64,000 nt of DNA from Paenibacillus silviterrae (GTDB taxonomy: Bacteria; Bacillota; Bacilli; Paenibacillales; NBRC-103111). The translations under genes were made by a program, and so were the position numbers. Positions within the stretch are counted from its first letter, which is position 1, and each line of letters starts with the position of its first letter. The stretch lies in the NCBI RefSeq assembly GCF_030167925.1, contig NZ_JASKUT010000001.1:1426001-1490000 (forward strand), in the 5' to 3' direction. The notes under the pieces are model-generated. The model was not told the origin of the DNA. It saw nothing but the letters and a program-made list of their open reading frames with translations, and did no database searches. Below are positions 1 to 64,000 of this stretch, in pieces.

Positions 1-243
1 CATATATTCTACAGTTATATGAGGGTATTTCTTCGCTACGGGATCTTTCACATATTGCGCAAAGTCTTTCTCGTTAAAAGGTCCCGAGGTTGTCGCAAAT
101 TTCACCGTTACCGGGTCTGTACTGATTTTCGCGACTTCCGTAGTTTGTTGCGGTATCGTGTCTCCGCCGCCGCTGCAGCCACCTAATAATAAAGCCATGC
201 TGATTGAGATAAAGCGATTTCTTTTCCCTTTCATTAGTGCCAT
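1..243 (-). CDS. Extracellular solute-binding lipoprotein, N-terminal part (runs off window)
   Basis: This is the first 81 codons of a secreted lipoprotein that continues past the left edge. After a short basic start (MALMKGKRNR) and a hydrophobic stretch comes the lipobox LLLGGC near residue 23, then a Gly/Thr-rich linker. The text beginning VTVKFATTSGPFNEKDF and ending at KKYPHITVEYM is the typical first strand of a family 1 sugar-binding protein. The ATG at 243 is preceded by a GAGAGGAGAGG ribosome site at good spacing; the second ATG at 234 is less well placed. A cre-like site lies about 55 bases upstream. The ligand cannot be told from this part. Confidence 0.85.
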   Translation of the reverse strand, partial: MALMKGKRNRFISISMALLLGGCSGGGDTIPQQTTEVAKISTDPVTVKFATTSGPFNEKDFAQYVKDPVAKKYPHITVEYM

Positions 244-298
244 GGTAACCCTCTCCTCTCAAAAGTTAGGCAAACCTCGTGGTTGTTCAAACTTTGAA

Positions 299-312
299 TG
301 AAAGCGCATGCA
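299..312. promoter_or_regulatory. Candidate CcpA (cre) site
   Basis: The sequence TGAAAGCGCATGCA matches the Gram-positive catabolite-response consensus TGWAANCGNTNNCA with one mismatch. It sits about 55 bases upstream of the binding-lipoprotein start at 243. Carbon catabolite repression of a sugar uptake gene would make sense. This is a pattern match only. Confidence 0.4.
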
Positions 313-404
313 ATTTAAACGGGAAATCACCCGACGGCTTGGCTCTTCAATGAACCCCCCGGATGATAGGTATAACGTCTTTGTCTTTGCAGCTTGCCTT
401 CGTA

Positions 405-770
405 TTAGGCTTCCCTTTGATTTTTATGTCTCTCGGGGCCGGCGTGGCACCACAGGGTAACAATCGGATCTTCCGTGCTGGAATGAACGTGATGATCCTC
501 ACCCGGCTCTACGATGATGATGTCCCCCGTTGTAATCGGATGAAACGAGCGATTGATTTCGATGGAGCCCTTCCCCTGAACGACGACAAATGCTTCACAG
601 TCTTTGTGAACATGGAAGTCGATGCCGCCCGGTCCGTCATTCGTATGGCTGCGCTCACCCGGCTTCGTGAAGGCAAGTCCCCCGGAGCTTAAATATTCTC
701 CCGGCAAAATATGTTGCAAAATATGCCCGCTTTCTACATCCTGTAAATCCTTTAACCGATACTTCTTCAT
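405..770 (-). CDS. Small cupin-domain protein
   Basis: A 121-residue single-domain cupin. The beta-barrel motifs are visible: G-x-D-F-H-V-H-K-D-x-E-A-F as the first metal-binding motif (two His and a Glu) and PGEDHHVHS as the second. Such small cupins bind a metal and act as isomerases or sugar-binding or sensing proteins; the reaction here is unknown. The start at 770 (MKKYRLKDL) follows AAAGGGG; a longer reading to 809 has no ribosome site. The gene stands alone. Its upstream region carries a long promoter motif shared with the GH28-like gene, so the two are probably induced together. Confidence 0.8.
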   Translation of the reverse strand: MKKYRLKDLQDVESGHILQHILPGEYLSSGGLAFTKPGERSHTNDGPGGIDFHVHKDCEAFVVVQGKGSIEINRSFHPITTGDIIIVEPGEDHHVHSSTEDPIVTLWCHAGPERHKNQREA

Positions 771-936
771 ATCAAGTACCCCTTTCCTCCATTCACTATG
801 AAACACCACTTTCGGCGGCGAACCTCAGGATATCGGCGAGCATACTGGTCCTAGTGCACTCTATTGCGGCGTGAACCAAAATTCCCGCGAGAATAACATC
901 CAGAGACAATCACTTCCACCGTTGTGCTGTTTGCAG

Positions 937-1012
937 AGTATTTTATAACTATTAGAGTCAAAAGAGCATGAAATAATTTACGATATACCTAAGAGTTTTT
1001 TCGGTTTTATTA
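937..1012 (-). promoter_or_regulatory. Promoter with conserved activator-like motif (copy 1)
   Basis: On the minus strand this holds a 36-base block (977-1012), 29 bases, then the AT-rich -10-like string TATAAAATACT (937-947). The same arrangement recurs upstream of the GH28-like gene at 6468-6544: the 36-base block is identical at 31 positions, with TAATAAAACCGAAAA and ATATCGTAAA invariant, and the -10-like string is identical with one base difference in spacing. No -35 box is evident, which fits an activator-dependent promoter, perhaps of AraC type. Confidence 0.6.
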
Positions 1013-1069
1013 GAGAAACGAGATCGGCTTACTGCGTGGCAGTTAAAGTCTATAGCCGGACGTTCAATG

Positions 1070-1078
1070 TGTTATAAT
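1070..1078 (+). promoter_or_regulatory. Extended -10 promoter element of the SDR gene
   Basis: TGTTATAAT is a perfect extended -10 box (TGnTATAAT) located 33 bases before the chosen start codon. No good -35 hexamer is seen 17 bases upstream, which is usual for extended -10 promoters. Confidence 0.5.
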
Positions 1079-1110
1079 TTTCCTGAATAAAGCGATAAGG
1101 AGTTGTGAGT

Positions 1111-1893
1111 ATGGAGCTTGGATTACGGGGCAAGGTTGCACTCATCACGGGCGGCAGTAAAGGGATTGGCCTGGCTGCGGCTATGACGCTTGCTACGGAA
1201 GGAGCCAGGGTGGCGATTTGCGCAAGAAACGAGGAGCAGTTGAAGGCTGCTGCAGCACGAATTCGGGAGGTACCGGGGGCTGAGGTATTGCACTTGCAAG
1301 GCGATGTGACCTCTGCGGAGGATTGCCGCCGACTGGTGAACCAAACATACGAGCATTACGGTCGGCTTGACATTCTTATTAATAATGCGGGAACAGCTGC
1401 GGCAAAAACGTTCGAGCAAGTCGAGCCCGAGCTCTGGGCATACGATTTGGACTTGAAGCTCTTCGCGTCCATACATTGCTCGCGCGCCGTACTTCCTTAC
1501 ATGCGTGAAGCCGGCGGTGGAGCTATTGTCAATATAACGACTTCATCGGCCAAGGCGCCGGGTGCTTCCTCACTGCCAACGAATGTAAGCCGTGCTGCGG
1601 GTCAGGCGCTGACGAAGGCGATGAGCAGAGACCTCGCTCCTGATCAAATTCGCGTGAATACGGTATGCATCGGAATCATTCGGAGCGACCAAATTGAAAA
1701 GGCGTGGAAACGAACGGCGCCGGAGCTGACGTGGGAACAATACTCTAGGGACCCTAGACATCAAATTCCTCTGGGACGAGTCGGAGAAACGGAGGAAGCG
1801 GCCAAGGTCATCGCGTTTCTCGTCTCAGATGCCGCTTCCTATGTGACAGGTACATCCATCAATGTTGACGGCGGGAAAGGTCCCGTATTATAA
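1111..1893 (+). CDS. Short-chain dehydrogenase/reductase family protein, atypical active site
   Basis: A 260-residue classical SDR fold protein. The cofactor loop is TGGSKGIG at 13-20, followed by GDVTS at 64-68 and NNAG at 91-94, and the tail ends in the usual INVDGG. The catalytic YxxxK motif is missing: the aligned positions read T157-NVS-R161, so both Tyr and Lys are replaced. Such members exist and may have altered chemistry or bind a nucleotide without the standard proton relay. The ATG at 1111 was chosen over the GTG at 1105 because AAGGAG lies 8 bases before the ATG but only 2 before the GTG. It is a monocistronic gene ending in a strong terminator. Substrate unknown. Confidence 0.85.
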   Translation: MELGLRGKVALITGGSKGIGLAAAMTLATEGARVAICARNEEQLKAAAARIREVPGAEVLHLQGDVTSAEDCRRLVNQTYEHYGRLDILINNAGTAAAKTFEQVEPELWAYDLDLKLFASIHCSRAVLPYMREAGGGAIVNITTSSAKAPGASSLPTNVSRAAGQALTKAMSRDLAPDQIRVNTVCIGIIRSDQIEKAWKRTAPELTWEQYSRDPRHQIPLGRVGETEEAAKVIAFLVSDAASYVTGTSINVDGGKGPVL

Positions 1894-1949
1894 AAACCAC
1901 TGCTTCCGGTGTTTGAGCCTAACGGCTCTTCTCCGGAGGCAGTGGTTTT
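1894..1949. terminator. Bidirectional terminator between convergent genes
   Basis: A near-perfect 16-base inverted repeat (AAACCACTGCTTCCGG with CCGGAGGCAGTGGTTT) flanks a short loop. T-runs follow on both strands, so it can serve both the SDR gene and the convergent MATE gene. Confidence 0.9.
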
Positions 1950-1988
1950 GTAATAAATTCATGCAGGATTAGGATCTGCAATTTGCCG

Positions 1989-3347
1989 TCAATGTATTTC
2001 TCGAAATATTTCCCGTTCCACCGGCGAAGGAAGCCGCCCCCTTTTCTTCCACCTGTGGACGACCAGCAGTCCTCGTATGGCTTCGTCACAAATCATGGCT
2101 GAATATACGCCGATAATACCTAAGCCGAGTGCGATGCCGAACCAATACGTAAAGCCGGCCGCAACAAACCACATCGACAGCATGTTGGTCAGCGCCGTAT
2201 AACGCGTGTCTCCTATTCCGTTGAGGGAAAAGGCAAAGGCTTGATTGACCATCTTTAGCGGCTGCAGCAACACGTTGATGAGAAATAGCGGAAGCGCGAT
2301 CCGGAGCACCTCGGTGTCCGAGGTGAACCAGCCGAGCACTCGTTGACCCAAGATCGCCAGAACGATCGTACAGACTGTTACATAAATTAATCCGCCCCAC
2401 AAAGCCCTATAAGCGCTCCGATAACAGTTGTCATAATCACGGGCTCCGTAAAGATGGCCAACACGAATTTGGGAGGCCATAGCGACGGACATCCCTACGA
2501 GCCACGGCAACGATTGAACCGTACTCATATAAGTAAATGCAGCGAGTGTGGCCGAGCCCATTGAGGCAACGGCCGCGAAAATCAGTGTCTGCGTATAGTT
2601 CCAGGAGGCGGCGTTGATGGACATCGGCCAGCCGACATGCCATACTTCCTTCATCCGGGGCAGATCCCAGCCCTTCCAGTCATATCTGCTTAAGCCGGGC
2701 TCAAAGGAACGTCGCAGCAGTATAAAGCTGAACACCAAAGCAACAAATCTGCTTGCTACGGTAGATACCGCTACGCCCAGGATACCCAACTGGGGCAATC
2801 CAAAGGGGCCGAAAATAAATATATAATTCAGCACCACGTGAAGCGCATTCATCCCCAGTACAATCAACATCGGGCCTTTAGTATTTCCAGTATTCCGTAC
2901 GATGGCTGTCATTGAGGCATGCAGCGACATAACGAACGCTCCTGCGCCGACCATACTTAAATAGGCAACGGCTGTGGGAAGAATATCTTCGGGAGTCTGC
3001 ATGAGCCCTAGCAGCCCCTCGGCGCAAATAAACATGACGATACTAAGCATGATCCCTACAACCAAATTCGCCTTTAGAGAAGCGACGGCTGTCCGTTTGG
3101 CTTGCTCCGTCTGTCCCGCACCCAGCTTTTGTGCAATCACAATGCCGGCCCCGGCACTCATCATCATGAACATGACATTCATAGCGTTCATCACTTGGGT
3201 TGAGAGCCCGACGGCTGAAACAGCGTCATCCGTAATCCTGCTGACCATCAAGGTATCGGCAGTCCCCATCAGAAAATTTAGAAACATTTCCAGAGCGATA
3301 GGCCAAGACAAGTGCCATAAGGATAATTTGCTGGTTTTCCGCTCCAA
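1989..3347 (-). CDS. MATE family multidrug/metabolite exporter
   Basis: A 452-residue membrane protein with about 12 hydrophobic helices in two MATE repeats. Landmarks are WPIALEMFLNFLMGTADTLMVSR at the N-terminus and WPMSINAASWNY at the start of the second half. MATE proteins expel cationic drugs or metabolites using a Na+ or H+ gradient. The start is unclear. The TTG at 3347 has only a weak GGAA upstream, whereas an in-frame ATT at 3359 stands 6 bases after GAGGGTGA and would add four residues. The gene faces the SDR gene across a shared terminator and has no metabolic link to its neighbours. Confidence 0.88.
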   Translation of the reverse strand: MERKTSKLSLWHLSWPIALEMFLNFLMGTADTLMVSRITDDAVSAVGLSTQVMNAMNVMFMMMSAGAGIVIAQKLGAGQTEQAKRTAVASLKANLVVGIMLSIVMFICAEGLLGLMQTPEDILPTAVAYLSMVGAGAFVMSLHASMTAIVRNTGNTKGPMLIVLGMNALHVVLNYIFIFGPFGLPQLGILGVAVSTVASRFVALVFSFILLRRSFEPGLSRYDWKGWDLPRMKEVWHVGWPMSINAASWNYTQTLIFAAVASMGSATLAAFTYMSTVQSLPWLVGMSVAMASQIRVGHLYGARDYDNCYRSAYRALWGGLIYVTVCTIVLAILGQRVLGWFTSDTEVLRIALPLFLINVLLQPLKMVNQAFAFSLNGIGDTRYTALTNMLSMWFVAAGFTYWFGIALGLGIIGVYSAMICDEAIRGLLVVHRWKKRGRLPSPVEREIFREIH

Positions 3348-3429
3348 GCTTTCCGAAATGCTAAGTCACCCTCTCATGTATGTACCGTATTGTGTAACGG
3401 GAATAGTAGGTTTAGTCGGCTATCGTTCT

Positions 3430-6423
3430 CTATTGGGTCATCCTACCCGGCACCGATACATTGCTTAAAGCCTTGAGTGGAGTAAGCTCGCTGCCCCATG
3501 TATTTTTGTAGTAGGAGCAATTAGTAACCTGGATTTGACTTGAATGTTTTAGCTGAATCACATTCGCGTTACCGCTCCCTTTAACCATTTGAATTCGGTC
3601 CATCACAGCGTTCTTTACATCGTCCAACACAATGGCATACCGGTCATCATTATTCTCGAAATTTACGTTGACCTTCGTAAAGGTAAGACCGTCTACATGT
3701 CTTGCCCAGAAGCCATAGGAGGGCTGTATTCCAATGTCGCCCACATTGTACTTCCCGACGCCCAGCTCCGGAGGACTGATCTCCGAGTCGGCTAACGTAT
3801 GCCCTCCCTTTACCAAAACATCCACATCCTCAAAATGTAAATTCTCGATATAGCCTATGCTGCGTCCGTCCGGAAGCAACGGTCCGCCATTGCCCACCCT
3901 ATAACCGGCAATGATCGGCGTTGCCTTGTGCTGGTCAATGTAAGGAACCCATCGTTTGGAAGGTTCGACATATTGACTTCCTTGATAAACCTCTTTGATA
4001 TTCACATCCTTGATATAGATATTTCGTACCCGTCCGATATTGACATTCGTGCTCAACAGCTCATCTCTTACCACGCCGTTTTCCACAAATTGCATTCTTT
4101 CGGCCTGACCGCCAATGACACGTCCCCGGTTGGAGATAGAAATAAAGAAAGGAGCGCGAGTACGCCTCATTTCCGACTTATGGTGGATCGGACCCGTCTG
4201 GCCGTAATTCAAGAAAATATTTTCGATATGACCGCCGTCATTAGTGGAAATCGAAAATCCCGCCTTATTGCCTGCGAGAACATAAATATTATCTACATAC
4301 ACATTTTTTATGTCGTCGGCGGTTTCACTGCCGATTTGGAACAAATTGCAATTCGTGTCACCGATAATATTACGGACAAAATACGTCGTTGCCGGTCTTG
4401 TGTAGCCTAAAGAACAGTCGCTCCCCGGCTTTACGATATCATCGGAAACACCTTTGGCGTAAATGTTTTTGGCTGTAACATAGCTGCATTGCATATAGTC
4501 GAACACATCTCTGGCGCCGCCGCCGATCCCCTTATCGTAATAAAAGTCATGCGTGTTGATATGATCCGTACCGGTTGCAAGCAAGGCAAAATGTCCAGCC
4601 TGGTCTACTTTCAGCATGTTGCTAATATCTTTTTCCCTGACTTCGTGGTGGCCATCGGGATCAATACTCTTAATATAGTAAGGTTCGTCGGTTGCAGGAG
4701 AATCCGTCTCTTCATACCACAGGTCCAGACCGTTGTCCAAACCGCCAAATTCAAAGTTTGTGCTCAGCTTCACGGTAACCATCTTATCCGTACGGTTGTC
4801 CGGCGGATTGCTCATGACTCTATCGCCAGTCACCAAATTGCCATTGCCAGTAATTCTGCCGTTACCGATAATTTTAGCATTATCAATGCGTTCACCGAAA
4901 AACATGCTGTTTCTAAAGTAATGATGGCCTACATCCTGCTTGGTCAAGTAGTTCTCAGGATCGTCGTAGGGACCACTGTCCGTTGGGGATGTACCGGAGC
5001 GATAAGCTTGATCCGAAAAATAAGTCGTCTCCGGGGCATCGCCCCCTCTTAATGCGGCTATGGTAGCATCTTTATTAACGTAAAGGTATACATTGCTTTG
5101 GAGATGAACGGTTCTCACGTGAAACGTACCTTTCTCAAACAGCAGCGTTCCGCCGCCCAGGAGATTCAAGTACGATATTGCCTCATTAATAGCCTCAGTG
5201 TCATCAGCGATCCCGTCACCCTTTGCGCCCATCTGCTTGGCATTGAATTTATCTGTGTACAATTTGGCAATATTCGAATATCCCTTATTCAGGCCGCCGG
5301 TAACAACAAGATTAAACCAATACTCCGTATTCGGCGTAAGATGGCCTACCTCTACCTGTTCACTTCGTATATCAATCTTTACCTCGTTTACTGTCCATGT
5401 GGCACCCTTATCCGTCGATTGCATCAATTGAATGAGATCGGCATGTTTCGCATGACTCCAGCTGAATCTCGCTTTAGTATAGGTGTCGGGTGTTTCCTTG
5501 TAAGTCAAGCTTTTATCTACTATTCTCTTGAAACTGCTTATGGTGTTAACTACGTGAAGGTTAACTTCACTCCATGGACTTGTTACTGTTTCCGGCTCCG
5601 TTGTGGTATAGGATGCTTCGATTCTATAGTTTCCTTCCGTAAGATTCACGCTCTTGAAAGTGATTTGAAGGTCCTGTCCATTGTCTGGTCTTAAATCTAG
5701 ACCCCTAAACGTCATGACTTGACTTCCATCCTGATGGTTATCAATGGCGACCGTGCCCACCTGCTGGAACCGGTAGCCTGCTCCCACCCTGCCTATCGAT
5801 TGGAGCGCAAGCTCGGACAACTTCACATCACCCCGTCCGATCACATTAACCGTCGCATTATCCATGGTAACTCCGAAACCTTTTGGAAGCTTAACTACAA
5901 CCTCTGTTGCCGGACTTCTCATCCCCGCAAAAAAATTCAAAACGACGTCGGATGACGTATCTGCTGTGATTTCACTGTCAACCAGCAGCAGCTTGCCTCT
6001 TACCGCTCCTTTAATAAAGTTAATCGTATAATCGTGGCCTTCATGATCGGCAATTACAGTTACAACATCTCCCTGCACCAACAGATCATTCAACGCTTTT
6101 TGCGTGCCGTTTGCAGCCTTGACCTCGTAGGTTTGAGGTTTGGATGTTTTGGAAGTAATTTGCTTGAAAAGCTCGCCAACAGTTTTAATAGTCATTGTGG
6201 TGCGTCCTGCGCCTGGAGCCGTATCAACGGTATAAAGATAGGTATCGCCCGATGTAATCGAAATCGTATCATTCGATATTTCGTAAATATTCACACCATG
6301 TTCCGAAGGAACAATGGATAACTTATCAGGTACACGGTGAGTGTCACTGCCATTCGTTGATACATGTGAGGAAGTGATTTTCCGGCCGGTCATTCCCGAT
6401 AACATTTTCTTGTTGCTCTCCAT
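3430..6423 (-). CDS. Large GH28-like right-handed beta-helix protein with Fn3 domain, no signal peptide
   Basis: A 997-residue protein. Residues 40-295 are beta-rich and unrecognised, 300-390 form a fibronectin type III domain, and from 391 (KFNAKQMGAKGDGIADDTEAI) to the end is a pectate-lyase-superfamily beta-helix of the GH28 (polygalacturonase) type. In the catalytic region DVFDY at 639-643 and SDDIVKPGSD at 660-669 match the GH28 acidic motifs. The usual GHG...SIGSE stretch reads NLFQIGSE (693-700), so the catalytic-site His is absent. The start is firm: AAGGAGTGA lies 7 bases before the ATG. The N-terminus is polar and lacks any signal peptide, odd for a polysaccharide-degrading enzyme. 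Its promoter matches that of the cupin gene. Confidence 0.8.
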   Translation of the reverse strand: MESNKKMLSGMTGRKITSSHVSTNGSDTHRVPDKLSIVPSEHGVNIYEISNDTISITSGDTYLYTVDTAPGAGRTTMTIKTVGELFKQITSKTSKPQTYEVKAANGTQKALNDLLVQGDVVTVIADHEGHDYTINFIKGAVRGKLLLVDSEITADTSSDVVLNFFAGMRSPATEVVVKLPKGFGVTMDNATVNVIGRGDVKLSELALQSIGRVGAGYRFQQVGTVAIDNHQDGSQVMTFRGLDLRPDNGQDLQITFKSVNLTEGNYRIEASYTTTEPETVTSPWSEVNLHVVNTISSFKRIVDKSLTYKETPDTYTKARFSWSHAKHADLIQLMQSTDKGATWTVNEVKIDIRSEQVEVGHLTPNTEYWFNLVVTGGLNKGYSNIAKLYTDKFNAKQMGAKGDGIADDTEAINEAISYLNLLGGGTLLFEKGTFHVRTVHLQSNVYLYVNKDATIAALRGGDAPETTYFSDQAYRSGTSPTDSGPYDDPENYLTKQDVGHHYFRNSMFFGERIDNAKIIGNGRITGNGNLVTGDRVMSNPPDNRTDKMVTVKLSTNFEFGGLDNGLDLWYEETDSPATDEPYYIKSIDPDGHHEVREKDISNMLKVDQAGHFALLATGTDHINTHDFYYDKGIGGGARDVFDYMQCSYVTAKNIYAKGVSDDIVKPGSDCSLGYTRPATTYFVRNIIGDTNCNLFQIGSETADDIKNVYVDNIYVLAGNKAGFSISTNDGGHIENIFLNYGQTGPIHHKSEMRRTRAPFFISISNRGRVIGGQAERMQFVENGVVRDELLSTNVNIGRVRNIYIKDVNIKEVYQGSQYVEPSKRWVPYIDQHKATPIIAGYRVGNGGPLLPDGRSIGYIENLHFEDVDVLVKGGHTLADSEISPPELGVGKYNVGDIGIQPSYGFWARHVDGLTFTKVNVNFENNDDRYAIVLDDVKNAVMDRIQMVKGSGNANVIQLKHSSQIQVTNCSYYKNTWGSELTPLKALSNVSVPGRMTQ

Positions 6424-6467
6424 CGATCTTCACTCCTTAAAGAATATCCCTTTCGAAATACATACAT

Positions 6468-6544
6468 AGTATTTTATAGCAATTACTACCACGATTAACA
6501 TGTATTTTTTTACGATATTCCTATTATTATTTTCGGTTTTATTA
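6468..6544 (-). promoter_or_regulatory. Promoter with conserved activator-like motif (copy 2)
   Basis: This is the second copy of the arrangement found before the cupin gene: a 36-base block at 6509-6544, 30 bases, then TATAAAATACT at 6468-6478 on the minus strand. The -10-like string ends about 45 bases before the GH28-like start codon, a normal promoter distance. The shared block is probably a binding site for one common regulator. Confidence 0.6.
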
Positions 6545-6586
6545 CAAAAAAAGAAAATGCAGCCAGCTCTTTAGCGCCAGCTGCAT
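6545..6586 (-). terminator. Terminator of the first sugar ABC operon
   Basis: On the minus strand ATGCAGC pairs with GCTGCAT around an inner 3-base stem and small loop, followed by TTTTCTTTTTTT. It lies just after the stop of the binding-lipoprotein gene at 6598. Confidence 0.85.
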
Positions 6587-6597
6587 GTATTGCTTTA

Positions 6598-8130
6598 CTA
6601 CTGCGACTTACGCTTCTGATACTCCGCGTTCATTTCTTCGATGATCTTCTGGTAGGTGGCATCCTTCTTCAGCTGATCGACCAGCTTATCCCATTCCTCG
6701 AGCGGAACCTTGCCGATAATCACCTGTGTTTTCAGATCGGCAATTTTTTTCGTATAATCGGCGCCCAGCTTCAGCTCTGTTTCCGAGACGAGGCCGATGG
6801 TCGGATCCCCGACGGAAATTTTGCTGCGTTCCTCGGCTATTTTCATATTTCGCTGATAAGTCTCCTTCGGCATGCCGGCTGCATATTGCCATAAATCTAC
6901 AACCGTGGTACTGAACATTTTGCCCCAAGAAGCCGTACCTACGCTATCGGATACCGCCTTATCGTTGGCAACCTTCATACCGTCTGTCACAGTGTAATGG
7001 ACATCTTTTATTCCATATAACGTAAGATCCAAGCCTTCACCGCCGGAGCCATAATTGATAAAATTCAAGATCGCCTTCATCTTCTCCTCAGGCACACTCT
7101 TCGGTATCGCAAGAATCCCGTTCATACCCGAGGCTTGAGAAACGAAGGGCTTGCTTCCCGCTTTAGGAGCCAAAGAAACCAAAGGGGTCCATTCGACCTT
7201 CGGATCCTTTTTCCATTGGTCCATAGTATAGCGGAACAGCGCTTCCGGGGTTTCCACGGTTACCCCGGCTCTTCCGCTTGTAGCGAGCTCCCAATATTGG
7301 GTTTCCTTCAGCACAGGGAAGTCTTGGGGGATAAGGCCTTCCTGGTAGAGCTTGCGCTGATAGGCAATGGACTCTCTCACCTCCGGCTCGAGATTTACAT
7401 TCACAAGCTTGCCGTCCTTCTCCTTCCACTTGCCGACCGTTCCGGTAAATACTTCTTCAATAGCCGACGCGCCGCGCATGGTGAATCCGGTCGTATCCTT
7501 TTTGCCATCCGGTGAATTGTCTTTAAAAGCCTTCATAGCCGTATAAAGCTCATCCATGTTCGTCGGCATTTTCAATCCAAGCTTATCTAACCAGTCCTTG
7601 CGGATCGAGAAAAATCCTCCACCGTCCAGAGGCCGACCGGCCGGCACGCCGTAATTTTTCCCGTCGATCTTCGTATTGTTCCATACCTTCGGATTCATGG
7701 CCATCAGATTGGGATAGTCCTTTATATAGGGAGTAAGATCCCAGAAGGCTCCCTGCTTCACCATCTGACGGAATAACGGTGTAGTCACGCTCGGGATTTT
7801 TATTAAGTCGGCAATGTCCCCTGCAGCGAGTGCGACATTGACGCGGTCCCCATAATCTCCTCCCGGTATCCATTGCACCGTCAGCTTCGTATTCGTTCTC
7901 TTTTCAAACTCCTTCTGAACCGAGTTGTCCGGTGAAGGCGGCTGCGCAATGGTATAATCCACCATGATTTTAATCTCGGTAGTCTTACCGGTCGTCTTTC
8001 CGTCCTCACCTGTCGGATTCGTAGATGGAGGCGAAGAAGAGCACGCGGTGATGAATGACGATAATACGAATAGTGAAGACAAAGACACAAGTCCCTGTTT
8101 CTGAAATAACTTGCTATCCCTGGTTTTCAT
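6598..8130 (-). CDS. Sugar ABC transporter substrate-binding lipoprotein
   Basis: A 510-residue family 1 solute-binding protein of the LplA/YtcQ type. Basic N-terminus, hydrophobic core and lipobox SFITAC near residue 30, then a Ser/Pro-rich linker; the mature part starts EIKIMVDYTIAQPPSP. Anchored outside the membrane, it would hand a sugar or oligosaccharide to the permeases at 9368 and 10276. The start at 8130 has AGAAGGAG upstream; a longer reading to 8220 would overlap the upstream gene and hide the signal peptide. It is the last gene of its operon, before a terminator. The ligand is unknown; the adjacent sugar-acid dehydratase suggests an oxidised sugar or uronide. Confidence 0.88.
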   Translation of the reverse strand: MKTRDSKLFQKQGLVSLSSLFVLSSFITACSSSPPSTNPTGEDGKTTGKTTEIKIMVDYTIAQPPSPDNSVQKEFEKRTNTKLTVQWIPGGDYGDRVNVALAAGDIADLIKIPSVTTPLFRQMVKQGAFWDLTPYIKDYPNLMAMNPKVWNNTKIDGKNYGVPAGRPLDGGGFFSIRKDWLDKLGLKMPTNMDELYTAMKAFKDNSPDGKKDTTGFTMRGASAIEEVFTGTVGKWKEKDGKLVNVNLEPEVRESIAYQRKLYQEGLIPQDFPVLKETQYWELATSGRAGVTVETPEALFRYTMDQWKKDPKVEWTPLVSLAPKAGSKPFVSQASGMNGILAIPKSVPEEKMKAILNFINYGSGGEGLDLTLYGIKDVHYTVTDGMKVANDKAVSDSVGTASWGKMFSTTVVDLWQYAAGMPKETYQRNMKIAEERSKISVGDPTIGLVSETELKLGADYTKKIADLKTQVIIGKVPLEEWDKLVDQLKKDATYQKIIEEMNAEYQKRKSQ

Positions 8131-8155
8131 ACAAAACTCAGCTCCTTCTTGATGG

Positions 8156-9304
8156 TTACACGGACCAGCCCTGCTCTCGTACCTGCTTCTCGTAAAAAGC
8201 TTCATCAAAATGCAGTCCAAAGCCGGGGGTTTCTGGCAATGTTATGTGGCCTTCCTGGATGGTGAAACCTGACGTATCAATACCCGGAATTTGGGCTTCG
8301 TCCCATTCGACGAACATAAACCCTTCGATGGCCGGATAAGCTTGGGCGGAAGCATAGTTGCCGTAGAACCCGCCGTAATTGTGGGGAGCAGCCTTTACAC
8401 CGCTTTTCGCGAGCCTTTTCGATAGGCCAATCCACTGGATGATGCCGTAATCCTTCAAATCATACTGTATGGCATCGATCAGTCCTTGCTCCGCCCATTC
8501 GACTATCGGTTTAGGCGCTAAGCCCTCTCCGTCGGTCAATAAAACATGGATATTTTGCTCGGCCATCCACTCCTTTAGATTCCGATACATTCGGTCATCC
8601 TCGTGGAACGCCTCCTCGAGCCATAGTAGCTTCGAGTGAGCGGTCTCCCTCAGCACCAGCTTAGCCAGGTTTACGTTATATCCGTTATTGGCATCGATGG
8701 AGAGATTACACTCCGGGCCTACAGCTTCCCTGATGCCATTGACAATAGCGATATCTCTCTTGGTGCCTTCCATGAGCTCCATATGCATCGCACCGCGCCC
8801 TACCTTGATCTTAAAGCCGCGAAAGCCCTCATGATAACCCTGCATGGCTTCCTCTTGAAGCAAGCGCACCGCATCCGCCTCTGAGCTGAGATGGAGATCG
8901 TCAAAATACAACGACGTATCATAGCATGGAACACGCAGAGGAGAAGCTATTTCCTGTTTGCTCAGCAGCTTATAGACCGGGATACCGCCAACCTGCCCAA
9001 GCCAATCCAGCAAGGGGAATTGAAGGCCGAGGAACCGGTCTTGGATCCATTGCTCCTCCGAGAAGATGTCGCCTATCGGGGTTCCGATCATAGCCTCTGC
9101 CGCTTCTCTGGATATGTTCGACCATCCGTAGCCGGCGATCCCGCCGATCGTAATGCGTACTGCAGGGAACCTGACCTCCTTGCCGTGTACCCCCAGTCTT
9201 GCATTGCAGCCCGCTAGTCGACGTCGTTCCCCTTGCATTCTCACCTGTTCGATTTTCTCAATGCGCCAGCTCTTGTTGAGGTCTAATTGACTGATCGTTT
9301 TCAT
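8156..9304 (-). CDS. Enolase-superfamily (mandelate racemase/muconate lactonizing type) sugar-acid dehydratase-like enzyme
   Basis: A 382-residue protein. The C-terminal barrel carries the superfamily residues: KIK at 165-167 (catalytic KxK), the metal ligands D204 (SIDANNG), E230 (WLEEAF) and D258/E260 (LTDGEG), and the general base H308 (PHNYGG). Such enzymes abstract a proton next to a carboxylate; in sugar operons they are mostly aldonate or aldarate dehydratases. It lies between a permease gene and the binding lipoprotein of the same transporter, so its substrate is probably the imported compound or its oxidised form. The start at 9304 has AAAGGAG upstream. The exact sugar acid cannot be told. 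Confidence 0.85.
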   Translation of the reverse strand: MKTISQLDLNKSWRIEKIEQVRMQGERRRLAGCNARLGVHGKEVRFPAVRITIGGIAGYGWSNISREAAEAMIGTPIGDIFSEEQWIQDRFLGLQFPLLDWLGQVGGIPVYKLLSKQEIASPLRVPCYDTSLYFDDLHLSSEADAVRLLQEEAMQGYHEGFRGFKIKVGRGAMHMELMEGTKRDIAIVNGIREAVGPECNLSIDANNGYNVNLAKLVLRETAHSKLLWLEEAFHEDDRMYRNLKEWMAEQNIHVLLTDGEGLAPKPIVEWAEQGLIDAIQYDLKDYGIIQWIGLSKRLAKSGVKAAPHNYGGFYGNYASAQAYPAIEGFMFVEWDEAQIPGIDTSGFTIQEGHITLPETPGFGLHFDEAFYEKQVREQGWSV

Positions 9305-9367
9305 GCGTTTCGGTCTCCTTTAGCAATGAAATTTATTTTTAGCAAACTCCCGTTTTTGAAGAGCTTG

Positions 9368-10249
9368 CTACCCTTTCACCGAGCCTAGCATGACACCTTT
9401 GGCAAAGTGCTTTTGCAAGAATGGGTACACCATGATAATGGGGAGTGTGGAAACGACAACAGCCGCCATTTTGATCGTTTGCGTCGGCAGCTGCTTATCG
9501 GACGCCATCTCCACCGCAGTCGCACCACCTACCGCCGTATCAGAGTCAATTAGCATGTTACGCAGTACAATTTGTAAGGGCACCTTGGTAAAATCGTTAA
9601 TGTAGAGCACCGCACTGAAGAAGGTGTTCCAATAAGCTACCGCATAAAATAATCCGAATGCAGCCAGAGAAGCCGCGGACAAAGGAAGAATGATACGGAA
9701 ATAGGTGCTTAGATCGTTACAGCCGTCAATCATGGCAGCTTCCTCGAGCTCCACAGGTATGCTATCAAAGAAGCTTTTCATAAGAATGACATACCAGCCG
9801 CTGGTTAAAACCGGGATGATTAGGGACCATATGCTGTTGATTAAGCCGAGATCTCTCACGAGCAAATAAACGGGGATGATTCCCGGATTAAACAAGATGG
9901 TAAACATAACCATAAACAGCATGATTTTTCTGCCGTGCAAGCGCTTCCGGGATAAACCGAAGGAGAAAGTTGAGGTAAGGATCAGACTCAGCAGCGTGCC
10001 TACCGTTGCCAGAAACGTACTTATTCCCGTGGCCCTAACGAAAGCCGAGGTGGACAGTAAATATTCGTAAGCACCAAGGCTCCAACGCTCCGGAAACAGT
10101 ACAAATCCGTACTTATCGGCATACTCACTCGGTTCCGTAAACGAAACGATAAATACATAATATAAAGGAAACAAGGTGACGATGGCGATAACCACCAGTA
10201 CAACAATGTTTACAGCGGTAAAAATGCGATCCCCGAGACTTTCCCCCAT
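9368..10249 (-). CDS. Sugar ABC transporter permease (LplC/YtcP type)
   Basis: A 293-residue inner-membrane permease with six helices and the EAA motif (VELEEAAMIDGCNDLSTYFRIILPLSAASLA), the contact for the ATPase. The C-terminus ends in the family signature PFLQKHFAKGVMLGSVKG. The ribosome site AAGGAGG is 8 bases before the ATG. It pairs with the permease at 10276. No ATPase is encoded nearby; as is usual for this class in Firmicutes, a shared MsmX-like ATPase elsewhere is likely. Confidence 0.92.
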   Translation of the reverse strand: MGESLGDRIFTAVNIVVLVVIAIVTLFPLYYVFIVSFTEPSEYADKYGFVLFPERWSLGAYEYLLSTSAFVRATGISTFLATVGTLLSLILTSTFSFGLSRKRLHGRKIMLFMVMFTILFNPGIIPVYLLVRDLGLINSIWSLIIPVLTSGWYVILMKSFFDSIPVELEEAAMIDGCNDLSTYFRIILPLSAASLAAFGLFYAVAYWNTFFSAVLYINDFTKVPLQIVLRNMLIDSDTAVGGATAVEMASDKQLPTQTIKMAAVVVSTLPIIMVYPFLQKHFAKGVMLGSVKG

Positions 10250-10275
10250 GGCTTAGGCCTCCTTTCCATCTCGGA

Positions 10276-11235
10276 TTAATAAACGCCTTCCTGCCCAAAT
10301 CGTTTGGCTGTCCAGTTAGCCCACACCACAAGCGCCAGACCAATAACCGACTTAAACAAGCCTACGGCCGTCGTATAGCTGAACTGCCCTTGTTGGATCC
10401 CATTGCGGTACACATACGTTTCAAACACATCGGCGACATTCGCCACTGCACCATTGGACATGAGGAACACTTGCTCGAAGCCGACATCCATGATGTGTCC
10501 GAGCCGCAGAATCAATAGAATGATAATGACATGGCGGATCCCCGGGAGCGTTATATGCCATATTTGCCGAATCCGGCTTGCACCGTCGATTTTGGCTGCT
10601 TCGTATTGCTGGGCATCAATGCCGCTCATGGCCGCAAGAAAGATAATCGTTCCCCAGCCCGTGTCCTTCCAAATATTTTGGATAGTCAGCAATCCCCAGA
10701 AATAGCTTTCGCTGGTCAGAAAGGCGATTTTCTGATACCCCATATACTCCAGAAGTATGTTTATGATCCCGCCGGATTGCGACAGCAGTAAAAACGTGAT
10801 GCCCGCAATGATCACCCACGACAGAAAGTGAGGCAGGTAGACGATGGATTGAATGGTGTGCTTAAAATATTTATTACCGACCTCGTTCATACATAAGGCT
10901 AATACAATCGGCAGCGGGAAAAAAAATACCAGACTCAATAGGCTGATCATCATGGTGTTGCGAAACAACAGATAAAAGCTTGGATTCGTGAAGAACCGTT
11001 CGAAATGCTCGAGGCCGACCCAGGCGCTTTTCCAAACACCCATATAAGGGGAATAATCCTGAAAAGCGATGATAATTCCCCACATCGGGTAATACTTAAA
11101 GATCAAAAAATAGAGGATGCCCGGCAGAACAAGCAGATACAAATATTTGTCCCGCTTCAAATCGGACCATAACGGCCGTTTCTTTTTCTTCTTCGCGGCT
11201 GCATCCGGCACAGGCTCTGCCGCTTGGAGTTCCAT
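10276..11235 (-). CDS. Sugar ABC transporter permease (LplB type)
   Basis: A 319-residue permease with a Lys-rich cytoplasmic N-terminus, six membrane helices and the EAA motif YEAAKIDGASRIRQIWHITLPGIRHV. The C-terminus FETYVYRNGIQQGQFSYTTAVGLFKSVIGL is typical of the LplB family. It is the first gene of a four-gene operon (LplB, LplC, dehydratase, binding protein) and has the strong ribosome site GGGAGGG. The upstream gene is a membrane-bound AraC regulator, separated by a terminator, and is the likely regulator. Confidence 0.92.
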   Translation of the reverse strand: MELQAAEPVPDAAAKKKKKRPLWSDLKRDKYLYLLVLPGILYFLIFKYYPMWGIIIAFQDYSPYMGVWKSAWVGLEHFERFFTNPSFYLLFRNTMMISLLSLVFFFPLPIVLALCMNEVGNKYFKHTIQSIVYLPHFLSWVIIAGITFLLLSQSGGIINILLEYMGYQKIAFLTSESYFWGLLTIQNIWKDTGWGTIIFLAAMSGIDAQQYEAAKIDGASRIRQIWHITLPGIRHVIIILLILRLGHIMDVGFEQVFLMSNGAVANVADVFETYVYRNGIQQGQFSYTTAVGLFKSVIGLALVVWANWTAKRFGQEGVY

Positions 11236-11260
11236 ATCCTTCCCTCCCTTGTTCGATAGT

Positions 11261-11288
11261 TGTATAATGGATCAGCTGATGTCCTCAA
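11261..11288 (-). promoter_or_regulatory. Candidate sigma-A promoter of the first sugar ABC operon
   Basis: On the minus strand TTGAGG (11283-11288) and TATACA (11261-11266) are separated by 16 bases and lie just before the first permease gene, downstream of the regulator's terminator. Confidence 0.4.
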
Positions 11289-11379
11289 TGTAATCGGTCC
11301 GCGTACGAACCTCAATAGAAATAAATTTTCGCGACAGCTCGAAAAATTTCCGGCGATCGTCTTTTTTTGTCTGGCTGAG

Positions 11380-11407
11380 AAAAAGCCCTTCACGTTCGTG
11401 TGAAGGG
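11380..11407 (-). terminator. Terminator of the AraC-type regulator gene
   Basis: An 8-base perfect stem (CCCTTCAC with GTGAAGGG) and 6-base loop directly abut the stop codon of the regulator and are followed on the minus strand by TTTTTCT. Confidence 0.85.
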
Positions 11408-13729
11408 TCAAATTCGGGCATGCTTTTCGCGATATTGCCTGGGGGTCATACCTTCATTCTTTTTAAATAACCGGATTAGGTGGGAAGGCTGATAATGGAG
11501 AAGCTCCGCGATATCATTTATTTTCATATCCGTTGTTACAAGGAGCTCTTTACATTTTTCCAGCCTTAGCCGGATGACCGTGTCGATAAAGGTAACCCCA
11601 TTCATTTCTTTAAATACCTTACTCAGCTTGGAGGAGCTCATCTGCAGCTCATCGGCGTACATCTCAAGCGATACATCGAGTAAAATATTTTGCTTGATCC
11701 GCTCCAGCAGTTGATCCATCGATTCTTTCAGCTCATTATCGTAAGCAATGGACAATTTCTTGACAAACGGTCTTATGATTTTCATTCGAAACCAATCCAC
11801 CATCTGCTCTGGCTCCGATAACTGCATGAGCTGTTCATACAAATGAGCGCCTTCATACAAAGTATACAAATTCATTCCATGCTTGATGATCGTATCATGC
11901 AGAGATCCAAGCAGCTTCATCATTCCCTGATGCACCATCAGCTCCGTGCTGTTCTCGCTTTGCAATTCAACGATAAAGCGGCGGATTAATCGTACAGCTT
12001 CCTCCTCCAGCCCCAGACTGACAGCATGAACAATCTCCCGTTCCAGCTTCGTTGGAAATGGGTTATGACTTACCGTTTCCAGCATAAATCGGTTAATATC
12101 CAGCAGCTGGTTGGAGGAATGAAGATCCCGATACCGTAGTGCCTTCCTCGTATGTTCGAGAATGGCCGGCATCTCCACGAGCGAATCGGATATTTTACCG
12201 CTCACGATGGTAACCTTAAGCTTCAGTACATTATTCACTGCGGCAATGTAGTCATGGGATAGCTTGTTCAGCAAAGCCTTGATTTCGTCATTCCCAAGTC
12301 CATGCTCGAGAACGAAAAATGCGCCAACGGATAAATCCTGAAAGTTAACGATATAAACCATGCTCAGCCGCTCGGTGATCAGCTCATAGAAAATGTTGGA
12401 AGCGGCGAAGGTAATCAATTGATCGTCCCTTTCGGTGAATTTCCCACCCTTATCCGATAGGCCATGAAGCTGAGCCACGATAACTCCGAATCGCTTCTCC
12501 TCCAGCTCCCAGCCCAGCTGCTTCAGCTTGCTTGTAAGCTCACTCTCTGAATGATGATATAAATTCCCCTGCAAAAATTGCAGCAAGAAACTGTCCCGAA
12601 GTGCCGGTAACGATTGCTTGAGGCGCATTGATAGTGCCTGCTGCTCTTGCAGCTGCCGCTTCCATTGAGTTTCAATAAAAACGATCTCGTCCTTCTCATC
12701 CGCATGGTTTGTTTTGTTCCCATCAAATAACTTTTTAATTCTGAAGATAGGAGCATACATTTTGTTAGAAGCAAACCAGGATAACAGCAGCCCTATGGTA
12801 AGCCCTATCATGCTGATCCAAAGAATAAGACTGGATAAAAACGTTACCGGTGCGGTGATTTGAGTTACCGGTGTAGACGATACCACCGTCCATTTACTGC
12901 CCAGCTTGGAAATGGTCCCATAGGAAACATTGTAGCTTTGATGCTGCCAATCCCATTTGAACATCCCGCTGTTCGCCGGGGCATCCTCCTGAATTCGGCT
13001 TTTGAGCGCATCCTTCAAAGCTTGCTCCCGATTGCCCTCGCCGCTTCCTGAGGAGGTTAAGTATTCCCCATGCTCGTTAAATAAAAAGGCAATGCCCCCT
13101 CTAAAGGCAACCTTTTGAACCATGGTATTGAGCATAGTCTGGTCCAAATAAATAATGAAGACGCCGAAAGAGCCATGCACCTCGCCTCCGGGAAGCTTGA
13201 TGATGATTGCTTTATTTTGCGTATCGGGCAAATTGATTTTTTTCAGTGAATAGTTCCAATAAATCGTCTTCTCGTTGTCCAGCAAGGCGTTGAAAGCCCT
13301 ACGGTCCTCTTCCGAGCGTAAGGGATGAAAGCCGGCCTCGTCTCCGATCAAGCGATCGGAATTACGTACGTATAGCCCCACGCTATTAATAAGCAGGTTC
13401 GATTCCGTAATCAACGAAAGCGACTTCATCAGCTCAAGGGTTGTGGGAAATTCCTGAACAAAGTCGATCCGAAGACGGTCATCCCAGCTGCGGTCAAAGG
13501 CTAATCTTACGACGGATCGCTCTAAATGCGTCATATAGTCGGTCAATTGCTGAATGGAGAGGTTCAGTTGGTTCTGATACGCTTTATTTACTTCGTCTTC
13601 AATACGGGGCGTTCCGACAACATAAAGAATGACACCAATAAAAGCAATAGGAATGGAAGTAATCAGAAGAACAAGTCCGAGACTTTTCCAAAAAATAGAT
13701 CCCCTAGCTTTACCTTTTGCATCGCTCAT
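11408..13729 (-). CDS. Membrane-bound AraC family regulator (YesS/YtdP-like) of sugar transport
   Basis: About 773 residues. A short cytoplasmic tail precedes a first membrane helix (SLGLVLLITSIPIAFIGVILYVVG), then a roughly 270-residue outer sensing region and a second helix (ILWISMIGLTIGLLLSWF). A long cytoplasmic part follows, ending in a two-motif AraC HTH domain (LEMYADELQMSSSKLSKVFKEM and INDIAELLHYQPSHLIRLFKK). Such one-component regulators sense a ligand or binding protein outside and activate an adjacent sugar ABC operon, here the one at 6598-11235. The start is uncertain: ATG 13729 gives a sensible short tail, ATG 13807 is also open, and neither has a good ribosome site. Confidence 0.85.
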   Translation of the reverse strand: MSDAKGKARGSIFWKSLGLVLLITSIPIAFIGVILYVVGTPRIEDEVNKAYQNQLNLSIQQLTDYMTHLERSVVRLAFDRSWDDRLRIDFVQEFPTTLELMKSLSLITESNLLINSVGLYVRNSDRLIGDEAGFHPLRSEEDRRAFNALLDNEKTIYWNYSLKKINLPDTQNKAIIIKLPGGEVHGSFGVFIIYLDQTMLNTMVQKVAFRGGIAFLFNEHGEYLTSSGSGEGNREQALKDALKSRIQEDAPANSGMFKWDWQHQSYNVSYGTISKLGSKWTVVSSTPVTQITAPVTFLSSLILWISMIGLTIGLLLSWFASNKMYAPIFRIKKLFDGNKTNHADEKDEIVFIETQWKRQLQEQQALSMRLKQSLPALRDSFLLQFLQGNLYHHSESELTSKLKQLGWELEEKRFGVIVAQLHGLSDKGGKFTERDDQLITFAASNIFYELITERLSMVYIVNFQDLSVGAFFVLEHGLGNDEIKALLNKLSHDYIAAVNNVLKLKVTIVSGKISDSLVEMPAILEHTRKALRYRDLHSSNQLLDINRFMLETVSHNPFPTKLEREIVHAVSLGLEEEAVRLIRRFIVELQSENSTELMVHQGMMKLLGSLHDTIIKHGMNLYTLYEGAHLYEQLMQLSEPEQMVDWFRMKIIRPFVKKLSIAYDNELKESMDQLLERIKQNILLDVSLEMYADELQMSSSKLSKVFKEMNGVTFIDTVIRLRLEKCKELLVTTDMKINDIAELLHYQPSHLIRLFKKNEGMTPRQYREKHARI

Positions 13730-13945
13730 GGTTACCATCACATCCCGGTACAAGATTGACGATAATGGAAGATTACTATTACTATACGTGGATTCTTGTA
13801 TTTTCATGAGCCTGTCCCGTGGGAACACACAAAAAAAGACTCCTTGGAATGATGTTAATGGATCCGCGGCGCTGGCAGGCAAATGGATCCGCAAACAAAC
13901 CAAGGTGAGAACGAGGTTTTTTCTGCTTATTAGAAGTCGTGTTGG

Positions 13946-14503
<558 letters not shown>

Positions 14504-14534
14504 TCACCTTCCTATTAGAATGAGTTATTTGAAG

Positions 14535-15506
14535 CTAATATCCAGCCTTGCGATCAACAAGATTCAGCAAAGGCTCATTGGCAAGAAAGCGCTCTATATT
14601 TTGACGGAACAACTGGACTCGCCGCTCCTCCTTTCGGGGGGAAACGCCTACAGAGTGAGAGGTGATGATCACATTGGGAAGCTTCCACAGCGGGTTAGCT
14701 GCGGGTAGAGGCTCTACTTCCGTTACATCAAGTCCTGCAGCTAAAAGATGACCATTTTGCAGTGCTTCTGTGAGCGCGCGCTCATCTATGGTAGGACCTC
14801 GGCCAACATTGATTAGTACCGCTCCTTTTTTCATGTGGGCAATTCTCTCCGCACTAAGGAAGCCCTTCGTCCCTTCGGTTAAAGGCAGTGCGAGGAACAC
14901 ATAATCTGATACGGCCAGCACCTCATCGACATACTCCTCCGTATATAGTCTGTCTACATATGCCGGACATGGCGAAGCGACTCGTTTGACTGCAAGCACG
15001 CTGGCACCGAAGGCCTTCACACGCTTTGCTATTTCCATTCCGATGTCACCTAGCCCAATGACCGCGGCTGTTGAGCCATCAATCTCCAGACTGTAAGGAT
15101 TTCGCCGCCATTGTTTCCTCTGTTGCTGATCGAAGTGAATCGGCAGCTGCCTGGCGATAGCAAGCAGTAGAGCTAAAGCGTGCTCCGCACCGGGAACCCC
15201 AAAGACTCCGCTGGAATTGGTAATTTGCACTTCCTCGCGCAATGCGGACCTGCCGCTCGTATACCCATTGGCACCTGCACTCGGCAGCTGGATCCACCGG
15301 AGCAGCGGCAAGGAACGCAGCTGCTCGTCATCCGGCCAGCCGATGAAAGCCTCTGCATCCTTGAGCTCTTCCACCCGGTCTGCGAACTCCTCCTTGCGGA
15401 GATCCATCATGCATACTGTAGGAAACTGCATCCGCAAGGATTCAACAAGCACATCATCCGGGTCAAAGTCGCCTGATCGGCATAATACCACCTTCGTCTG
15501 CTTCAT
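14535..15506 (-). CDS. D-2-hydroxyacid dehydrogenase family protein
   Basis: A 323-residue NAD(P)-dependent D-isomer-specific 2-hydroxyacid dehydrogenase. The Rossmann motif is AAVIGLGDIGMEIAKRV near residues 148-164. The INVGRGPTIDE stretch carries the substrate-binding Arg region and ITSHSVGVS holds the catalytic His. Such enzymes reduce 2-keto acids such as glyoxylate or hydroxypyruvate, or keto sugar acids. It lies 22 bases after the disrupted aldo/keto reductase and 37 before the lyxose-isomerase-like gene. The ATG start has AAGAGG upstream. Substrate not determinable. Confidence 0.87.
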   Translation of the reverse strand: MKQTKVVLCRSGDFDPDDVLVESLRMQFPTVCMMDLRKEEFADRVEELKDAEAFIGWPDDEQLRSLPLLRWIQLPSAGANGYTSGRSALREEVQITNSSGVFGVPGAEHALALLLAIARQLPIHFDQQQRKQWRRNPYSLEIDGSTAAVIGLGDIGMEIAKRVKAFGASVLAVKRVASPCPAYVDRLYTEEYVDEVLAVSDYVFLALPLTEGTKGFLSAERIAHMKKGAVLINVGRGPTIDERALTEALQNGHLLAAGLDVTEVEPLPAANPLWKLPNVIITSHSVGVSPRKEERRVQLFRQNIERFLANEPLLNLVDRKAGY

Positions 15507-15528
15507 TCACCAAGCCTCTTTTCGATGA

Positions 15529-16528
15529 TTATTTAAACCGGTAGGCACGAGGCTCACGAAACCAGAAGCTGCCGTCCTGAGAAAAATCCTTATAAGGATT
15601 CGGACAAATCTGATCGATCACCTTCAGCTCTTCGTCCCCCAGCTTCACTTCAAGCGCCCCCAAATTATCCTGGAGCTGCCGCTCGTTTCGAACTCCTATG
15701 ACAGGGATCACGTCTTTTCTGCGCAGCAGCCATGCCAAGGCAAGCTGCCCCAGCTTGATTCCCATTGCATCTGCCAGTTGTGCGAGCCGTTCAACCGTTT
15801 CGAACTTGGCACGGTTTTCCGGTAAATCCGGGTTCATGCGCTCTCCGCGTGAATCTGCAGGCAGCGGCTGCCCGGCCCGATACTTACCCGAAAGCCAACC
15901 CCCGGCGAGCGGTGAGTAAGCCAGTGTTGCGAGCCCGTGTCTTTCGCAGGCGGGCAGTATTTCCTGATCAATATATCGATTAAATAAATTATATGACGGT
16001 TGATTCGTAATGAACCGTTCCAGATTCAATTTCTCGCTCACCCATAACGATTCCACAATTCGCCAAGCCTCGAAGTTCGAACATCCGATGTACCGCACCT
16101 TTCCCTGCGAAACAAGATCGTCAAGTGCACGAAGCGTCTGGATCCAGAGGGGTGTGCGGATCGGGACGGTGCACCTGATACAAGTCTATGTAATCGGTAT
16201 TCAATCTCTTCAGGCTCGCTTCAACCTGCTTCATAATGCGGTAGCGGCTGGCACCTTCGCCATTGGGTCCCTCGGATGTTCGCACTTTAAACTTCGTGGC
16301 GACAATCACACGATCCCTTCGGCCTTTTAGGACTTTGCCGATAATTTCCTCGCTGGTACCCCGGCCATACGTATCCGCCGTATCCAGGAAATTAATCCCG
16401 GCATCAAGCACACGCTCAATAACGGCCAGCGAGCTGGCTTCATCCATTTCCCAATCGCCATAAGTCATCGTTCCCAAGCAAAATCGCGAAACCTGCAGCC
16501 CGCTTCTTCCCAAATAGACGTAATCCAT
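15529..16528 (-). pseudogene. Aldo/keto reductase split by a one-base frameshift
   Basis: Two adjacent frames together make one normal-length aldo/keto reductase of about 330 residues. The first part (16528 to about 16141) has MDYVYLGRSGLQVSRFCLGTM, the catalytic Asp/Tyr in FLDTADTYGRG and the Lys in VATKFKV, then runs into a stop after HTPLDPDASCT. The second part continues as TLRALDDLVSQGKVRYIGCSNFEAWRI down to 15529. Removing one base near 16141, in a GGATCC, restores an unbroken reading LDQTLRAL. Everything else looks intact, so this is a very recent mutation or a sequence error. The start at 16528 has GGGAGGG upstream. Confidence 0.85.
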
Positions 16529-16610
16529 AAGCCCTCCCACATTCAGTCGTAGTTTGGCAAGCTTTTCGCCATACATAGTAATCATAGGCTTATTTTTTAT
16601 GGGATTCAAC

Positions 16611-16659
16611 AAAAAAGAAGCAAAATGCGGATTCTGCTTGATGGAACCCGCATTTTGCT
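16611..16659 (-). terminator. Terminator of the second sugar ABC operon
   Basis: An 11-base perfect stem (GCAAAATGCGG with CCGCATTTTGC) with a 17-base loop is followed on the minus strand by TTCTTTTTT. It separates the binding-lipoprotein gene from the aldo/keto reductase. Confidence 0.9.
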
Positions 16660-16674
16660 TTAGAGCCTGCTTAC

Positions 16675-18276
16675 TTATTTACCATTTTGGGCCTTATAAT
16701 TTTTTACATACTCGTCTTGAACTGCCTGACCACCCTGACTCATGTACTGCTGAACCAATGTTTTGTACAGGCTATCCACTTCAGCTGGTTTAGCAACAAT
16801 TAGCTTTGCAAGCATTTGAGCTGAAAGATTCTTAAGCTCCGTGTTGTTCTTTGCATCAGCCGCATTCGGCAATGAATAGAAGTATGTCGTATAATAGTCC
16901 ACCATACCTACCTTTAGAGCGTTCTCTACCTCCTTCTCATACCCGGGGTAACCTGCGGAAATGGCTGCATTATTTTTCTGCTGATCACCAAGCTCGATAC
17001 CGTTTGTAAGGATGTCATAGTCTAGGTTATTAGCAACGGTCATCATCTTATCGCCGGAATTTGTTGTTCCTGTCTGTTTGGGAACACCATTAACCATGTT
17101 GTAGTCGACACCTTCCTGACCGTTCTGGAGGAAGAGGGTTACCTTGGGGTCAGCCATCCAGTTAAGGTATTGTATGGCAAGGTCAATATTTTTACTTGAT
17201 TTAGGAATAATGATATACATTCCATTGGGGCTGTACCCGTTCTTAGGATGTTTACCTGCGTCATTCTGCCAGGGGTCAATAGGAATAAGCTGAGCACCAG
17301 GAACGTTCTTTGTAAGGTTGGCCAAGGTTCCGGGAGCTGTCCTGTACGGGCCATCCCAGTTCGTCTGGAATGCCCCGACTTTGCCATTGGAAATATCTGC
17401 GTCAAGCAATTTTCCATCCTTGTCGGTTGCGAAATTCGGGCTGATCAAGCCTGCATTGTACATCTTGTTCATATACTGAACCGCTTTATCAAACCCCGGC
17501 ATATTCCAGTTCGCCAGCCAGCTAGGCTGCGGCTGAAGTGTAGCAAACTGTTCTTCAGTAAGATTGGATGGTCTAAAGGCTTCCGGTACATAGCCAAGCC
17601 CTGGATTTAAAGGCTGAAGGGAATAACCATAAGGAATGACTCCGCTTACATTACCAGGGTTCTTCTCTTTGAATGCAACCATGGTGTTATAGAACTGCTC
17701 CGGTGTAGTAGGAACAGGAAGTCCCAGCTTATCGAGCCAATCTTTACGGATAAACGTATTTGAACCTGCCAGAACCGTTCTCTTGCCCGGTATAGCATAT
17801 TGCTTGCCGTTAAATTTCCCATACTTCAATACATCATCGCCAAGATACTTTGTAAGGGTTGGTCCATGCTGCTTGAGAACGGAATCAAGCTCCGCCAATC
17901 CACCCTGCTGTACATAATTATAAACAAGACCCGTGTTGTAGGTGAAGGAAATGTCAGGTGCCTGGCCGGCTGCCATCAATACGTTTAACTTGTCTACCTC
18001 CTGGGCTCTAGGTACGGAAACAAAGTTGACTGTGGCATTAAACTGCTTACCGAAATTATCGTTGATATACTTTGTCCAGAAGTTATTATTCAAATCCGGC
18101 TGTCCGGGTTTGCCTCTGTCGAAAACTTCAACGGTTAATGTTCGATGTTCTTTTGTAGAACCTGCTGTACCACTTGGTGTGCCGCTTGGCGAATTACTCG
18201 TACAGGCAGCCAATGTAGATGCAAGGGTTAGCGCTGCCAAAGAAACATGGATAGATCTTTTTGCTTTTGACTTCAA
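16675..18276 (-). CDS. Sugar ABC transporter substrate-binding lipoprotein
   Basis: A 533-residue family 1 solute-binding protein. Basic start (MKSKAKRS), hydrophobic core, lipobox STLAAC near residue 25, then a Ser/Gly/Thr linker and mature TLTVEVFDRGKPGQPDLNNN. It is the surface receptor for the permeases at 18327 and 19200. TTG at 18276 is the start: AAAAGGAG lies 8 bases before it, while the GTG at 18285 overlaps that site and cannot be used with it. It is the last gene of the operon headed by the GntR regulator. Ligand unknown. Confidence 0.88.
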   Translation of the reverse strand: MKSKAKRSIHVSLAALTLASTLAACTSNSPSGTPSGTAGSTKEHRTLTVEVFDRGKPGQPDLNNNFWTKYINDNFGKQFNATVNFVSVPRAQEVDKLNVLMAAGQAPDISFTYNTGLVYNYVQQGGLAELDSVLKQHGPTLTKYLGDDVLKYGKFNGKQYAIPGKRTVLAGSNTFIRKDWLDKLGLPVPTTPEQFYNTMVAFKEKNPGNVSGVIPYGYSLQPLNPGLGYVPEAFRPSNLTEEQFATLQPQPSWLANWNMPGFDKAVQYMNKMYNAGLISPNFATDKDGKLLDADISNGKVGAFQTNWDGPYRTAPGTLANLTKNVPGAQLIPIDPWQNDAGKHPKNGYSPNGMYIIIPKSSKNIDLAIQYLNWMADPKVTLFLQNGQEGVDYNMVNGVPKQTGTTNSGDKMMTVANNLDYDILTNGIELGDQQKNNAAISAGYPGYEKEVENALKVGMVDYYTTYFYSLPNAADAKNNTELKNLSAQMLAKLIVAKPAEVDSLYKTLVQQYMSQGGQAVQDEYVKNYKAQNGK

Positions 18277-18326
18277 GGGGACCACTCCTTTTATAAAGTT
18301 AATATTTGCAAATCTGTTTACACATA

Positions 18327-19187
18327 TCAGCCTTTAACAGCGCCGATCATAATGCCGGATACAAAGTATTTCTGGAGCCACGGATACACTAGAAGAATCG
18401 GAACGGTGCCAAACATAATGCTTGCCGCCTTCAATGCCTCCGAAGGCAGATTCACATTGACATTCTCGCCGGACATTTGCTGCGAAATATTGATGACATT
18501 ATAGAGCTTAAGCTGAATCGTATACAGGTCCTGGTCTGTAATGTAGAACAGAGCATCCTGAAAATAATTCCACCTGAATACGGCATACAGTAAACTGACT
18601 GTAGCAAGTGCCGGCTTGGAAAGAGGCAGTACAATCTTAAGCAAAATCTGCAGCTCGTTGCATCCGTCGAGGTGTGCAGCTTCCTCCAGGCTCTCCGGAA
18701 GGCTCTGGAAGAAAGATTTCAATATGATCATATAGTAAACACTCATCATACCCGGAAGAACCAGTGCCATTGGAGTGTTCAAAAGACTCAGGTTCTTTAT
18801 ATTCAGATAATCCGGAATCAATCCTCCGCTAAAATACATGGTAAACAACATGATTAGCAGTAAACCATTTCTACCCTTAAGTCTTTTTTTGGTCAACGGA
18901 TACGCCGCCAATATGGTAACGGTCAATGCAAGGAGCACAAACACAGCCGTCAGGATCACCGTATAGAACAAGGAGTACAGCATACCGGCATCCCCGAAGA
19001 CAACTTTATAGGCTTCTATATTAAAGTCTATGGGATAGATGGTAACCGCATGGGATATAATCGCCCTATTCGAGCTAAGCGATTGCGAAAGAATATAGAG
19101 AAAAGGAACCAGGCATATAAAAACAGCAATTAAAACAATACATGCCGCCGTATAATCAATGATTCTATTTTTTACATTTTGCGACAT
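18327..19187 (-). CDS. Sugar ABC transporter permease (LplC/YtcP type)
   Basis: A 286-residue permease with six predicted helices, the EAA motif LEEAAHLDGCNELQILLKIVLPLSKPALA and the family tail PWLQKYFVSGIMIGAVKG. It lies 12 bases after its LplB-type partner. AAGGGGG precedes the ATG. It forms the membrane channel together with the gene at 19200. Confidence 0.92.
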   Translation of the reverse strand: MSQNVKNRIIDYTAACIVLIAVFICLVPFLYILSQSLSSNRAIISHAVTIYPIDFNIEAYKVVFGDAGMLYSLFYTVILTAVFVLLALTVTILAAYPLTKKRLKGRNGLLLIMLFTMYFSGGLIPDYLNIKNLSLLNTPMALVLPGMMSVYYMIILKSFFQSLPESLEEAAHLDGCNELQILLKIVLPLSKPALATVSLLYAVFRWNYFQDALFYITDQDLYTIQLKLYNVINISQQMSGENVNVNLPSEALKAASIMFGTVPILLVYPWLQKYFVSGIMIGAVKG

Positions 19188-19199
19188 ACCGGTACCCCC

Positions 19200-20168
19200 T
19201 TACCATATTCCGTCTTCGCCTAATTTGCGGGAAATGAAATTGGAAGTTAACAGGAAAACTAAGCAAATTACAGACTGGAATAGACCTACAGCCGCACCAA
19301 CCGAAAAGTTCGCGGATTGAATACCTACACGATAAACATAGGTACTGATAACGTCGCCAAAATCCATGACAAGGTTATTTTGAATGTTGAATGGACGGTC
19401 GAAGTTAATAGCCATAATATTACCGAGCTGTAGGATCAGAAGGATCACAATGGTCGGTCTGATGCCCGGTAATGTAATATGCCAAATCTTCCTGAATCTT
19501 CCCGCTCCATCCGCTTCAGCCGCTTCATACAGCTGCTTGTCGATTCCCGTCATTGCAGCAAGATACAAAATGGTCCCCCATCCTGCGTTCTGCCATACTC
19601 CAATAAGTGAATACGTTGCAACCCATGCGTATTTGTTCGTGAGGAACGGTAACGGTTCACCACCCATATTAGTAATTAAGGAGTTTACCATCCCTGTGGG
19701 AGAGAGCAGCTGAGCAACCATTCCGCCGATAATAACCCAGGAAAGGAAATGCGGCAGATACAATATGGTCTGGCTTACCTTTTTAAACTTATTCCATACC
19801 AGCTCATTAATTAAAATCGCCAAAAGGATCGGCGCTGGAAACCCAACGAGCAAATCCAAACCGTTAAGCACCAACGTGTTTCTAACAACCTGATAAAATT
19901 GGGGAGATGAAAAAATTTGCTCGAAGGTCGCAAAATGATTCCACGGACTCATGCTGACGCCCTGAAAAATGTTGTAATCCTTAAAAGCAATCTGTATGCC
20001 ATACATGGGGGCATATTTAAATGTGAATATATAGGCAACAGGGATAATCAACATCAGGTAAAGGATGTAATCCGCTTTTAAATAGTAAAACAATCCTTTC
20101 TTTTTTTTCAGTGAAATTAGTGCGCTTTCCTTCTTATCCAGGGCAAGACTGCTATTTATTGCTTTCAT
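19200..20168 (-). CDS. Sugar ABC transporter permease (LplB type)
   Basis: A 322-residue permease with six helices and the EAA motif YEAAEADGAGRFRKIWHITLPGIRPT. The C-terminus ISTYVYRVGIQSANFSVGAAVGLFQSV is typical of the LplB family. It starts 3 bases after the preceding oxidoreductase stop, with GGAGG 9 bases before the ATG, pointing to one transcript with the two Gfo/Idh/MocA genes. No ATPase gene is present. Confidence 0.92.
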   Translation of the reverse strand: MKAINSSLALDKKESALISLKKKKGLFYYLKADYILYLMLIIPVAYIFTFKYAPMYGIQIAFKDYNIFQGVSMSPWNHFATFEQIFSSPQFYQVVRNTLVLNGLDLLVGFPAPILLAILINELVWNKFKKVSQTILYLPHFLSWVIIGGMVAQLLSPTGMVNSLITNMGGEPLPFLTNKYAWVATYSLIGVWQNAGWGTILYLAAMTGIDKQLYEAAEADGAGRFRKIWHITLPGIRPTIVILLILQLGNIMAINFDRPFNIQNNLVMDFGDVISTYVYRVGIQSANFSVGAAVGLFQSVICLVFLLTSNFISRKLGEDGIW

Positions 20169-20171
20169 AAG

Positions 20172-21260
20172 CTACAACCTCCAAGCGCCTTCAATCAATC
20201 TGGCATCGCGCTGCGCCGTCAGGCAAAGCTCCGCCGCTTTAAAGGCATGCTCCTGCGTCATCGCGATCTCCGTGCGGTTCAGGCAGTCCATAATCAGTTC
20301 CCCGAAAAACGGATATCCTATCTTCCCTTTTACGTTGAAATAATGCTCGCCCTCATGATTAACGAGGTACACGTGCCCGCCGCCTTTTTCTCTGGCTATA
20401 TCCACGTATTTGCGCAACTCAATATATCCGTCGGTTCCAAGAATAATGGTACGGCCGTCCCCCCATGTGCTGAGGCCGTTCGGGGTAAACCAATCGACAC
20501 GGAAGTATCCCGTGGAACCGTTGTCGCCCACCAGGTTGCAATCGCCGAAATCCTCGAACGTCGGAAATTGCTTATGGTTATAATTGGCCACCTGGCTGTT
20601 CACCACTTTCGCGTCCTTGGAACCTGTGTAGAACAAAAATTGCTCGCATTGGTGGCTGCCGATATCGCAAAGTATGCCTCCGAATTGCTCACGGTTAAAA
20701 AACCAATCCGGTCTGGACGGCACGTTGATCCGGTGCGGACCATATCCACTGACCTGCAGTACGCGGCCGATCGCGCCCCGCTCAATCAATTGCCCGGCAT
20801 AAACCGCGCTTTCTACATGTACTCGCTCGCTGTAATAAACCGCGTACTTCAAGCCGGTCTCCTCAGCTTTTTGCCGGGCCTGTTCCAGCTGCGCGAGCGT
20901 AGTAAACGGCGCTTTATCCGTAAAGTAATCCTTTCCGTGCGACATGACGCGCATTCCCAAGTCACAACGTTCCGATGTGATGGCCGCGCCGGCAACCAGC
21001 CTCACATCCAGATCCTGAAGCACCTCCTGTTCGGATCTTGCCGCCTTGACCTCAGGATACGTTTCAAGGAATTTATTCACCTTGGCCGGGTCCGGGTCGT
21101 ACACCCATTTCAACTGTCCGCCGGCTTCGATAAGCCCGTTGCACATTCCGTAAATGTGCCCGTGATCGAGACCGACCGCCGCAAACGAAAAGTCGCCCTG
21201 TTCACAAACCGGGGCCGGCTTTCCCTGAGGTGCGTAATTCATGCCGTCTTGTGCTTGCAT
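20172..21260 (-). CDS. Gfo/Idh/MocA family oxidoreductase
   Basis: A 362-residue NAD(P)-dependent oxidoreductase. The Rossmann part is divergent (AAVGLDHGHIYGM), and the position of the usual EKP reads TDKAPF (Lys kept, Glu changed). The C-terminal sheet domain includes GGILCDIGSHQCEQF. Members oxidise or reduce sugars, inositols and amino-sugar derivatives. ATG 21260 is the better start because AGGAG lies 9 bases upstream; the ATG at 21269 abuts that site. It is the second of two tandem members of the family and lies directly before the permease genes, so it probably acts on the imported sugar. Confidence 0.87.
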   Translation of the reverse strand: MQAQDGMNYAPQGKPAPVCEQGDFSFAAVGLDHGHIYGMCNGLIEAGGQLKWVYDPDPAKVNKFLETYPEVKAARSEQEVLQDLDVRLVAGAAITSERCDLGMRVMSHGKDYFTDKAPFTTLAQLEQARQKAEETGLKYAVYYSERVHVESAVYAGQLIERGAIGRVLQVSGYGPHRINVPSRPDWFFNREQFGGILCDIGSHQCEQFLFYTGSKDAKVVNSQVANYNHKQFPTFEDFGDCNLVGDNGSTGYFRVDWFTPNGLSTWGDGRTIILGTDGYIELRKYVDIAREKGGGHVYLVNHEGEHYFNVKGKIGYPFFGELIMDCLNRTEIAMTQEHAFKAAELCLTAQRDARLIEGAWRL

Positions 21261-21282
21261 AGCCTTCATCTCCTGTTCGGTG

Positions 21283-22443
21283 TTATTTCTTATAATCGCT
21301 GCCGAGCGTAATCTCGTTCTTCGAGAACGAAACTACCGACGAGGTCTTCTCGTAAAAATGCGGAGCGTTCGCGAGCAAGCTGTCTCTCGAATAGAACACG
21401 CTGTCCTTGGGTAAAGGGAGGCTTACACTCTTGCCTGTAGCCGCCGCTTCATAGATGGCCGTGATCAGCTCCAGTGTTTTGCGTCCCTCGCAGCCGTCAA
21501 TTAGCACGTTCAGCGAGTCGTCTTCAATTGCCTTCATCACATCGTCGATTTGTCCGGCGTGCCTGGAATACGGAAGATCCGCCATGCTTTTGTAAGTGGC
21601 CTCAAGCTCCTCCTCGAGCGCATTGTTCCGAATCGGGAATCCGTTTTCCTTGGAGGTGGATGCATAAACCTTCCAGGGTGCGGAAATTCTTGCCTTCTCC
21701 CCTTGGAATATAAGCTGCTGCTCCTCTCCGTGATGCACGACAGAGCTTGTAATTTGCGCCAGGCTTCCGTTTCCGTAAGAAAGAATGGCTATGGAAATGT
21801 CCTCGACTTCCGCGTTATCATGCGACGTATTGCTCATCACTGCATGGACTTTGTCCGGCATCCCCATCATCCACTGCAGCATGTCAATATGATGAACGGC
21901 GTGGTTTAGCGTACAGCCGCCGCCCTCCTTTTCCCAAGTGCCTCTCCACCACAGATCGTAATAGCAGTGCCCTCTCCACCAGTAGGAATCGACTTGTGCA
22001 TGTACGATTTTGCCCAGCTTTCCGGTGTCGAACGTGCGCTTTAGCTTCATGATCGGATCCCTGAACCGATTTTGCCCGACTACGGACAAAATGCGTTTCG
22101 ACTCTGAAGCCGCCTCCAGCATCCGGTCGCATTCCTCCAAGGAAGAAGACATCGGCTTCTCTACCAATACATGCATTCCCGCGCGCAAAAAGTCGATTGC
22201 GATTTGAGCATGCGTATACGGAGGGGTGCAGACCGACACCAGATCGATATCGCTGTCCAGCAGCTGGCGGTAGTCTTGTTCGACCCGGCAGTCGAGCTGA
22301 AATTTCTCTTTATACCGGACGGCCTTTTCCTCGTAAATGTCGCATAACGCAACGACTTGACATCTTCCCCTAAACGAGGTCACATACGCCTCCAGATGCG
22401 AGTTTGCAATACCGCCGGTACCGATAACAGCCACTTTCAACAT
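21283..22443 (-). CDS. Gfo/Idh/MocA family oxidoreductase
   Basis: A 386-residue member with a canonical nucleotide-binding start KVAVIGTGGIANSHLEAY and the catalytic Lys motif VLVEKPMSSS. The C-terminal half has CTLNHAVHHIDMLQWMMG, the usual His region. It is the second gene of the operon, 20 bases after the GntR regulator. AAGGAAGTG precedes the ATG. With its neighbour at 20172 it could perform an oxidation-reduction pair, as in keto-sugar epimerisation routes; the substrate is unknown. Confidence 0.88.
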   Translation of the reverse strand: MLKVAVIGTGGIANSHLEAYVTSFRGRCQVVALCDIYEEKAVRYKEKFQLDCRVEQDYRQLLDSDIDLVSVCTPPYTHAQIAIDFLRAGMHVLVEKPMSSSLEECDRMLEAASESKRILSVVGQNRFRDPIMKLKRTFDTGKLGKIVHAQVDSYWWRGHCYYDLWWRGTWEKEGGGCTLNHAVHHIDMLQWMMGMPDKVHAVMSNTSHDNAEVEDISIAILSYGNGSLAQITSSVVHHGEEQQLIFQGEKARISAPWKVYASTSKENGFPIRNNALEEELEATYKSMADLPYSRHAGQIDDVMKAIEDDSLNVLIDGCEGRKTLELITAIYEAAATGKSVSLPLPKDSVFYSRDSLLANAPHFYEKTSSVVSFSKNEITLGSDYKK

Positions 22444-22463
22444 CGTCTTTCACTTCCTTAGAT

Positions 22464-23150
22464 TTATTTGAAAAATTTGGCATACTTCTGTGTTAAATTT
22501 TCCTTTTCAATCATTACCAGTTCCAAATGATCCCTTATCATGTTTTCCGCTTGGTCGGGATCCTTCTCCTTGATGGCGCGAACAATTCCATGATGCTGGG
22601 CAAGGATGATTTGCCAATCGGAATCGGAAGCAAGCCGTAAAAAACGGATGCGATTGTCATGTGTAGACATTTGCTGAATTAGTCTCCAGGTACGGGCCCG
22701 GCCGCAGCCGATCATTATCGACTTGTGAAACTCTTCATCGAGCTCAAACAGCCGCCCGTAATTCTTTTCGGACTCGCACAATTCCTGCATCGAGACAAGA
22801 TTTTGCAGATGAAGCACCTGTTCCTTGCCGAGCAGCTCACATGCTTCCCGAACAACGGCGGACTCCAATGTTTTTCTGACAAACCGTGATTCTTCCGCAT
22901 GCTGCAAATCGATAAGTGATATGATGGAGCCCTTCTGAGGGGTGGTGGCGATCAATTCCTCCTGAGTGAGTTTAACCAACGCTTCTCGAATCGGCGTCCT
23001 GCTCACTTGAAGCATTTCGACCAGTTCTTTCTCCGAGATAAACCGCCCCGGATCGAGTCTCAGCTCCATAATGTTTTTCTTCAAGGTATCGTAAACAAAA
23101 TCCCGTATGAGTCCTCTCTTGTCTCTTAACGCGTTAATCTGAATACTCAT
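22464..23150 (-). CDS. GntR family transcriptional regulator (FadR subfamily)
   Basis: A 228-residue regulator. Residues 10-80 form a winged HTH (ISEKELVEMLQVSRTPIREALVKLTQEELI). The rest is the all-helical FCD ligand domain with the metal-binding pattern (EEFHKSIMIGCGRARTWRLI and a late HHGIVRAI). It is the first gene of the operon running to 16675 and probably represses it until a sugar acid or similar ligand binds. GGGAGGG precedes the ATG. A cre-like box lies about 40 bases upstream. Confidence 0.9.
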   Translation of the reverse strand: MSIQINALRDKRGLIRDFVYDTLKKNIMELRLDPGRFISEKELVEMLQVSRTPIREALVKLTQEELIATTPQKGSIISLIDLQHAEESRFVRKTLESAVVREACELLGKEQVLHLQNLVSMQELCESEKNYGRLFELDEEFHKSIMIGCGRARTWRLIQQMSTHDNRIRFLRLASDSDWQIILAQHHGIVRAIKEKDPDQAENMIRDHLELVMIEKENLTQKYAKFFK

Positions 23151-23513
23151 AAGACCCTCCCGCCATCGGAAAAACGAGCCGTATTCATCCTACAAGCGCT
23201 TACAAAAAATTCGGGAAGATTAGTTACCCTACTGTACCGGCTTGAGGGGAGTGAATCGGATAGCTTTAGTTTGCTTAACCCGCCTTCCTCATTGCATGGA
23301 TTCATTCCTCCAGCCACCCTATGCTGATGAATACTTGGGGATTCATTTTGTGCTGCCTTTGGCTGTTGATAATACTAACATACCACCACAACAATGGTGT
23401 TGACGATGCGCTAATCGCGAAAAACATTTACCCATTTCTTGCATTTCCTTCCACATGAAAGCGCTGTATAATGGATATAGGAATAGAACAGATGAACAAG
23501 GGGGACGTATACG
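23151..23513. other. Divergent control region between GntR operon and AraC gene
   Basis: These 363 bases contain no credible gene. They hold a cre-like site at 23191-23204 near the GntR start, a short inverted repeat CACCA...TGGTG around 23380-23396, and a TATAAT box at 23467-23472 overlapping TGAAAGCGCT upstream of the AraC gene. Confidence 0.5.
23191..23204. promoter_or_regulatory. Candidate CcpA (cre) site of the GntR operon
   Basis: Read on the minus strand, TGTAAGCGCTTGTA matches TGWAANCGNTNNCA except for one base. It lies about 40 bases before the GntR start codon, a position suited to catabolite repression of the whole sugar operon. Confidence 0.45.
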
Positions 23514-24404
23514 ATGTCTGAAATGATCGCCGATTCCGTTGAGCTGGGCAGGCTTCCCGACGTTCGAATGTCCCTTCATCTGATGGGGCTGCATGTACGC
23601 GAGGTGGGTTCCCGGTGGACCTATCCGTCTCATGAACACCCTATGTACGAGCTTCATTGGATGATCGAAGGAGACATGCAAATGGTCGTTGAGGGCCAGA
23701 TTTACGATCAAAAAAAGGGAGACCTGCTTTTCATACGTCCGGGAATCACCCATTCGTGCAAGTCGGCAGGCTCACATGGCTTCACTTATTTTTGCGTTCA
23801 TTTCAGCGTGGCCGATCCCGCTTTCTCCAAGGAGCTGGAGCGCCATCAAGCCGTTTGCTACGAAGCTTCCTCTCCCCTCGTCAAGGAATTAGCCCCCGTC
23901 CTTACGGAATTATTCAATCTTGCAACCGGAAACAGAAGTCTTTCCCTTTCCGCCGCAATAAGCATGAAGGTGTACGCAGCCGTGTTTGAGCTTCTGAGAA
24001 CGTTGGTGGAGCAGCTGTCCCAAACCGACAGCGTCGTGCTTACGAAAAAGGAATTATTGGCCGGCCGCATCGCCCAATATATTGAGGATTCGATCCGTAG
24101 CAACCTGCTTCATGGCCAAATGGAAGACAATGAAAGAACATTCGTGCAGGATATAGCCGAAACCTTAAAATTGAGTCCGTCCCAGGTGAATCGAATATTT
24201 CAACACGTTTACGGGAAAGCTCCCCGCCAATATATGTCGGAAATTTTGTTAGGTGAAGCACAGCGCTTATTGCTTCAGACAGACCTGTCTATAGATCATA
24301 TAGCCATGATGCTCGGGTATAAAACAAGCGCCCACTTCAGCCGCCAATTTAAGCGCTGGACCGCCATGACCCCAAGCGGGTACAGAAGCAGCGCAGAGCG
24401 TTAA
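23514..24404 (+). CDS. AraC family transcriptional regulator with cupin sensor domain
   Basis: A 296-residue regulator. The N-terminal cupin (SHEHPMYELHWMIEGDMQMVVEG and IRPGITHSC) would bind a sugar. The C-terminal 100 residues carry two HTH motifs (IAETLKLSPSQVNRIFQHVYG and SIDHIAMMLGYKTSAHFSRQFKRW). It is transcribed away from the GntR operon, with AAGGGGG before the ATG. It could control the divergent operon or a remote target; the sequence does not decide this. Confidence 0.9.
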   Translation: MSEMIADSVELGRLPDVRMSLHLMGLHVREVGSRWTYPSHEHPMYELHWMIEGDMQMVVEGQIYDQKKGDLLFIRPGITHSCKSAGSHGFTYFCVHFSVADPAFSKELERHQAVCYEASSPLVKELAPVLTELFNLATGNRSLSLSAAISMKVYAAVFELLRTLVEQLSQTDSVVLTKKELLAGRIAQYIEDSIRSNLLHGQMEDNERTFVQDIAETLKLSPSQVNRIFQHVYGKAPRQYMSEILLGEAQRLLLQTDLSIDHIAMMLGYKTSAHFSRQFKRWTAMTPSGYRSSAER

Positions 24405-24571
24405 AGCCCGGCAAAGCGTACATGGCCCCTTTTCCACCGCTGTACACTTTAATGGGGTCTATACTTCTGGGTCGAAACGTTCACGACTCTTCCATCTATA
24501 CAAAGCTTATTGAAATAGGTAAAATCATACAAAGGGGGGTGTTACAAATCGATCTAGAAGGATTCCTAAAT

Positions 24572-24826
24572 ATGAGTATGCTGGTGCTGGCACTAATCAT
24601 ATCTATAGGTTTTGTGTTAATTAAAGTTAAGAAAATCCCAAAACGATCCACTTTACTACTGCAATCGCTTGGATTGGGAGTTATTGTTTTTGCAGCTGCA
24701 TCCTTAGTATCGCTTTTCATATTCACCGATGCATTAAATTTAGTTATGGTGTGGATTATATACGCTTTAGCTTACATAGTAAGCAGTTTGATTAACGTTG
24801 GGATCATTGTCTTTAAGAAACGTTAA
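24572..24826 (+). CDS. Small integral membrane protein of unknown function
   Basis: An 84-residue hydrophobic protein with three predicted membrane helices: MLVLALIISIGFVLIKV, LGLGVIVFAAASLVSLFIF and LVMVWIIYALAYIVSSLI. It ends in a basic FKKR tail. I do not recognise the family. The ATG at 24572 was preferred because AGAAGGA lies 9 bases upstream; longer readings to 24539 or 24422 lack a usable site. It is followed by a strong terminator and its AT content is higher than that of its neighbours. Confidence 0.6.
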   Translation: MSMLVLALIISIGFVLIKVKKIPKRSTLLLQSLGLGVIVFAAASLVSLFIFTDALNLVMVWIIYALAYIVSSLINVGIIVFKKR

Positions 24827-24865
24827 CCAAACCAAAACGGAACGCCTGTTCGTCATTGTCACAGA

Positions 24866-24925
24866 AGAGGACCGCTTCTCCCCTGCACACCGTCAGGATG
24901 AAGCGGTCCTCTGTTATTATTGTTT
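24866..24925 (+). terminator. Terminator after the small membrane protein gene
   Basis: A 13-base perfect inverted repeat (24866-24878 with 24900-24912, AGAGGACCGCTTC) with a T-rich plus-strand tail. It sits between convergent genes and may also slow minus-strand transcription. Confidence 0.8.
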
Positions 24926-27900
24926 TAACAAAGCATTCCCCTTACTGTTAAGTGTGCTTATGGCGGAAAGGGAAATATGCTCGCTCATGGCTTCATTGTT
25001 CAGATGTCGGAGGAAATCCTCCACATGCTTCCTAGTCTTATCCAAATCGCCTTTGATCCTTTGGTGCTCCGCTTGCTCCAGCTGGTTGCTCAGCTGCACG
25101 GCCAATGGACCGCGAAGTTCGCCGGACGCTACGAAGCGATTCGTCCAGAAATGAATGACCGATAAGTTGACTTTGGTTTGAATGGTCAAGGCTGGACTTG
25201 GCTCCGAATAAGCTCCTGTTTGGTCATTGGCAATAGTGAATAAGGTGTATTCGGTATCGGGCTCCAAATTCGTTAACATGTAGACGGAACCGGCTACCGT
25301 TGCACTCGGCATACCGTTCATGTAAACATCGTAGGTGACGGTGCGATTCCCTCCGATACGAATCGGATCCCAAGCTAGAGCAATGCTCGTATCCGTTACC
25401 TCGGCAGCTCTCAAATTCTGCGGAGCGGGAAGCAGGTTAGCGGTGGTGAAGGACCACAGATCAGAGATACTTTGCCCTCCGAATCCATCCTGGACTGCTG
25501 CATACCAGAAGTAGGTTTGTTTAGGATCCAGGTCATTCCAGCGGACTTCCGCCGATTGACCGCTGCTTACGCTCTGTGGGTTGCCGATTAGCTCCTTAGA
25601 ATACACTTTGACTTCGATGGAGTCGGTGGCCACCCTTTTGACCTGCGGTGTCAAATCAACGCTCAAGGTGAACTCATCCTTGTTCGGATATTGAACCGGA
25701 TCGTAATAATTGTAATCGTCCTTATACGGGGAGTATGTCTTCACTTCGACGGTACCGGTGCCGGGATCAAACGTGAACAGCTTCATATATCCGTCCCCGC
25801 CCTCTCCAAGCTCCTGATAGTCGGAAAGAATCTGATAAACCGTCCGCTCCGGCGTACCGTCCCCATTGTCATCCACCTTCACAGTATTAAGGGCGGAGCC
25901 GGTATAATGTCCGCTGATCACCATAAATACGTTAGGATTCGGCTTCACCACCTGATGAAACAGCATTTGTCCCGTAGCCGAAATTTGTCCGTTCGCGAGT
26001 ACATAGTCGTGAAAGCCCAGAATGGCCTTGCGGTCCGAGTGCTCCGACAACACCTTATTTAGCCACTGGACTTCCTCAGGACCGATTCCCCAGCCCATAT
26101 AAGCCAAGATATAATCAACGCCTCCCGCTGAAATCAAATCATAATGGCCTCGATTATCCTTATAAGACTCACCGTAAAACGGTTTGTCCTCGAAACGGCT
26201 TGCTCCGAAATATTTGGAATACATGGTGTAGTCATTCGTAGGAGAAACATCATGGTTTCCGGCAATAACACCGTACGGAATGCCGGCGTCTTCCAGCACC
26301 TTCATGGCCCGGTCTGCATTAGCCCATTGATAATCCTGGTGAAAATTCTCAACGAGGTCGCCGGTATGAAAAACGTATTTCACTTGGTTTTCTTCGGCAT
26401 GATCGCGGATCCAATTTACTTGAGAATCGAAGATGTGGGAGAAGGTTTGTGAATAAAATTGGGTATCCGGAAGCCAGACAAAAGAGTACTTTTCGGAACC
26501 GCTGTTATCCAGCTGATCCTGCACGATAAATTGTACTGTGCGATCCTTTACATACTCCTGCGCCGTTACCGTGCCCTTAAGCACGAAGCTTTCTTCTGAG
26601 ATCGAGGTGCGTGAGTCGAGAGCAATCCAACGGCTTTTGGAATAATTCCAAGCATATAATGTAACTTTGCGTCCGGGCAGAGAACGGCCTTTCCAAGCAA
26701 GCTGAACCCTATCCTCCTGCGAGTAATGATCTTCCAGTTTCACTTCGTACCTAAGGTATGGAAACTGCCTTGTCGAATCATTGGTTAGAAAGGACCCGTC
26801 AGCTAACTTAACCGACGTCAGCTCTTCTTCAGTTAACCGGTGCTCACCGGGAATATATAATCCTACGGGTGGCTCCGTATCCGATGCGCCGGAGAAGACG
26901 GTTACATGCTCCTGGACATCCGCTCCATACCGGTACCCTCGGAAGAAGGACACCTGAAGCGGGTCTTCCGTCGGATCCTGAACCTTCACTTGCAATGCAG
27001 TGTTCAATTTGACGTCTACGGCTCCGTTCGCTGGAGATACAGCCTCGGGACGGTAAGGATGCTCCTCTACACTCGAGAATCGTACCGTCTTTTCACTCTT
27101 ATTCCCCCGTTGATCGTAAGCCGTTATGGTTAAGGTATGAGAGCCTGGCGTCAGCTCGGCGGATGACGTCTGATGCGGCAATGAGATCTTTTGTCCGTCT
27201 AACGTAATCTCTGAGCTGCGAACCTCGGAAACCTCATCGGTTATGGTTCCGTTAATCAGAATCGAGCCCTTATAGGATTTACCTTCTATTAATGAGGTCT
27301 GGATGAAGGGCCCGTGGTTATCAACCCGAACGGTAGCTTCCGCCGTTAACCGATCCGACGCCGTTACGGTTACGCGATGCGGACCATCGGAAAATGCAGT
27401 TGTATCCCACTTGTATACAGCAGAGCGGGCTTGCTCTTTGGAGATGGTGAAGGTGAAATCCACGACCGGAAGGAACCTTCCATTATCCCCCATGTCCAGA
27501 ACCGTCGACGGATTGCTGTATTTCGGATCTCTCAGCATCGTACCGTCCGCCAGCAGCAGCCTCACGTTACGCACATCGAAATCGTCCAAATTTTCCTTAG
27601 AGGAGCCATCATACGGCGCGGTAAAGGAACCGGCAACGAGGGATATCCGATTCGCACCTTCGACGATTCCATCCACGGGGACCATTACCGTTTTATACCC
27701 GCTGACGCCGTAATCAAATTGATGAACGACGGTATCATTGTGTTTCACCACATTCTTATAATTTCTGTCTGCTCCGTTGGCATCGAAGGCAAAGTAGGCT
27801 TTATGCTCCAAACCTCTTTTCACAGGAGCCATCTCATTGCCGTCAATCGTAATCTTCAGGGAATCCGGCTCGGAGCGGGAATCCGTACCTTTCACCCACT

Positions 27901-28972
27901 CCGTTCCTGTTATGTACCGGTTTTCCTCCATATTGACTCTGGGACTGACAGAACTGTTCTCAATACTTGCCGTAAATAGTTCAGTGGTCGTTTCGTTAGA
28001 TCCGTCCGAAGCCGTAAAGTAATATTCAATCGATTTGCTGCCCAAGATCTGCAAGCCGTCAAGAGTATACCGGTAAACGGATCCCGAACCCTGTCCCTTT
28101 AACTGAACCTTCGTAAATGCGGTCTGCCGGTCAGTTTTGTAGTGAAGGCTGACGGTTTTGAGCAAGGAGCTATCCTCCGCTTTTACAGCGAACTCAATAG
28201 GGGAAGCAGGCTCTGCCTTCGATCCGGTTTGATTAATCAGCAGTGGCGGCGTCGTATCCTCAGGCTGTACCTGTAAGGATGGCGGCACCTGTCCGGGATC
28301 GATTGTTCCCGGTGTCGCCCGGACGGTTCTGGAGCTGATTTTTACCATTTGGTTCGTGCCATCCTCCGGATATCGATATACTACACCCATATCGCTCTGG
28401 GTATCGTCCACCCCGAGGTTATAGGCTGCACTGACGAGTTCATGCCCCGTATTCGTTGCCACTACAATCCAACGGGTTCGACCGCTATGCATGCCTGCGC
28501 TTATTCGCACGACATCCCGGTTCAGCACCAGACTGCTTCCGTAATGCGCATTGAAGTCATCTATCGTAACGTTTGCATTATTTGCGTTTTTCAGCCAAAA
28601 TAAAAGCGTTTTCCCCGGCTCCAGGATGACGCTTTCCGGTTCATGGTTCCAAATCGCATCGCTTTCATTACCGTTCGGGTATCGGTAAATAATTTTATAA
28701 TCCTTAAGATCCATAGGACGGTTCGAATTATTGTAGATTTCTATGTATTCATAAGCATCATCAGAGCCGCTGCTTCCTTGTATGTCTACGGAATCAGGTA
28801 GTATCTCAGTAATCAATACAGGTGGCGGACTAAGTCCGGAATCTGTACCGGCGGCAATGATACGATCTTCTGCGTAAACGGAAATGCCGCCTACCGGAAC
28901 GATTGAGGCTAATAAAAGAGAAAGGGTTAAAAAACCGGCACGGCATCGATGCCATCTTTGGCCACAAAACAT
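24917..28972 (-). CDS. Secreted multidomain metallophosphoesterase with lamin-tail and FIMAH-type domains
   Basis: A 1351-residue exported protein with a signal peptide (AGFLTLSLLLASIVPVGG, cleavage near VYA-ED). Domains in order: a lamin-tail domain about 50-170 (VLITEILPDSVD...EYIEIYNNS), Ig-like and FlgD-like repeats to about 820, and a calcineurin-like phosphoesterase at about 829-1100. The metal-site motifs of the last are PDTQ, HTGDLVEN, AGNHD, GFHDY and SGHYTGS. Then come Fn3-like modules (about 1104-1265) and a C-terminal FIMAH-like helical domain. It probably hydrolyses phosphate esters at the cell surface. It has a strong GGAGGGG site and stands alone; the link with its neighbours is unclear. 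Confidence 0.87.
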   Translation of the reverse strand: MFCGQRWHRCRAGFLTLSLLLASIVPVGGISVYAEDRIIAAGTDSGLSPPPVLITEILPDSVDIQGSSGSDDAYEYIEIYNNSNRPMDLKDYKIIYRYPNGNESDAIWNHEPESVILEPGKTLLFWLKNANNANVTIDDFNAHYGSSLVLNRDVVRISAGMHSGRTRWIVVATNTGHELVSAAYNLGVDDTQSDMGVVYRYPEDGTNQMVKISSRTVRATPGTIDPGQVPPSLQVQPEDTTPPLLINQTGSKAEPASPIEFAVKAEDSSLLKTVSLHYKTDRQTAFTKVQLKGQGSGSVYRYTLDGLQILGSKSIEYYFTASDGSNETTTELFTASIENSSVSPRVNMEENRYITGTEWVKGTDSRSEPDSLKITIDGNEMAPVKRGLEHKAYFAFDANGADRNYKNVVKHNDTVVHQFDYGVSGYKTVMVPVDGIVEGANRISLVAGSFTAPYDGSSKENLDDFDVRNVRLLLADGTMLRDPKYSNPSTVLDMGDNGRFLPVVDFTFTISKEQARSAVYKWDTTAFSDGPHRVTVTASDRLTAEATVRVDNHGPFIQTSLIEGKSYKGSILINGTITDEVSEVRSSEITLDGQKISLPHQTSSAELTPGSHTLTITAYDQRGNKSEKTVRFSSVEEHPYRPEAVSPANGAVDVKLNTALQVKVQDPTEDPLQVSFFRGYRYGADVQEHVTVFSGASDTEPPVGLYIPGEHRLTEEELTSVKLADGSFLTNDSTRQFPYLRYEVKLEDHYSQEDRVQLAWKGRSLPGRKVTLYAWNYSKSRWIALDSRTSISEESFVLKGTVTAQEYVKDRTVQFIVQDQLDNSGSEKYSFVWLPDTQFYSQTFSHIFDSQVNWIRDHAEENQVKYVFHTGDLVENFHQDYQWANADRAMKVLEDAGIPYGVIAGNHDVSPTNDYTMYSKYFGASRFEDKPFYGESYKDNRGHYDLISAGGVDYILAYMGWGIGPEEVQWLNKVLSEHSDRKAILGFHDYVLANGQISATGQMLFHQVVKPNPNVFMVISGHYTGSALNTVKVDDNGDGTPERTVYQILSDYQELGEGGDGYMKLFTFDPGTGTVEVKTYSPYKDDYNYYDPVQYPNKDEFTLSVDLTPQVKRVATDSIEVKVYSKELIGNPQSVSSGQSAEVRWNDLDPKQTYFWYAAVQDGFGGQSISDLWSFTTANLLPAPQNLRAAEVTDTSIALAWDPIRIGGNRTVTYDVYMNGMPSATVAGSVYMLTNLEPDTEYTLFTIANDQTGAYSEPSPALTIQTKVNLSVIHFWTNRFVASGELRGPLAVQLSNQLEQAEHQRIKGDLDKTRKHVEDFLRHLNNEAMSEHISLSAISTLNSKGNALLKQ

Positions 28973-29052
28973 ATTTCCCCTCCATTCACTTGTGTGCTAT
29001 GGCACTTTCCAAACTATTACAATCTCTCAATACATTCTGCATCCGAGAAACG

Positions 29053-30372
29053 TTATTTGTTCTGTTGGATATATTGGTTCGCCTTTTCTTCTGCTACTCT
29101 AAGCACCGTATTCATATCCTGTTTTTCAAAGGCCATCGTTTTCGCCGCTTCGTTCAAAAATGGATATAGCTTTACATCGTATTTTGTTGCTTTTGGCAGC
29201 GGAGCGGGCTTAACGGAGAATATGCCTTGCAGATTTTTACCATCATACAGCTTCGTATCGACGGATACCTCCTTCTTTAAGGACGGGTCCTTGAGCACGG
29301 TAATACGAGTACCTTTGTTCATTGCCTTTTGCGCCTCATCGCTGATCAACGTTTTTAAGACAGCATAGGCAGCCTTTTTATTCTTGCTGTTTGGAGTCAC
29401 CATGGCCAGATGGAAATCTATCTCCCGGCCATACCCCGGTTTTTCGTCGAAAGAAGGGAACGATACGAGGTCCCAGTTAAAATTTTTGCCGGTTTCTTTT
29501 AATTGGGGAAGGCGGGCGGTAATGGCAGAATGCCAGTATGGGAACATCGCCGTCTTTTGATCTTTCAGGAAATAATCGATCCCGTAGGTGTATTTCTTCA
29601 TCGGCTCGACTGTGCCTGGGATATTATAATTTTGCTCATAAATCCCAAATACCCGTTTATACGCGTCCGTATGAAGAACGGATTTTTCCTGCTTTTCGTC
29701 AACGACACCAAGGCCGTAAGCTCGCGTTAATAACGTCGGATTCTGTAGATCGATACCGATGTATTGAGTCCCTTGATCTACTCGGGTAACTTTACGGGCC
29801 AGCTCGATAACTTGATTCCAGGTCATGCCGTCTGTAGGGTAAGGAACCGAAAATTTGTCAAAAATATCTTTATTGTACAGCAGCACGCCATAGTTCATAG
29901 CATAGGGAATTCCATAAATTTCACCCTTAGTGCCGAAGCTTTTTATTACATTGATTGTTTCCGGTTCGAATTTATTGAAGTCCACATTTTCCTGCTTGAT
30001 GAAGTCCGTTAAGTCCGAACCAAGCTCCAGTTGAAGCAGATCGAGCAAATAGTAATTGCTGGTTAGGATAATATCGGGAATTTCACCCGCTGCTATCAGC
30101 TTGTCAAAGGTAACGCCCGATCCTGACACCAGCTTCGTTGTAATGTTCGGATACTTGGCTTGGACAGGCTTCGTTACAAGTGCGTCAAGCTCCGCTTCGT
30201 TTATGACCCCGGCATTATGTGAATAGATGGTTAATAATGCCGGCTCGTTATTATACGTATCAGGGCTCGCTGTGGGGGTGTTGACGGAATCTTCATTTCC
30301 GCATCCGATCAGTGTAACACCCATGAATAGAGAGATGCCCAAGAAAGCTGGAACTGCTTTCAGTTTTTTCAA
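29053..30372 (-). CDS. Extracellular solute-binding lipoprotein without adjacent permeases
   Basis: A 439-residue family 1 binding protein: MKKLKAVPAFLG start, lipobox VTLIGC near residue 23, mature ALLTIYSHNAGVINEAELDAL. Its core (FSVPYPTDGMTWNQVIELARKV and an end like LRVAEEKANQYIQQ) is clearly paralogous to the proteins at 33482 and 37169. The start is TTG at 30372, with GGGAGG 7 bases before it; the open frame further upstream to 30486 is not translated from a ribosome site. No transport permease or ATPase lies next to it, so it may serve a remote transporter or act as a sensor. Confidence 0.85.
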   Translation of the reverse strand: MKKLKAVPAFLGISLFMGVTLIGCGNEDSVNTPTASPDTYNNEPALLTIYSHNAGVINEAELDALVTKPVQAKYPNITTKLVSGSGVTFDKLIAAGEIPDIILTSNYYLLDLLQLELGSDLTDFIKQENVDFNKFEPETINVIKSFGTKGEIYGIPYAMNYGVLLYNKDIFDKFSVPYPTDGMTWNQVIELARKVTRVDQGTQYIGIDLQNPTLLTRAYGLGVVDEKQEKSVLHTDAYKRVFGIYEQNYNIPGTVEPMKKYTYGIDYFLKDQKTAMFPYWHSAITARLPQLKETGKNFNWDLVSFPSFDEKPGYGREIDFHLAMVTPNSKNKKAAYAVLKTLISDEAQKAMNKGTRITVLKDPSLKKEVSVDTKLYDGKNLQGIFSVKPAPLPKATKYDVKLYPFLNEAAKTMAFEKQDMNTVLRVAEEKANQYIQQNK

Positions 30373-30495
30373 TATGTAACCTCCCAATAAAAATTTACTT
30401 CTAGAAAAGCTGATTTCATCCTTATTCAGTTCCCTGAGCGCCCGAGCCGACTTTCCGGAAAAGCGACGAATGTTACCGATTGACATTGCTGATGA

Positions 30496-31090
30496 TCAGC
30501 TTGAGCGACGGAAATCGGCGTGCTTATTCCCTGTCAGCTTGACCAACAGCAAATTGTCACCTTCACGCAATTCCTGACGTAAACGGTGTACTCGTTACTT
30601 CGGTCAGTGGGAGAATATCTCTCGGCTTCAGCGTTACCACGCTTCATACCGACACTTCCCAGGACAGTAACATTAGGCCAGTCTACATCGAATACTCGGA
30701 ATCGATCCACCCGTCATACTAGTTGTTAGCGTCGATCCGCTCAGCGAACACATGCGGGGGAGCCCGCGAATCCTGTCCCGGATGTCTAATCGTTCGCCCT
30801 TCGCGCCCGTGAACGTAGCAGAACGTGGATACTCCGAAATGCTGCACCAGCACAGTCAGCGTGTTTCTCCGGCCCGGCTTGATCAAATGGCCGAATTCGT
30901 AAGTTTCGTAAGACTGCTCGAACGGCCAGCATCTTGCCGATCTCAGCTTTACCTTCTCCAGGCTCAAGCCTTTATCCTGAGCGTCGAACGATCGATGGAA
31001 GCACTTCCACTCGTTCCGCGGGCTTTCTTCCTCACCACTCCAAATCCACTGCGCATCCCAATTTAGAGGGGTAATCTGAGGCATTTTCAT
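30496..31090 (-). pseudogene. Decayed remnant of a large rhamnosidase-like glycosidase gene
   Basis: The first 123 codons (31090 to 30719) begin with an intact ribosome site and read WDAQWIWSGEEESPRNEWKC, then jump from KLRSARC to WPFEQSYETYEFGHLIKPG and NTLTVLVQHFGVSTF. In rhamnosidase-like enzymes a stretch of 20 or so residues, including the vNG loop, should lie at that jump. Further on, short pieces in shifted frames recall the same protein type: FDVDWPNVTVLGSVGMKRG near 30650-30700, and LREGDNLLLVKLTGNKHADF ending at a stop at 30496. A gene of perhaps 2-3 kb has therefore collapsed to 0.6 kb by internal deletions. The exact family is inferred. Confidence 0.65.
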
Positions 31091-31098
31091 TTCTCCTT

Positions 31099-31713
31099 TT
31101 ATAGCTTCATCGAATAATTCAAATGCTTCAAAATAAATCCATCCTCTGAAGTTAGAATCACCGTTACGGCCGCATTATTTTGCCTTAGTCTGCGGTAAGA
31201 ACGGAACGGCATCCCCAGCATGCCTGCTACGAAAATTCGGATCAGCGTATCATGGGTAACGACTAGAACCGATTCATTCGGGCCTTGGTGCAGCTTTACT
31301 TTTTCCGTAAAAAAATCGAGCACTCTCGCATGTACTTGAGCAGCGGTCTCGCCTGTTTCCCCTGCTGATGTGCTGCCCGGGTCCGTCGTCCATGCCTGCC
31401 AGCTGGATGCAAACCGCTCTCTTATATCAGCGGCCGCTACCCCTTCCCATTGTCCGAAATCGATCTCAATCAGTCGCTCATCCTGTTGTATAGGCAGCCG
31501 GCTCCGAATAGCAAGCGGCTCGGCCGTTTGCAGCGTCCGCTTCAGCGGAGAGGAGTAGACGGCTGTGAATCCGAGCCCCTCCAACCCCTCAGCAGTCTCT
31601 TCCGCTTGCTGCTCGCCGCGGGGGGACAGCGGAATATCCGTTCTTCCGCTATATCGGTTCCGGTCGGCATTCCATAAGGTTTCACCGTGCCTAAGCAGGT
31701 AAAATGTAGCCAT
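31099..31713 (-). CDS. Histidine phosphatase family (phosphoglycerate mutase-like) protein
   Basis: A 204-residue cytoplasmic enzyme with the catalytic motif LLRHGETLWN at 5-14 (phosphorylated His), the second Arg in YSSPLKRTLQTAEPL, the acid region EIDFGQWEG, and the late His in VVTHDTLIRIF. Such enzymes remove phosphate from small metabolites or act as mutases; similar ones are labelled CobC-, GpmB- or PhoE-like. The start MATFYLLRHGE at 31713 was chosen because of position and GAGGG upstream; the reading to 31767 adds an unlikely basic tail. It lies 8 bases before the start of the decayed glycosidase gene. Confidence 0.85.
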   Translation of the reverse strand: MATFYLLRHGETLWNADRNRYSGRTDIPLSPRGEQQAEETAEGLEGLGFTAVYSSPLKRTLQTAEPLAIRSRLPIQQDERLIEIDFGQWEGVAAADIRERFASSWQAWTTDPGSTSAGETGETAAQVHARVLDFFTEKVKLHQGPNESVLVVTHDTLIRIFVAGMLGMPFRSYRRLRQNNAAVTVILTSEDGFILKHLNYSMKL

Positions 31714-32150
31714 CTCGTCATCCCTCTTTCTGTATTTAAAGGTTGAACGCCTTATATCCTTTGACATCGTTTCTTTTCGCTGTCCAAGCGCAATCCAATG
31801 TCTTCTGACTTAATCTTCGGTCGCTGTTCCTTCATAATCGCGTTATGAATCGGTTACATTTTTGATCAAGCCGATAAAAATCGGACTTAACCGCCCCATT
31901 ATCGGTGGACATATGCTCATAATTGAATCTTTTGCTCAGATTTATGTTATCATATCGGATCCTGGTTGAAAACCCATTTTCAACCAATTGTTTTAATTCC
32001 ACATGGGTAATTGTTCTCTGATAATATAGTTGTTTAAAATCGTCGCAAAAAATGCAATAAACCCGGCCTATGAGCAGGCCGGGTCAGAAATAAAGTTGTT
32101 TAAAAACATTGAGCTAACGTCTCCAGTTAGAATATAGCGAATAAGTGTAC
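31714..32150. other. Intergenic region with hairpins
   Basis: These 437 bases hold no coding frame that I believe. Two inverted repeats stand out: a perfect 9-base stem with 4-base loop at 31964-31985 (GGTTGAAAA with TTTTCAACC), and the terminator hairpin of the HAD gene at 32061-32084. The DNA is more AT-rich than the flanking genes. Confidence 0.5.
32047..32084 (-). terminator. Terminator of the HAD hydrolase gene
   Basis: A 9-base perfect stem (ACCCGGCCT with AGGCCGGGT) and 6-base loop, followed on the minus strand by TTTATTGCATTTTTT. Confidence 0.8.
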
Positions 32151-32885
32151 TCAATCAAGGGGACTGTCCCCTACGTGTGACAACAAAATTGCACGTAACT
32201 CCTCTATTTCGGTAATCACTGCTAGAGGGTGAGGCTCTTGAGGTACTTGATAATTCTTCTTATTTAACCATATAGCCTTCAACCCTTCTTGTATTGGAGC
32301 CACAACATCATTTGTCCAAGAGTCGCCCACGACAAGTACCTGTTCTGGTTGTAAAGAAGTCATACTTAGAACATAATGATAAATTTCTGGGCTTGGTTTT
32401 TCATAGCCGATAACTTCGGATATGAACACATACTCTTTTGGAATGATACCATCTAATCCGATTGCCTCCAATTTATCAGTCTGCCACCCTTTGCTTCCAT
32501 TCGTCAATACTCCTATTTGATAAAAATTACTAAGATCCTTTATGGTTTTGTTTGTCATCACATTAGGCTTCATATGCTTTTTACTTATTGATTGGTAGAA
32601 CATTTCAAAGTTAATTGCCGTTTCTACATCCGTTGTTTTCCCCATTTGATCCATAGAATAGAGAAAACGTTTAGTCCGATATTCGTCAAAAGAAATTTGT
32701 TTGCTATCTAATTTCTTTACTAAGAATTGTTCTACATTACTAAAGACTTCAAATAAATCGTTACTATTCATTTCACTGGTGAAAAAATGATTTCTGAACG
32801 CGTCCTTAACACTATTTTCCCAATAGTCAGCAAAGTGTAAAAGTGTATCATCTAGATCAAACAAAACCAATTTAATTGGATGCAT
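32151..32885 (-). CDS. HAD family hydrolase (YjjG-like phosphatase)
   Basis: A 244-residue haloacid-dehalogenase-type hydrolase. Motif I is LVLFDLDDTLLHF (nucleophile and acid Asp), motif II GVLTNGSKGW, motif III the Lys in EVIGYEKPSPEIY, motif IV VLVVGDSWTNDV. The helical cap follows motif I, as in subfamily IA. It probably dephosphorylates a small metabolite. The ATG at 32885 follows GGAGAG. Its base composition is clearly more AT-rich than most neighbours, hinting at separate origin. The 3' end runs through the palindrome GGGGACTGTCCCC. Confidence 0.88.
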   Translation of the reverse strand: MHPIKLVLFDLDDTLLHFADYWENSVKDAFRNHFFTSEMNSNDLFEVFSNVEQFLVKKLDSKQISFDEYRTKRFLYSMDQMGKTTDVETAINFEMFYQSISKKHMKPNVMTNKTIKDLSNFYQIGVLTNGSKGWQTDKLEAIGLDGIIPKEYVFISEVIGYEKPSPEIYHYVLSMTSLQPEQVLVVGDSWTNDVVAPIQEGLKAIWLNKKNYQVPQEPHPLAVITEIEELRAILLSHVGDSPLD

Positions 32886-33481
32886 AATACTCTCCTATCC
32901 ATTATGTGATGATAAAGTTAATTATACTCTACGGAACCCTGACCTCAGGCATTTTAGTTCTACTCCTTTCCCTTTTTCAAAGTACAACCGAACTCTTCCT
33001 GAATATTATTTTTCCAATTCTATCCTTCCGCACAGATGCATGCAACACTTATTGTTAAACATTCTTTCAATTTGTTATTACTCATTCAACAACTTTATTA
33101 TCAGACAACAGTAATCGTCTCCTATACCGCTTCTTCATCGTACGTATCGCATACCGCTCAAGATCCGCATGAGGATACCCCTTCGCAATTCCCTCGTCGG
33201 TTGTCAGTTCCTCGAATGCCAGCTCGATGACTCTGCACCCGGCAGCGATCATCACGGTAAAAGTGAGCGATGAAGCTATTGCGGAAGCCGACGTTAAAGA
33301 CGGCCGCATGTATATCTAGGATGAAAGCTATCGTGCGGTTCTCCTTCCTGCTTACTCCTTTAAAGTTGCCCAAGCCTCCATGATGACAATAGCCACTTAT
33401 TTTATATAATTAATATTTAATATAATTTATTAGTTCGATTCATGAAAAAGGAGCTCCTCTTTCAGAGAGCTCCTCCTTCGT
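32886..33481. other. Intergenic region with possible gene fragments
   Basis: These 596 bases contain no complete gene that I recognise. Around 33082-33260 on the minus strand lies a coding-like piece (AAGCRVIELAFEELTTDEGIAKG, then DLERYAIRTMKKRY). Just beyond it, on the plus strand, is a coding-like tail (ITVKVSDEAIAEADVKDGRMYI, stop near 33319). They look like leftovers of two different genes brought together. The right end holds the terminator of the next operon. Confidence 0.35.
33445..33474 (-). terminator. Terminator of the 33-44 kb gene row
   Basis: GGAGCTC pairs with GAGCTCC around a 10-base loop and is followed on the minus strand by TTTTTC. It lies 8 bases after the stop of the binding-lipoprotein gene. 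Confidence 0.8.
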
Positions 33482-34828
33482 TTATTTATTTCCTTCCAAT
33501 ATAATCATCGCCTCGATATCCTTGTTGGCTTTCTCCTCCGCCTCCCGGAGCGCCGTATTGACATCCTTCTGCGCGGTAATGCTGTTACGGAACGCGCCTG
33601 CAAGCGGAGCAACCACCTTTAGATTGTATTTGGTGTATGGGGTCGGCGTCGCATATTGCTGCGGTATGAGTCCGGCCTTGTTCTTGCCGTTCAGGTCGGC
33701 CGTCGCCGTTCCGAAGGCGTCCCGAATCTCCTTGCTCTTAAGCACCGAAGGGCTGCCAATCCTACTCCGCTCCAGCTGCACCGCATCCGATGTCAGTTCC
33801 GCCATCGCCAGGAATGCCTCGTCACGGTGTTTGCTGTTTCTGGATAAAGCATAATAAACGACGTCCGGCTGCGGACCTGCACCCGGCTTTTCCTTAAAGA
33901 TCGGGAAGGACACGACATCCCAATTTACGTCCAGCTTCTGGAAATCTTTCGGGTAGTCGGAATTCATCTGTACGAGCATGGCGAGCGATTTCTCCTTAAA
34001 AAACATGTCGTATTGTTTAGCGTCCTGCGTCTGCGCAGAGGTAGGCTGCCAGCCTGTAATACTGTAAAAACGGGAGAAATTGTCGAAGTACGATTTCCAG
34101 GTATCATTGTTGACTGTCGATTTTCGCGTCGCCGGATCGAGCAAAGGATGGGACAGCTGGTTAAGCTGCAGCAGCTGGCCCAAGGTACGGATGCCGAAGC
34201 CTCGGTATTGTACTCCTCCCTCCTCCCGCGTAAGCTGCTTCGCCGTATCGTAAATCTCATCCCACGTCATCCCATCCTTCAAATATGGAACGCCAAAGCG
34301 ATCGAAAATATCCTTGTTATAGAACAGCCCCAAGGTGTTAGTCCTAAACGGCAGGCCTGGCAGTTTCCCCTCCCCCACCTTACGCAGCCCATCGATGATG
34401 GACGGCTCGAAGCGGTTAAGATCAAAATTGTACTTTTTGACCAAGTCGGTAATGTCTCCATCCAGCTCGACCTCTTTGATCTGCAGAAAGCTGGGATTAA
34501 TCGTTATGAACACATCGATATGCTCGCCCGCCGCAATGAGATCCTGCAATGTCGATCCTTTTGTATTCTGGATAAACTTGAAAGAAAAGTTCGGGTATTT
34601 CTTCTGGACGAGGCTCCCGTGCTCCTTCATAAACTGATCCATGTTTGAATCGGCATACATGTAGTAGAACGTCAGCTCCACCGGTTCCTTCGTTACCTCC
34701 GGCGGCTTCTCCTGAGCTTTGGGCTGCTGCTCCTGCGGCTTCGAGGCACTCGGCGCACTGCTGCATGCCACAGTCATTGCCGTTGCCAAGCTAAGAGCCA
34801 TACAAGCTTTTGCCATGTTCCGTTTCAT
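33482..34828 (-). CDS. Extracellular solute-binding lipoprotein (paralog of the fused protein upstream)
   Basis: A 448-residue binding protein: MKRNMAKACMALSLATAMTVACSS with lipobox TVAC near residue 22, then a Pro/Gln/Lys linker. The mature sequence EPVELTFYYMYADSNMDQF corresponds block by block to the C-terminal half of the metallo-beta-lactamase fusion at 37169. Shared landmarks include GKLPGLPFRTNTLGLFYNKDIFD and an end ALREAEEKANKDI. The start at 34828 follows GGGGGAGG; the longer reading to 34891 is unlikely. It ends the co-directional row and has no permeases next to it. The substrate is presumably the sugar handled by the enzymes of the row. Confidence 0.87.
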   Translation of the reverse strand: MKRNMAKACMALSLATAMTVACSSAPSASKPQEQQPKAQEKPPEVTKEPVELTFYYMYADSNMDQFMKEHGSLVQKKYPNFSFKFIQNTKGSTLQDLIAAGEHIDVFITINPSFLQIKEVELDGDITDLVKKYNFDLNRFEPSIIDGLRKVGEGKLPGLPFRTNTLGLFYNKDIFDRFGVPYLKDGMTWDEIYDTAKQLTREEGGVQYRGFGIRTLGQLLQLNQLSHPLLDPATRKSTVNNDTWKSYFDNFSRFYSITGWQPTSAQTQDAKQYDMFFKEKSLAMLVQMNSDYPKDFQKLDVNWDVVSFPIFKEKPGAGPQPDVVYYALSRNSKHRDEAFLAMAELTSDAVQLERSRIGSPSVLKSKEIRDAFGTATADLNGKNKAGLIPQQYATPTPYTKYNLKVVAPLAGAFRNSITAQKDVNTALREAEEKANKDIEAMIILEGNK

Positions 34829-34948
34829 AGGCCTCCCCCTTATTCCTGCGGGAACCTCGAGTGTCAAGCGGCGGGACTGATCATATGCCATACCGGGTGC
34901 GGGACTCTCCTCCGCTTTCTCCGAAGTTCCGGCGTTATGGTGCTTCGA

Positions 34949-35803
34949 CTAAACCATTTGGTTGATGAGGGCTCCGAGACCCTCGATTTCTACAGTAACG
35001 ATATCCCCGCGCTGTAACCATCGCTGTTCACATTCCGGGGCGCCTAGCACGACACCCTCCGGGGTGCCTGTTAAGATCACATCTCCGGGTTTCAACGTCA
35101 TATACGTTGAGACGTAGCTGATAATCTCAGATGTGCTAAAGATCATATCGGCTGTGTTAGAGCTTTGCCGTATCTCCCCGTTGACCTTGCTGGTAATGGA
35201 CAGACGGTCGGGGTCGCCGACCTCATCCGAAGTGACAAGGTAAGGCCCCAATGGGCAAAAGCCGTCACACGATTTACCGAGAAGCCATTGAGTGGATCTG
35301 AACTGTAGGTCCCTTGCGGAAAGGTCATTCGCATTACAGTATCCCAATACATAATCCAAAGCGTCATCAGCGGAAACATTCCGGGCTTCCACTCCGATGA
35401 CCATAGCCAGCTCCGCCTCGTAATCCAGCTGACGGACATCCTGCCCTATCGCGACAGGCTGTAGATGCCCGTTTAACGCGTTGTTATATTTGCTGAAAAG
35501 CACCGGCGTCTCGGGAATCGGCATCTTCGACTCGACGGCATGCTTCCGGTAGTTCAATCCGACACAAATGATTTTACCCGGAGTCGGAACGCAGGGGCCG
35601 AAGCGGAGCTCCTTCTCGTCCAGCCATACCCGACTGCGTCCCTCAGCCTCCAGCAACAGCGCCTCAAGCCGAAGCAAGCCCTCCCTACCATGTTTCATAA
35701 GCGCTTCAATGGAACAATAATACTCAGATAGCGGAAGGATTCCTCGATCTGATTTAACCCCCATAACCAACCGGTCGTTACTCCAAAAGTGAACCAGCTT
35801 CAA
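34949..35803 (-). CDS. Fumarylacetoacetate hydrolase (FAH) superfamily enzyme
   Basis: A 284-residue FAH-fold protein. The metal site and catalytic residues are visible: DYEAELAMVIG (two Glu), NANDLSARD (Asp), LGKSCDGFCPLGP (Lys), and the closing TGTPEGVVLGAP loop. The superfamily includes acylpyruvate hydrolases, 2,4-diketo-3-deoxy-rhamnonate or -fuconate hydrolases, and 2-keto-3-deoxy-pentonate dehydratases (XylX). Beside an SDR and a sugar-acid dehydratase, one of the last two roles is the best guess. It starts with TTG after AAAGGGTG. Confidence 0.88.
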   Translation of the reverse strand: MKLVHFWSNDRLVMGVKSDRGILPLSEYYCSIEALMKHGREGLLRLEALLLEAEGRSRVWLDEKELRFGPCVPTPGKIICVGLNYRKHAVESKMPIPETPVLFSKYNNALNGHLQPVAIGQDVRQLDYEAELAMVIGVEARNVSADDALDYVLGYCNANDLSARDLQFRSTQWLLGKSCDGFCPLGPYLVTSDEVGDPDRLSITSKVNGEIRQSSNTADMIFSTSEIISYVSTYMTLKPGDVILTGTPEGVVLGAPECEQRWLQRGDIVTVEIEGLGALINQMV

Positions 35804-35833
35804 GAAGAAACACCCTTTCCTCAGTCACTATCG

Positions 35834-37147
35834 CTAAAGCTCTGCAAGAACGGCGTCAACCGCTGCAATGGTTTCATCCACATCGTTCTCCGTATGCACG
35901 GCAGATACGTACCAGAGACCGTTCGGGCGTACGAGGACGCCATGGTACAGCATAAGCTCGGCGAACCGGGTATACTTGGCAGCATCTCTTTGATTGAAGG
36001 CTTCAAAGTCCTCTACCTCAGTCTCATCGGTAAACATCATATGGAATACAGGCCCGGCATGATTGATGAGTCCCGGTATTCCGTGCGTTTGCAGTGCGGA
36101 TCGAATGCCTGTAACCAATCGGTCTGCCATGGTCTCCATCTGCGTGTAGGCGGCCCCGTCGTCCTTGGCTAATGCCTCGATGGTGGCTAGAGCAGCTCCC
36201 ACCGCCGCCCCATTGCCGTTCAGTGTTCCAAGATGGCTGACGGTTCCGTCTTCAATCAGCTTCATGATGTCCCGGCGCCCGCAAACGGCACTGATGGCCA
36301 TCCCTCCTCCCAACGCCTTGCCGATCGTAACGAGATCCGGCTGCAGGCCGAACTTCCCATGAGCGCCGCTCAACCCGAGGCGAAAGCCTGTGATCACCTC
36401 GTCGAGGATCATGACGATGCCAAGCTCTGCAGTTAAGCTGCGCATCTGCTCTAGGTAGCCCGGTTTCGGCACAATGCAGCCGGAGTTGCACATAATCGGC
36501 TCGGAAATGACGGCGGCGATCTCCTTCCTATGTGCCCGAAGCGTCTGCTCTAATAGCTGCGGATCGTTCCAGGGCAGCAAAATAATATCCCCAAGGCTGT
36601 TCTCGCTCTGCCCTCCCGTACCCGGCACAATCCGCTCGTTCGAGCTGGAGGAAGCTTCGGAGGACCGTCGCATATCCGCGCTGGGGAAGGAAGTAAAGAT
36701 GGCATCTGACCAGCCGTGGTAATGTCCGTGAAAGCGCACAATCTTAGCCCGCCCCGTATGCGCGCGGGCGAGCCTAAGCGCCAGCATGACCGCCTCCGTG
36801 CCGGAGCCGCTGAACGCCGTCTGGTCGGCACAGGGCAGCAGCTCGGTCAAGCGACGCGCCAGCCGGATTTCCCCCACATGCTGCAGACCGAAGGTCGCGC
36901 TCTTCCGCAAGGCCTCCAGCACCCCCTCCGTGAGGGAAGGGTGTGCATGACCCAGAATCATCGGACCGTAACTAAGCAAGTAATCAATATACTCGTTGCC
37001 GTCAATGTCCCATATCCGGGGGCCGCTGCCATACTCCGCGTACAAGGGAGTCGGCTTCATGGCCGATCGCAGGGAGCTGGCCACACCTCCGGCCAAATTG
37101 TGCTGTGCTTCTTGGTATTTCTGCTTTGATAGCTCGAAGGAAGCCAT
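35834..37147 (-). CDS. Class III aminotransferase, glutamate-1-semialdehyde aminomutase-like
   Basis: A 437-residue PLP enzyme. Motifs: FSGSGTEAVMLALRLARA (cofactor phosphate), FHGHYHGWSD, the Asp in ILDEVITGFRLG, and the PLP Lys at 277 in TIGKALGGGM. It resembles glutamate-1-semialdehyde 2,1-aminomutase (HemL), but sits in a sugar-catabolic row rather than a heme operon. A catabolic or amino-sugar transaminase role is therefore more likely than heme synthesis. GGAGAG precedes the ATG. It lies 21 bases after the fusion-protein gene. Confidence 0.85.
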   Translation of the reverse strand: MASFELSKQKYQEAQHNLAGGVASSLRSAMKPTPLYAEYGSGPRIWDIDGNEYIDYLLSYGPMILGHAHPSLTEGVLEALRKSATFGLQHVGEIRLARRLTELLPCADQTAFSGSGTEAVMLALRLARAHTGRAKIVRFHGHYHGWSDAIFTSFPSADMRRSSEASSSSNERIVPGTGGQSENSLGDIILLPWNDPQLLEQTLRAHRKEIAAVISEPIMCNSGCIVPKPGYLEQMRSLTAELGIVMILDEVITGFRLGLSGAHGKFGLQPDLVTIGKALGGGMAISAVCGRRDIMKLIEDGTVSHLGTLNGNGAAVGAALATIEALAKDDGAAYTQMETMADRLVTGIRSALQTHGIPGLINHAGPVFHMMFTDETEVEDFEAFNQRDAAKYTRFAELMLYHGVLVRPNGLWYVSAVHTENDVDETIAAVDAVLAEL

Positions 37148-37168
37148 GGGAATCTCTCCGTTTCCTAA

Positions 37169-39349
37169 TTATTTCGTGGCGGCCGTGATATCCGCGTTCG
37201 CCTTGTCTTCCGCGGCACGCAGGGCATCCTCAATCGTTGCTGTACGAAGGATAACCTTCGTGAAGGCTTCGGACAACGGGGCCGTTACCTTCGGCGTATT
37301 TTTCGTGTAAGTCGTTGGCGCGGCGTTCTGCTCCGGCAGCATATAGCGGGCGTTGCGCGTTTTCAAATCCGTATTCTCAGACCCGTAGGTCGCTCGGATC
37401 GACAGATCCTTAAGCACCGTCGGTACCCCCGATTTGCCAAGCCGCGCCTGCACCTCATCCGAGGCCATATGGGCAATGGCGGCAAACGCCGCATTCGGGT
37501 TTTTGCTGTTCGCCGAGATGGCATAGTATACGGGATCCGGCTGCGAGCCAACGCCCGGCAAACCTTCAAAGGCAGGAAACGGGGCCACATCCCAGTTCAA
37601 GCCCGGGGCACTGGCCGCTCTCGGATAGTCCGAGTTCATGGCAATCAACATGCCGAGTGTCCGCTGCTTTTGGAATAAGTCAATCTGTGCTGCAGATCCC
37701 AGGAGCGATGAGGAGGCGTTATACCCGGGTAATTGGAAAAAAGGCGTCATCTGTGCGAAATATTGCTTCCATGCTTCCGTATGGATCACGGCACGACCCG
37801 ACTGAGCATCCAGCAGCGGCAGAGATTGCTGGTTCAGCTGCAGCAGGCTGCCTATGGTTCGTGTCCCGAGTCCTCTGTATTGAACGCCGTTCTCATTTCG
37901 CGTCAGCTGGCAGGCCGCCTCCATGACTTCGTTCCAGGTCCAGCCCTCCCGAGGATAAGGTACGCCGAACTTGTCGAACAGCGACTTATTGTAAAACAGA
38001 GCAAGGGAATTCACGCGGAACGGGAGTCCGGGCAGCTTGCCTTCCCCCATCGTCTTTAACGATTCGATAACCGACGGATTGAACCGGCTCAAGTCATAGT
38101 GATGACGATCGATCAAGTCCGTAATGTCTCGACCAAGACCCTTATCCTTGATGGCGGCCATGCCGGAGTTGTTTGTAATAAACACATCAATCGAGTCGTC
38201 GGAAGCCGCGATATCATCGAGTGTGGAGCCCGGCTCATTTTGCAAATACTTGAACGTAATATTCGGGTACTTCTCTTTCATATAATTGCCGTGGCCTGCC
38301 ATGAAGCTTTCAAAGGTCGTACCTGAAAACATGTAATAGAAAGTTAATCGGACAGGCTCGTCAGGGGAATCCTTCACCTGGTCCCAATCCGCGTCCTCCA
38401 GCTCAGGGAATACCTTCATCTCCGTCCCGTTGGACACCACGAGCAGGTTCCCGTTGTCCATGGTCGTATACATCTCGATCCCTTTCTCCTTCAGCTGGTT
38501 CTGAAGCCGGATATTCGTAAAATGGTTGGAGCTCGCTACAATCACCTTAGGAGCTACGGTCTCTACCCACTCCATAGAGGTGGAGGTGACCATTCCATGA
38601 TGACCCGCATGGAGAAAATCAGCCTTCAAGCGGCTTCCGTAATGGCCGATCAGCTCCCGCTCTTTTTCCATGTAGGTGTCTGCAGGGAAAAGAAAGGATT
38701 GATTCTTATAGGTCAGCTTCAGCACCATGGAGTGGTTGTTGACCGGAATGTGGTCGGGGTTCGGCAGTGAATTCGGCAGTGCGCCCTTCGGCGGATTGAT
38801 GACCTCAACCCGTACATCCGCGCCTAACTGAAATTCGAACCCATCCTCCACGAAGGTGTCCGGAATCTGTTTGTCCTGAATAATTTTTACAAAATTCTTA
38901 TAGTAATCCCCCCATTTATCGGGGAGCACGTTAAGCCGGTACACCTGCTTTACCTGCTTCTTGGCCGCAACCTCGGTAAAGCCGCCTACATGGTCGATGT
39001 GAGGGTGTGTATTCACGGCAGCGTCAATGACATTCACGTTGAGGGCATCCAGATAACGAAGCAGCTGATCCTTGGTTTCGGGGATTCCGGCGTCAATCAG
39101 CATCGTCTTGTTGTCGGGGGTTTGAATCAGAATGGCATCGCCTGACTGCTTGTTATGAACCAGGTTCAAATAACGGATTCTCAGCTGCCCGTTATATTGA
39201 TTCGGGATGAACAAATTACGGCCTTGCAGCTCAGGTGCCGTTCCGGACGGCTGAGACGGTGCTGCGGAAAAAGCGGGCGCCGCCACCAGCATACAAACAA
39301 ACCACAGCATCAGGAGTGTAAATCGCTTGGTACCTGTTCTTCTTCTCAT
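37169..39349 (-). CDS. Secreted metallo-beta-lactamase (ComEC-type) / solute-binding protein fusion
   Basis: A 726-residue protein of unusual design. Residues 1-29 form a signal peptide (TLLMLWFVCMLVAAPAFS-A) without a lipobox. Residues 55-320 are a metallo-beta-lactamase domain of the ComEC C-terminal kind: THPHIDH at 114-120, NNHSMVL, the bridging Asp in FPADTYM (D224) and HAGHHG (248-252), so all metal ligands are present. Residues 333-726 are a complete family 1 solute-binding protein, closely matching the mature part of the lipoprotein at 33482. The joint falls just where that protein's linker ends. The start at 39349 has GAGGTGTG upstream. It may bind a ligand and hydrolyse it outside the cell, or act as a sensor; no function is established. 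Confidence 0.88.
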   Translation of the reverse strand: MRRRTGTKRFTLLMLWFVCMLVAAPAFSAAPSQPSGTAPELQGRNLFIPNQYNGQLRIRYLNLVHNKQSGDAILIQTPDNKTMLIDAGIPETKDQLLRYLDALNVNVIDAAVNTHPHIDHVGGFTEVAAKKQVKQVYRLNVLPDKWGDYYKNFVKIIQDKQIPDTFVEDGFEFQLGADVRVEVINPPKGALPNSLPNPDHIPVNNHSMVLKLTYKNQSFLFPADTYMEKERELIGHYGSRLKADFLHAGHHGMVTSTSMEWVETVAPKVIVASSNHFTNIRLQNQLKEKGIEMYTTMDNGNLLVVSNGTEMKVFPELEDADWDQVKDSPDEPVRLTFYYMFSGTTFESFMAGHGNYMKEKYPNITFKYLQNEPGSTLDDIAASDDSIDVFITNNSGMAAIKDKGLGRDITDLIDRHHYDLSRFNPSVIESLKTMGEGKLPGLPFRVNSLALFYNKSLFDKFGVPYPREGWTWNEVMEAACQLTRNENGVQYRGLGTRTIGSLLQLNQQSLPLLDAQSGRAVIHTEAWKQYFAQMTPFFQLPGYNASSSLLGSAAQIDLFQKQRTLGMLIAMNSDYPRAASAPGLNWDVAPFPAFEGLPGVGSQPDPVYYAISANSKNPNAAFAAIAHMASDEVQARLGKSGVPTVLKDLSIRATYGSENTDLKTRNARYMLPEQNAAPTTYTKNTPKVTAPLSEAFTKVILRTATIEDALRAAEDKANADITAATK

Positions 39350-39398
39350 CTTTCGACACACCTCGTTTCGTTTGATACGCTCCTCAAGAGCCAATGCA

Positions 39399-40160
39399 CT
39401 AGTGCATCATCCAGCCGCCGTCCACGTTGAGTGTTTGTCCCGAAATAAAATCGCTGTCCCGGGACGCGAGAAATACGAACGCTCCCTCGACATCCGCTGC
39501 CGTTTCCCGCCTGGAGAAGCACTGCGCCTTAGCAAGAAACTCGCCGCTTTCGCGGATGGTCGCTTGGCTCACCTTCTCGTATTCCGTCTCCGTCAGCACG
39601 GCTCCCGGCGTAATGCAATTCACAGTGATGTTGTGCTCGCCTACCTCGCGCGCCAACGCACGGGTGAAGCCGATGATCGCCCCTTTGGAGGTGACATAAT
39701 GAAGGAACTGCTTCTGGCCAGTGAAGAAGGTGACCGAAGACACGTTAATGATTTTGCCGTATCCCTGGCGTTTCATGTAGGGAAATACGGCTTTGGCGCA
39801 CAGAAATTGAGAGCGAACGTTCACACCCATCAGAGCGTCCCATTCCTCCGCCGTAATTTCGTACCAGGTCCTGCGCGGATCCATAGCGGCATTATTGACC
39901 AATATATCCACGGTACCGAAGCGGTCCGCTGCCGCCTTAACCATCGCCTCCACTTCGGCTTCCTTGGATACATCCGCTCCGAAGGCGAAGGCCGTTCCGC
40001 CGGATGCCGTGATCTCCTCTACTACTTGGTCAGCCAGCTCCGGATGGGAGCGGTAGTTCACAACGACACTGGCGCCTTCTTGCGCGTAACGCTTCGCTAC
40101 CGCTGCGCCGATTGACCTAGAAGAGCCGGTGATAATAGCTGTTTTCCCTTGCAGTTTCAT
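39399..40160 (-). CDS. SDR family oxidoreductase, probable sugar dehydrogenase
   Basis: A 253-residue classical SDR with TGSSRSIG at 11-18, NNAA at 89-92, the catalytic triad Ser141/142, Tyr155 and Lys159 (HYVTSKG), and the C-terminal LNVDGG. It probably oxidises a sugar or reduces a keto acid with NAD(P). Its ATG overlaps the stop of the upstream dehydratase by ATGA, so translation is coupled and the two are likely successive steps. GGGGGAA precedes the ATG. In this setting an aldose dehydrogenase producing an aldono-lactone is a good guess, but not proven. Confidence 0.87.
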   Translation of the reverse strand: MKLQGKTAIITGSSRSIGAAVAKRYAQEGASVVVNYRSHPELADQVVEEITASGGTAFAFGADVSKEAEVEAMVKAAADRFGTVDILVNNAAMDPRRTWYEITAEEWDALMGVNVRSQFLCAKAVFPYMKRQGYGKIINVSSVTFFTGQKQFLHYVTSKGAIIGFTRALAREVGEHNITVNCITPGAVLTETEYEKVSQATIRESGEFLAKAQCFSRRETAADVEGAFVFLASRDSDFISGQTLNVDGGWMMH

Positions 40161-41944
40161 TCGTTGCTTCCCCCTGATCTGCAAGATCCGCCCTGAAGAG
40201 CGGGTCTTGCCAGTTTGGTATACTGTCCGAGAATCCCTGAGTGACGGAACGACGGCGGAATCCATGCCGAGAGCCGATCGGAGATCACTTGAAAGATCTC
40301 CTCCGGTGTGCGTTCTTCCCCGCGGACACCTACAATATCAATCGAGCGGTTCGGAATATCGATGCGGATGAGGTCACCGTCTTCTACAATGGCAATGGGC
40401 CCCCCTTCGATCGCCTCCGGTCCGAGATAGCCGACACAGGGTCCGCGGGTAGCGCCGGAAAACCTGCCGTCAGTAATGAGTGAGGTAGTGTGCGAGAGGA
40501 CAGGGTCCGAGGCGATGAGCTCCGACATGAAGAACATTTCCGGCATGCCTACCGCTTTCGGTCCTTGATAACGGATGATCACGACGTCACCCGATTGAAT
40601 ACGCTTCTCCTTCAAGGCCTCCACCGCATCGCGTTCGCTATTGAACACCCGCGCCGGGCCTTGATGAAGCTGCATCGAATCCACCACGGCGAATTTCTTG
40701 ATGGTTGCTCCCTCCGGTGCTAGATTGCCGTGCAGCACCGCGAGCGAGCCTTCGGTCTTCAGAGGCTTTTTCATGGAATAGATCAAGTCACGACGGTTCA
40801 GCTTATAGTTGGCGAGGAACATTTCGGCGAAATTCCTCATTTCATTGCGGCGGTACTGCTCCAAATTCTCGCGCAGGGTACGACCCGTCACCGTCATGAC
40901 CTCCAGGTGGAGCAAGTCGCGCAGCTCCTCCATCACAGCCGGAACCCCGCCCGCGTACCAGAACAGCTCCGTCGGATAATGGCCGGCGGTCTTCGTGTCG
41001 ACTAGAACCGGTACGGTCCGATGTAGCTCGTCGAAGCGGGAAGCCTCGAGTTCAATGCCTGCTTCCCGCGCAATGGCGATTAAGTGCATTACCGCGTTGA
41101 GCGATCCGCCGATGGCCGAGTGCACCATGATGGCGTTCTCGAACGCCTCGCGGGTGAGAATATCCGACGGGCGAATGTTCTTCTCCGCCAACACCATGAT
41201 CTGCTGCCCGGCTGCACGGGAGGCTCTTCGAATCTCCGCGTTGACCGCGGGGATGAGCGCCGTCCAAGGCAGCACCAGTCCTAGCGCTTCCGCCATTACC
41301 TGCATGGTGGCGGCGGTGCCCATATACTGGCAGGCGCCGCAGGTCGGGCAGCAGGCGCGCTGGAAGGCGAGGAATTCCTCCTTGGTCATCCGGTTCTTCT
41401 CGACTTCCACGCTCATATGCCATAGCTCTTCGTTGCTTCGCAAACAAGGACCTGCGCTCATCGCGCCGCCCGGTACGTGGATCGCCGGAATGTTGAGCCG
41501 GGCTATCGCCATCAGGTGAGCCGGAACGGCCTTATCTCCTGCGGAGCTAAGCACCATCGCGTCGAAGGGAGTGGCCAAGGCATGAATTTCCACCATGTTC
41601 GCAATCATGTCCCTCGAAGGAAGAGAGTAATGCATGCCGCCGTGCGCTTGCGCTACACCGTCACAGATATCCGTCGTGGTGTAAAGCGCGGGCTTACCGC
41701 CGCTTTGGAATACCCCCTTCTCGATCTCGGAAACGAGCTCCCCCAGATGATAGGAGCTCGGGTGGCTTGCGCCATGAGTGCTTTCCACCAATACCTGCAC
41801 CTTGTCAAGATCCTCCACCGTCCAATCCATTGACATGCGAAGTGCATCGCCCTCAAAGCTGATTTTGCGCACCTTCTGGCTGCTTCTCTCTGCATTTCCG
41901 CTTGGAGCTGAAGAGCCATCAGCCTCCCGGTCATGACAATCCAT
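40157..41944 (-). CDS. IlvD/Edd family dehydratase, YjhG/YagF-like sugar-acid dehydratase
   Basis: A 595-residue Fe-S dehydratase. The pattern CDGVAQAHGGMHYSLPSRD (C94) and CCPTCGACQYMGTAATM (C202/C205) holds cluster cysteines, and later GRFSGATRGPCVGYLGPEA matches the family. The usual first cluster Cys (PCN in dihydroxyacid dehydratases) is replaced by HPSSYHL (S63/S64). The stretch around AEALGLVLPWTALIP recalls the YjhG/YagF xylonate dehydratases rather than IlvD. It would remove water from an aldonate to give a 2-keto-3-deoxy acid. The 5' end overlaps the upstream gene by 14 bases and the 3' end overlaps the SDR by 4. Confidence 0.85.
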   Translation of the reverse strand: MDCHDREADGSSAPSGNAERSSQKVRKISFEGDALRMSMDWTVEDLDKVQVLVESTHGASHPSSYHLGELVSEIEKGVFQSGGKPALYTTTDICDGVAQAHGGMHYSLPSRDMIANMVEIHALATPFDAMVLSSAGDKAVPAHLMAIARLNIPAIHVPGGAMSAGPCLRSNEELWHMSVEVEKNRMTKEEFLAFQRACCPTCGACQYMGTAATMQVMAEALGLVLPWTALIPAVNAEIRRASRAAGQQIMVLAEKNIRPSDILTREAFENAIMVHSAIGGSLNAVMHLIAIAREAGIELEASRFDELHRTVPVLVDTKTAGHYPTELFWYAGGVPAVMEELRDLLHLEVMTVTGRTLRENLEQYRRNEMRNFAEMFLANYKLNRRDLIYSMKKPLKTEGSLAVLHGNLAPEGATIKKFAVVDSMQLHQGPARVFNSERDAVEALKEKRIQSGDVVIIRYQGPKAVGMPEMFFMSELIASDPVLSHTTSLITDGRFSGATRGPCVGYLGPEAIEGGPIAIVEDGDLIRIDIPNRSIDIVGVRGEERTPEEIFQVISDRLSAWIPPSFRHSGILGQYTKLARPALQGGSCRSGGSNE

Positions 41945-43502
41945 CGATATCGTCCTCTCTTTGTGTGCTTTTGGTTCCGTACAGCGGATGTTCCTTCCAA
42001 TCGGTTACTTCATCCAGCGGATAGAACGGACGCACCAGCTTCCGGAATGCCAAAGCCTTCAGGTTGGCCTGGCTGTAGCCCGGAGTATCGAGCATATAAA
42101 TGTGCGGTGTCATTTTACCGTATTCCGCCCGAAATTGGTTGGCGGACTTGACCTGCACAAGCTCCGCCTCGGAGGGCTCAAGACCCATGCTCCGGTACAT
42201 CGCAGGGTCTCCCGAGAAGGTGGCACGCTCTGTGATCAGCACGGAAATCCACCCGATGTCAAACACGACACACCGTCCCATAAAGGCCTCCGTGTTTTTG
42301 GCATAGCCGCCCTTCAGATAAAAACGCCCGTCTCCGATTCGTCTCACAAGTCCACTCACCTCAATAGGCCTGAACAGTGGTTGGGGAAGGCTCTCATGCA
42401 AGGAGCCACCGAGCGTGAGTACCGTTTCCTGCCCTACGCCTGCGGTTATGGCTTTATGTACCGCCGAGGCGTCTACCAAGGTTAACAGACAACGGTGCGT
42501 CAGCTGAACCTGCTGCTCCAGCAGCTCCTTCAGCACCGCATTGCTGTCTCCTAGCGAGCCGGCACTGGGGCTGTCCGCCGAATCGGAGATGACAATGGGG
42601 CCTTCGTCACGTTGATGCTCTCTTAACTTACTTATCATCTGACGAACGGTAAACAGCTCAATACCGAACGCCTCCCGCTTCTCCCAGAAGAGACCGGCAA
42701 GCCGTTGTGCCTCCCTAACGGCCTCCTGCTCCTTCCCGGCATGGCCGACGACCACAACGGAGTTGCCCATTTCATCGATATCCAGCCACGGCTGTACGGG
42801 AAAGAGGGAGGTGACCAGAACATCTCCCTTCTCCTCTCCGGCTCTCGCCTCTTCCCACAGCTCAGCGAAGGGGCCATGGGTCGATTGGCTGTTCTCTGCA
42901 GGCACGATCATCGGAAGCTTTACCAGCTTCACTACCGGCTGCACCTCCCCGCGGATGGCGGCAAACAGCAACGCTGCCGAACGGCTGCCGGTCTCGGCAA
43001 AATCAATATGCGGATAGGTACGGAAGCCGACGAGGCCGTTCACCTGCCGAACCATACGCTCCGTCAGGTTGGCGTGCAGGTCCAACGAAATGACGAGAGG
43101 CAGATCGGGACCTACACAATCCCTTATGACTGATAGTAGCTCCCCTTCCGTGTCGTCACAGTCCTCCGCGACCATGGCTCCGTGCATGGCGAAATAGACC
43201 CCATCGCAGCCTCCCGCCTGTTGAAGGGCAGCCTGGAGCAGTGTTCGTAATTCAATTTTCAGTCCACGGAAGGAGTCTGCTGCGAGCATCCCTGAGGAAA
43301 CTGCGTTCGCTGATAATACAGGGACGATCTCGACCCCCTCCTCCTCCGCCTTGCGCATAAATCCCCAGAGCTCGTTCTGCGTTTGAATCGAACGTACCTC
43401 TTCCCCCGTAACCCAATGATGCCGGTAAAAATCCTGCAATCCGCTTCGTGACGGACTGAACGTATTGGTCTCTTGAATCAGGCTTCCTATGAGTACCTTC
43501 AT
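41931..43502 (-). CDS. M81 family metallopeptidase-like protein (MlrC type)
   Basis: A 523-residue protein of the MlrC family: KVLIGSLIQETNTFSP start, HGAMVAEDCDDTEGELL, DLHANLTERMV (metal-binding Asp/His pair) and SDSADSPSAGSLGD. The founding member degrades linearised microcystin peptides, but homologs are common in soil bacteria next to small-molecule transporters, and their real substrates are mostly unknown. It lies 15 bases after the GH39-like gene and overlaps the dehydratase. AAGGTGAC precedes the ATG. No signal peptide, so it acts in the cytoplasm. Confidence 0.85.
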   Translation of the reverse strand: MKVLIGSLIQETNTFSPSRSGLQDFYRHHWVTGEEVRSIQTQNELWGFMRKAEEEGVEIVPVLSANAVSSGMLAADSFRGLKIELRTLLQAALQQAGGCDGVYFAMHGAMVAEDCDDTEGELLSVIRDCVGPDLPLVISLDLHANLTERMVRQVNGLVGFRTYPHIDFAETGSRSAALLFAAIRGEVQPVVKLVKLPMIVPAENSQSTHGPFAELWEEARAGEEKGDVLVTSLFPVQPWLDIDEMGNSVVVVGHAGKEQEAVREAQRLAGLFWEKREAFGIELFTVRQMISKLREHQRDEGPIVISDSADSPSAGSLGDSNAVLKELLEQQVQLTHRCLLTLVDASAVHKAITAGVGQETVLTLGGSLHESLPQPLFRPIEVSGLVRRIGDGRFYLKGGYAKNTEAFMGRCVVFDIGWISVLITERATFSGDPAMYRSMGLEPSEAELVQVKSANQFRAEYGKMTPHIYMLDTPGYSQANLKALAFRKLVRPFYPLDEVTDWKEHPLYGTKSTQREDDIDGLS

Positions 43503-43517
43503 ATCGTCACCTTGCCG

Positions 43518-44843
43518 TTACGACAGAACCGGCGTCCATTCCAGCAGCGTTACGCTGTAGGAAGGCAGGAACCATTCGAAGACCTCCGTGTCCACCAAGC
43601 GCTCCTCCCGCAGATCCAGCCGATGATGATCGTCAACCGAATAGATACGAACCGAGTAAGGTCCCGGTGCTCCCGTCAATTGTATGCTGTGGAGACGGGC
43701 GCTGCCGCCGTAGCTTGTAATGAGTGCGGCTCCACCGCCGGCTTCGTTTAGACCCGCAATACAACTGACATGGGAGGCCTTTTCCCCAACGACCGCCCTT
43801 ACTCTTGCCGGGTGCTTAGTCATGCGCTGAAATGCCTTGAACGAATAATACGTCTTCTGAGGGACGCCGTGGTAATCGAAAAGTCCACAGAATAAAGCGG
43901 TCGGTTGGCCGTCGTAATAATTTGCCTCATCCACGGGGCAATCCTGAAGCAGGGTCAGCACTGTCGCTACGAAAGCCGCGCCGTGTGCGTTCTTCTGTCG
44001 GTCGAAGTTGCTTTTGCGTACATACTCGTTGCCTCGATGCCATATCTTCGTAAAATCAGTTTCCAGATAATTCCACTCATTCAGGTGACTTTCCGTCTCC
44101 ATGTACCCATGCCGGTCCAGCTCGGCCCGCACGTGATAGGCATGCTCTACAATCTTTCGCGGATCACCGGTGTACGTGTGCCAGGTGAAGAAATCAATAG
44201 GCAGGCAGCGCTCCCGGCAATAATCCAAAAAATTCGTGAGAAACGGCAGCGTCGGTCTAGCGGCGGCGTAGCCTCCAACCTTCAGAGCTGGGTTATAAGC
44301 CTTAATCGCCGTGACCGTGGCTTCATAAAGCTGAAATAGCTGAAGCGGGGTCCCCGACCACATCCGTTCCCCCAGGTCCGGCTCATTCCACACCTCCCAA
44401 TAATCAATGCCGTATTGGTAGCCGTCAGCCCAGCCCTCGTTGTAATGGCGGATGATATTGACGCAGATCTCAGCCCATTTTTGATAATCCTCAGGAGGAT
44501 GCACGTAATACTTCTTTCTCGTGTGTTCTATGCTTTCGCCAAGACGGTAAACGATCTTAGCCCCAGTATCCAGTATCGTCTTCAGGTACTCGTCCGTACG
44601 GGAGAAATCATAGTTCTCGGGGTCGGAGGGATCCTTGGTGAAATCTGGAAATATCGTATGAATATCGACCTCCCAGGCATGCGGCCAATTGGGATCATGG
44701 ATGCGCACTAACGGAATTTCCGCCTCTTGATAATAGTGAGATACGTCAATCAGCGACCCGTAACAAACCGGACCGTTGTTCACTCCGTGAAGCGCCTTCA
44801 ATGTACCTGCAGGTTGATCGAGCTGAATGTGAATGTCTCGCAT
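43518..44843 (-). CDS. Intracellular GH39-like glycoside hydrolase (beta-xylosidase type)
   Basis: A 441-residue TIM-barrel glycosidase of clan A. The acid/base E154 is in YWEVWNEPDL and the probable nucleophile E256 in ESHLNEWNYL. Further landmarks are VRIHDPN and WHTYTGDPRKI. A small beta domain closes the chain. GH39 members cleave xylose, iduronate or similar residues from oligosaccharides. No signal peptide is present, so it would act on imported oligomers. It is the first gene of the catabolic row, right after the two-component genes; GGGAGG precedes the ATG at 10 bases. Confidence 0.82.
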   Translation of the reverse strand: MRDIHIQLDQPAGTLKALHGVNNGPVCYGSLIDVSHYYQEAEIPLVRIHDPNWPHAWEVDIHTIFPDFTKDPSDPENYDFSRTDEYLKTILDTGAKIVYRLGESIEHTRKKYYVHPPEDYQKWAEICVNIIRHYNEGWADGYQYGIDYWEVWNEPDLGERMWSGTPLQLFQLYEATVTAIKAYNPALKVGGYAAARPTLPFLTNFLDYCRERCLPIDFFTWHTYTGDPRKIVEHAYHVRAELDRHGYMETESHLNEWNYLETDFTKIWHRGNEYVRKSNFDRQKNAHGAAFVATVLTLLQDCPVDEANYYDGQPTALFCGLFDYHGVPQKTYYSFKAFQRMTKHPARVRAVVGEKASHVSCIAGLNEAGGGAALITSYGGSARLHSIQLTGAPGPYSVRIYSVDDHHRLDLREERLVDTEVFEWFLPSYSVTLLEWTPVLS

Positions 44844-44870
44844 GCTTCAATAGCCTCCCAATTAATTAGT

Positions 44871-46502
44871 TTACTGCTGCCGAATGCTGTGATGATCGCG
44901 GTACTCCTGAGGAGTCATGCCGAATTCCTTTTTGAACACTTTGATAAAATACGGCGTATTCAAATAACCTACCGCAGTGGTTACCTCGTATATTTTCGAA
45001 TCGCTGCGCTTAAGAAGGTGAACGGCTTTCTCCATCCGAACCCTATGCAAGTACTCCTTGATGCCCTCGCCGGTTTCCAGCTTAAACACCTTGGATAAGT
45101 AGACAGGATGAAGGTTCACCTGATCGGCAAGAATATGGAGCGATACATCCTCTGACAAATGCTCATGGATGTAAGCCTTAACCTGCTCGATCACCATCGC
45201 TCGGGAGCTGTGCAGCTCCTCCGAATTCTCAATAGACAGCTTCCGGCATAGGCCTACCGCCCATTCCATCATCCGGTCGACGGAAAGCAGGGTGCCAAGC
45301 TCCGGGATGGATTCGGTTACTCCTATACGTTCAAGGAGCCGGCTAAGGGTTTCACCGTTGGCGTGTGCATACCGATAGCAGGCCGATACGAGGGTATGGT
45401 ACCACTCGGCCAGCAATTCGGGCGAATCATCCCAGTTCTCTTCGAGCTCCGCAGCAATGTTCTCGATCTTGCGAACGGCCTCCTCCCACATGCCTGCTTC
45501 GAACAAATGGCTGAGCGTCGGCGCTTCGTGAAGCGTTTTCAATGCAGCCACCCTTTGGCCGGAATCCGGATCGTTCACCGTCATAAGCAGGCCAACGTCT
45601 TTGCCGATTCTACGCCTCATCGTCTTGACAGCAGACTGATAACCGGCCTGCACAGCATCCGGGTAGTTTACCGGATTGCCGATCACAACGGATATGTCAC
45701 CCTTAAGATACCTCATCACATGATGCTGCAGCTGGCTGCACATACGCGGGAGCAGCTGGAGCCCTTCCTCCCATTCCGTATCCTCCTTCCCTTTCAGCGC
45801 AAGCACCAGGTATTCATGACGGTCCCGGCAGGTCCACAGCTCAAAATATGGACCCATCAATTCCTCGGCCATATTAAACACGGAAAATTCCATGAGCATT
45901 CGGTCTCTTTGGTTATAGCGTGAGAAGCGCCCTTCGAGCCGGATCAACACCAAACTTATCGAATCCTCCGGTAAAAACGAAATCCCAAGCAAGGCAAGGT
46001 GATCCTCCGCCTCCAGTCGTCCTTCCTCTACCAGCTTGCTTAGTACCTCCGATTTCAGCGCAGGCTGATGCTCTCTGAGGATCTCTACTGCGAGCTGGAA
46101 GGAAGCGGCCTCCGCTACGTCAGCCTCCAGCTGCTGAATGATTCTGCGGATCGACTCGATCAGCTGGCTATCGCTTACGGGCTTAAGTAAATAATCGGCC
46201 GCTCCGAGCTGCAAGGCGCGTTTGGCGTAATCGAACTCGGCATAACCGGTTAACAGAATGAACTGCGTGCTGCGCGTAAATTTGGCGCTCTGCTCCATCA
46301 GTTGGATACCGTCCATACCAGGCATACGAATATCCGTGATGACGATATCGACGACATGCTTCTTAATCAGCTCCAAGGCTTCACGGCCGGAATAGGCGCA
46401 CATGACCTCGGCGACACCAAGCTCCTGCCATGGGAGCGTATGCGCTATCGTATCGACTACCGACGGCTCATCATCCACAATCAACAGCTGATACATGCTC
46501 AT
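44871..46502 (-). CDS. Response regulator with AraC output domain (YesN-like)
   Basis: A 543-residue regulator. The receiver domain (3-120) has the acidic pocket DDE at 10-12, phospho-acceptor D57 in ITDIRMPG and the Lys in YLLKPVSD. A variable middle part follows, then a two-motif AraC HTH (LHILADQVNLHPVYLSKVFK and IYEVTTAVGYLNTPYFIKVFKK). The ATG at 46502 has GGGAGGGGG upstream and lies inside the end of the kinase gene, overlapping it by 32 bases. It presumably activates the permease genes at 50255 and/or the catabolic row below it. Confidence 0.92.
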   Translation of the reverse strand: MSMYQLLIVDDEPSVVDTIAHTLPWQELGVAEVMCAYSGREALELIKKHVVDIVITDIRMPGMDGIQLMEQSAKFTRSTQFILLTGYAEFDYAKRALQLGAADYLLKPVSDSQLIESIRRIIQQLEADVAEAASFQLAVEILREHQPALKSEVLSKLVEEGRLEAEDHLALLGISFLPEDSISLVLIRLEGRFSRYNQRDRMLMEFSVFNMAEELMGPYFELWTCRDRHEYLVLALKGKEDTEWEEGLQLLPRMCSQLQHHVMRYLKGDISVVIGNPVNYPDAVQAGYQSAVKTMRRRIGKDVGLLMTVNDPDSGQRVAALKTLHEAPTLSHLFEAGMWEEAVRKIENIAAELEENWDDSPELLAEWYHTLVSACYRYAHANGETLSRLLERIGVTESIPELGTLLSVDRMMEWAVGLCRKLSIENSEELHSSRAMVIEQVKAYIHEHLSEDVSLHILADQVNLHPVYLSKVFKLETGEGIKEYLHRVRMEKAVHLLKRSDSKIYEVTTAVGYLNTPYFIKVFKKEFGMTPQEYRDHHSIRQQ

Positions 46503-48279
46503 TCCCCCTCCCGGTTCGAAGAACGATGATTGATGTGATGCCACCCTCGGGATTACCGAAAAAGAACAGCCCGGTCCCTTCGCCGAACATCAGCTTCACC
46601 CGCTGATTCACATTCCATAAGCCAAAGCCGAAGCGTCCTTCCTCTTCGCTTTCTTTACGGTCCATGGCCAGCTGCATCGCGGCCAGCTTCTCAGGAGCCA
46701 TGCCGACTCCGTTATCCGTCACGATGAGACGGCAATCCCCGTTTTCGAGGAGCTCTCCTACAATCTTGACCATTCCCCTGCCCTCCTTAGGCTCGATGCC
46801 ATGAAGAATGGCATTTTCAACGAGCGGCTGGAGCATAAGTCGGGGGACCACAATGCCCCTCATGGCTTCCGGTACCTGAATATCGTAAGCAATGCGCTGC
46901 ATTCGCAGATTTTGAATTTCCAGGTAATTCGTAATCAGAGACAGCTCTTCCTCCAAGGTGGCCGACTGGTTGCCGAGCCGGGTCGTATATCGGAAGTAAT
47001 CGCCCAGATTCAGCGACATGGCCTCAATGGAGTCCACATCGCCCATACGTGCCATATTTTTAATAAAGAACAGGCAGTTATACAGAAAATGCGGATTGAT
47101 CTGCGACTGCAGCTGCTTCAGCACCGCTTCCTTGGATCGCAGCTTCTCGGCGACCACCTTCTCCAGCAAATCTTGAATTTGTGCTGTCATTTCATTGAAC
47201 CGAGTAATGAGGAAGGAGAATTCCGTCCCGCCGGTAAGCTCTACCCTAGAGGAATAATCCCCCTTCCTGATCCGCTGCACATGACGAACGAGCGCCCGTA
47301 TGGGTACCTGAACGTTGCGGTATAACACATACGATGCGATCACACTAAGCAGCAGCAGCAGCAGCGTCGACCCGTAAAACAAATTGCGCGTCTTCGTTAC
47401 AGGTGTCAGAATGTCTTCCAAGGGAACGGAGTCTACCAGGTACCAGCCCAGATTATTCAGCTTTAGATAGCTGACCAAAGACTTACGGCCGTTCATTTCC
47501 ACGGTAAAATGAAGCCTGGACTGTTCCAGGGTCTGCGAATGGAGATAGTTGATTAAGTCGGCTGAGCCTGCCTGATTCACCGTTCGGTTAGCGAGCACCC
47601 CATGCTTCGGATGATACAGGAACGGATCGCCCTGTCCGTCCGCCTTATATTGATCGAGCATATCCATCAAGTACGAGGGCGAGAAGGATGTTTTGACAAT
47701 CAGCTTCGCCGCCTCCGGATGCTCGAAGGCCGTAATAGGATGAACGGCAAACCATACGAATTGAGGGTTCACCGTTTTCCCGTTATCGACGGTCGCGTAG
47801 CTCCAGCCTCTGGCAATATCGTTAATGAGCAACTGCTCCTTCAGATCCACCGAGGCGCTGGAGGTTGAGATGATATCCTTCGTGAGCCTGGAATACACGG
47901 TGATGTCCGTCAGCCATCCGCTAATGCCGGACTGCAGGGTAATATTATCCAGAATCATTCGCAGCAGTCTTTCCCGTTCGTAGTACGACTCGGATTGGTG
48001 TCGGTATTCCAGCTCCCGAATCGCGGCATCATTGGACATGGCAATGGAATTCATCGAAAGCTGGTCGATTTTCTGCTCCATCTGCTGATGAAGAAACCGA
48101 AGCTTGTTCAGGTTGTTTTTTTTCATTTCGTCCTCAACGACATGAACGGCCGTTTGATTGGAAATGGCAAACAGAAGCACCACGGGGATCAATATGCTTA
48201 AAATCATGACTACCGTTTTGGTGAATATCGTTACCTTTCGATCCATTGCCGGCTCACCGTTCCCCTCATATGTTGACAT
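46471..48279 (-). CDS. Sensor histidine kinase (YesM-like)
   Basis: A 602-residue membrane kinase. Helix 1 is at about 22-41, an outer dCache-like sensor region 42-300, helix 2 at 302-321 and HAMP at 322-375. The His-kinase domain carries H397 (QINPHFLYN), and the ATPase domain has LMLQPLVENAILHG and VTDNGVGM. This architecture senses sugars or sugar-loaded binding proteins outside the cell. Its start is not certain: ATG 48279 has only GAAAGG at 13 bases; ATG 48246 (MDRKVTIF) is an alternative. It is located between its response regulator and a binding-lipoprotein gene. Confidence 0.9.
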   Translation of the reverse strand: MSTYEGNGEPAMDRKVTIFTKTVVMILSILIPVVLLFAISNQTAVHVVEDEMKKNNLNKLRFLHQQMEQKIDQLSMNSIAMSNDAAIRELEYRHQSESYYERERLLRMILDNITLQSGISGWLTDITVYSRLTKDIISTSSASVDLKEQLLINDIARGWSYATVDNGKTVNPQFVWFAVHPITAFEHPEAAKLIVKTSFSPSYLMDMLDQYKADGQGDPFLYHPKHGVLANRTVNQAGSADLINYLHSQTLEQSRLHFTVEMNGRKSLVSYLKLNNLGWYLVDSVPLEDILTPVTKTRNLFYGSTLLLLLLSVIASYVLYRNVQVPIRALVRHVQRIRKGDYSSRVELTGGTEFSFLITRFNEMTAQIQDLLEKVVAEKLRSKEAVLKQLQSQINPHFLYNCLFFIKNMARMGDVDSIEAMSLNLGDYFRYTTRLGNQSATLEEELSLITNYLEIQNLRMQRIAYDIQVPEAMRGIVVPRLMLQPLVENAILHGIEPKEGRGMVKIVGELLENGDCRLIVTDNGVGMAPEKLAAMQLAMDRKESEEEGRFGFGLWNVNQRVKLMFGEGTGLFFFGNPEGGITSIIVLRTGRGNEHVSAVDCG

Positions 48280-48333
48280 TGTTTTACTAATGCCTTTCTC
48301 TATGAGGCGGTCAATTCCTTCTTTGCCATGGGG

Positions 48334-50016
48334 TTACTTTTTACTTACGCTCTTATACCAGTCGTTGACTTCCTTGGTAATGGCGTCGCCGCCTTGGGAT
48401 TTCCAGGTCTGGATGAATTTATCGTAGGCTTCCACGGGCTCATCGCCGAACACGATCTTACTGAACGTTTCCATCTCCAGCTTATTTAAGAAGTCTCCCT
48501 TATCCGTCATCGTTGCCGTAGCCCCGCCGGTGTAAGCGTTCATGACGCGGTTCGCCCGCTGGTTCCAAACGTTGCTGGACGATTGCAGCTCGATAGGCGG
48601 CGCCAGCTGGGACCAGTATCGCTCATAAGGCGTTGTCGGCTTATTGCCGCTCTTTGCCAAATTTACTAAAGCGGTAATGTTTTGGGACGGAATTCGCGGA
48701 CCTTGCGTCATAAGCAGGCTGTAGAAAAATACGCGTACGCCGCCGCCCGGAATTTTGGTCAGGTCCGTAGTAACCTTACCGTCCACCACATCCCAGTCGT
48801 AGCCCTTCGCCCAGCCGTTCTCAAACTCGCTGCCTGCCTTCGGATCAGCCAAATTGTCAAACAGGAAGTTGCCGTAGGTGAAGAAGGCTTCTGGGTTTTT
48901 CATTTCCTTATTGATAAAAATGGCACCTGCATACGGATGGGTTGCAAAATGCATGCCCTTGCCGTTGGAACCGACCGGCAGCGTATAAGTAGCCAGTTCA
49001 GCCGAAGGGTTATTCTTCGTCAAGTCGCCCATCGGCCATGCTTCGGACCAATAGGGGCCTGTGAAGCTGCCCGCCCGGCCTGCCGAGACGAAAGAGCCTG
49101 CTTTGGCCTCATCCCACACGGGGGCTTCCTTCGGTATATAGCCCTTGGCTACCCAGCTCTTGAGCTTCGCAAGAGCTTCCTTCACGCCCGGCTGCACAGA
49201 GCCGTAGGCGAGGGTACCGTCCGGCTGCTTCTGCCAGATCCCGGGGATCGCGCCGTACGCTCCGAAGAGCCAGCTGACACCGAAGTGATTGGCGTATGCC
49301 TTCTTAAAGCCTACGGACAAGCCGAAGGTGTTCTTCTGTCCGTCCCCGTCGGGGTCCTGATTCGTGAAGGCGTCCAGTATTTTCTCGTAATCATCGATGG
49401 TTTTCGGCTGGGTCAGGTTCAGCTTCTTCATCCAATCCCCGCGAACCCACATTACCGGGTCATTGTTGTAATCGTAGTCCAAGGCCGGGATGCCATACCG
49501 CTTGCCTTCTCTCGAGTATTCGAACCAGACGGTAGGATCCTCGGCCATCGCCTTCTTCCATGTCTCCCCCGCATACTTGTCGAAAAGTGCGCCCGCATCC
49601 TGGAACCGTCCCGATTCGATGAGAAGGCGGGCCATCTCTCCGCTGGCATGGACGATATCCGGCATGGGCTCATTGGCGGATAAGGCCAGCTTCAGCTTGG
49701 TATCGTAGGCGTTATTCGTATTGACGACCGACCACAAGCTTTTGATTTCGATCCCCAGCTTCTCCTTCGCCCACCGGGTGTGCACGTTATCGTCGATGCT
49801 CTCCCCGTTCTTGAAGGTGGCTGGGCCAGGCACTCCCCTCACCGTAGTAATGGTAACGGGCGGATCAAATTTGCCGTTTACCTGCTTGAGCGGAGCCGTT
49901 TCCGGCTTATCGCTTGCCGTACTGCCGCCTCCGCTGCCGGACGAGCAGCCGATGACCGAGCCGGCCAAGACCGTGCTAAGTAAGGTCAACATGATTTTCT
50001 TTGTAGTTAGAAGCAA
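48334..50016 (-). CDS. Sugar ABC transporter substrate-binding lipoprotein
   Basis: A 560-residue family 1 binding protein with the signal MLLTTKKIMLTLLSTVLAGSVIGC (lipobox VIGC) and a Gly/Ser linker. The mature domain is of the LplA/YtcQ type (PVTITTVRGVPGPATFKNGES). The start is TTG at 50016, with AAGGGGGA 7 bases upstream; the frame open to 50064 has no ribosome site there. Its two permeases are divergently transcribed from 50255, and the kinase/regulator pair follows it. Probably the receptor for the oligosaccharide processed by the GH39-like enzyme. Confidence 0.88.
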   Translation of the reverse strand: MLLTTKKIMLTLLSTVLAGSVIGCSSGSGGGSTASDKPETAPLKQVNGKFDPPVTITTVRGVPGPATFKNGESIDDNVHTRWAKEKLGIEIKSLWSVVNTNNAYDTKLKLALSANEPMPDIVHASGEMARLLIESGRFQDAGALFDKYAGETWKKAMAEDPTVWFEYSREGKRYGIPALDYDYNNDPVMWVRGDWMKKLNLTQPKTIDDYEKILDAFTNQDPDGDGQKNTFGLSVGFKKAYANHFGVSWLFGAYGAIPGIWQKQPDGTLAYGSVQPGVKEALAKLKSWVAKGYIPKEAPVWDEAKAGSFVSAGRAGSFTGPYWSEAWPMGDLTKNNPSAELATYTLPVGSNGKGMHFATHPYAGAIFINKEMKNPEAFFTYGNFLFDNLADPKAGSEFENGWAKGYDWDVVDGKVTTDLTKIPGGGVRVFFYSLLMTQGPRIPSQNITALVNLAKSGNKPTTPYERYWSQLAPPIELQSSSNVWNQRANRVMNAYTGGATATMTDKGDFLNKLEMETFSKIVFGDEPVEAYDKFIQTWKSQGGDAITKEVNDWYKSVSKK

Positions 50017-50205
50017 CGTGCGTTCCCCCTTAACCTTTCGAATTTGTCTTCCTAATGAAATCATAAAGGACTACCGCTTTCCGTGGAAATAACACATTGT
50101 AAAGACGGGATGTTCTTTTTTTAACATGGCGGGATTCCTTTCACAATGCCTTTACAAAACAATATCAGGTGTTAAGAAAACGGTATATAGCCGTCCTAGG
50201 GGCTA

Positions 50206-50214
50206 TGCTAGAAT
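50206..50214 (+). promoter_or_regulatory. Extended -10 promoter element of the divergent permease operon
   Basis: TGCTAGAAT is a good extended -10 box 40 bases before the permease start. It is directly preceded by a short inverted repeat (ATAGCC...GGCTAT, 50186-50206), a possible regulator contact. The -35 region is poor, fitting an activated promoter. Confidence 0.4.
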
Positions 50215-50254
50215 GTGGTTACAAGCGCTAATACGTCTCTGAAGAGGTGAAAGA

Positions 50255-51208
50255 ATGAACATGACAACACATCCGGAGGCGACGCCTCGTCCGGCCGGCG
50301 GGCCGCCGCTGCTCCGCAGATTTTACAAAACCTGGGCCTTTCATCTTATGCTGCTGCCTGGTGTAATCCTTGCACTTTTGTTCCATTATCTTCCTATGTT
50401 CGGTGTCATAATCGCCTTTCAGGATTACAAGCCTTATTTGGGCATTACCGGCTCCGAATGGGTAGGACTCAAGCATTTCGCCGCCATTTTCGAGCGAATC
50501 GACAGCCTGCAGGTGATCTGGAACACGCTGCTTATTGCGTTCTTAAAGATTGCTTTTATGATCATCGTTCCCGTCGTATTTGCCCTGTTATTAAACGAGG
50601 TACGAAAAATGGCATTCAAACGCGTCGTACAAACGCTTGTCTATCTCCCCCATTTCCTCTCTTGGGTTATTCTGGGGGCCATCTTGACGGACCTGCTGTC
50701 CCCTGAAGGAGGGCTGGTCAATCGGATTCTCCAGAGCTGGTTCGGACTTCCGCCGATCTTCTTTCTAGGTGATGGAAACTGGTTTCGGTTTACCGTCGTG
50801 ACCAGTGAGATCTGGAAGGAGTTCGGCTTCAGCACGATCATTTATCTGGCATCACTGGCAGGCATCAATCCTGACCTGTACGAGGCTGCTGAGGTGGACG
50901 GCGCTTCGCGGTGGGAGCAGACTCTCCATATTACCGTTCCAAGTCTCATCCCTATTATGACAGTCTGTGCTACTTTATCGCTGAGCAGTATCCTTAGCGC
51001 CGGCTTCGATCAAATTTATAACCTGTATAATCCGTTGGTTTATGACAAGGGCGACATTATCGATACGTACGTATACCGGGTCGGGATTCTCAGCCAGAAG
51101 CTCAGCTTCGCTACCGCCATTGGTTTATTCAAATCTATCGTCAGCTGTATCTTGATTCTTTCGGTGTACCGGATTGCGCTGAAGACAGCCAATTACCGAA
51201 TCTTCTAA
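50255..51208 (+). CDS. Sugar ABC transporter permease (LplB type)
   Basis: A 317-residue permease with six helices and the EAA motif YEAAEVDGASRWEQTLHITVPSLIPIM. The tail IDTYVYRVGILSQKLSFATAIGLFKSIVS is characteristic of LplB. AAGAGGTGA precedes the ATG at 50255. It is transcribed away from its binding-protein gene, an arrangement different from the other two sugar systems of this window. Confidence 0.92.
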   Translation: MNMTTHPEATPRPAGGPPLLRRFYKTWAFHLMLLPGVILALLFHYLPMFGVIIAFQDYKPYLGITGSEWVGLKHFAAIFERIDSLQVIWNTLLIAFLKIAFMIIVPVVFALLLNEVRKMAFKRVVQTLVYLPHFLSWVILGAILTDLLSPEGGLVNRILQSWFGLPPIFFLGDGNWFRFTVVTSEIWKEFGFSTIIYLASLAGINPDLYEAAEVDGASRWEQTLHITVPSLIPIMTVCATLSLSSILSAGFDQIYNLYNPLVYDKGDIIDTYVYRVGILSQKLSFATAIGLFKSIVSCILILSVYRIALKTANYRIF

Positions 51209-51220
51209 GGGGGGGTAAGC

Positions 51221-52099
51221 TTGTATCATAAAACGCTGCCGTACCGGATTTTTACATGGTTCAATTATATTTTTCTGGCCGTAATTGCTTTTCTTTGCAT
51301 ACTTCCCCTCATTCACACGTTAGCGGTTTCGCTCAGCGGCCGTGCGCCGGCCAATGCCAATCTCGTAGGCCTGCTTCCGATCGACTTCACTTTGGACGCC
51401 TATAAGAAAACACTAAGCAACCAAAACTTTCTCCATTCTCTATGGGTATCCGTGCAGCGAACGGCAGTCGGTACCGTCATCACCATGATCGTCACCTTTC
51501 TCACCGCGTATCCTTTATCCAAGGACTCCTCAGTGCTGCGGAGCCGTACGGGCTACTCTTGGTTTTTCGTCATTACGTTGTTGTTCGGCGGAGGCTTGGT
51601 GCCGACGTATATCGTCATTCAGAAGCTTGGCTTGATGAACTCCTTGTGGGCGCTCATTCTGCCCGGTGCCATCGATGTGTGGCTGATCGTGCTGCTGCTC
51701 AATTTCTTCCGTAACATTCCGCTAGCCTTGGAGGAGGCGGCCCTGATCGACGGGGCCGGGCAGTTTAAGATCCTTACGCTCATCTATCTGCCGATGTCTC
51801 TGCCAGCCGTTGCCACATTGTCCCTCTTCAAGATGGTTGGACATTGGAACGCCTGGTTTGACGGACTCATTTACTTGAAGAGCATCGAGGACTATCCCCT
51901 GGCCACGTTCCTTCAAACCATTCTGATCCAGATCGATTCCACCCAGCTCTCGACACTGGGCCGGGAGATGGAGAACATCTCCAACAATACGGTGAAGGCG
52001 GCACAGATTTTCATCGGAGCTTTGCCGATCCTCCTGGTGTATCCGTTCCTGCAGAAGTATTTTGTGAAGGGCATGGTAGTAGGGTCGGTTAAGGAGTAG
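51221..52099 (+). CDS. Sugar ABC transporter permease (LplC/YtcP type)
   Basis: A 292-residue permease, the partner of the one 12 bases upstream. The EAA motif reads LEEAALIDGAGQFKILTLIYLPMSLPAVA and the end PFLQKYFVKGMVVGSVKE. The start is TTG after AAGGGGGGG. A strong bidirectional terminator follows. No ATPase gene accompanies the pair. Confidence 0.92.
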   Translation: MYHKTLPYRIFTWFNYIFLAVIAFLCILPLIHTLAVSLSGRAPANANLVGLLPIDFTLDAYKKTLSNQNFLHSLWVSVQRTAVGTVITMIVTFLTAYPLSKDSSVLRSRTGYSWFFVITLLFGGGLVPTYIVIQKLGLMNSLWALILPGAIDVWLIVLLLNFFRNIPLALEEAALIDGAGQFKILTLIYLPMSLPAVATLSLFKMVGHWNAWFDGLIYLKSIEDYPLATFLQTILIQIDSTQLSTLGREMENISNNTVKAAQIFIGALPILLVYPFLQKYFVKGMVVGSVKE

Positions 52100-52124
52100 C
52101 ATATACGACACAAGCGCAACAATA

Positions 52125-52163
52125 CAAAAAGGAAGCCCCAATTCGAATGGAGCTTCCTTTTTG
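52125..52163. terminator. Bidirectional terminator after the permease operon
   Basis: CAAAAAGGAAGC pairs with GCTTCCTTTTTG, giving a 12-base stem with A- and T-runs at its ends. It serves the plus-strand permeases and the convergent racemase-type gene. Confidence 0.92.
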
Positions 52164-52185
52164 TTGATTTCATTAACGCAGATAC

Positions 52186-52884
52186 TTAGGCTTCTCTTAA
52201 TGCGTAGTCGACAGCAGACTCAGCATGAATTCTTGTTGTATCATATATCGGGATACTGCAATGATCCTGTGATATGAGCAGCGTTATTTCCGTACATCCA
52301 AGAATAATGGCTTCCGCACCTTGATCGCTAAGACTGTTAATGATTTTTATGTAGGATTGTTTAGAGTCTTCGTTAATGATTCCAAGACAAAGCTCTCGAT
52401 AGATGATGTCATGAATCACCATTCTTTCGGCTTCATCCGGAACAATAACTTCGAGTCCAAATTTTTCAATGAGTCTACCCTTGTAAAAATCTTGTTCCAT
52501 AGTAAAAGCAGTCCCCAATAAAGCGACCTTCTTCAATCCATCCTTTACAATTTCATGTGCAGTCGAATCAGCGATATGAAGCAAAGGGATAGAAACCGAT
52601 TCTTCTACCTCTTTTGCCATCTTGTGCATCGTATTCGTACATATGACTAGTAAATCGGCTCCACCGGCTTCTAGTTTTTGTGCTGAATCGATCATAATTT
52701 TTGTGGCATCATCCCATTTTCCTTGATGTTGAAGTGTCTTGATTTCATGGAAATCCACTGAATACATGAGGCTCTTTGCCGAGTGATGCCCTCCAAGCTT
52801 TTCCTTTACACGTTGATTGATGATTTGGTAATAGAGCAAGGATGACTCCCAGCTCATTCCGCCAATAAGACCTATTGTTTTCAT
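52186..52884 (-). CDS. Aspartate/glutamate racemase family protein (YgeA-like)
   Basis: A 232-residue cofactor-independent racemase-type protein. The two catalytic Cys are in ICTNTMHKM and LGCTEITLL, and the start GLIGGMSWESSLLYYQIIN is diagnostic of the aspartate racemase branch. It would interconvert L- and D-amino acids such as Asp, Glu or others. It is more AT-rich than its neighbours and apparently monocistronic. Overall a confident family call; the amino acid is not known. Confidence 0.9.
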   Translation of the reverse strand: MKTIGLIGGMSWESSLLYYQIINQRVKEKLGGHHSAKSLMYSVDFHEIKTLQHQGKWDDATKIMIDSAQKLEAGGADLLVICTNTMHKMAKEVEESVSIPLLHIADSTAHEIVKDGLKKVALLGTAFTMEQDFYKGRLIEKFGLEVIVPDEAERMVIHDIIYRELCLGIINEDSKQSYIKIINSLSDQGAEAIILGCTEITLLISQDHCSIPIYDTTRIHAESAVDYALREA

Positions 52885-52930
52885 AGGTTACGCACCCCTA
52901 CTATTTTTTTATCCTACATTATAGCAGAAG

Positions 52931-53641
52931 TTAACACCTTACATGCTTGCGTTTAAAGCCAAGCTTCCCTCTCTCTACCGTCTTTTGAATATTAGCGAGA
53001 GCGTTTAGCAGCTTGCTTTTTCCCGTATCACTTTTGACTTCTACCGGGCACACTGCCTTCGCGGTTGCGACCGCCTTATCATGGAGCGGTACGTAGGATG
53101 TCGCCACGGTGTATATAAAATTACTCATGGAATATTTCGTTCGCTCGGGGGCAGTGTGAATCAAATGTTCCACTTGTTCAAGCATCCTGGTAAGCTTGCT
53201 TTCCGAGAATTCGCTATCCGGACGACTCCCGAGCAGCCAGCAATAACAACTCCAGCCTGCCGACATTTTCAATTCTTCGCCGCTTGCAATCCACTTATCG
53301 GCAACATCTTGCGCAATATCCGCTTCCGACAAGGAGACCGCCACTACATAATCGGACAGCATATAAAAATACGCCGAATCCAGCCAACGGTCATAATCCG
53401 CCTCCGTCATTGAGTTTGGTTCCGCTATGATTCCGGCAAAATACATTGCGTCGTAATTCCCCGTGGCATAAAGCTGCTCCGCCAAAGGTTGATTGAGCTT
53501 GGTCTTCTTGAAGATCGCCTTCATGTCTCCTGTTGCCACTCCAAAAAGAGGCTCGCGCGCGCCATTGGATAGGTACATTTTCTTGAGTCGTTCTTTGCCG
53601 AGAGCCTCAAGCTCCTGCATAACCGTTTCAAAATTCATCAT
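52931..53641 (-). CDS. DNA alkylation repair protein (AlkD-like, HEAT-repeat)
   Basis: A 236-residue all-helical protein. FGVATGDMKAIFKKTKLNQPLAEQLYATGNYDAMYFAGI and the following helices, including WSCYCWLLGS, match the AlkC/AlkD HEAT-like repeat family. These bind DNA and excise positively charged alkylated bases. The start MMNFETV has GGAAGTGG upstream. It has no functional link with neighbours. Confidence 0.85.
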   Translation of the reverse strand: MMNFETVMQELEALGKERLKKMYLSNGAREPLFGVATGDMKAIFKKTKLNQPLAEQLYATGNYDAMYFAGIIAEPNSMTEADYDRWLDSAYFYMLSDYVVAVSLSEADIAQDVADKWIASGEELKMSAGWSCYCWLLGSRPDSEFSESKLTRMLEQVEHLIHTAPERTKYSMSNFIYTVATSYVPLHDKAVATAKAVCPVEVKSDTGKSKLLNALANIQKTVERGKLGFKRKHVRC

Positions 53642-53719
53642 TTTCCACTTCCTTCGTTTGGAGGGGTCGTCATAAAGTGATTATACCATTTTTTGAAGGC
53701 TGAAAAGTTGTTACACTAA

Positions 53720-55858
53720 TTATAAGCTTGTCAGCGAAAAGCCGCGGTAATGCGTATGGCTTCCCTCCGTATTTGAAAACCCGATCATCCCGGTCAGATA
53801 CGGATGGTTGTTATCCATATATTCCATTAACGCTACCCCATTGACGGAGATTTCAAAACGATTGCCCACGGCCTTCACCGTAACGGTCGCCGCCTGCCCC
53901 AGCTGCCAGTCAAAATCGACCTCCCTCAACGTGCTGTAGCCGTTGTCGTTCTTGAGCAGCGACAGCTTGCCGCCGGGAGCGAAACCGACCGCATACGAAC
54001 GGATCCCACCCTGAACACGGAAATTGATGCGGTGATGATCGCCGAGCTTCGGCACCATGACCGCTTCAAACGTATAATCATCCCAATCCAGGCATCCCGT
54101 ATAACTCTCCGCACTTTCTCCGAAGTAGCTTCCGCTCAGCTCTCCGTCCTCAAGTGTCCATATACCTCGCAAATAGCTCAGCTGGCTCACTTCAAGATGG
54201 AGCCCGCTCCACTTCTCCATTCGCTCCTTGGCAAAATCGATCGCATAGCTTGGTTTGCCGCCAAATTCAAAGTCGTCGAGGAAGCAAACGAGACTCGGAC
54301 CGTGAGCTCCTTTACCGTCCATCGGAATGAGCTCGATGCCTGCCTGCTCCAGACAGCAGCCGCTCATGCGGGGAATTTGATAGTGCAGCTGTGCCCACTC
54401 GTTATGGATCAACGGAACGGCTTCACCGTAATGATAGGCGCCGCTGTTCCCGTCTTTTACATATAAACGGACTTTCACACGCCGAATGCCGTTACCGGGG
54501 AGCATCACCTTCGCCTCGATATGCTGCCCCGGATACAGTATTGGAGAGAAGCTTGGGTCATAACGGCTGTCGTTAAAATCGCTCGGACGATAGTACGTTT
54601 GATGAAACACGCGATACGCGTTACCTCCCTGCACCTTATCGAAGAGCACCTTTAAGGAACGGCTTCCCGAAGCGGCTGCTTCAGCCGTATTACGAATCGC
54701 GCCCGTAACATGAAGCGGGTCGTTATGCTCCAAACGGAACGCATGCGTGGAGCCGGGATATTCAAAATGAAATTTCAATCCGCTTTTCTTGAGTATGGGT
54801 GCCCATTTCTCCGGTATCTGCTCGCCTGCCAGCTTGTAGCCAAGACGCGCGATGTAGGAAGCGCACCACGGTATGTCAAGAATGTTCAAGGAACCGATAA
54901 CGCTGGAACAGCAAAGAAAATCGTTGATCGGCTTCCGCCACTTCTCGTCAATGCCTGCAAGCCCGTTTCTCACTCCGACGATAGTCGCTACATTGGCAAC
55001 GTTGCAGTCCGTATCCCAGCCGCACATGTTGCATATGTTGATCGTCCTGCTGAAATCACCCTCCCCGTACATGAGCGATAAGATCATAACGGTTGAATTC
55101 GGGATAATGTGACACTGACCCGGATATTTATCGTAGCCAAAGTTTGCTTTTGCATAGTGGAAAGCATCGCGCCAATTGTCCGGATGCGCTTTATAGTAAG
55201 CGATTACATTTCTCGTAACACGCGTATATTCGCAATCCCCAGGGATCACGGCCAGCCCACGCTCGATAATTCGCTCGATATCCGTTTCCACGAAGGCAGC
55301 GGCGATGCACGCGGCAATAAACATGCCGCCGTATTTCCCGTTACCGTCATGCGAAACGGACGCGATTTTCTCAGCCAGATGCGCGGCCAGCTCCGTATTG
55401 CCGGGAGCCACAAGTCCCCACACGTCGATAAAGATTTGACCGCCGATCTGCTCGGCTACCGCAAGCCCGTTCTGCTCGATCGAGCCGGAGCGGGGCGCCA
55501 TAATGCCGTTTTTCAAATTTAAGTAGGCCGTATGCTCTGTAGACTTCCCATAGCCCCCCCACCAGTAAAAGCCATGGCCGTCCGGCGCATAGTTCAACCA
55601 GGTAAGTCCCATTTGCTCAGCGGTGATTTCGGGTCCGCATACATAATCCTCCAGCGCTCTCAGGAAAAAAAGCGGGCCGTTCGTATCGTCGTCGGCGGCA
55701 AAATTTTTAAATTCGTGCAGATATTCGGTTACTTCACCAAACGTTCGTTCAATTCGCTCATAAGTCCAATTCTCGATATTTCCTCCGTGCCTGACGCCGA
55801 TCACCTTGGCCAGCCAGCCGGCGTACACTTTTTCTACATAATCCTGTTGAATCGTCAT
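53720..55858 (-). CDS. ADP-ribosylglycohydrolase family protein with lectin-like C-terminal domain
   Basis: A 712-residue protein, more than twice the usual length. Residues 1-350 are an ADP-ribosylglycohydrolase-type all-helical domain with the Mg2+ motifs DDDTNG at 56-61 and GWDTDCN at 280-286. The second matches the family's GDTD signature with Trp inserted for Gly. Residues 350-540 form a beta-rich linker, and 545-712 resemble a concanavalin/laminin-G-like fold. No signal peptide is seen. It would cleave N-glycosidic bonds of ADP-ribose-like compounds. The ATG at 55858 was chosen over GTG 55870 because of ribosome-site spacing. A half operator-like box lies upstream, and the nucleoside-salvage genes come next. 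Confidence 0.82.
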   Translation of the reverse strand: MTIQQDYVEKVYAGWLAKVIGVRHGGNIENWTYERIERTFGEVTEYLHEFKNFAADDDTNGPLFFLRALEDYVCGPEITAEQMGLTWLNYAPDGHGFYWWGGYGKSTEHTAYLNLKNGIMAPRSGSIEQNGLAVAEQIGGQIFIDVWGLVAPGNTELAAHLAEKIASVSHDGNGKYGGMFIAACIAAAFVETDIERIIERGLAVIPGDCEYTRVTRNVIAYYKAHPDNWRDAFHYAKANFGYDKYPGQCHIIPNSTVMILSLMYGEGDFSRTINICNMCGWDTDCNVANVATIVGVRNGLAGIDEKWRKPINDFLCCSSVIGSLNILDIPWCASYIARLGYKLAGEQIPEKWAPILKKSGLKFHFEYPGSTHAFRLEHNDPLHVTGAIRNTAEAAASGSRSLKVLFDKVQGGNAYRVFHQTYYRPSDFNDSRYDPSFSPILYPGQHIEAKVMLPGNGIRRVKVRLYVKDGNSGAYHYGEAVPLIHNEWAQLHYQIPRMSGCCLEQAGIELIPMDGKGAHGPSLVCFLDDFEFGGKPSYAIDFAKERMEKWSGLHLEVSQLSYLRGIWTLEDGELSGSYFGESAESYTGCLDWDDYTFEAVMVPKLGDHHRINFRVQGGIRSYAVGFAPGGKLSLLKNDNGYSTLREVDFDWQLGQAATVTVKAVGNRFEISVNGVALMEYMDNNHPYLTGMIGFSNTEGSHTHYRGFSLTSL

Positions 55859-55925
55859 AAGTCCTACCACCCTCGCTCATCCGTAGGTTCTTTTTGATAA
55901 AATATAGGGAACAAAATAATCATTA

Positions 55926-55939
55926 TGGAACCGGTTTTA
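55926..55939. promoter_or_regulatory. Operator-like box upstream of the ADP-ribosylglycohydrolase gene
   Basis: TGGAACCGGTTTTA shares TGGAACCG with the perfect palindrome upstream of ribokinase (57977-57996) and has the centre AACCGGTT. It is likely a weaker site for the same LacI repressor. Confidence 0.4.
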
Positions 55940-55962
55940 TTTTTCGCAAAAGAGTGCCGATG

Positions 55963-55997
55963 GTCTGCCTCCCCATTCATCCATGATTAAGGCAGAC
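55963..55997 (-). terminator. Possible terminator after the LacI gene
   Basis: GTCTGCCT and AGGCAGAC form an 8-base stem with a 19-base loop just after the LacI stop codon. The minus-strand T-run after it is poor, so it may be a weak terminator or read-through point. Confidence 0.35.
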
Positions 55998-56006
55998 ATC
56001 AACTGC

Positions 56007-57026
56007 TCAATTCTGCTTCACCGTCGATTCCCTCACGATCAATCGCGGCTCCAAGAGCACCTTTTGGAAAGGCAGCTCGACTTCGCGATCGATTCGATTC
56101 AGCAGCATTTCAACTGCAATCCGCCCCATTTCCGTTACTAAATTCGAAACGGATGACAATTGGGGCCGTACCAGCGTACACCATGGAATATTATCGATTC
56201 CCAATACAGCTATATCCTCCGGTACCCGTACGCCCTGCTCGGTAAATTGTTGAAGGAGTCCGATTGCAACCAGATCATTGGCCGCGAAAACCGCATCGGG
56301 CAGCTCCTCTAGATTACAGAAATAGCGTGCCGCTTCTACTCCTGTTTCCAGAGCCAATCTTTCTCCCGTGAATACGAGCGATGGATCCAGCGGTATTGCG
56401 TGGGAGGCAAGAGATTTCTCGTAAGCGGCATACCGCCCTCCGCGATGTAATGTCGAAGGACCGCCGGCATAAGCAATACGCCTTCTGCCGATACGGATCA
56501 GATGCTCCATTGCCAGGTATCCTTCCGATCTGCTGAGTCCTACGGTGTCGGCTTGAATGTCCTCACCGTAACTGCCGATCAAGCTGACGGGAATGGACGA
56601 TTTCTTGACGGCGGAAGGCAGTGTCTTCGGGTGACTGATGGAGAGCAGGACGATACCGTCAACGTGCATATCGTTCGCCTCCTTAATAACCGCCAGTTCC
56701 TCGGAAGGGTTGCCGTAGTGGTTGATCAATACAAGCCGGTAACCGTTTTGTTTGGCCACCTGCTCCGCAGCCCAGGCAAGCTCCGGGTAGTAGGGATTTC
56801 GGATATCGTCGATGGCCAATGCAATCTGTCTGCGCAGCTTGGTTTTCAAGCTCCGAGCCATAAGATTAGGTGTAAAGCCAAGCTCCTGTATAATCCGATT
56901 TACCTTAAGCTTAGTAACCGGCTTTACCCCCGGCGCATTGTTAATAATTCTTGAAACAGTGGACTTGGCGACTCCCGCCATTTTAGCTACATCATCAATG
57001 GTTACTTTCGTCCGTTTCTCCTGCAT
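56007..57026 (-). CDS. LacI family transcriptional repressor of the nucleoside/ribose locus
   Basis: A 339-residue regulator with the HTH at 8-30 (VTIDDVAKMAGVAKSTVSRIINNAPG) and a periplasmic-binding-protein-like ligand domain. Its start lies inside the 3' end of ribokinase (32-base overlap), so it is co-transcribed and probably autoregulated through the palindrome at 57977-57996. The ligand may be ribose or a related compound. AACGGAGA lies 8 bases before the ATG. Confidence 0.9.
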   Translation of the reverse strand: MQEKRTKVTIDDVAKMAGVAKSTVSRIINNAPGVKPVTKLKVNRIIQELGFTPNLMARSLKTKLRRQIALAIDDIRNPYYPELAWAAEQVAKQNGYRLVLINHYGNPSEELAVIKEANDMHVDGIVLLSISHPKTLPSAVKKSSIPVSLIGSYGEDIQADTVGLSRSEGYLAMEHLIRIGRRRIAYAGGPSTLHRGGRYAAYEKSLASHAIPLDPSLVFTGERLALETGVEAARYFCNLEELPDAVFAANDLVAIGLLQQFTEQGVRVPEDIAVLGIDNIPWCTLVRPQLSSVSNLVTEMGRIAVEMLLNRIDREVELPFQKVLLEPRLIVRESTVKQN

Positions 57027-57954
57027 CTCCGCTTTCTCCGTTAGCCAGTTTCATAAAATGCTCTACCTCTTCGCGTGTAGGAATGGAAGATTGGGCCCCC
57101 TTCCGCGTGACGGCAATGGCAGCAGCTGCAGATGCATATTGCAGGGCTTCTTCAACTTGCTTACCGGCGCATAGCTCAGCGGCATAACAGCCTATGAACG
57201 TGTCTCCGGCTGAAGTAGTATCCACAGCTTTAACCTTCCGTGCCGGCGTATAGACGCTCGCCCCATTGGAATTCATGTACAGAGAGCCCAATGCTCCCAT
57301 GGTTACAATGATTTCTCCGACTCCTCCATCAAGCAATTGGCGTGCGGCCAATTCGGCATCGTTCTTACCGCCGATTGCCCTGCCTGTAATATACTCGGTT
57401 TCGGATTCATTAAGAATCAGTGTGTCAATAAGCGGCAGCACATCCTTCGGAATCCTGACGGCCGGGGCAGGGTTAAATATGACTCTCATTCCGCAGGATC
57501 TGGCTCGACGAATGACACTTTCATTTGTTGCCCAGGGAATTTCATTTTGCAATACCAAAATGCCCCCGGTATCTTCCCCGGCTTCAAGTCTCGCATCATC
57601 CGGCATCAGCTTTCCGTTGGCCCCTTCTGCGAGTACAATAATATTCTGACCGGAAGCTTCCACCATAATATAGGCCATCCCGGAAGTGCCTGGCTTCCTT
57701 GTCACCATCGATGTATCAACACCGTGGCCTTGCAATGACCGGATAAGATCCTGGCCGTAAGGGTCTGATCCTACAGCCCCGATTATCGTCACATCGCCTC
57801 CGGAAAGGGCAGCGGCAACTGCTTGGTTGGCACCCTTGCCTCCATAATGTATCTCTGTGCTTTCGCTTTTAATTGTTTCGCCCGGCACGGGATACTGCTT
57901 TATTCTGCTTACAATATCCACATTAATACTGCCGACTATTACGATTCTGTTCAT
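56995..57954 (-). CDS. rbsK: Ribokinase
   Basis: A 319-residue PfkB-family kinase. The sugar-binding start is IVIVGSINVDIVSRIKQYPVPGET with the GGKGANQA motif, and the catalytic anion-hole motif is DTTSAGDTFIG. It phosphorylates D-ribose at O5 with ATP. It lies downstream of adenine deaminase, separated by a terminator and the LacI operator, and overlaps the repressor gene. In this setting it would use ribose freed by the nucleoside hydrolase or by the ADP-ribosylglycohydrolase-type enzyme. Confidence 0.9.
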   Translation of the reverse strand: MNRIVIVGSINVDIVSRIKQYPVPGETIKSESTEIHYGGKGANQAVAAALSGGDVTIIGAVGSDPYGQDLIRSLQGHGVDTSMVTRKPGTSGMAYIMVEASGQNIIVLAEGANGKLMPDDARLEAGEDTGGILVLQNEIPWATNESVIRRARSCGMRVIFNPAPAVRIPKDVLPLIDTLILNESETEYITGRAIGGKNDAELAARQLLDGGVGEIIVTMGALGSLYMNSNGASVYTPARKVKAVDTTSAGDTFIGCYAAELCAGKQVEEALQYASAAAAIAVTRKGAQSSIPTREEVEHFMKLANGESGDAGETDESNH

Positions 57955-57976
57955 TTCGTACCGCCCATCGCATCAT

Positions 57977-57996
57977 TTTTGGAACCGATTCCAAAA
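57977..57996. promoter_or_regulatory. Palindromic LacI-type operator
   Basis: TTTTGGAA-CCGA-TTCCAAAA is an almost perfect 20-base palindrome centred on CG, typical for LacI-family operators. It lies 22 bases before the ribokinase start, so it probably binds the repressor encoded downstream in the same unit. Confidence 0.7.
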
Positions 57997-58040
57997 TTAT
58001 TATGGCACAACTTCGTGCTATTCGTCAATTTACATATATC

Positions 58041-58079
58041 AAAAAGAACAGCCTCTCTTTCCCCAAGGATAGAGAGGCT
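58041..58079 (-). terminator. Terminator of the nucleoside transport / adenine deaminase operon
   Basis: A 9-base perfect stem (AGCCTCTCT with AGAGAGGCT) and 12-base loop are followed on the minus strand by GTTCTTTTTGA, right after the adenine deaminase gene. Confidence 0.85.
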
Positions 58080-58088
58080 ATCCTCTGT

Positions 58089-59801
58089 TTAGCTATGAAT
58101 GAGTAAAGGAACAACTTTTCCTTCGTTGACGTTGATTAACCCGAAATCGGTAATTTTAAGCGCCGGGCTGACAGGTAAGGAATGCGTGCTGATTGACATA
58201 ATGGGATTATAGTGTTTATATCCTAACGATTTCATCGCTGTTATAAGCTGATCTGTTTCTTCAGCCAGCTTCTCCAGCGGGGCGTCGGATAAGATTCCTC
58301 CTATAGGGAGCCTGAGGCTGGCCAATAGTTGTCCATCTTCCACAACGCAAAAGCCGCCCTGCCCTTTAATGACCTCGTTGGCTGCAAGCATCATATCCGC
58401 TGCATTATGACCTACGACAAGCAGGTTGTGATTATCGTGAGAGTAGGTGGTGGCAATCGCGCCGCGCTGAATCGTGTCGCCTCCGATAAGGCCGTAGGCG
58501 CGGCTGCCGCCTTTGCCGTAACGCTCAAACGTAGCGATGAGCCCGAAGCCGCTCTCCTCCCAGCGCATCCGCCTTTCCCGGACTTCCGCTTCGCCGATAT
58601 GCTCCTCTGTAAACGTGGAGCCGTCTTTGACCATCATGACCCGGCAGGCATAACGCCCGTCTTCGAGGTCGGCCGGTACCGTAAAGTCTTCCTCACGCAG
58701 CTCCGACAGCTTGACACTGCGGTAAAAATGCGCCGGAAACGGATACGTGTCCGCTTTAACCGGATAAGGCTCATTCGAGTCGTAAACACGCCGGCCGCAC
58801 TTGAATACCTGCTCGATGGTCAGCTCTTCAAGATTCGATAAAAGCACGAAATCCGCAATTTTTCCCGGTGCAATGACTCCCCGGTCATACATTCTCATCC
58901 GCCGAGCCGGTGTATAGGTGCTGGCGTAAATTGCTTTTTCCGGTGTCATCCCCATTCCGATCGCCTTGCGAACGATGTGGTTCAAATGCCCGCGGCGCTG
59001 AAACGAATCCGGCATGACGTCGTCGGTTACAAAGCAGAAGTGCTCGGCTACATCTTGCTTGATTAAATAGTCCATCACTTCGGCCGTCATCGATTTTTCC
59101 TGAATTTCAAGGAACATACCCGCCGCGATCCGGGCCTCCATTCCCTCCATCGTTTGATGCGTATGATCGGAATCGACACCGCTGTAAATGATCCGGTGAA
59201 GATCCAGGTCTAGCAGCTTCGGGCAATGGCCTTCGATGATTAGATGCGGATAATGCTTGCGAATATGCTGTAAAATGCGGTTTGTTTTACAGTCCGGGTC
59301 CGTAATGACGTCGACGTAATTCATGATCTCGCCCAAACAAATGATGTTTTCCGTTCGAAGGAGCTCGTCCATATCCTCGATTTCTATCGAGCCGCCGGTC
59401 GTTTCCATGGAGGTCGCCGGCACCGAGCTCGGAAGCGCGTAGAACATATCCGCAACACATTCCTTGCTCGCCGCAATGATCTGCTTTACACCCTCCAAAC
59501 CGAACACGTTCGCTATTTCGTGAGGCTCCGGTACAATAGTGGTCACACCGTTTTGGATCAACCCGTGCGAGAACGTTTCCGGCGTCACCATCGTGCTTTC
59601 GATATGCAAATGAATGTCGATCAAACCGGGGATCATCCAGCGGCCACCCGCGTCTATCCGTTCTTTCGCCTCGAAGCCGTCTGAACTCCTAGGACCGATA
59701 TATACAAACTTCCCGTCCAAAACGGCCGCATTGCCGGGAATAAATTTTTTGAAATAGCTGTTATAGATATTAGCATTGTCTATCCATAAATCTATGCGCA
59801 T
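58089..59801 (-). CDS. ade: Adenine deaminase
   Basis: A 570-residue amidohydrolase. Metal-binding motif GLIDIHLHIESTMVTPETF, the family stretch VPEPHEIANVFG (usual DPHEIANV, here Glu for Asp), then EGHCPKLLDLDL and FVTDDVMPDSF. The C-terminal domain contains SHDNHNLLVVGHN. It converts adenine to hypoxanthine and ammonia. GGAGGTG lies 9 bases before the ATG. It is the last gene of the operon of importer and nucleoside hydrolase, and so fits a route adenosine to adenine to hypoxanthine. Confidence 0.92.
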   Translation of the reverse strand: MRIDLWIDNANIYNSYFKKFIPGNAAVLDGKFVYIGPRSSDGFEAKERIDAGGRWMIPGLIDIHLHIESTMVTPETFSHGLIQNGVTTIVPEPHEIANVFGLEGVKQIIAASKECVADMFYALPSSVPATSMETTGGSIEIEDMDELLRTENIICLGEIMNYVDVITDPDCKTNRILQHIRKHYPHLIIEGHCPKLLDLDLHRIIYSGVDSDHTHQTMEGMEARIAAGMFLEIQEKSMTAEVMDYLIKQDVAEHFCFVTDDVMPDSFQRRGHLNHIVRKAIGMGMTPEKAIYASTYTPARRMRMYDRGVIAPGKIADFVLLSNLEELTIEQVFKCGRRVYDSNEPYPVKADTYPFPAHFYRSVKLSELREEDFTVPADLEDGRYACRVMMVKDGSTFTEEHIGEAEVRERRMRWEESGFGLIATFERYGKGGSRAYGLIGGDTIQRGAIATTYSHDNHNLLVVGHNAADMMLAANEVIKGQGGFCVVEDGQLLASLRLPIGGILSDAPLEKLAEETDQLITAMKSLGYKHYNPIMSISTHSLPVSPALKITDFGLINVNEGKVVPLLIHS

Positions 59802-59823
59802 GATGTCTGCACCTCCAGGTCCA

Positions 59824-60885
59824 CTATTCCACTAATACGAGCTTTTCCATTGGCAAGAGCAGCCGGACTTCTTGACCGCTCGCATAAGGATGTTCCATTT
59901 CTTTGTTTACGGTAAAATCGCCAAGTGCCGTCTCAACGACATACTGGTAGCTTCTTCCAAGGAAGGTACTGACCTTCACACGACCTGTCAAACGGTTGGC
60001 GCCTTCCTCTATCTCCGAAACAGACCCGAGCACCACATCGTCAGGCCGAATGGCGCCCTTCATCCCGCTTTGCTCCCCTCTACCCGGCCCCTTAGCCGCG
60101 AGGAACGTGAAATCCTTAGCCTTTAACGTGATCTGCTCGCCATGGTCATGCCTTTCATCAAAGGAAATAAAGTTCGTAAAGCCGATAAAGCGTGCAACAA
60201 ATTCCGTTTTCGGATATTTATATGCGACGGAAGGCTTATCCAGCTGCTCAATGATCCCTTTGTTCATAATCGCGACCTGATCGGAGATCGAGAAGCATTC
60301 TTCCTGATCGTGCGATACGTAAACGGTCGTAATGCCAAGCTCCTGCTGGATGCGGCGAATCTCTACCCGCATATTCACTCGCAGATTCGCGTCCAAATTG
60401 CTGAGCGGCTCGTCAAACAGCAGCAAATCCGGCTCGATGACAAGCGCCCGGGCTATCGCCACCCGCTGCCTTTGACCGCCGGAAAGCTCTTTCGGCAGCC
60501 GTTTCTCGAAGCCCGACAAGCTGACCGTTTCGAGGATGCGGGTTACCCGACGCTCCAATTCGGCCCCGCTTACTTTACGCAGTCGGAGGCCGAACGCGAC
60601 ATTGTCAAATACGTTCAAGTGCGGAAATAAAGCGTAGCTTTGAAAAACGAAACCGAAATTGCGTTTGTTGACCGGTACACGCGTATAATCTTTTCCGTTT
60701 AAGCTGAATCTCCCGTCCTTCGCCTCCAAAAAACCGGCGATCAGGCGCAGCGTGGTCGTTTTCCCGCAGCCGCTCGGACCGAGCAGTGAAATCAGGTTCC
60801 CTTTTTCCACTTGAAGGTTAAAGTCTTTCAAAATATATTGCTGGCCGTAAGCGACCGATACATTTTCCAAAGAAAGCAATGCCAT
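59824..60885 (-). CDS. ABC transporter ATP-binding protein (PotA/FbpC type)
   Basis: A 353-residue ATPase: Walker A GPSGCGKTTT, signature LSGGQRQRVAIARAL, Walker B LLLFDEPLSNLDA, H-loop VYVSHDQEE, and a C-terminal TOBE domain from about 240. It energises the importer formed by the next two genes upstream. GGAGG is 9 bases before the ATG. It is the only transport ATPase in the window, and its permeases are of a different class from the sugar systems, so it need not serve them. Confidence 0.92.
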   Translation of the reverse strand: MALLSLENVSVAYGQQYILKDFNLQVEKGNLISLLGPSGCGKTTTLRLIAGFLEAKDGRFSLNGKDYTRVPVNKRNFGFVFQSYALFPHLNVFDNVAFGLRLRKVSGAELERRVTRILETVSLSGFEKRLPKELSGGQRQRVAIARALVIEPDLLLFDEPLSNLDANLRVNMRVEIRRIQQELGITTVYVSHDQEECFSISDQVAIMNKGIIEQLDKPSVAYKYPKTEFVARFIGFTNFISFDERHDHGEQITLKAKDFTFLAAKGPGRGEQSGMKGAIRPDDVVLGSVSEIEEGANRLTGRVKVSTFLGRSYQYVVETALGDFTVNKEMEHPYASGQEVRLLLPMEKLVLVE

Positions 60886-60900
60886 GGACGAAGGCCTCCA

Positions 60901-61689
60901 TTATCGTTTAGTAAAATAGGACAGTCCCATCAGCCGTTCGATCATAAACATGAGCACTGCCGTAAACAGCATCAGCAGTACGGAAATGGCGGCGATCGTC
61001 GGGTCGAAATGGTTTTCCACATACGTAAGCATTTGGATCGGCAGCGTACTAACGCCCGGTCCCGTCATAAATACGGAAATGTCGACATTATTGAACGATT
61101 CCAGAAAAGCGATAAGCACGGCCGCAATAATGCCCGATTTAATATTCGGCAGCACAACCTTGAAAAAGGTTGCCAATCGCCCGGCACCCAGGCTCAAAGC
61201 CGCTTCCTCCACGGCAAAATCGAAATTGGCGAGGCTGGAGGCGATGACCCGGATGATAAAAGGCAGCATAATGATGGTATGTCCGAATAACAGCGCCGCA
61301 TAAATCGGGAGATGATAAACGGCGATCAAATACTTGAGCATGGTAAACCCGAGAACAATACCCGGGATCAGCACCGGCGAAATAAAAATGGCGTTAAGCG
61401 CGTCCTTGCCTTTAAACGTAAAGCGGCTTAAAGCGTAGGCTGCGGGCATACCCAAGAGCAGCGCGAGCACATTTCCCGCGAAGGAAACAAGCATGGAGGT
61501 GTAGAACGTTTTTAAGAACATTTCCTCTTCAAGTATGTTACTGTACCATTTCAGAGAGAATCCTTGCGGAGGAAATTTAAGCACGGTACCCGGTTCGAAC
61601 GAAGCTGCGGCAATAATGAGCAGCGGACCGAGCAAAAATATATATACCAGCAGAGTAAACAGGCCCAGTCCTCGATTTTTTTCCTGCAT
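60901..61689 (-). CDS. ABC transporter permease (PotC type)
   Basis: A 262-residue permease with six helices and the EAA motif VEEAALSLGAGRLATFFKVVLPNIKSGI, in the spermidine/putrescine, iron and phosphonate class. It begins 4 bases after the stop of its partner at 61694. The substrate is suggested by the flanking nucleoside hydrolase and adenine deaminase rather than by its own sequence. Confidence 0.9.
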   Translation of the reverse strand: MQEKNRGLGLFTLLVYIFLLGPLLIIAAASFEPGTVLKFPPQGFSLKWYSNILEEEMFLKTFYTSMLVSFAGNVLALLLGMPAAYALSRFTFKGKDALNAIFISPVLIPGIVLGFTMLKYLIAVYHLPIYAALLFGHTIIMLPFIIRVIASSLANFDFAVEEAALSLGAGRLATFFKVVLPNIKSGIIAAVLIAFLESFNNVDISVFMTGPGVSTLPIQMLTYVENHFDPTIAAISVLLMLFTAVLMFMIERLMGLSYFTKR

Positions 61690-61693
61690 CCTT

Positions 61694-62515
61694 CTACCCC
61701 TTCGGATTTACTTTATTGGCGAATGCGTTCATCAGTCCGATGACGACGAACGTGATTACGATCATGATCGTTGCGATCACGGAAGCCAAATGCCAGTCGT
61801 TCAGCGTGATGGCGTTCTGATAAAGAAACGTGGAGATGACTCTTTGTTTGCCCCCGAGAAGTGCAGGCGTTGTATATGCAGTCAAGCTTCCGACGAACAC
61901 CAGGATGCTCCCGATAATCAAGCCCGGTACGCTAAGCGGCACGACGACCCTCATGAACGCCCGAAAGCGGCTCGCGCCTAGACTCTCCGCCGCTTTCATC
62001 AAATCGGGATCGATATTCTCCATGACCCCGACCAAGGTGATGATAATGAGCGGGAGAAACAAGTGAATCAATCCGATCATCATAGCCGTCGGCGTGTATA
62101 AAATATCGAGCGGTTCGGTTACGATTCCCAGCGCAACAAGCGTGTTGTTGAGCAGTCCTTTTTTGCCGAGGATGATCATCCAGCTAAAGGAGCGAACGAC
62201 GGAGCTGGTCAGCAGCGGGAAAATCGCCAGCGCCAGGAGCAGCGCCTTTTGCCTTGGAGGCCGCCGCGAAATATAGTAAGAGACCGGGAAGCCAAGCAAT
62301 ATACAGATCACCGTAGTAACGAGGCTGACCCGCAATGTCGTCCCTAATATTTTGAGAAAATAAGGGTCTTGAAAAAAATGCGAATAGCCGCCGAAGGACA
62401 GCCTGCCTTCCGGGAAAAATGTCGAGCCGATCGTCAATAGAATCGGAACGAGCATGAATGCCGCCAAAAACAACAGTCCCGGCAGCAGTAATAACGATAG
62501 ATACGCTTTCTTCAT
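61694..62515 (-). CDS. ABC transporter permease (PotB type)
   Basis: A 273-residue permease: MKKAYLSLLLLPGLLFLAAFMLVPILLTI, six helices, and the EAA motif MKAAESLGASRFRAFMRVVVPLSVPGLI. The start at 62515 is supported by ACAGGAG 9 bases upstream and by the ATGA overlap with the nucleoside hydrolase stop; an open reading to 62602 lies inside that gene and is rejected. Confidence 0.9.
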   Translation of the reverse strand: MKKAYLSLLLLPGLLFLAAFMLVPILLTIGSTFFPEGRLSFGGYSHFFQDPYFLKILGTTLRVSLVTTVICILLGFPVSYYISRRPPRQKALLLALAIFPLLTSSVVRSFSWMIILGKKGLLNNTLVALGIVTEPLDILYTPTAMMIGLIHLFLPLIIITLVGVMENIDPDLMKAAESLGASRFRAFMRVVVPLSVPGLIIGSILVFVGSLTAYTTPALLGGKQRVISTFLYQNAITLNDWHLASVIATIMIVITFVVIGLMNAFANKVNPKG

Positions 62516-63471
62516 GTTTGATTCTCCTGTTCGTCGGTTCGCTGCTCCCTTAGCGTGCGGATAAACAATTTGAGAAACGCGTCCACCGCCACATCGGTGC
62601 AAACATTTACATTCGGCTCCTTAAGCAGACGGTTCTGGAAATCGCAAACGGTTTGTCCGTCGCACAGGTCGCTTCTTGTCTCCACATCGACATAATAGCG
62701 CTTCGTCGTCACAAGCTCCGGGTTCAGCGCCACGGCTACCGCTAACGGGTCATGCATAGCACAGGCTCTTACCCCGTTTCTATCATAATAACGCTGAAGA
62801 TAATCAGCTGTGCTTTCCCATACATATCGCCCGATGTCCGTATCGCCCAGTTCACGGATGTGCTCCTCGGTCAGGAGCGCTTTGCGCGTTACATCCAAGC
62901 CTACCAGCGTTAACGAAGGGAAGCCTGCTTGAAGCACAAGCTTGGCCGCCTCCGGGTCGACGAACATATTGTATTCCGCGGTAGGCGTAATATTGCCGAA
63001 GCCAAGGACGACGCCTCCCATCACAATAACTTCCTTCACGTCCCTCACAAGCTCGGGATATTTCATCAAGGCCAATGCCAGATTCGTTAACGGACCCGTC
63101 ATAACCAACGTCATTTCGCCGGGGTTGCTCCGCACCTGGTCGACCAAGAAATCGGCTGCATGACCTTCACTTGGCTTTTTATGCACCGGCATGTCCCGGA
63201 GGGCTCCGCCGAGACCGTCCTTTCCGTGGACCCGATGCTCATAATGAACCGGGCGCAACAGCGGCTTGTTAGCCCCCTGAATCACCGGTATATCTTCCGC
63301 CCCGAGAAGCTGCAATATTTTGCATGTATTCACTGTAGCTTGCTCGAGAGAGACATTTCCGTTTACCGTCGTAATCCCGTGAAGGTCGAATTGCCCGCTT
63401 CGGACGGCGAGCATAATGCCAAGTGCGTCATCCACCCCGGTATCTACATCGAGAATGACTTTCTTCTTCAT
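62512..63471 (-). CDS. Inosine-uridine nucleoside hydrolase family protein
   Basis: A 319-residue enzyme with the Ca2+ site DVDTGVDDALG at 6-16, NVSLEQATVNT, LTNLALAL and the late His/Asp motif CAMHDPLAVAVAL. It hydrolyses the N-glycosidic bond of a ribonucleoside to ribose and base. The start at 63471 has GGAAGGAG upstream; the reading to 63489 is less likely. It lies between the binding-protein gene and the permease genes, making a nucleoside the probable imported substrate. Confidence 0.92.
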   Translation of the reverse strand: MKKKVILDVDTGVDDALGIMLAVRSGQFDLHGITTVNGNVSLEQATVNTCKILQLLGAEDIPVIQGANKPLLRPVHYEHRVHGKDGLGGALRDMPVHKKPSEGHAADFLVDQVRSNPGEMTLVMTGPLTNLALALMKYPELVRDVKEVIVMGGVVLGFGNITPTAEYNMFVDPEAAKLVLQAGFPSLTLVGLDVTRKALLTEEHIRELGDTDIGRYVWESTADYLQRYYDRNGVRACAMHDPLAVAVALNPELVTTKRYYVDVETRSDLCDGQTVCDFQNRLLKEPNVNVCTDVAVDAFLKLFIRTLREQRTDEQENQT

Positions 63472-63493
63472 CACACGTGCTCCTTCCACGGGT

Positions 63494-63534
63494 TAAATAA
63501 AACAAGGGTACATGCAGTAGTCATATACCCTTGT
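63494..63534 (-). terminator. Intercistronic hairpin between binding protein and nucleoside hydrolase
   Basis: ACAAGGGTA and TACCCTTGT form a 9-base stem followed on the minus strand by TTTTATTT. Placed after a binding-protein gene, such a partial terminator usually lets the binding protein be made in excess over the membrane parts. Confidence 0.65.
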
Positions 63535-63544
63535 CCATTCCTAT

Positions 63545-64000
63545 TTACTGAGCAACTTGCTTGTTGAAGCGGTCGATCCAGCCTTTCAAGTTCGCATTCA
63601 CAAATTTCATATCCAGCTTGCGCAGCTTGGTTACCGTTTCGGCACCGTAGGTGATGCCCTTCGTATCGTCTCCCGATAGCTGCAGCTTCGTGTTGACCGG
63701 CGAATCGATTTTTGCCTTAGCAAGCTTCTCCTGTACTTCCTTACTCAAGTGGTAGTTAATGAAGTCCTCGGCAAGCTGCTTGTTTTTGCTGCCTTTTACG
63801 ATATTGACCGTATTCAAGACAGCGTAGCCGCCTTCCTTAGGCGTGATGAACTTCGTTTCCGGCACGGAAGCGCGAAGATCCTTCACGTACATTTCCATGA
63901 TCGGTCCCGCAGCGATTTCACCCTGGGCAAACATATTCACAAACTCGGAGGTTTGTCCGTAATACTTCACGACGCTTTTGTTCAGCTCCGTCAGCTTGGC
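63545..64000 (-). CDS. ABC transporter substrate-binding protein, C-terminal part (runs off window)
   Basis: The last 151 codons of a binding protein that begins beyond the right edge. YYGQTSEFVNMFAQGEIAAGPIMEMYVKD, TPKEGGYAVLNTVNIVKGSKNKQLAEDFINYHLSKEVQEKLAK is the typical C-terminal lobe of the PotD/iron-type (family 8 or 6) binding proteins. It belongs with the PotABC-like genes downstream. A hairpin follows its stop codon. Confidence 0.88.
   Translation of the reverse strand, partial: AKLTELNKSVVKYYGQTSEFVNMFAQGEIAAGPIMEMYVKDLRASVPETKFITPKEGGYAVLNTVNIVKGSKNKQLAEDFINYHLSKEVQEKLAKAKIDSPVNTKLQLSGDDTKGITYGAETVTKLRKLDMKFVNANLKGWIDRFNKQVAQ

Follow-up and report, generated by a model that had tools for sequence, protein, structure and literature searches.

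How do a metallo-beta-lactamase (MBL) domain and a sugar-type solute-binding protein (SBP) act together when a bacterium makes them as one polypeptide? Natural gene fusions are evidence that the joined proteins work together. We analyzed a stretch of 64,000 nucleotides from Paenibacillus silviterrae, referred to here as the window, in which a preliminary description had noted such a fusion and proposed that it hydrolyses or traps a ligand outside the cell or acts as a secreted sensor. The fusion is a real, rare and lineage-specific architecture built from two known families. Our tentative explanation, with a probability of roughly 0.42, is that the protein is a secreted two-domain hydrolase whose MBL half cuts a phosphodiester or similar ester of a glycan held by the SBP half, the product passing to a companion SBP. 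This reading starts from observations on the single frame, both domains, the metal ligands, trees that fit one fusion and the pairing of unfused MBL genes with SBP or ABC transporter genes.

A single reading frame joins an MBL domain to an SBP

The fusion gene (37169..39349, minus strand, as are the genes of its operon) is an uninterrupted open reading frame from an ATG at 39349 to a stop at 37169 that encodes a 726-amino-acid MBL::SBP protein, and a ribosome-binding-like stretch, GAGGTG, lies directly upstream. All 726 codons are open, and full-length relatives in other genomes rule out an assembly or frame error as the cause of the fusion, so the single frame of the preliminary description stands. 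A scan for promoters and terminators gave no more signals than shuffled sequence.

Judged by eye, the N-terminus (residues 1 to 28, 39266..39349) resembles an ordinary signal peptide, with a basic stretch, a hydrophobic helix (residues 7 to 22 in the predicted structure) and a final AFSA, and has no lipobox pattern. From this pattern, the protein is likely secreted without a lipid anchor, in keeping with the earlier proposal that a Sec-type signal was kept and the lipobox lost. The lipobox pattern is absent from four of the five fusions examined; the P. mesophilus fusion carries a lipobox-like AAAC and may be membrane-anchored.

The MBL domain (residues 45 to 322, 38384..39217) matches Lactamase_B (PF00753) over residues 70 to 257 at 63.6 bits against a cut-off of 22.7, which together with an HxHxDH motif places the protein in the MBL superfamily. 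Its metal-ligand set consists of H115, H117, D119 and H120 in the motif THPHIDH (residues 114 to 120, 38990..39010), which is invariant across five aligned fusions, D224 (38678..38680), which aligns with ComEC D700, and H250-H251-G252 (38594..38602). A linker (residues 323 to 330, 38360..38383), with pLDDT below 50 at residues 325 to 330, leads to the SBP half (residues 331 to 726, 37172..38359). SBP_bac_1 matches this half at 93.6 bits (cut-off 26) over residues 352 to 635 and profile positions 16 to 307 of 307, a nearly complete domain that makes the protein a member of the family, and the structure predicted for this half has the complete fold of a sugar SBP and matches sugar SBPs, with PDB 4rk2 first. 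The second half is thus a whole SBP, as had been claimed. The full-length predicted structure has a mean pLDDT of 87.8 and a pTM of 0.62; given this pTM and the low-confidence linker, the model does not fix how the two halves are placed relative to each other.

A separate SBP gene (33482..34891), 2.3 kb from the fusion and with a lipobox by eye, encodes a companion SBP that is 49% identical to fusion residues 327 to 723. Homology begins at about residue 332, by eye just past the linker that follows the companion's lipobox. Both the close kinship and the position of the joint therefore agree with the preliminary description. Five companion-type SBPs share 209 invariant positions; all four fusions keep the same residue at 107 of these, and at 21 of the 30 aromatic ones, and with these kept the SBP half does not look decayed.

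The fusion is rare and its operon partners vary

Among the best 7993 candidates by shared words, which were scored, both domains were present in 5 of 86 hits, each a protein cluster of its own. One (P0002) is 98% identical to the fusion and perhaps from the same species; full-length relatives are P0003 (74-75%), P0153 from P. allorhizosphaerae (51%) and P0004 from P. mesophilus (49%), and a partial fusion (P0005) comes from a Paenibacillus MAG. Full-length matches were found in 3 of 104 genomes of the family (best 10 candidates per genome) and 3 of 392 of the order (best 2 per genome). With the best 2 candidates per genome, only the own genome gave a full-length match among 398 genomes of the class, where two others were matched by the SBP or the MBL half singly, and the 398 genomes of the phylum gave no match at 1e-60 outside the own genome; the four samples overlap. 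A scan of genome contigs found a fusion in 1 of 80 loci kept from at least 493, a set that the P. allorhizosphaerae contig enters through its unfused copy. Within these searches a common architecture is ruled out, and the suspected novelty is borne out as rarity. Narrow phrase searches of open-access literature, judged by titles and the opening lines of abstracts, gave no description of an MBL-SBP fusion or of a set of SBPs without permeases; a TAXI-GltS paper concerns another kind of SBP architecture.

In an MBL tree of 48 rows (5 fused, 40 unfused relatives and 3 outgroup), the five fused MBLs (window, P0003, P0004, P0005 and the P. allorhizosphaerae locus L045) form one group with support of 100/100. 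In an SBP tree of 49 rows, four fused SBP domains form one group (100/99) whose sister group holds the companion SBPs. Because fused MBLs and fused SBPs each group together, we infer a single fusion event, with the SBP probably duplicated before the species diverged.

Ten co-directional genes, the fusion among them, follow one another with gaps of at most 57 bp. In order, assigned by Pfam, these are a YesM-type histidine kinase (46471..48279), a YesN-type response regulator (44871..46544), a GH39-like glycoside hydrolase (43518..44843), an MlrC/M81 family protein (41931..43502), an IlvD/EDD-family dehydratase (40157..41944), an SDR dehydrogenase (39399..40265), the fusion, a class III aminotransferase (35834..37147), an FAH-family enzyme (34949..35803) and the companion SBP. 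The SDR gene, whose true start is probably internal as judged by eye, lies 49 bp upstream of the fusion and the aminotransferase gene 21 bp downstream. The GH39-like enzyme, without a signal by eye, has glucosidase 5z3k as its best PDB sequence match, followed by GH39 beta-xylosidases. The nearest NCBIfam model to the FAH-family enzyme is 2,4-didehydro-3-deoxy-L-rhamnonate hydrolase, matched below cut-off.

At the P. allorhizosphaerae locus we found counterparts of the IlvD (75% identity to the window protein), SDR (83%), MlrC (57%) and GH39-like (59%) proteins, the fusion and the SBP (73%), together with a protein with a sub-threshold PHP match and an AraC-type regulator that are listed between fusion and SBP. 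The P. mesophilus locus (L046) holds the fusion, the GH39-like gene (55%) and the SBP (63%) and otherwise nothing of the window operon. The GH39-like enzyme and the companion SBP are the only operon genes present in all three fusion loci; this gene content makes them the constant partners, and the kinase pair does not travel with them. Another locus (L047, genome G033) has the SBP and the GH39-like gene without a fusion. Of the neighbours that had been suggested to travel with the fusion, the SDR and dehydratase genes do so in one of the two other loci, and the FAH gene, like the aminotransferase gene, in neither.

These loci also bear on the proposal that the protein is a secreted sensor, in which sugar binding by the SBP half would be passed on as a signal to the YesM-type kinase. 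The YesM- and YesN-type genes lie next to each other and run in the same direction in the window operon, yet in the 19.9-kb stretch around the fusion at each of the two other loci neither the kinase nor the full-length regulator had a matching relative (an AraC-type protein was present in L045 only), and a sensor would have no need of a conserved metal centre. As kinase and full-length regulator relatives were not found there, the sensor role is not supported, and we consider it very improbable.

Two other features of the window were noted. A short truncated frame (30719-31090) resembles, by eye, the beginning of a rhamnosidase-type gene and is a possible remnant. A 1351-amino-acid protein (24917-28972) has LTD, Metallophos, fn3 and FIMAH domains, and a 47% identical paralogue in the same genome (L052:9438-13505) directly follows an unfused MBL gene.

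Likely chemistry of the MBL half

MBL folds support many different chemistries, a point against our preferred reading. We found that the nearest solved structures to the MBL half are ComEC, Pce and RNase J, with the ComEC nuclease domain as the best structural match to the predicted domain; the ComEC-type fold with complete metal ligands given in the preliminary description is supported. The fusion is nonetheless not a ComEC/Rec2 protein, as it had no match to the Competence family (PF03772) and scored 61.5 bits against 190.05 on TIGR00361. It also scored below the cut-off of the NCBIfam core model for class B beta-lactamases (36.5 bits against 100). A precomputed label on some hits hinted at the anti-Pycsar protein Apyc1 (PF23023), a candidate rejected at 14.9 bits against a cut-off of 50; an Apyc1 structure (7u2r) ranks 21 in Foldseek for the MBL half.

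Six positions of the ComEC nuclease domain are filled in the fusion, with His in place of Asp600, and the position of ComEC Ser728, a substrate-coordinating residue, is Met in the window protein and Met or Leu in five fusions. According to one report (PMC12455585), loss of Ser728 lowers the nuclease activity of ComEC. This substitution counts against our preferred phosphodiester reading and also against a secreted ComEC-like nuclease with which the protein would scavenge nucleic acid. The latter is improbable, since the partner is a sugar-type SBP and the operon gave no match to a nucleotide-uptake family.

The preliminary description had suggested a lactonase or a phosphodiesterase. Because the nearest solved structures are those named above, we judge the lactonase part less likely and phosphodiester hydrolysis the most likely chemistry, as suggested by the modelled fold, the metal ligands and the links that some relatives have to GDPD. 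The sugar-acid-type enzymes of the operon (SDR, IlvD/EDD and FAH) would suit a lactonase or an enzyme that hydrolyses carboxyl esters, with a sugar-acid lactone or an acylated glycoside as its substrate, and GDSL esterases adjoin some unfused MBL genes (3 of 89 neighbours). In addition to the structural matches, two points make this reading unlikely: the SDR, which by eye lacks a signal, would form any lactone inside the cell, and SDR, IlvD and FAH are absent from the P. mesophilus locus.

Unfused MBL relatives are often paired with SBP or permease genes

At E values up to 1e-55, the searched genomes contained 42 unfused MBL relatives, and the MBL group was present in 27 of 392 genomes of the order. 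A lipobox pattern was found in 31 of the 40 unfused MBLs with a recovered frame, compared to one of five fusions; the nine unfused MBLs without it and the lipobox-like start of the P. mesophilus fusion tell against our main reading.

An SBP or ABC permease is the direct same-strand neighbour of 22 of the 42 unfused MBLs and of 12 of 130 control genes (250-450 amino acids, neither SBP nor permease, from 40 random regions of MBL-bearing contigs), with p = 1.6e-8, a value to be read with the caveats that related loci are not independent and that the direct-neighbour test was chosen after the 5-kb result had been seen. The pairing was also present in 15 of 29 loci (p = 1e-6) in a hand-picked subset from which near-duplicates and also a few distinct loci (L193, L195 and L207) had been dropped. 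Within 5 kb, an SBP or permease was found at 26 of 40 scored MBL loci (L195 and L200 being left out) and 17 of 40 controls (p = 0.04); this test is weak because the genomes are full of SBPs, and its weakness counts against our reading. At one P. mesophilus locus (L192:4055-6515), the MBL gene ends 1 bp before the SBP gene as called, in the same order as in the fusion, and both have lipobox-like starts. MBL-adjacent SBPs fall in separate branches of the SBP tree, from which it appears that the pairing arose or persisted several times.

Support for phosphodiester substrates from gene neighbourhoods is mixed. A GDPD gene lies within 5 kb of 4 of 40 scored MBL loci and 0 of 40 controls, a weak excess (p = 0.06, or 0.12 without L180, from which the GDPD profile was partly built). 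The neighbour-count profiles were built from proteins of the window and the loci; because GDPD, PhnP, PHP and HAD profiles drew partly on loci of the kind tested, the counts for these four are exploratory. In four loci (L055, L060, L180 and L208), an MBL gene lies near an SBP, two permeases and a GDPD gene, and in two others (L175 and L182) a PhnP-like gene, MBL, SBP and a PHP-type gene stand in a row (GDPD, PhnP and PHP named by eye). Pfam scans, which are free of this bias and give the 25 commonest families, covered 89 neighbours at 29 MBL loci and 84 at 29 control loci. In them, neither GDPD nor Metallophos was among the 25 commonest families at the MBL loci, Metallophos occurred in 2 of the 84 control neighbours, and general phosphoesterase families were not enriched among direct MBL neighbours. 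These results weigh against our reading, as do the lack of any phosphoesterase family match in the fusion operon and the mixed company of the group, which includes pectate-lyase-like proteins, the GDSL esterases, sulfatase and HupE/UreJ. Two of the 89 neighbours are glycerol-3-phosphate antiterminators. HupE/UreJ_2 recurs beside unfused MBLs (6 of 89 neighbours; by eye, L171, L181 and L051 are among the loci). The unfused group probably acts on several substrates.

The SBP half belongs to a set with few nearby permeases

CUT1-type sugar-binding proteins serve ABC permeases, and a Gram-positive transport receptor normally needs a lipid anchor. The window fusion has no lipobox pattern, and the ten-gene run holds no ABC permease. 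The nearest two permease genes (50255-52099) lie on the opposite strand, 2 to 4 kb past the kinase gene; that they might serve the operon is a point against our reading. They adjoin a gene (48334-50064) for a 576-amino-acid protein that by eye resembles a lipoprotein SBP and has no Pfam match at E 0.001.

The fusion's SBP half falls within a set of 36 related SBPs in its own genome, itself included, defined by similarity (E up to 1e-40) rather than by tree. Using the best 150 of 328 permease candidates, a permease match lies within 2 kb of 1 of these 36 compared to 54 of 110 other SBP_bac_1 proteins, and within 5 kb of 6 of 36 compared to 79 of 110. Distances were taken between the lower coordinates of matches, the best 150 of 200 SBP candidates were used, permeases were missed in both groups, and the two window permeases were entered by hand. 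In 20 regions with such SBPs (L251-L270), permeases account for 4 of 91 neighbouring proteins, AraC-type domains for 17, His_kinase for 3 and GH95 for 3, with one each of GH88, GH42 and rhamnogalacturonan lyase. The neighbours of related SBPs thus include AraC/YesMN-type regulators and plant-polysaccharide enzymes.

We considered whether the SBP half is a transport receptor that hands the MBL product to an ABC permease encoded elsewhere, coupling capture, trimming and import. Sixteen of 40 mapped unfused MBLs lie beside an SBP and two permeases, and the complete sugar-SBP fold and the two permease genes beyond the kinase fit as well. Against this stand the permease-free operon, the scarcity of permease matches near related SBPs, the missing lipobox in four of five fusions and the lack of any permease match in either 19.9-kb stretch surrounding the two other fusions, and we regard coupled transport as rather unlikely. 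A wider view, possible yet doubtful, is that in these bacteria a large group of SBPs without nearby permeases has left transport to become surface or secreted glycan-recognition modules, one of which was welded to a phosphodiesterase to aim it.

In the hydrolase reading that we prefer, the product would be exported and act outside the cell, as its N-terminal pattern suggests. Its MBL half would apply two-metal phosphodiesterase chemistry to a phosphodiester or similar ester of a glycan, consistent with fold and ligands. The SBP half would serve for recognition rather than as a receptor that feeds a permease, as permease scarcity in the operon and near related SBPs suggests, and the molecule that it likely holds would likely be the one trimmed by the enzyme half. 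The trimmed product might then enter the cell through the companion SBP and a permease encoded elsewhere, and the GH39-like and sugar-acid-type operon enzymes might break it down in the cytoplasm. An MBL often found beside an SBP, and usually a likely lipoprotein, has here been joined in a single polypeptide to an SBP of a permease-poor group, and four of five fusions lack the anchor signal.

Comparison with known systems

The value of the fusion lies in its pointers to an MBL group annotated after ComEC and to SBPs without transporters. It suggests that this MBL group works with sugar-binding proteins and not in DNA uptake, and it makes the role of the 35 of 36 related SBPs that had no permease match within 2 kb (best 150 of 328 permease candidates) testable with one protein. 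Compared to the beta-lactamase-like nuclease domain of ComEC (PDB 9ic4, Moorella glycerini), the fusion lacks the channel domain, carries an attached SBP and has His117 for Asp600 and Met253 for Ser728. Pce/CbpE, the teichoic acid phosphorylcholine esterase of Streptococcus pneumoniae (PDB 1wra, 2bib), shares the MBL fold at 20% identity, but its binding module consists of choline-binding repeats, whereas the fusion's partner module is an SBP and only MBL and SBP families match the protein in Pfam at E 0.001. The unfused Paenibacillus MBL lipoproteins belong to the same MBL group (36-47% identity) and are paired with SBP or ABC genes, yet they are encoded separately, mostly with a lipobox pattern, and some are annotated as 'ComEC/Rec2 family competence protein'. 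CUT1-type SBPs (SBP_bac_1; PDB 4rk2, 5f7v) have the complete fold in common with the fusion; the SBP of the fusion differs in being linked to an enzyme in an operon without a permease. Carbohydrate-binding modules aim glycoside hydrolases and, if the doubtful view of SBPs leaving transport holds, the fused SBP would likewise aim a phosphodiesterase.
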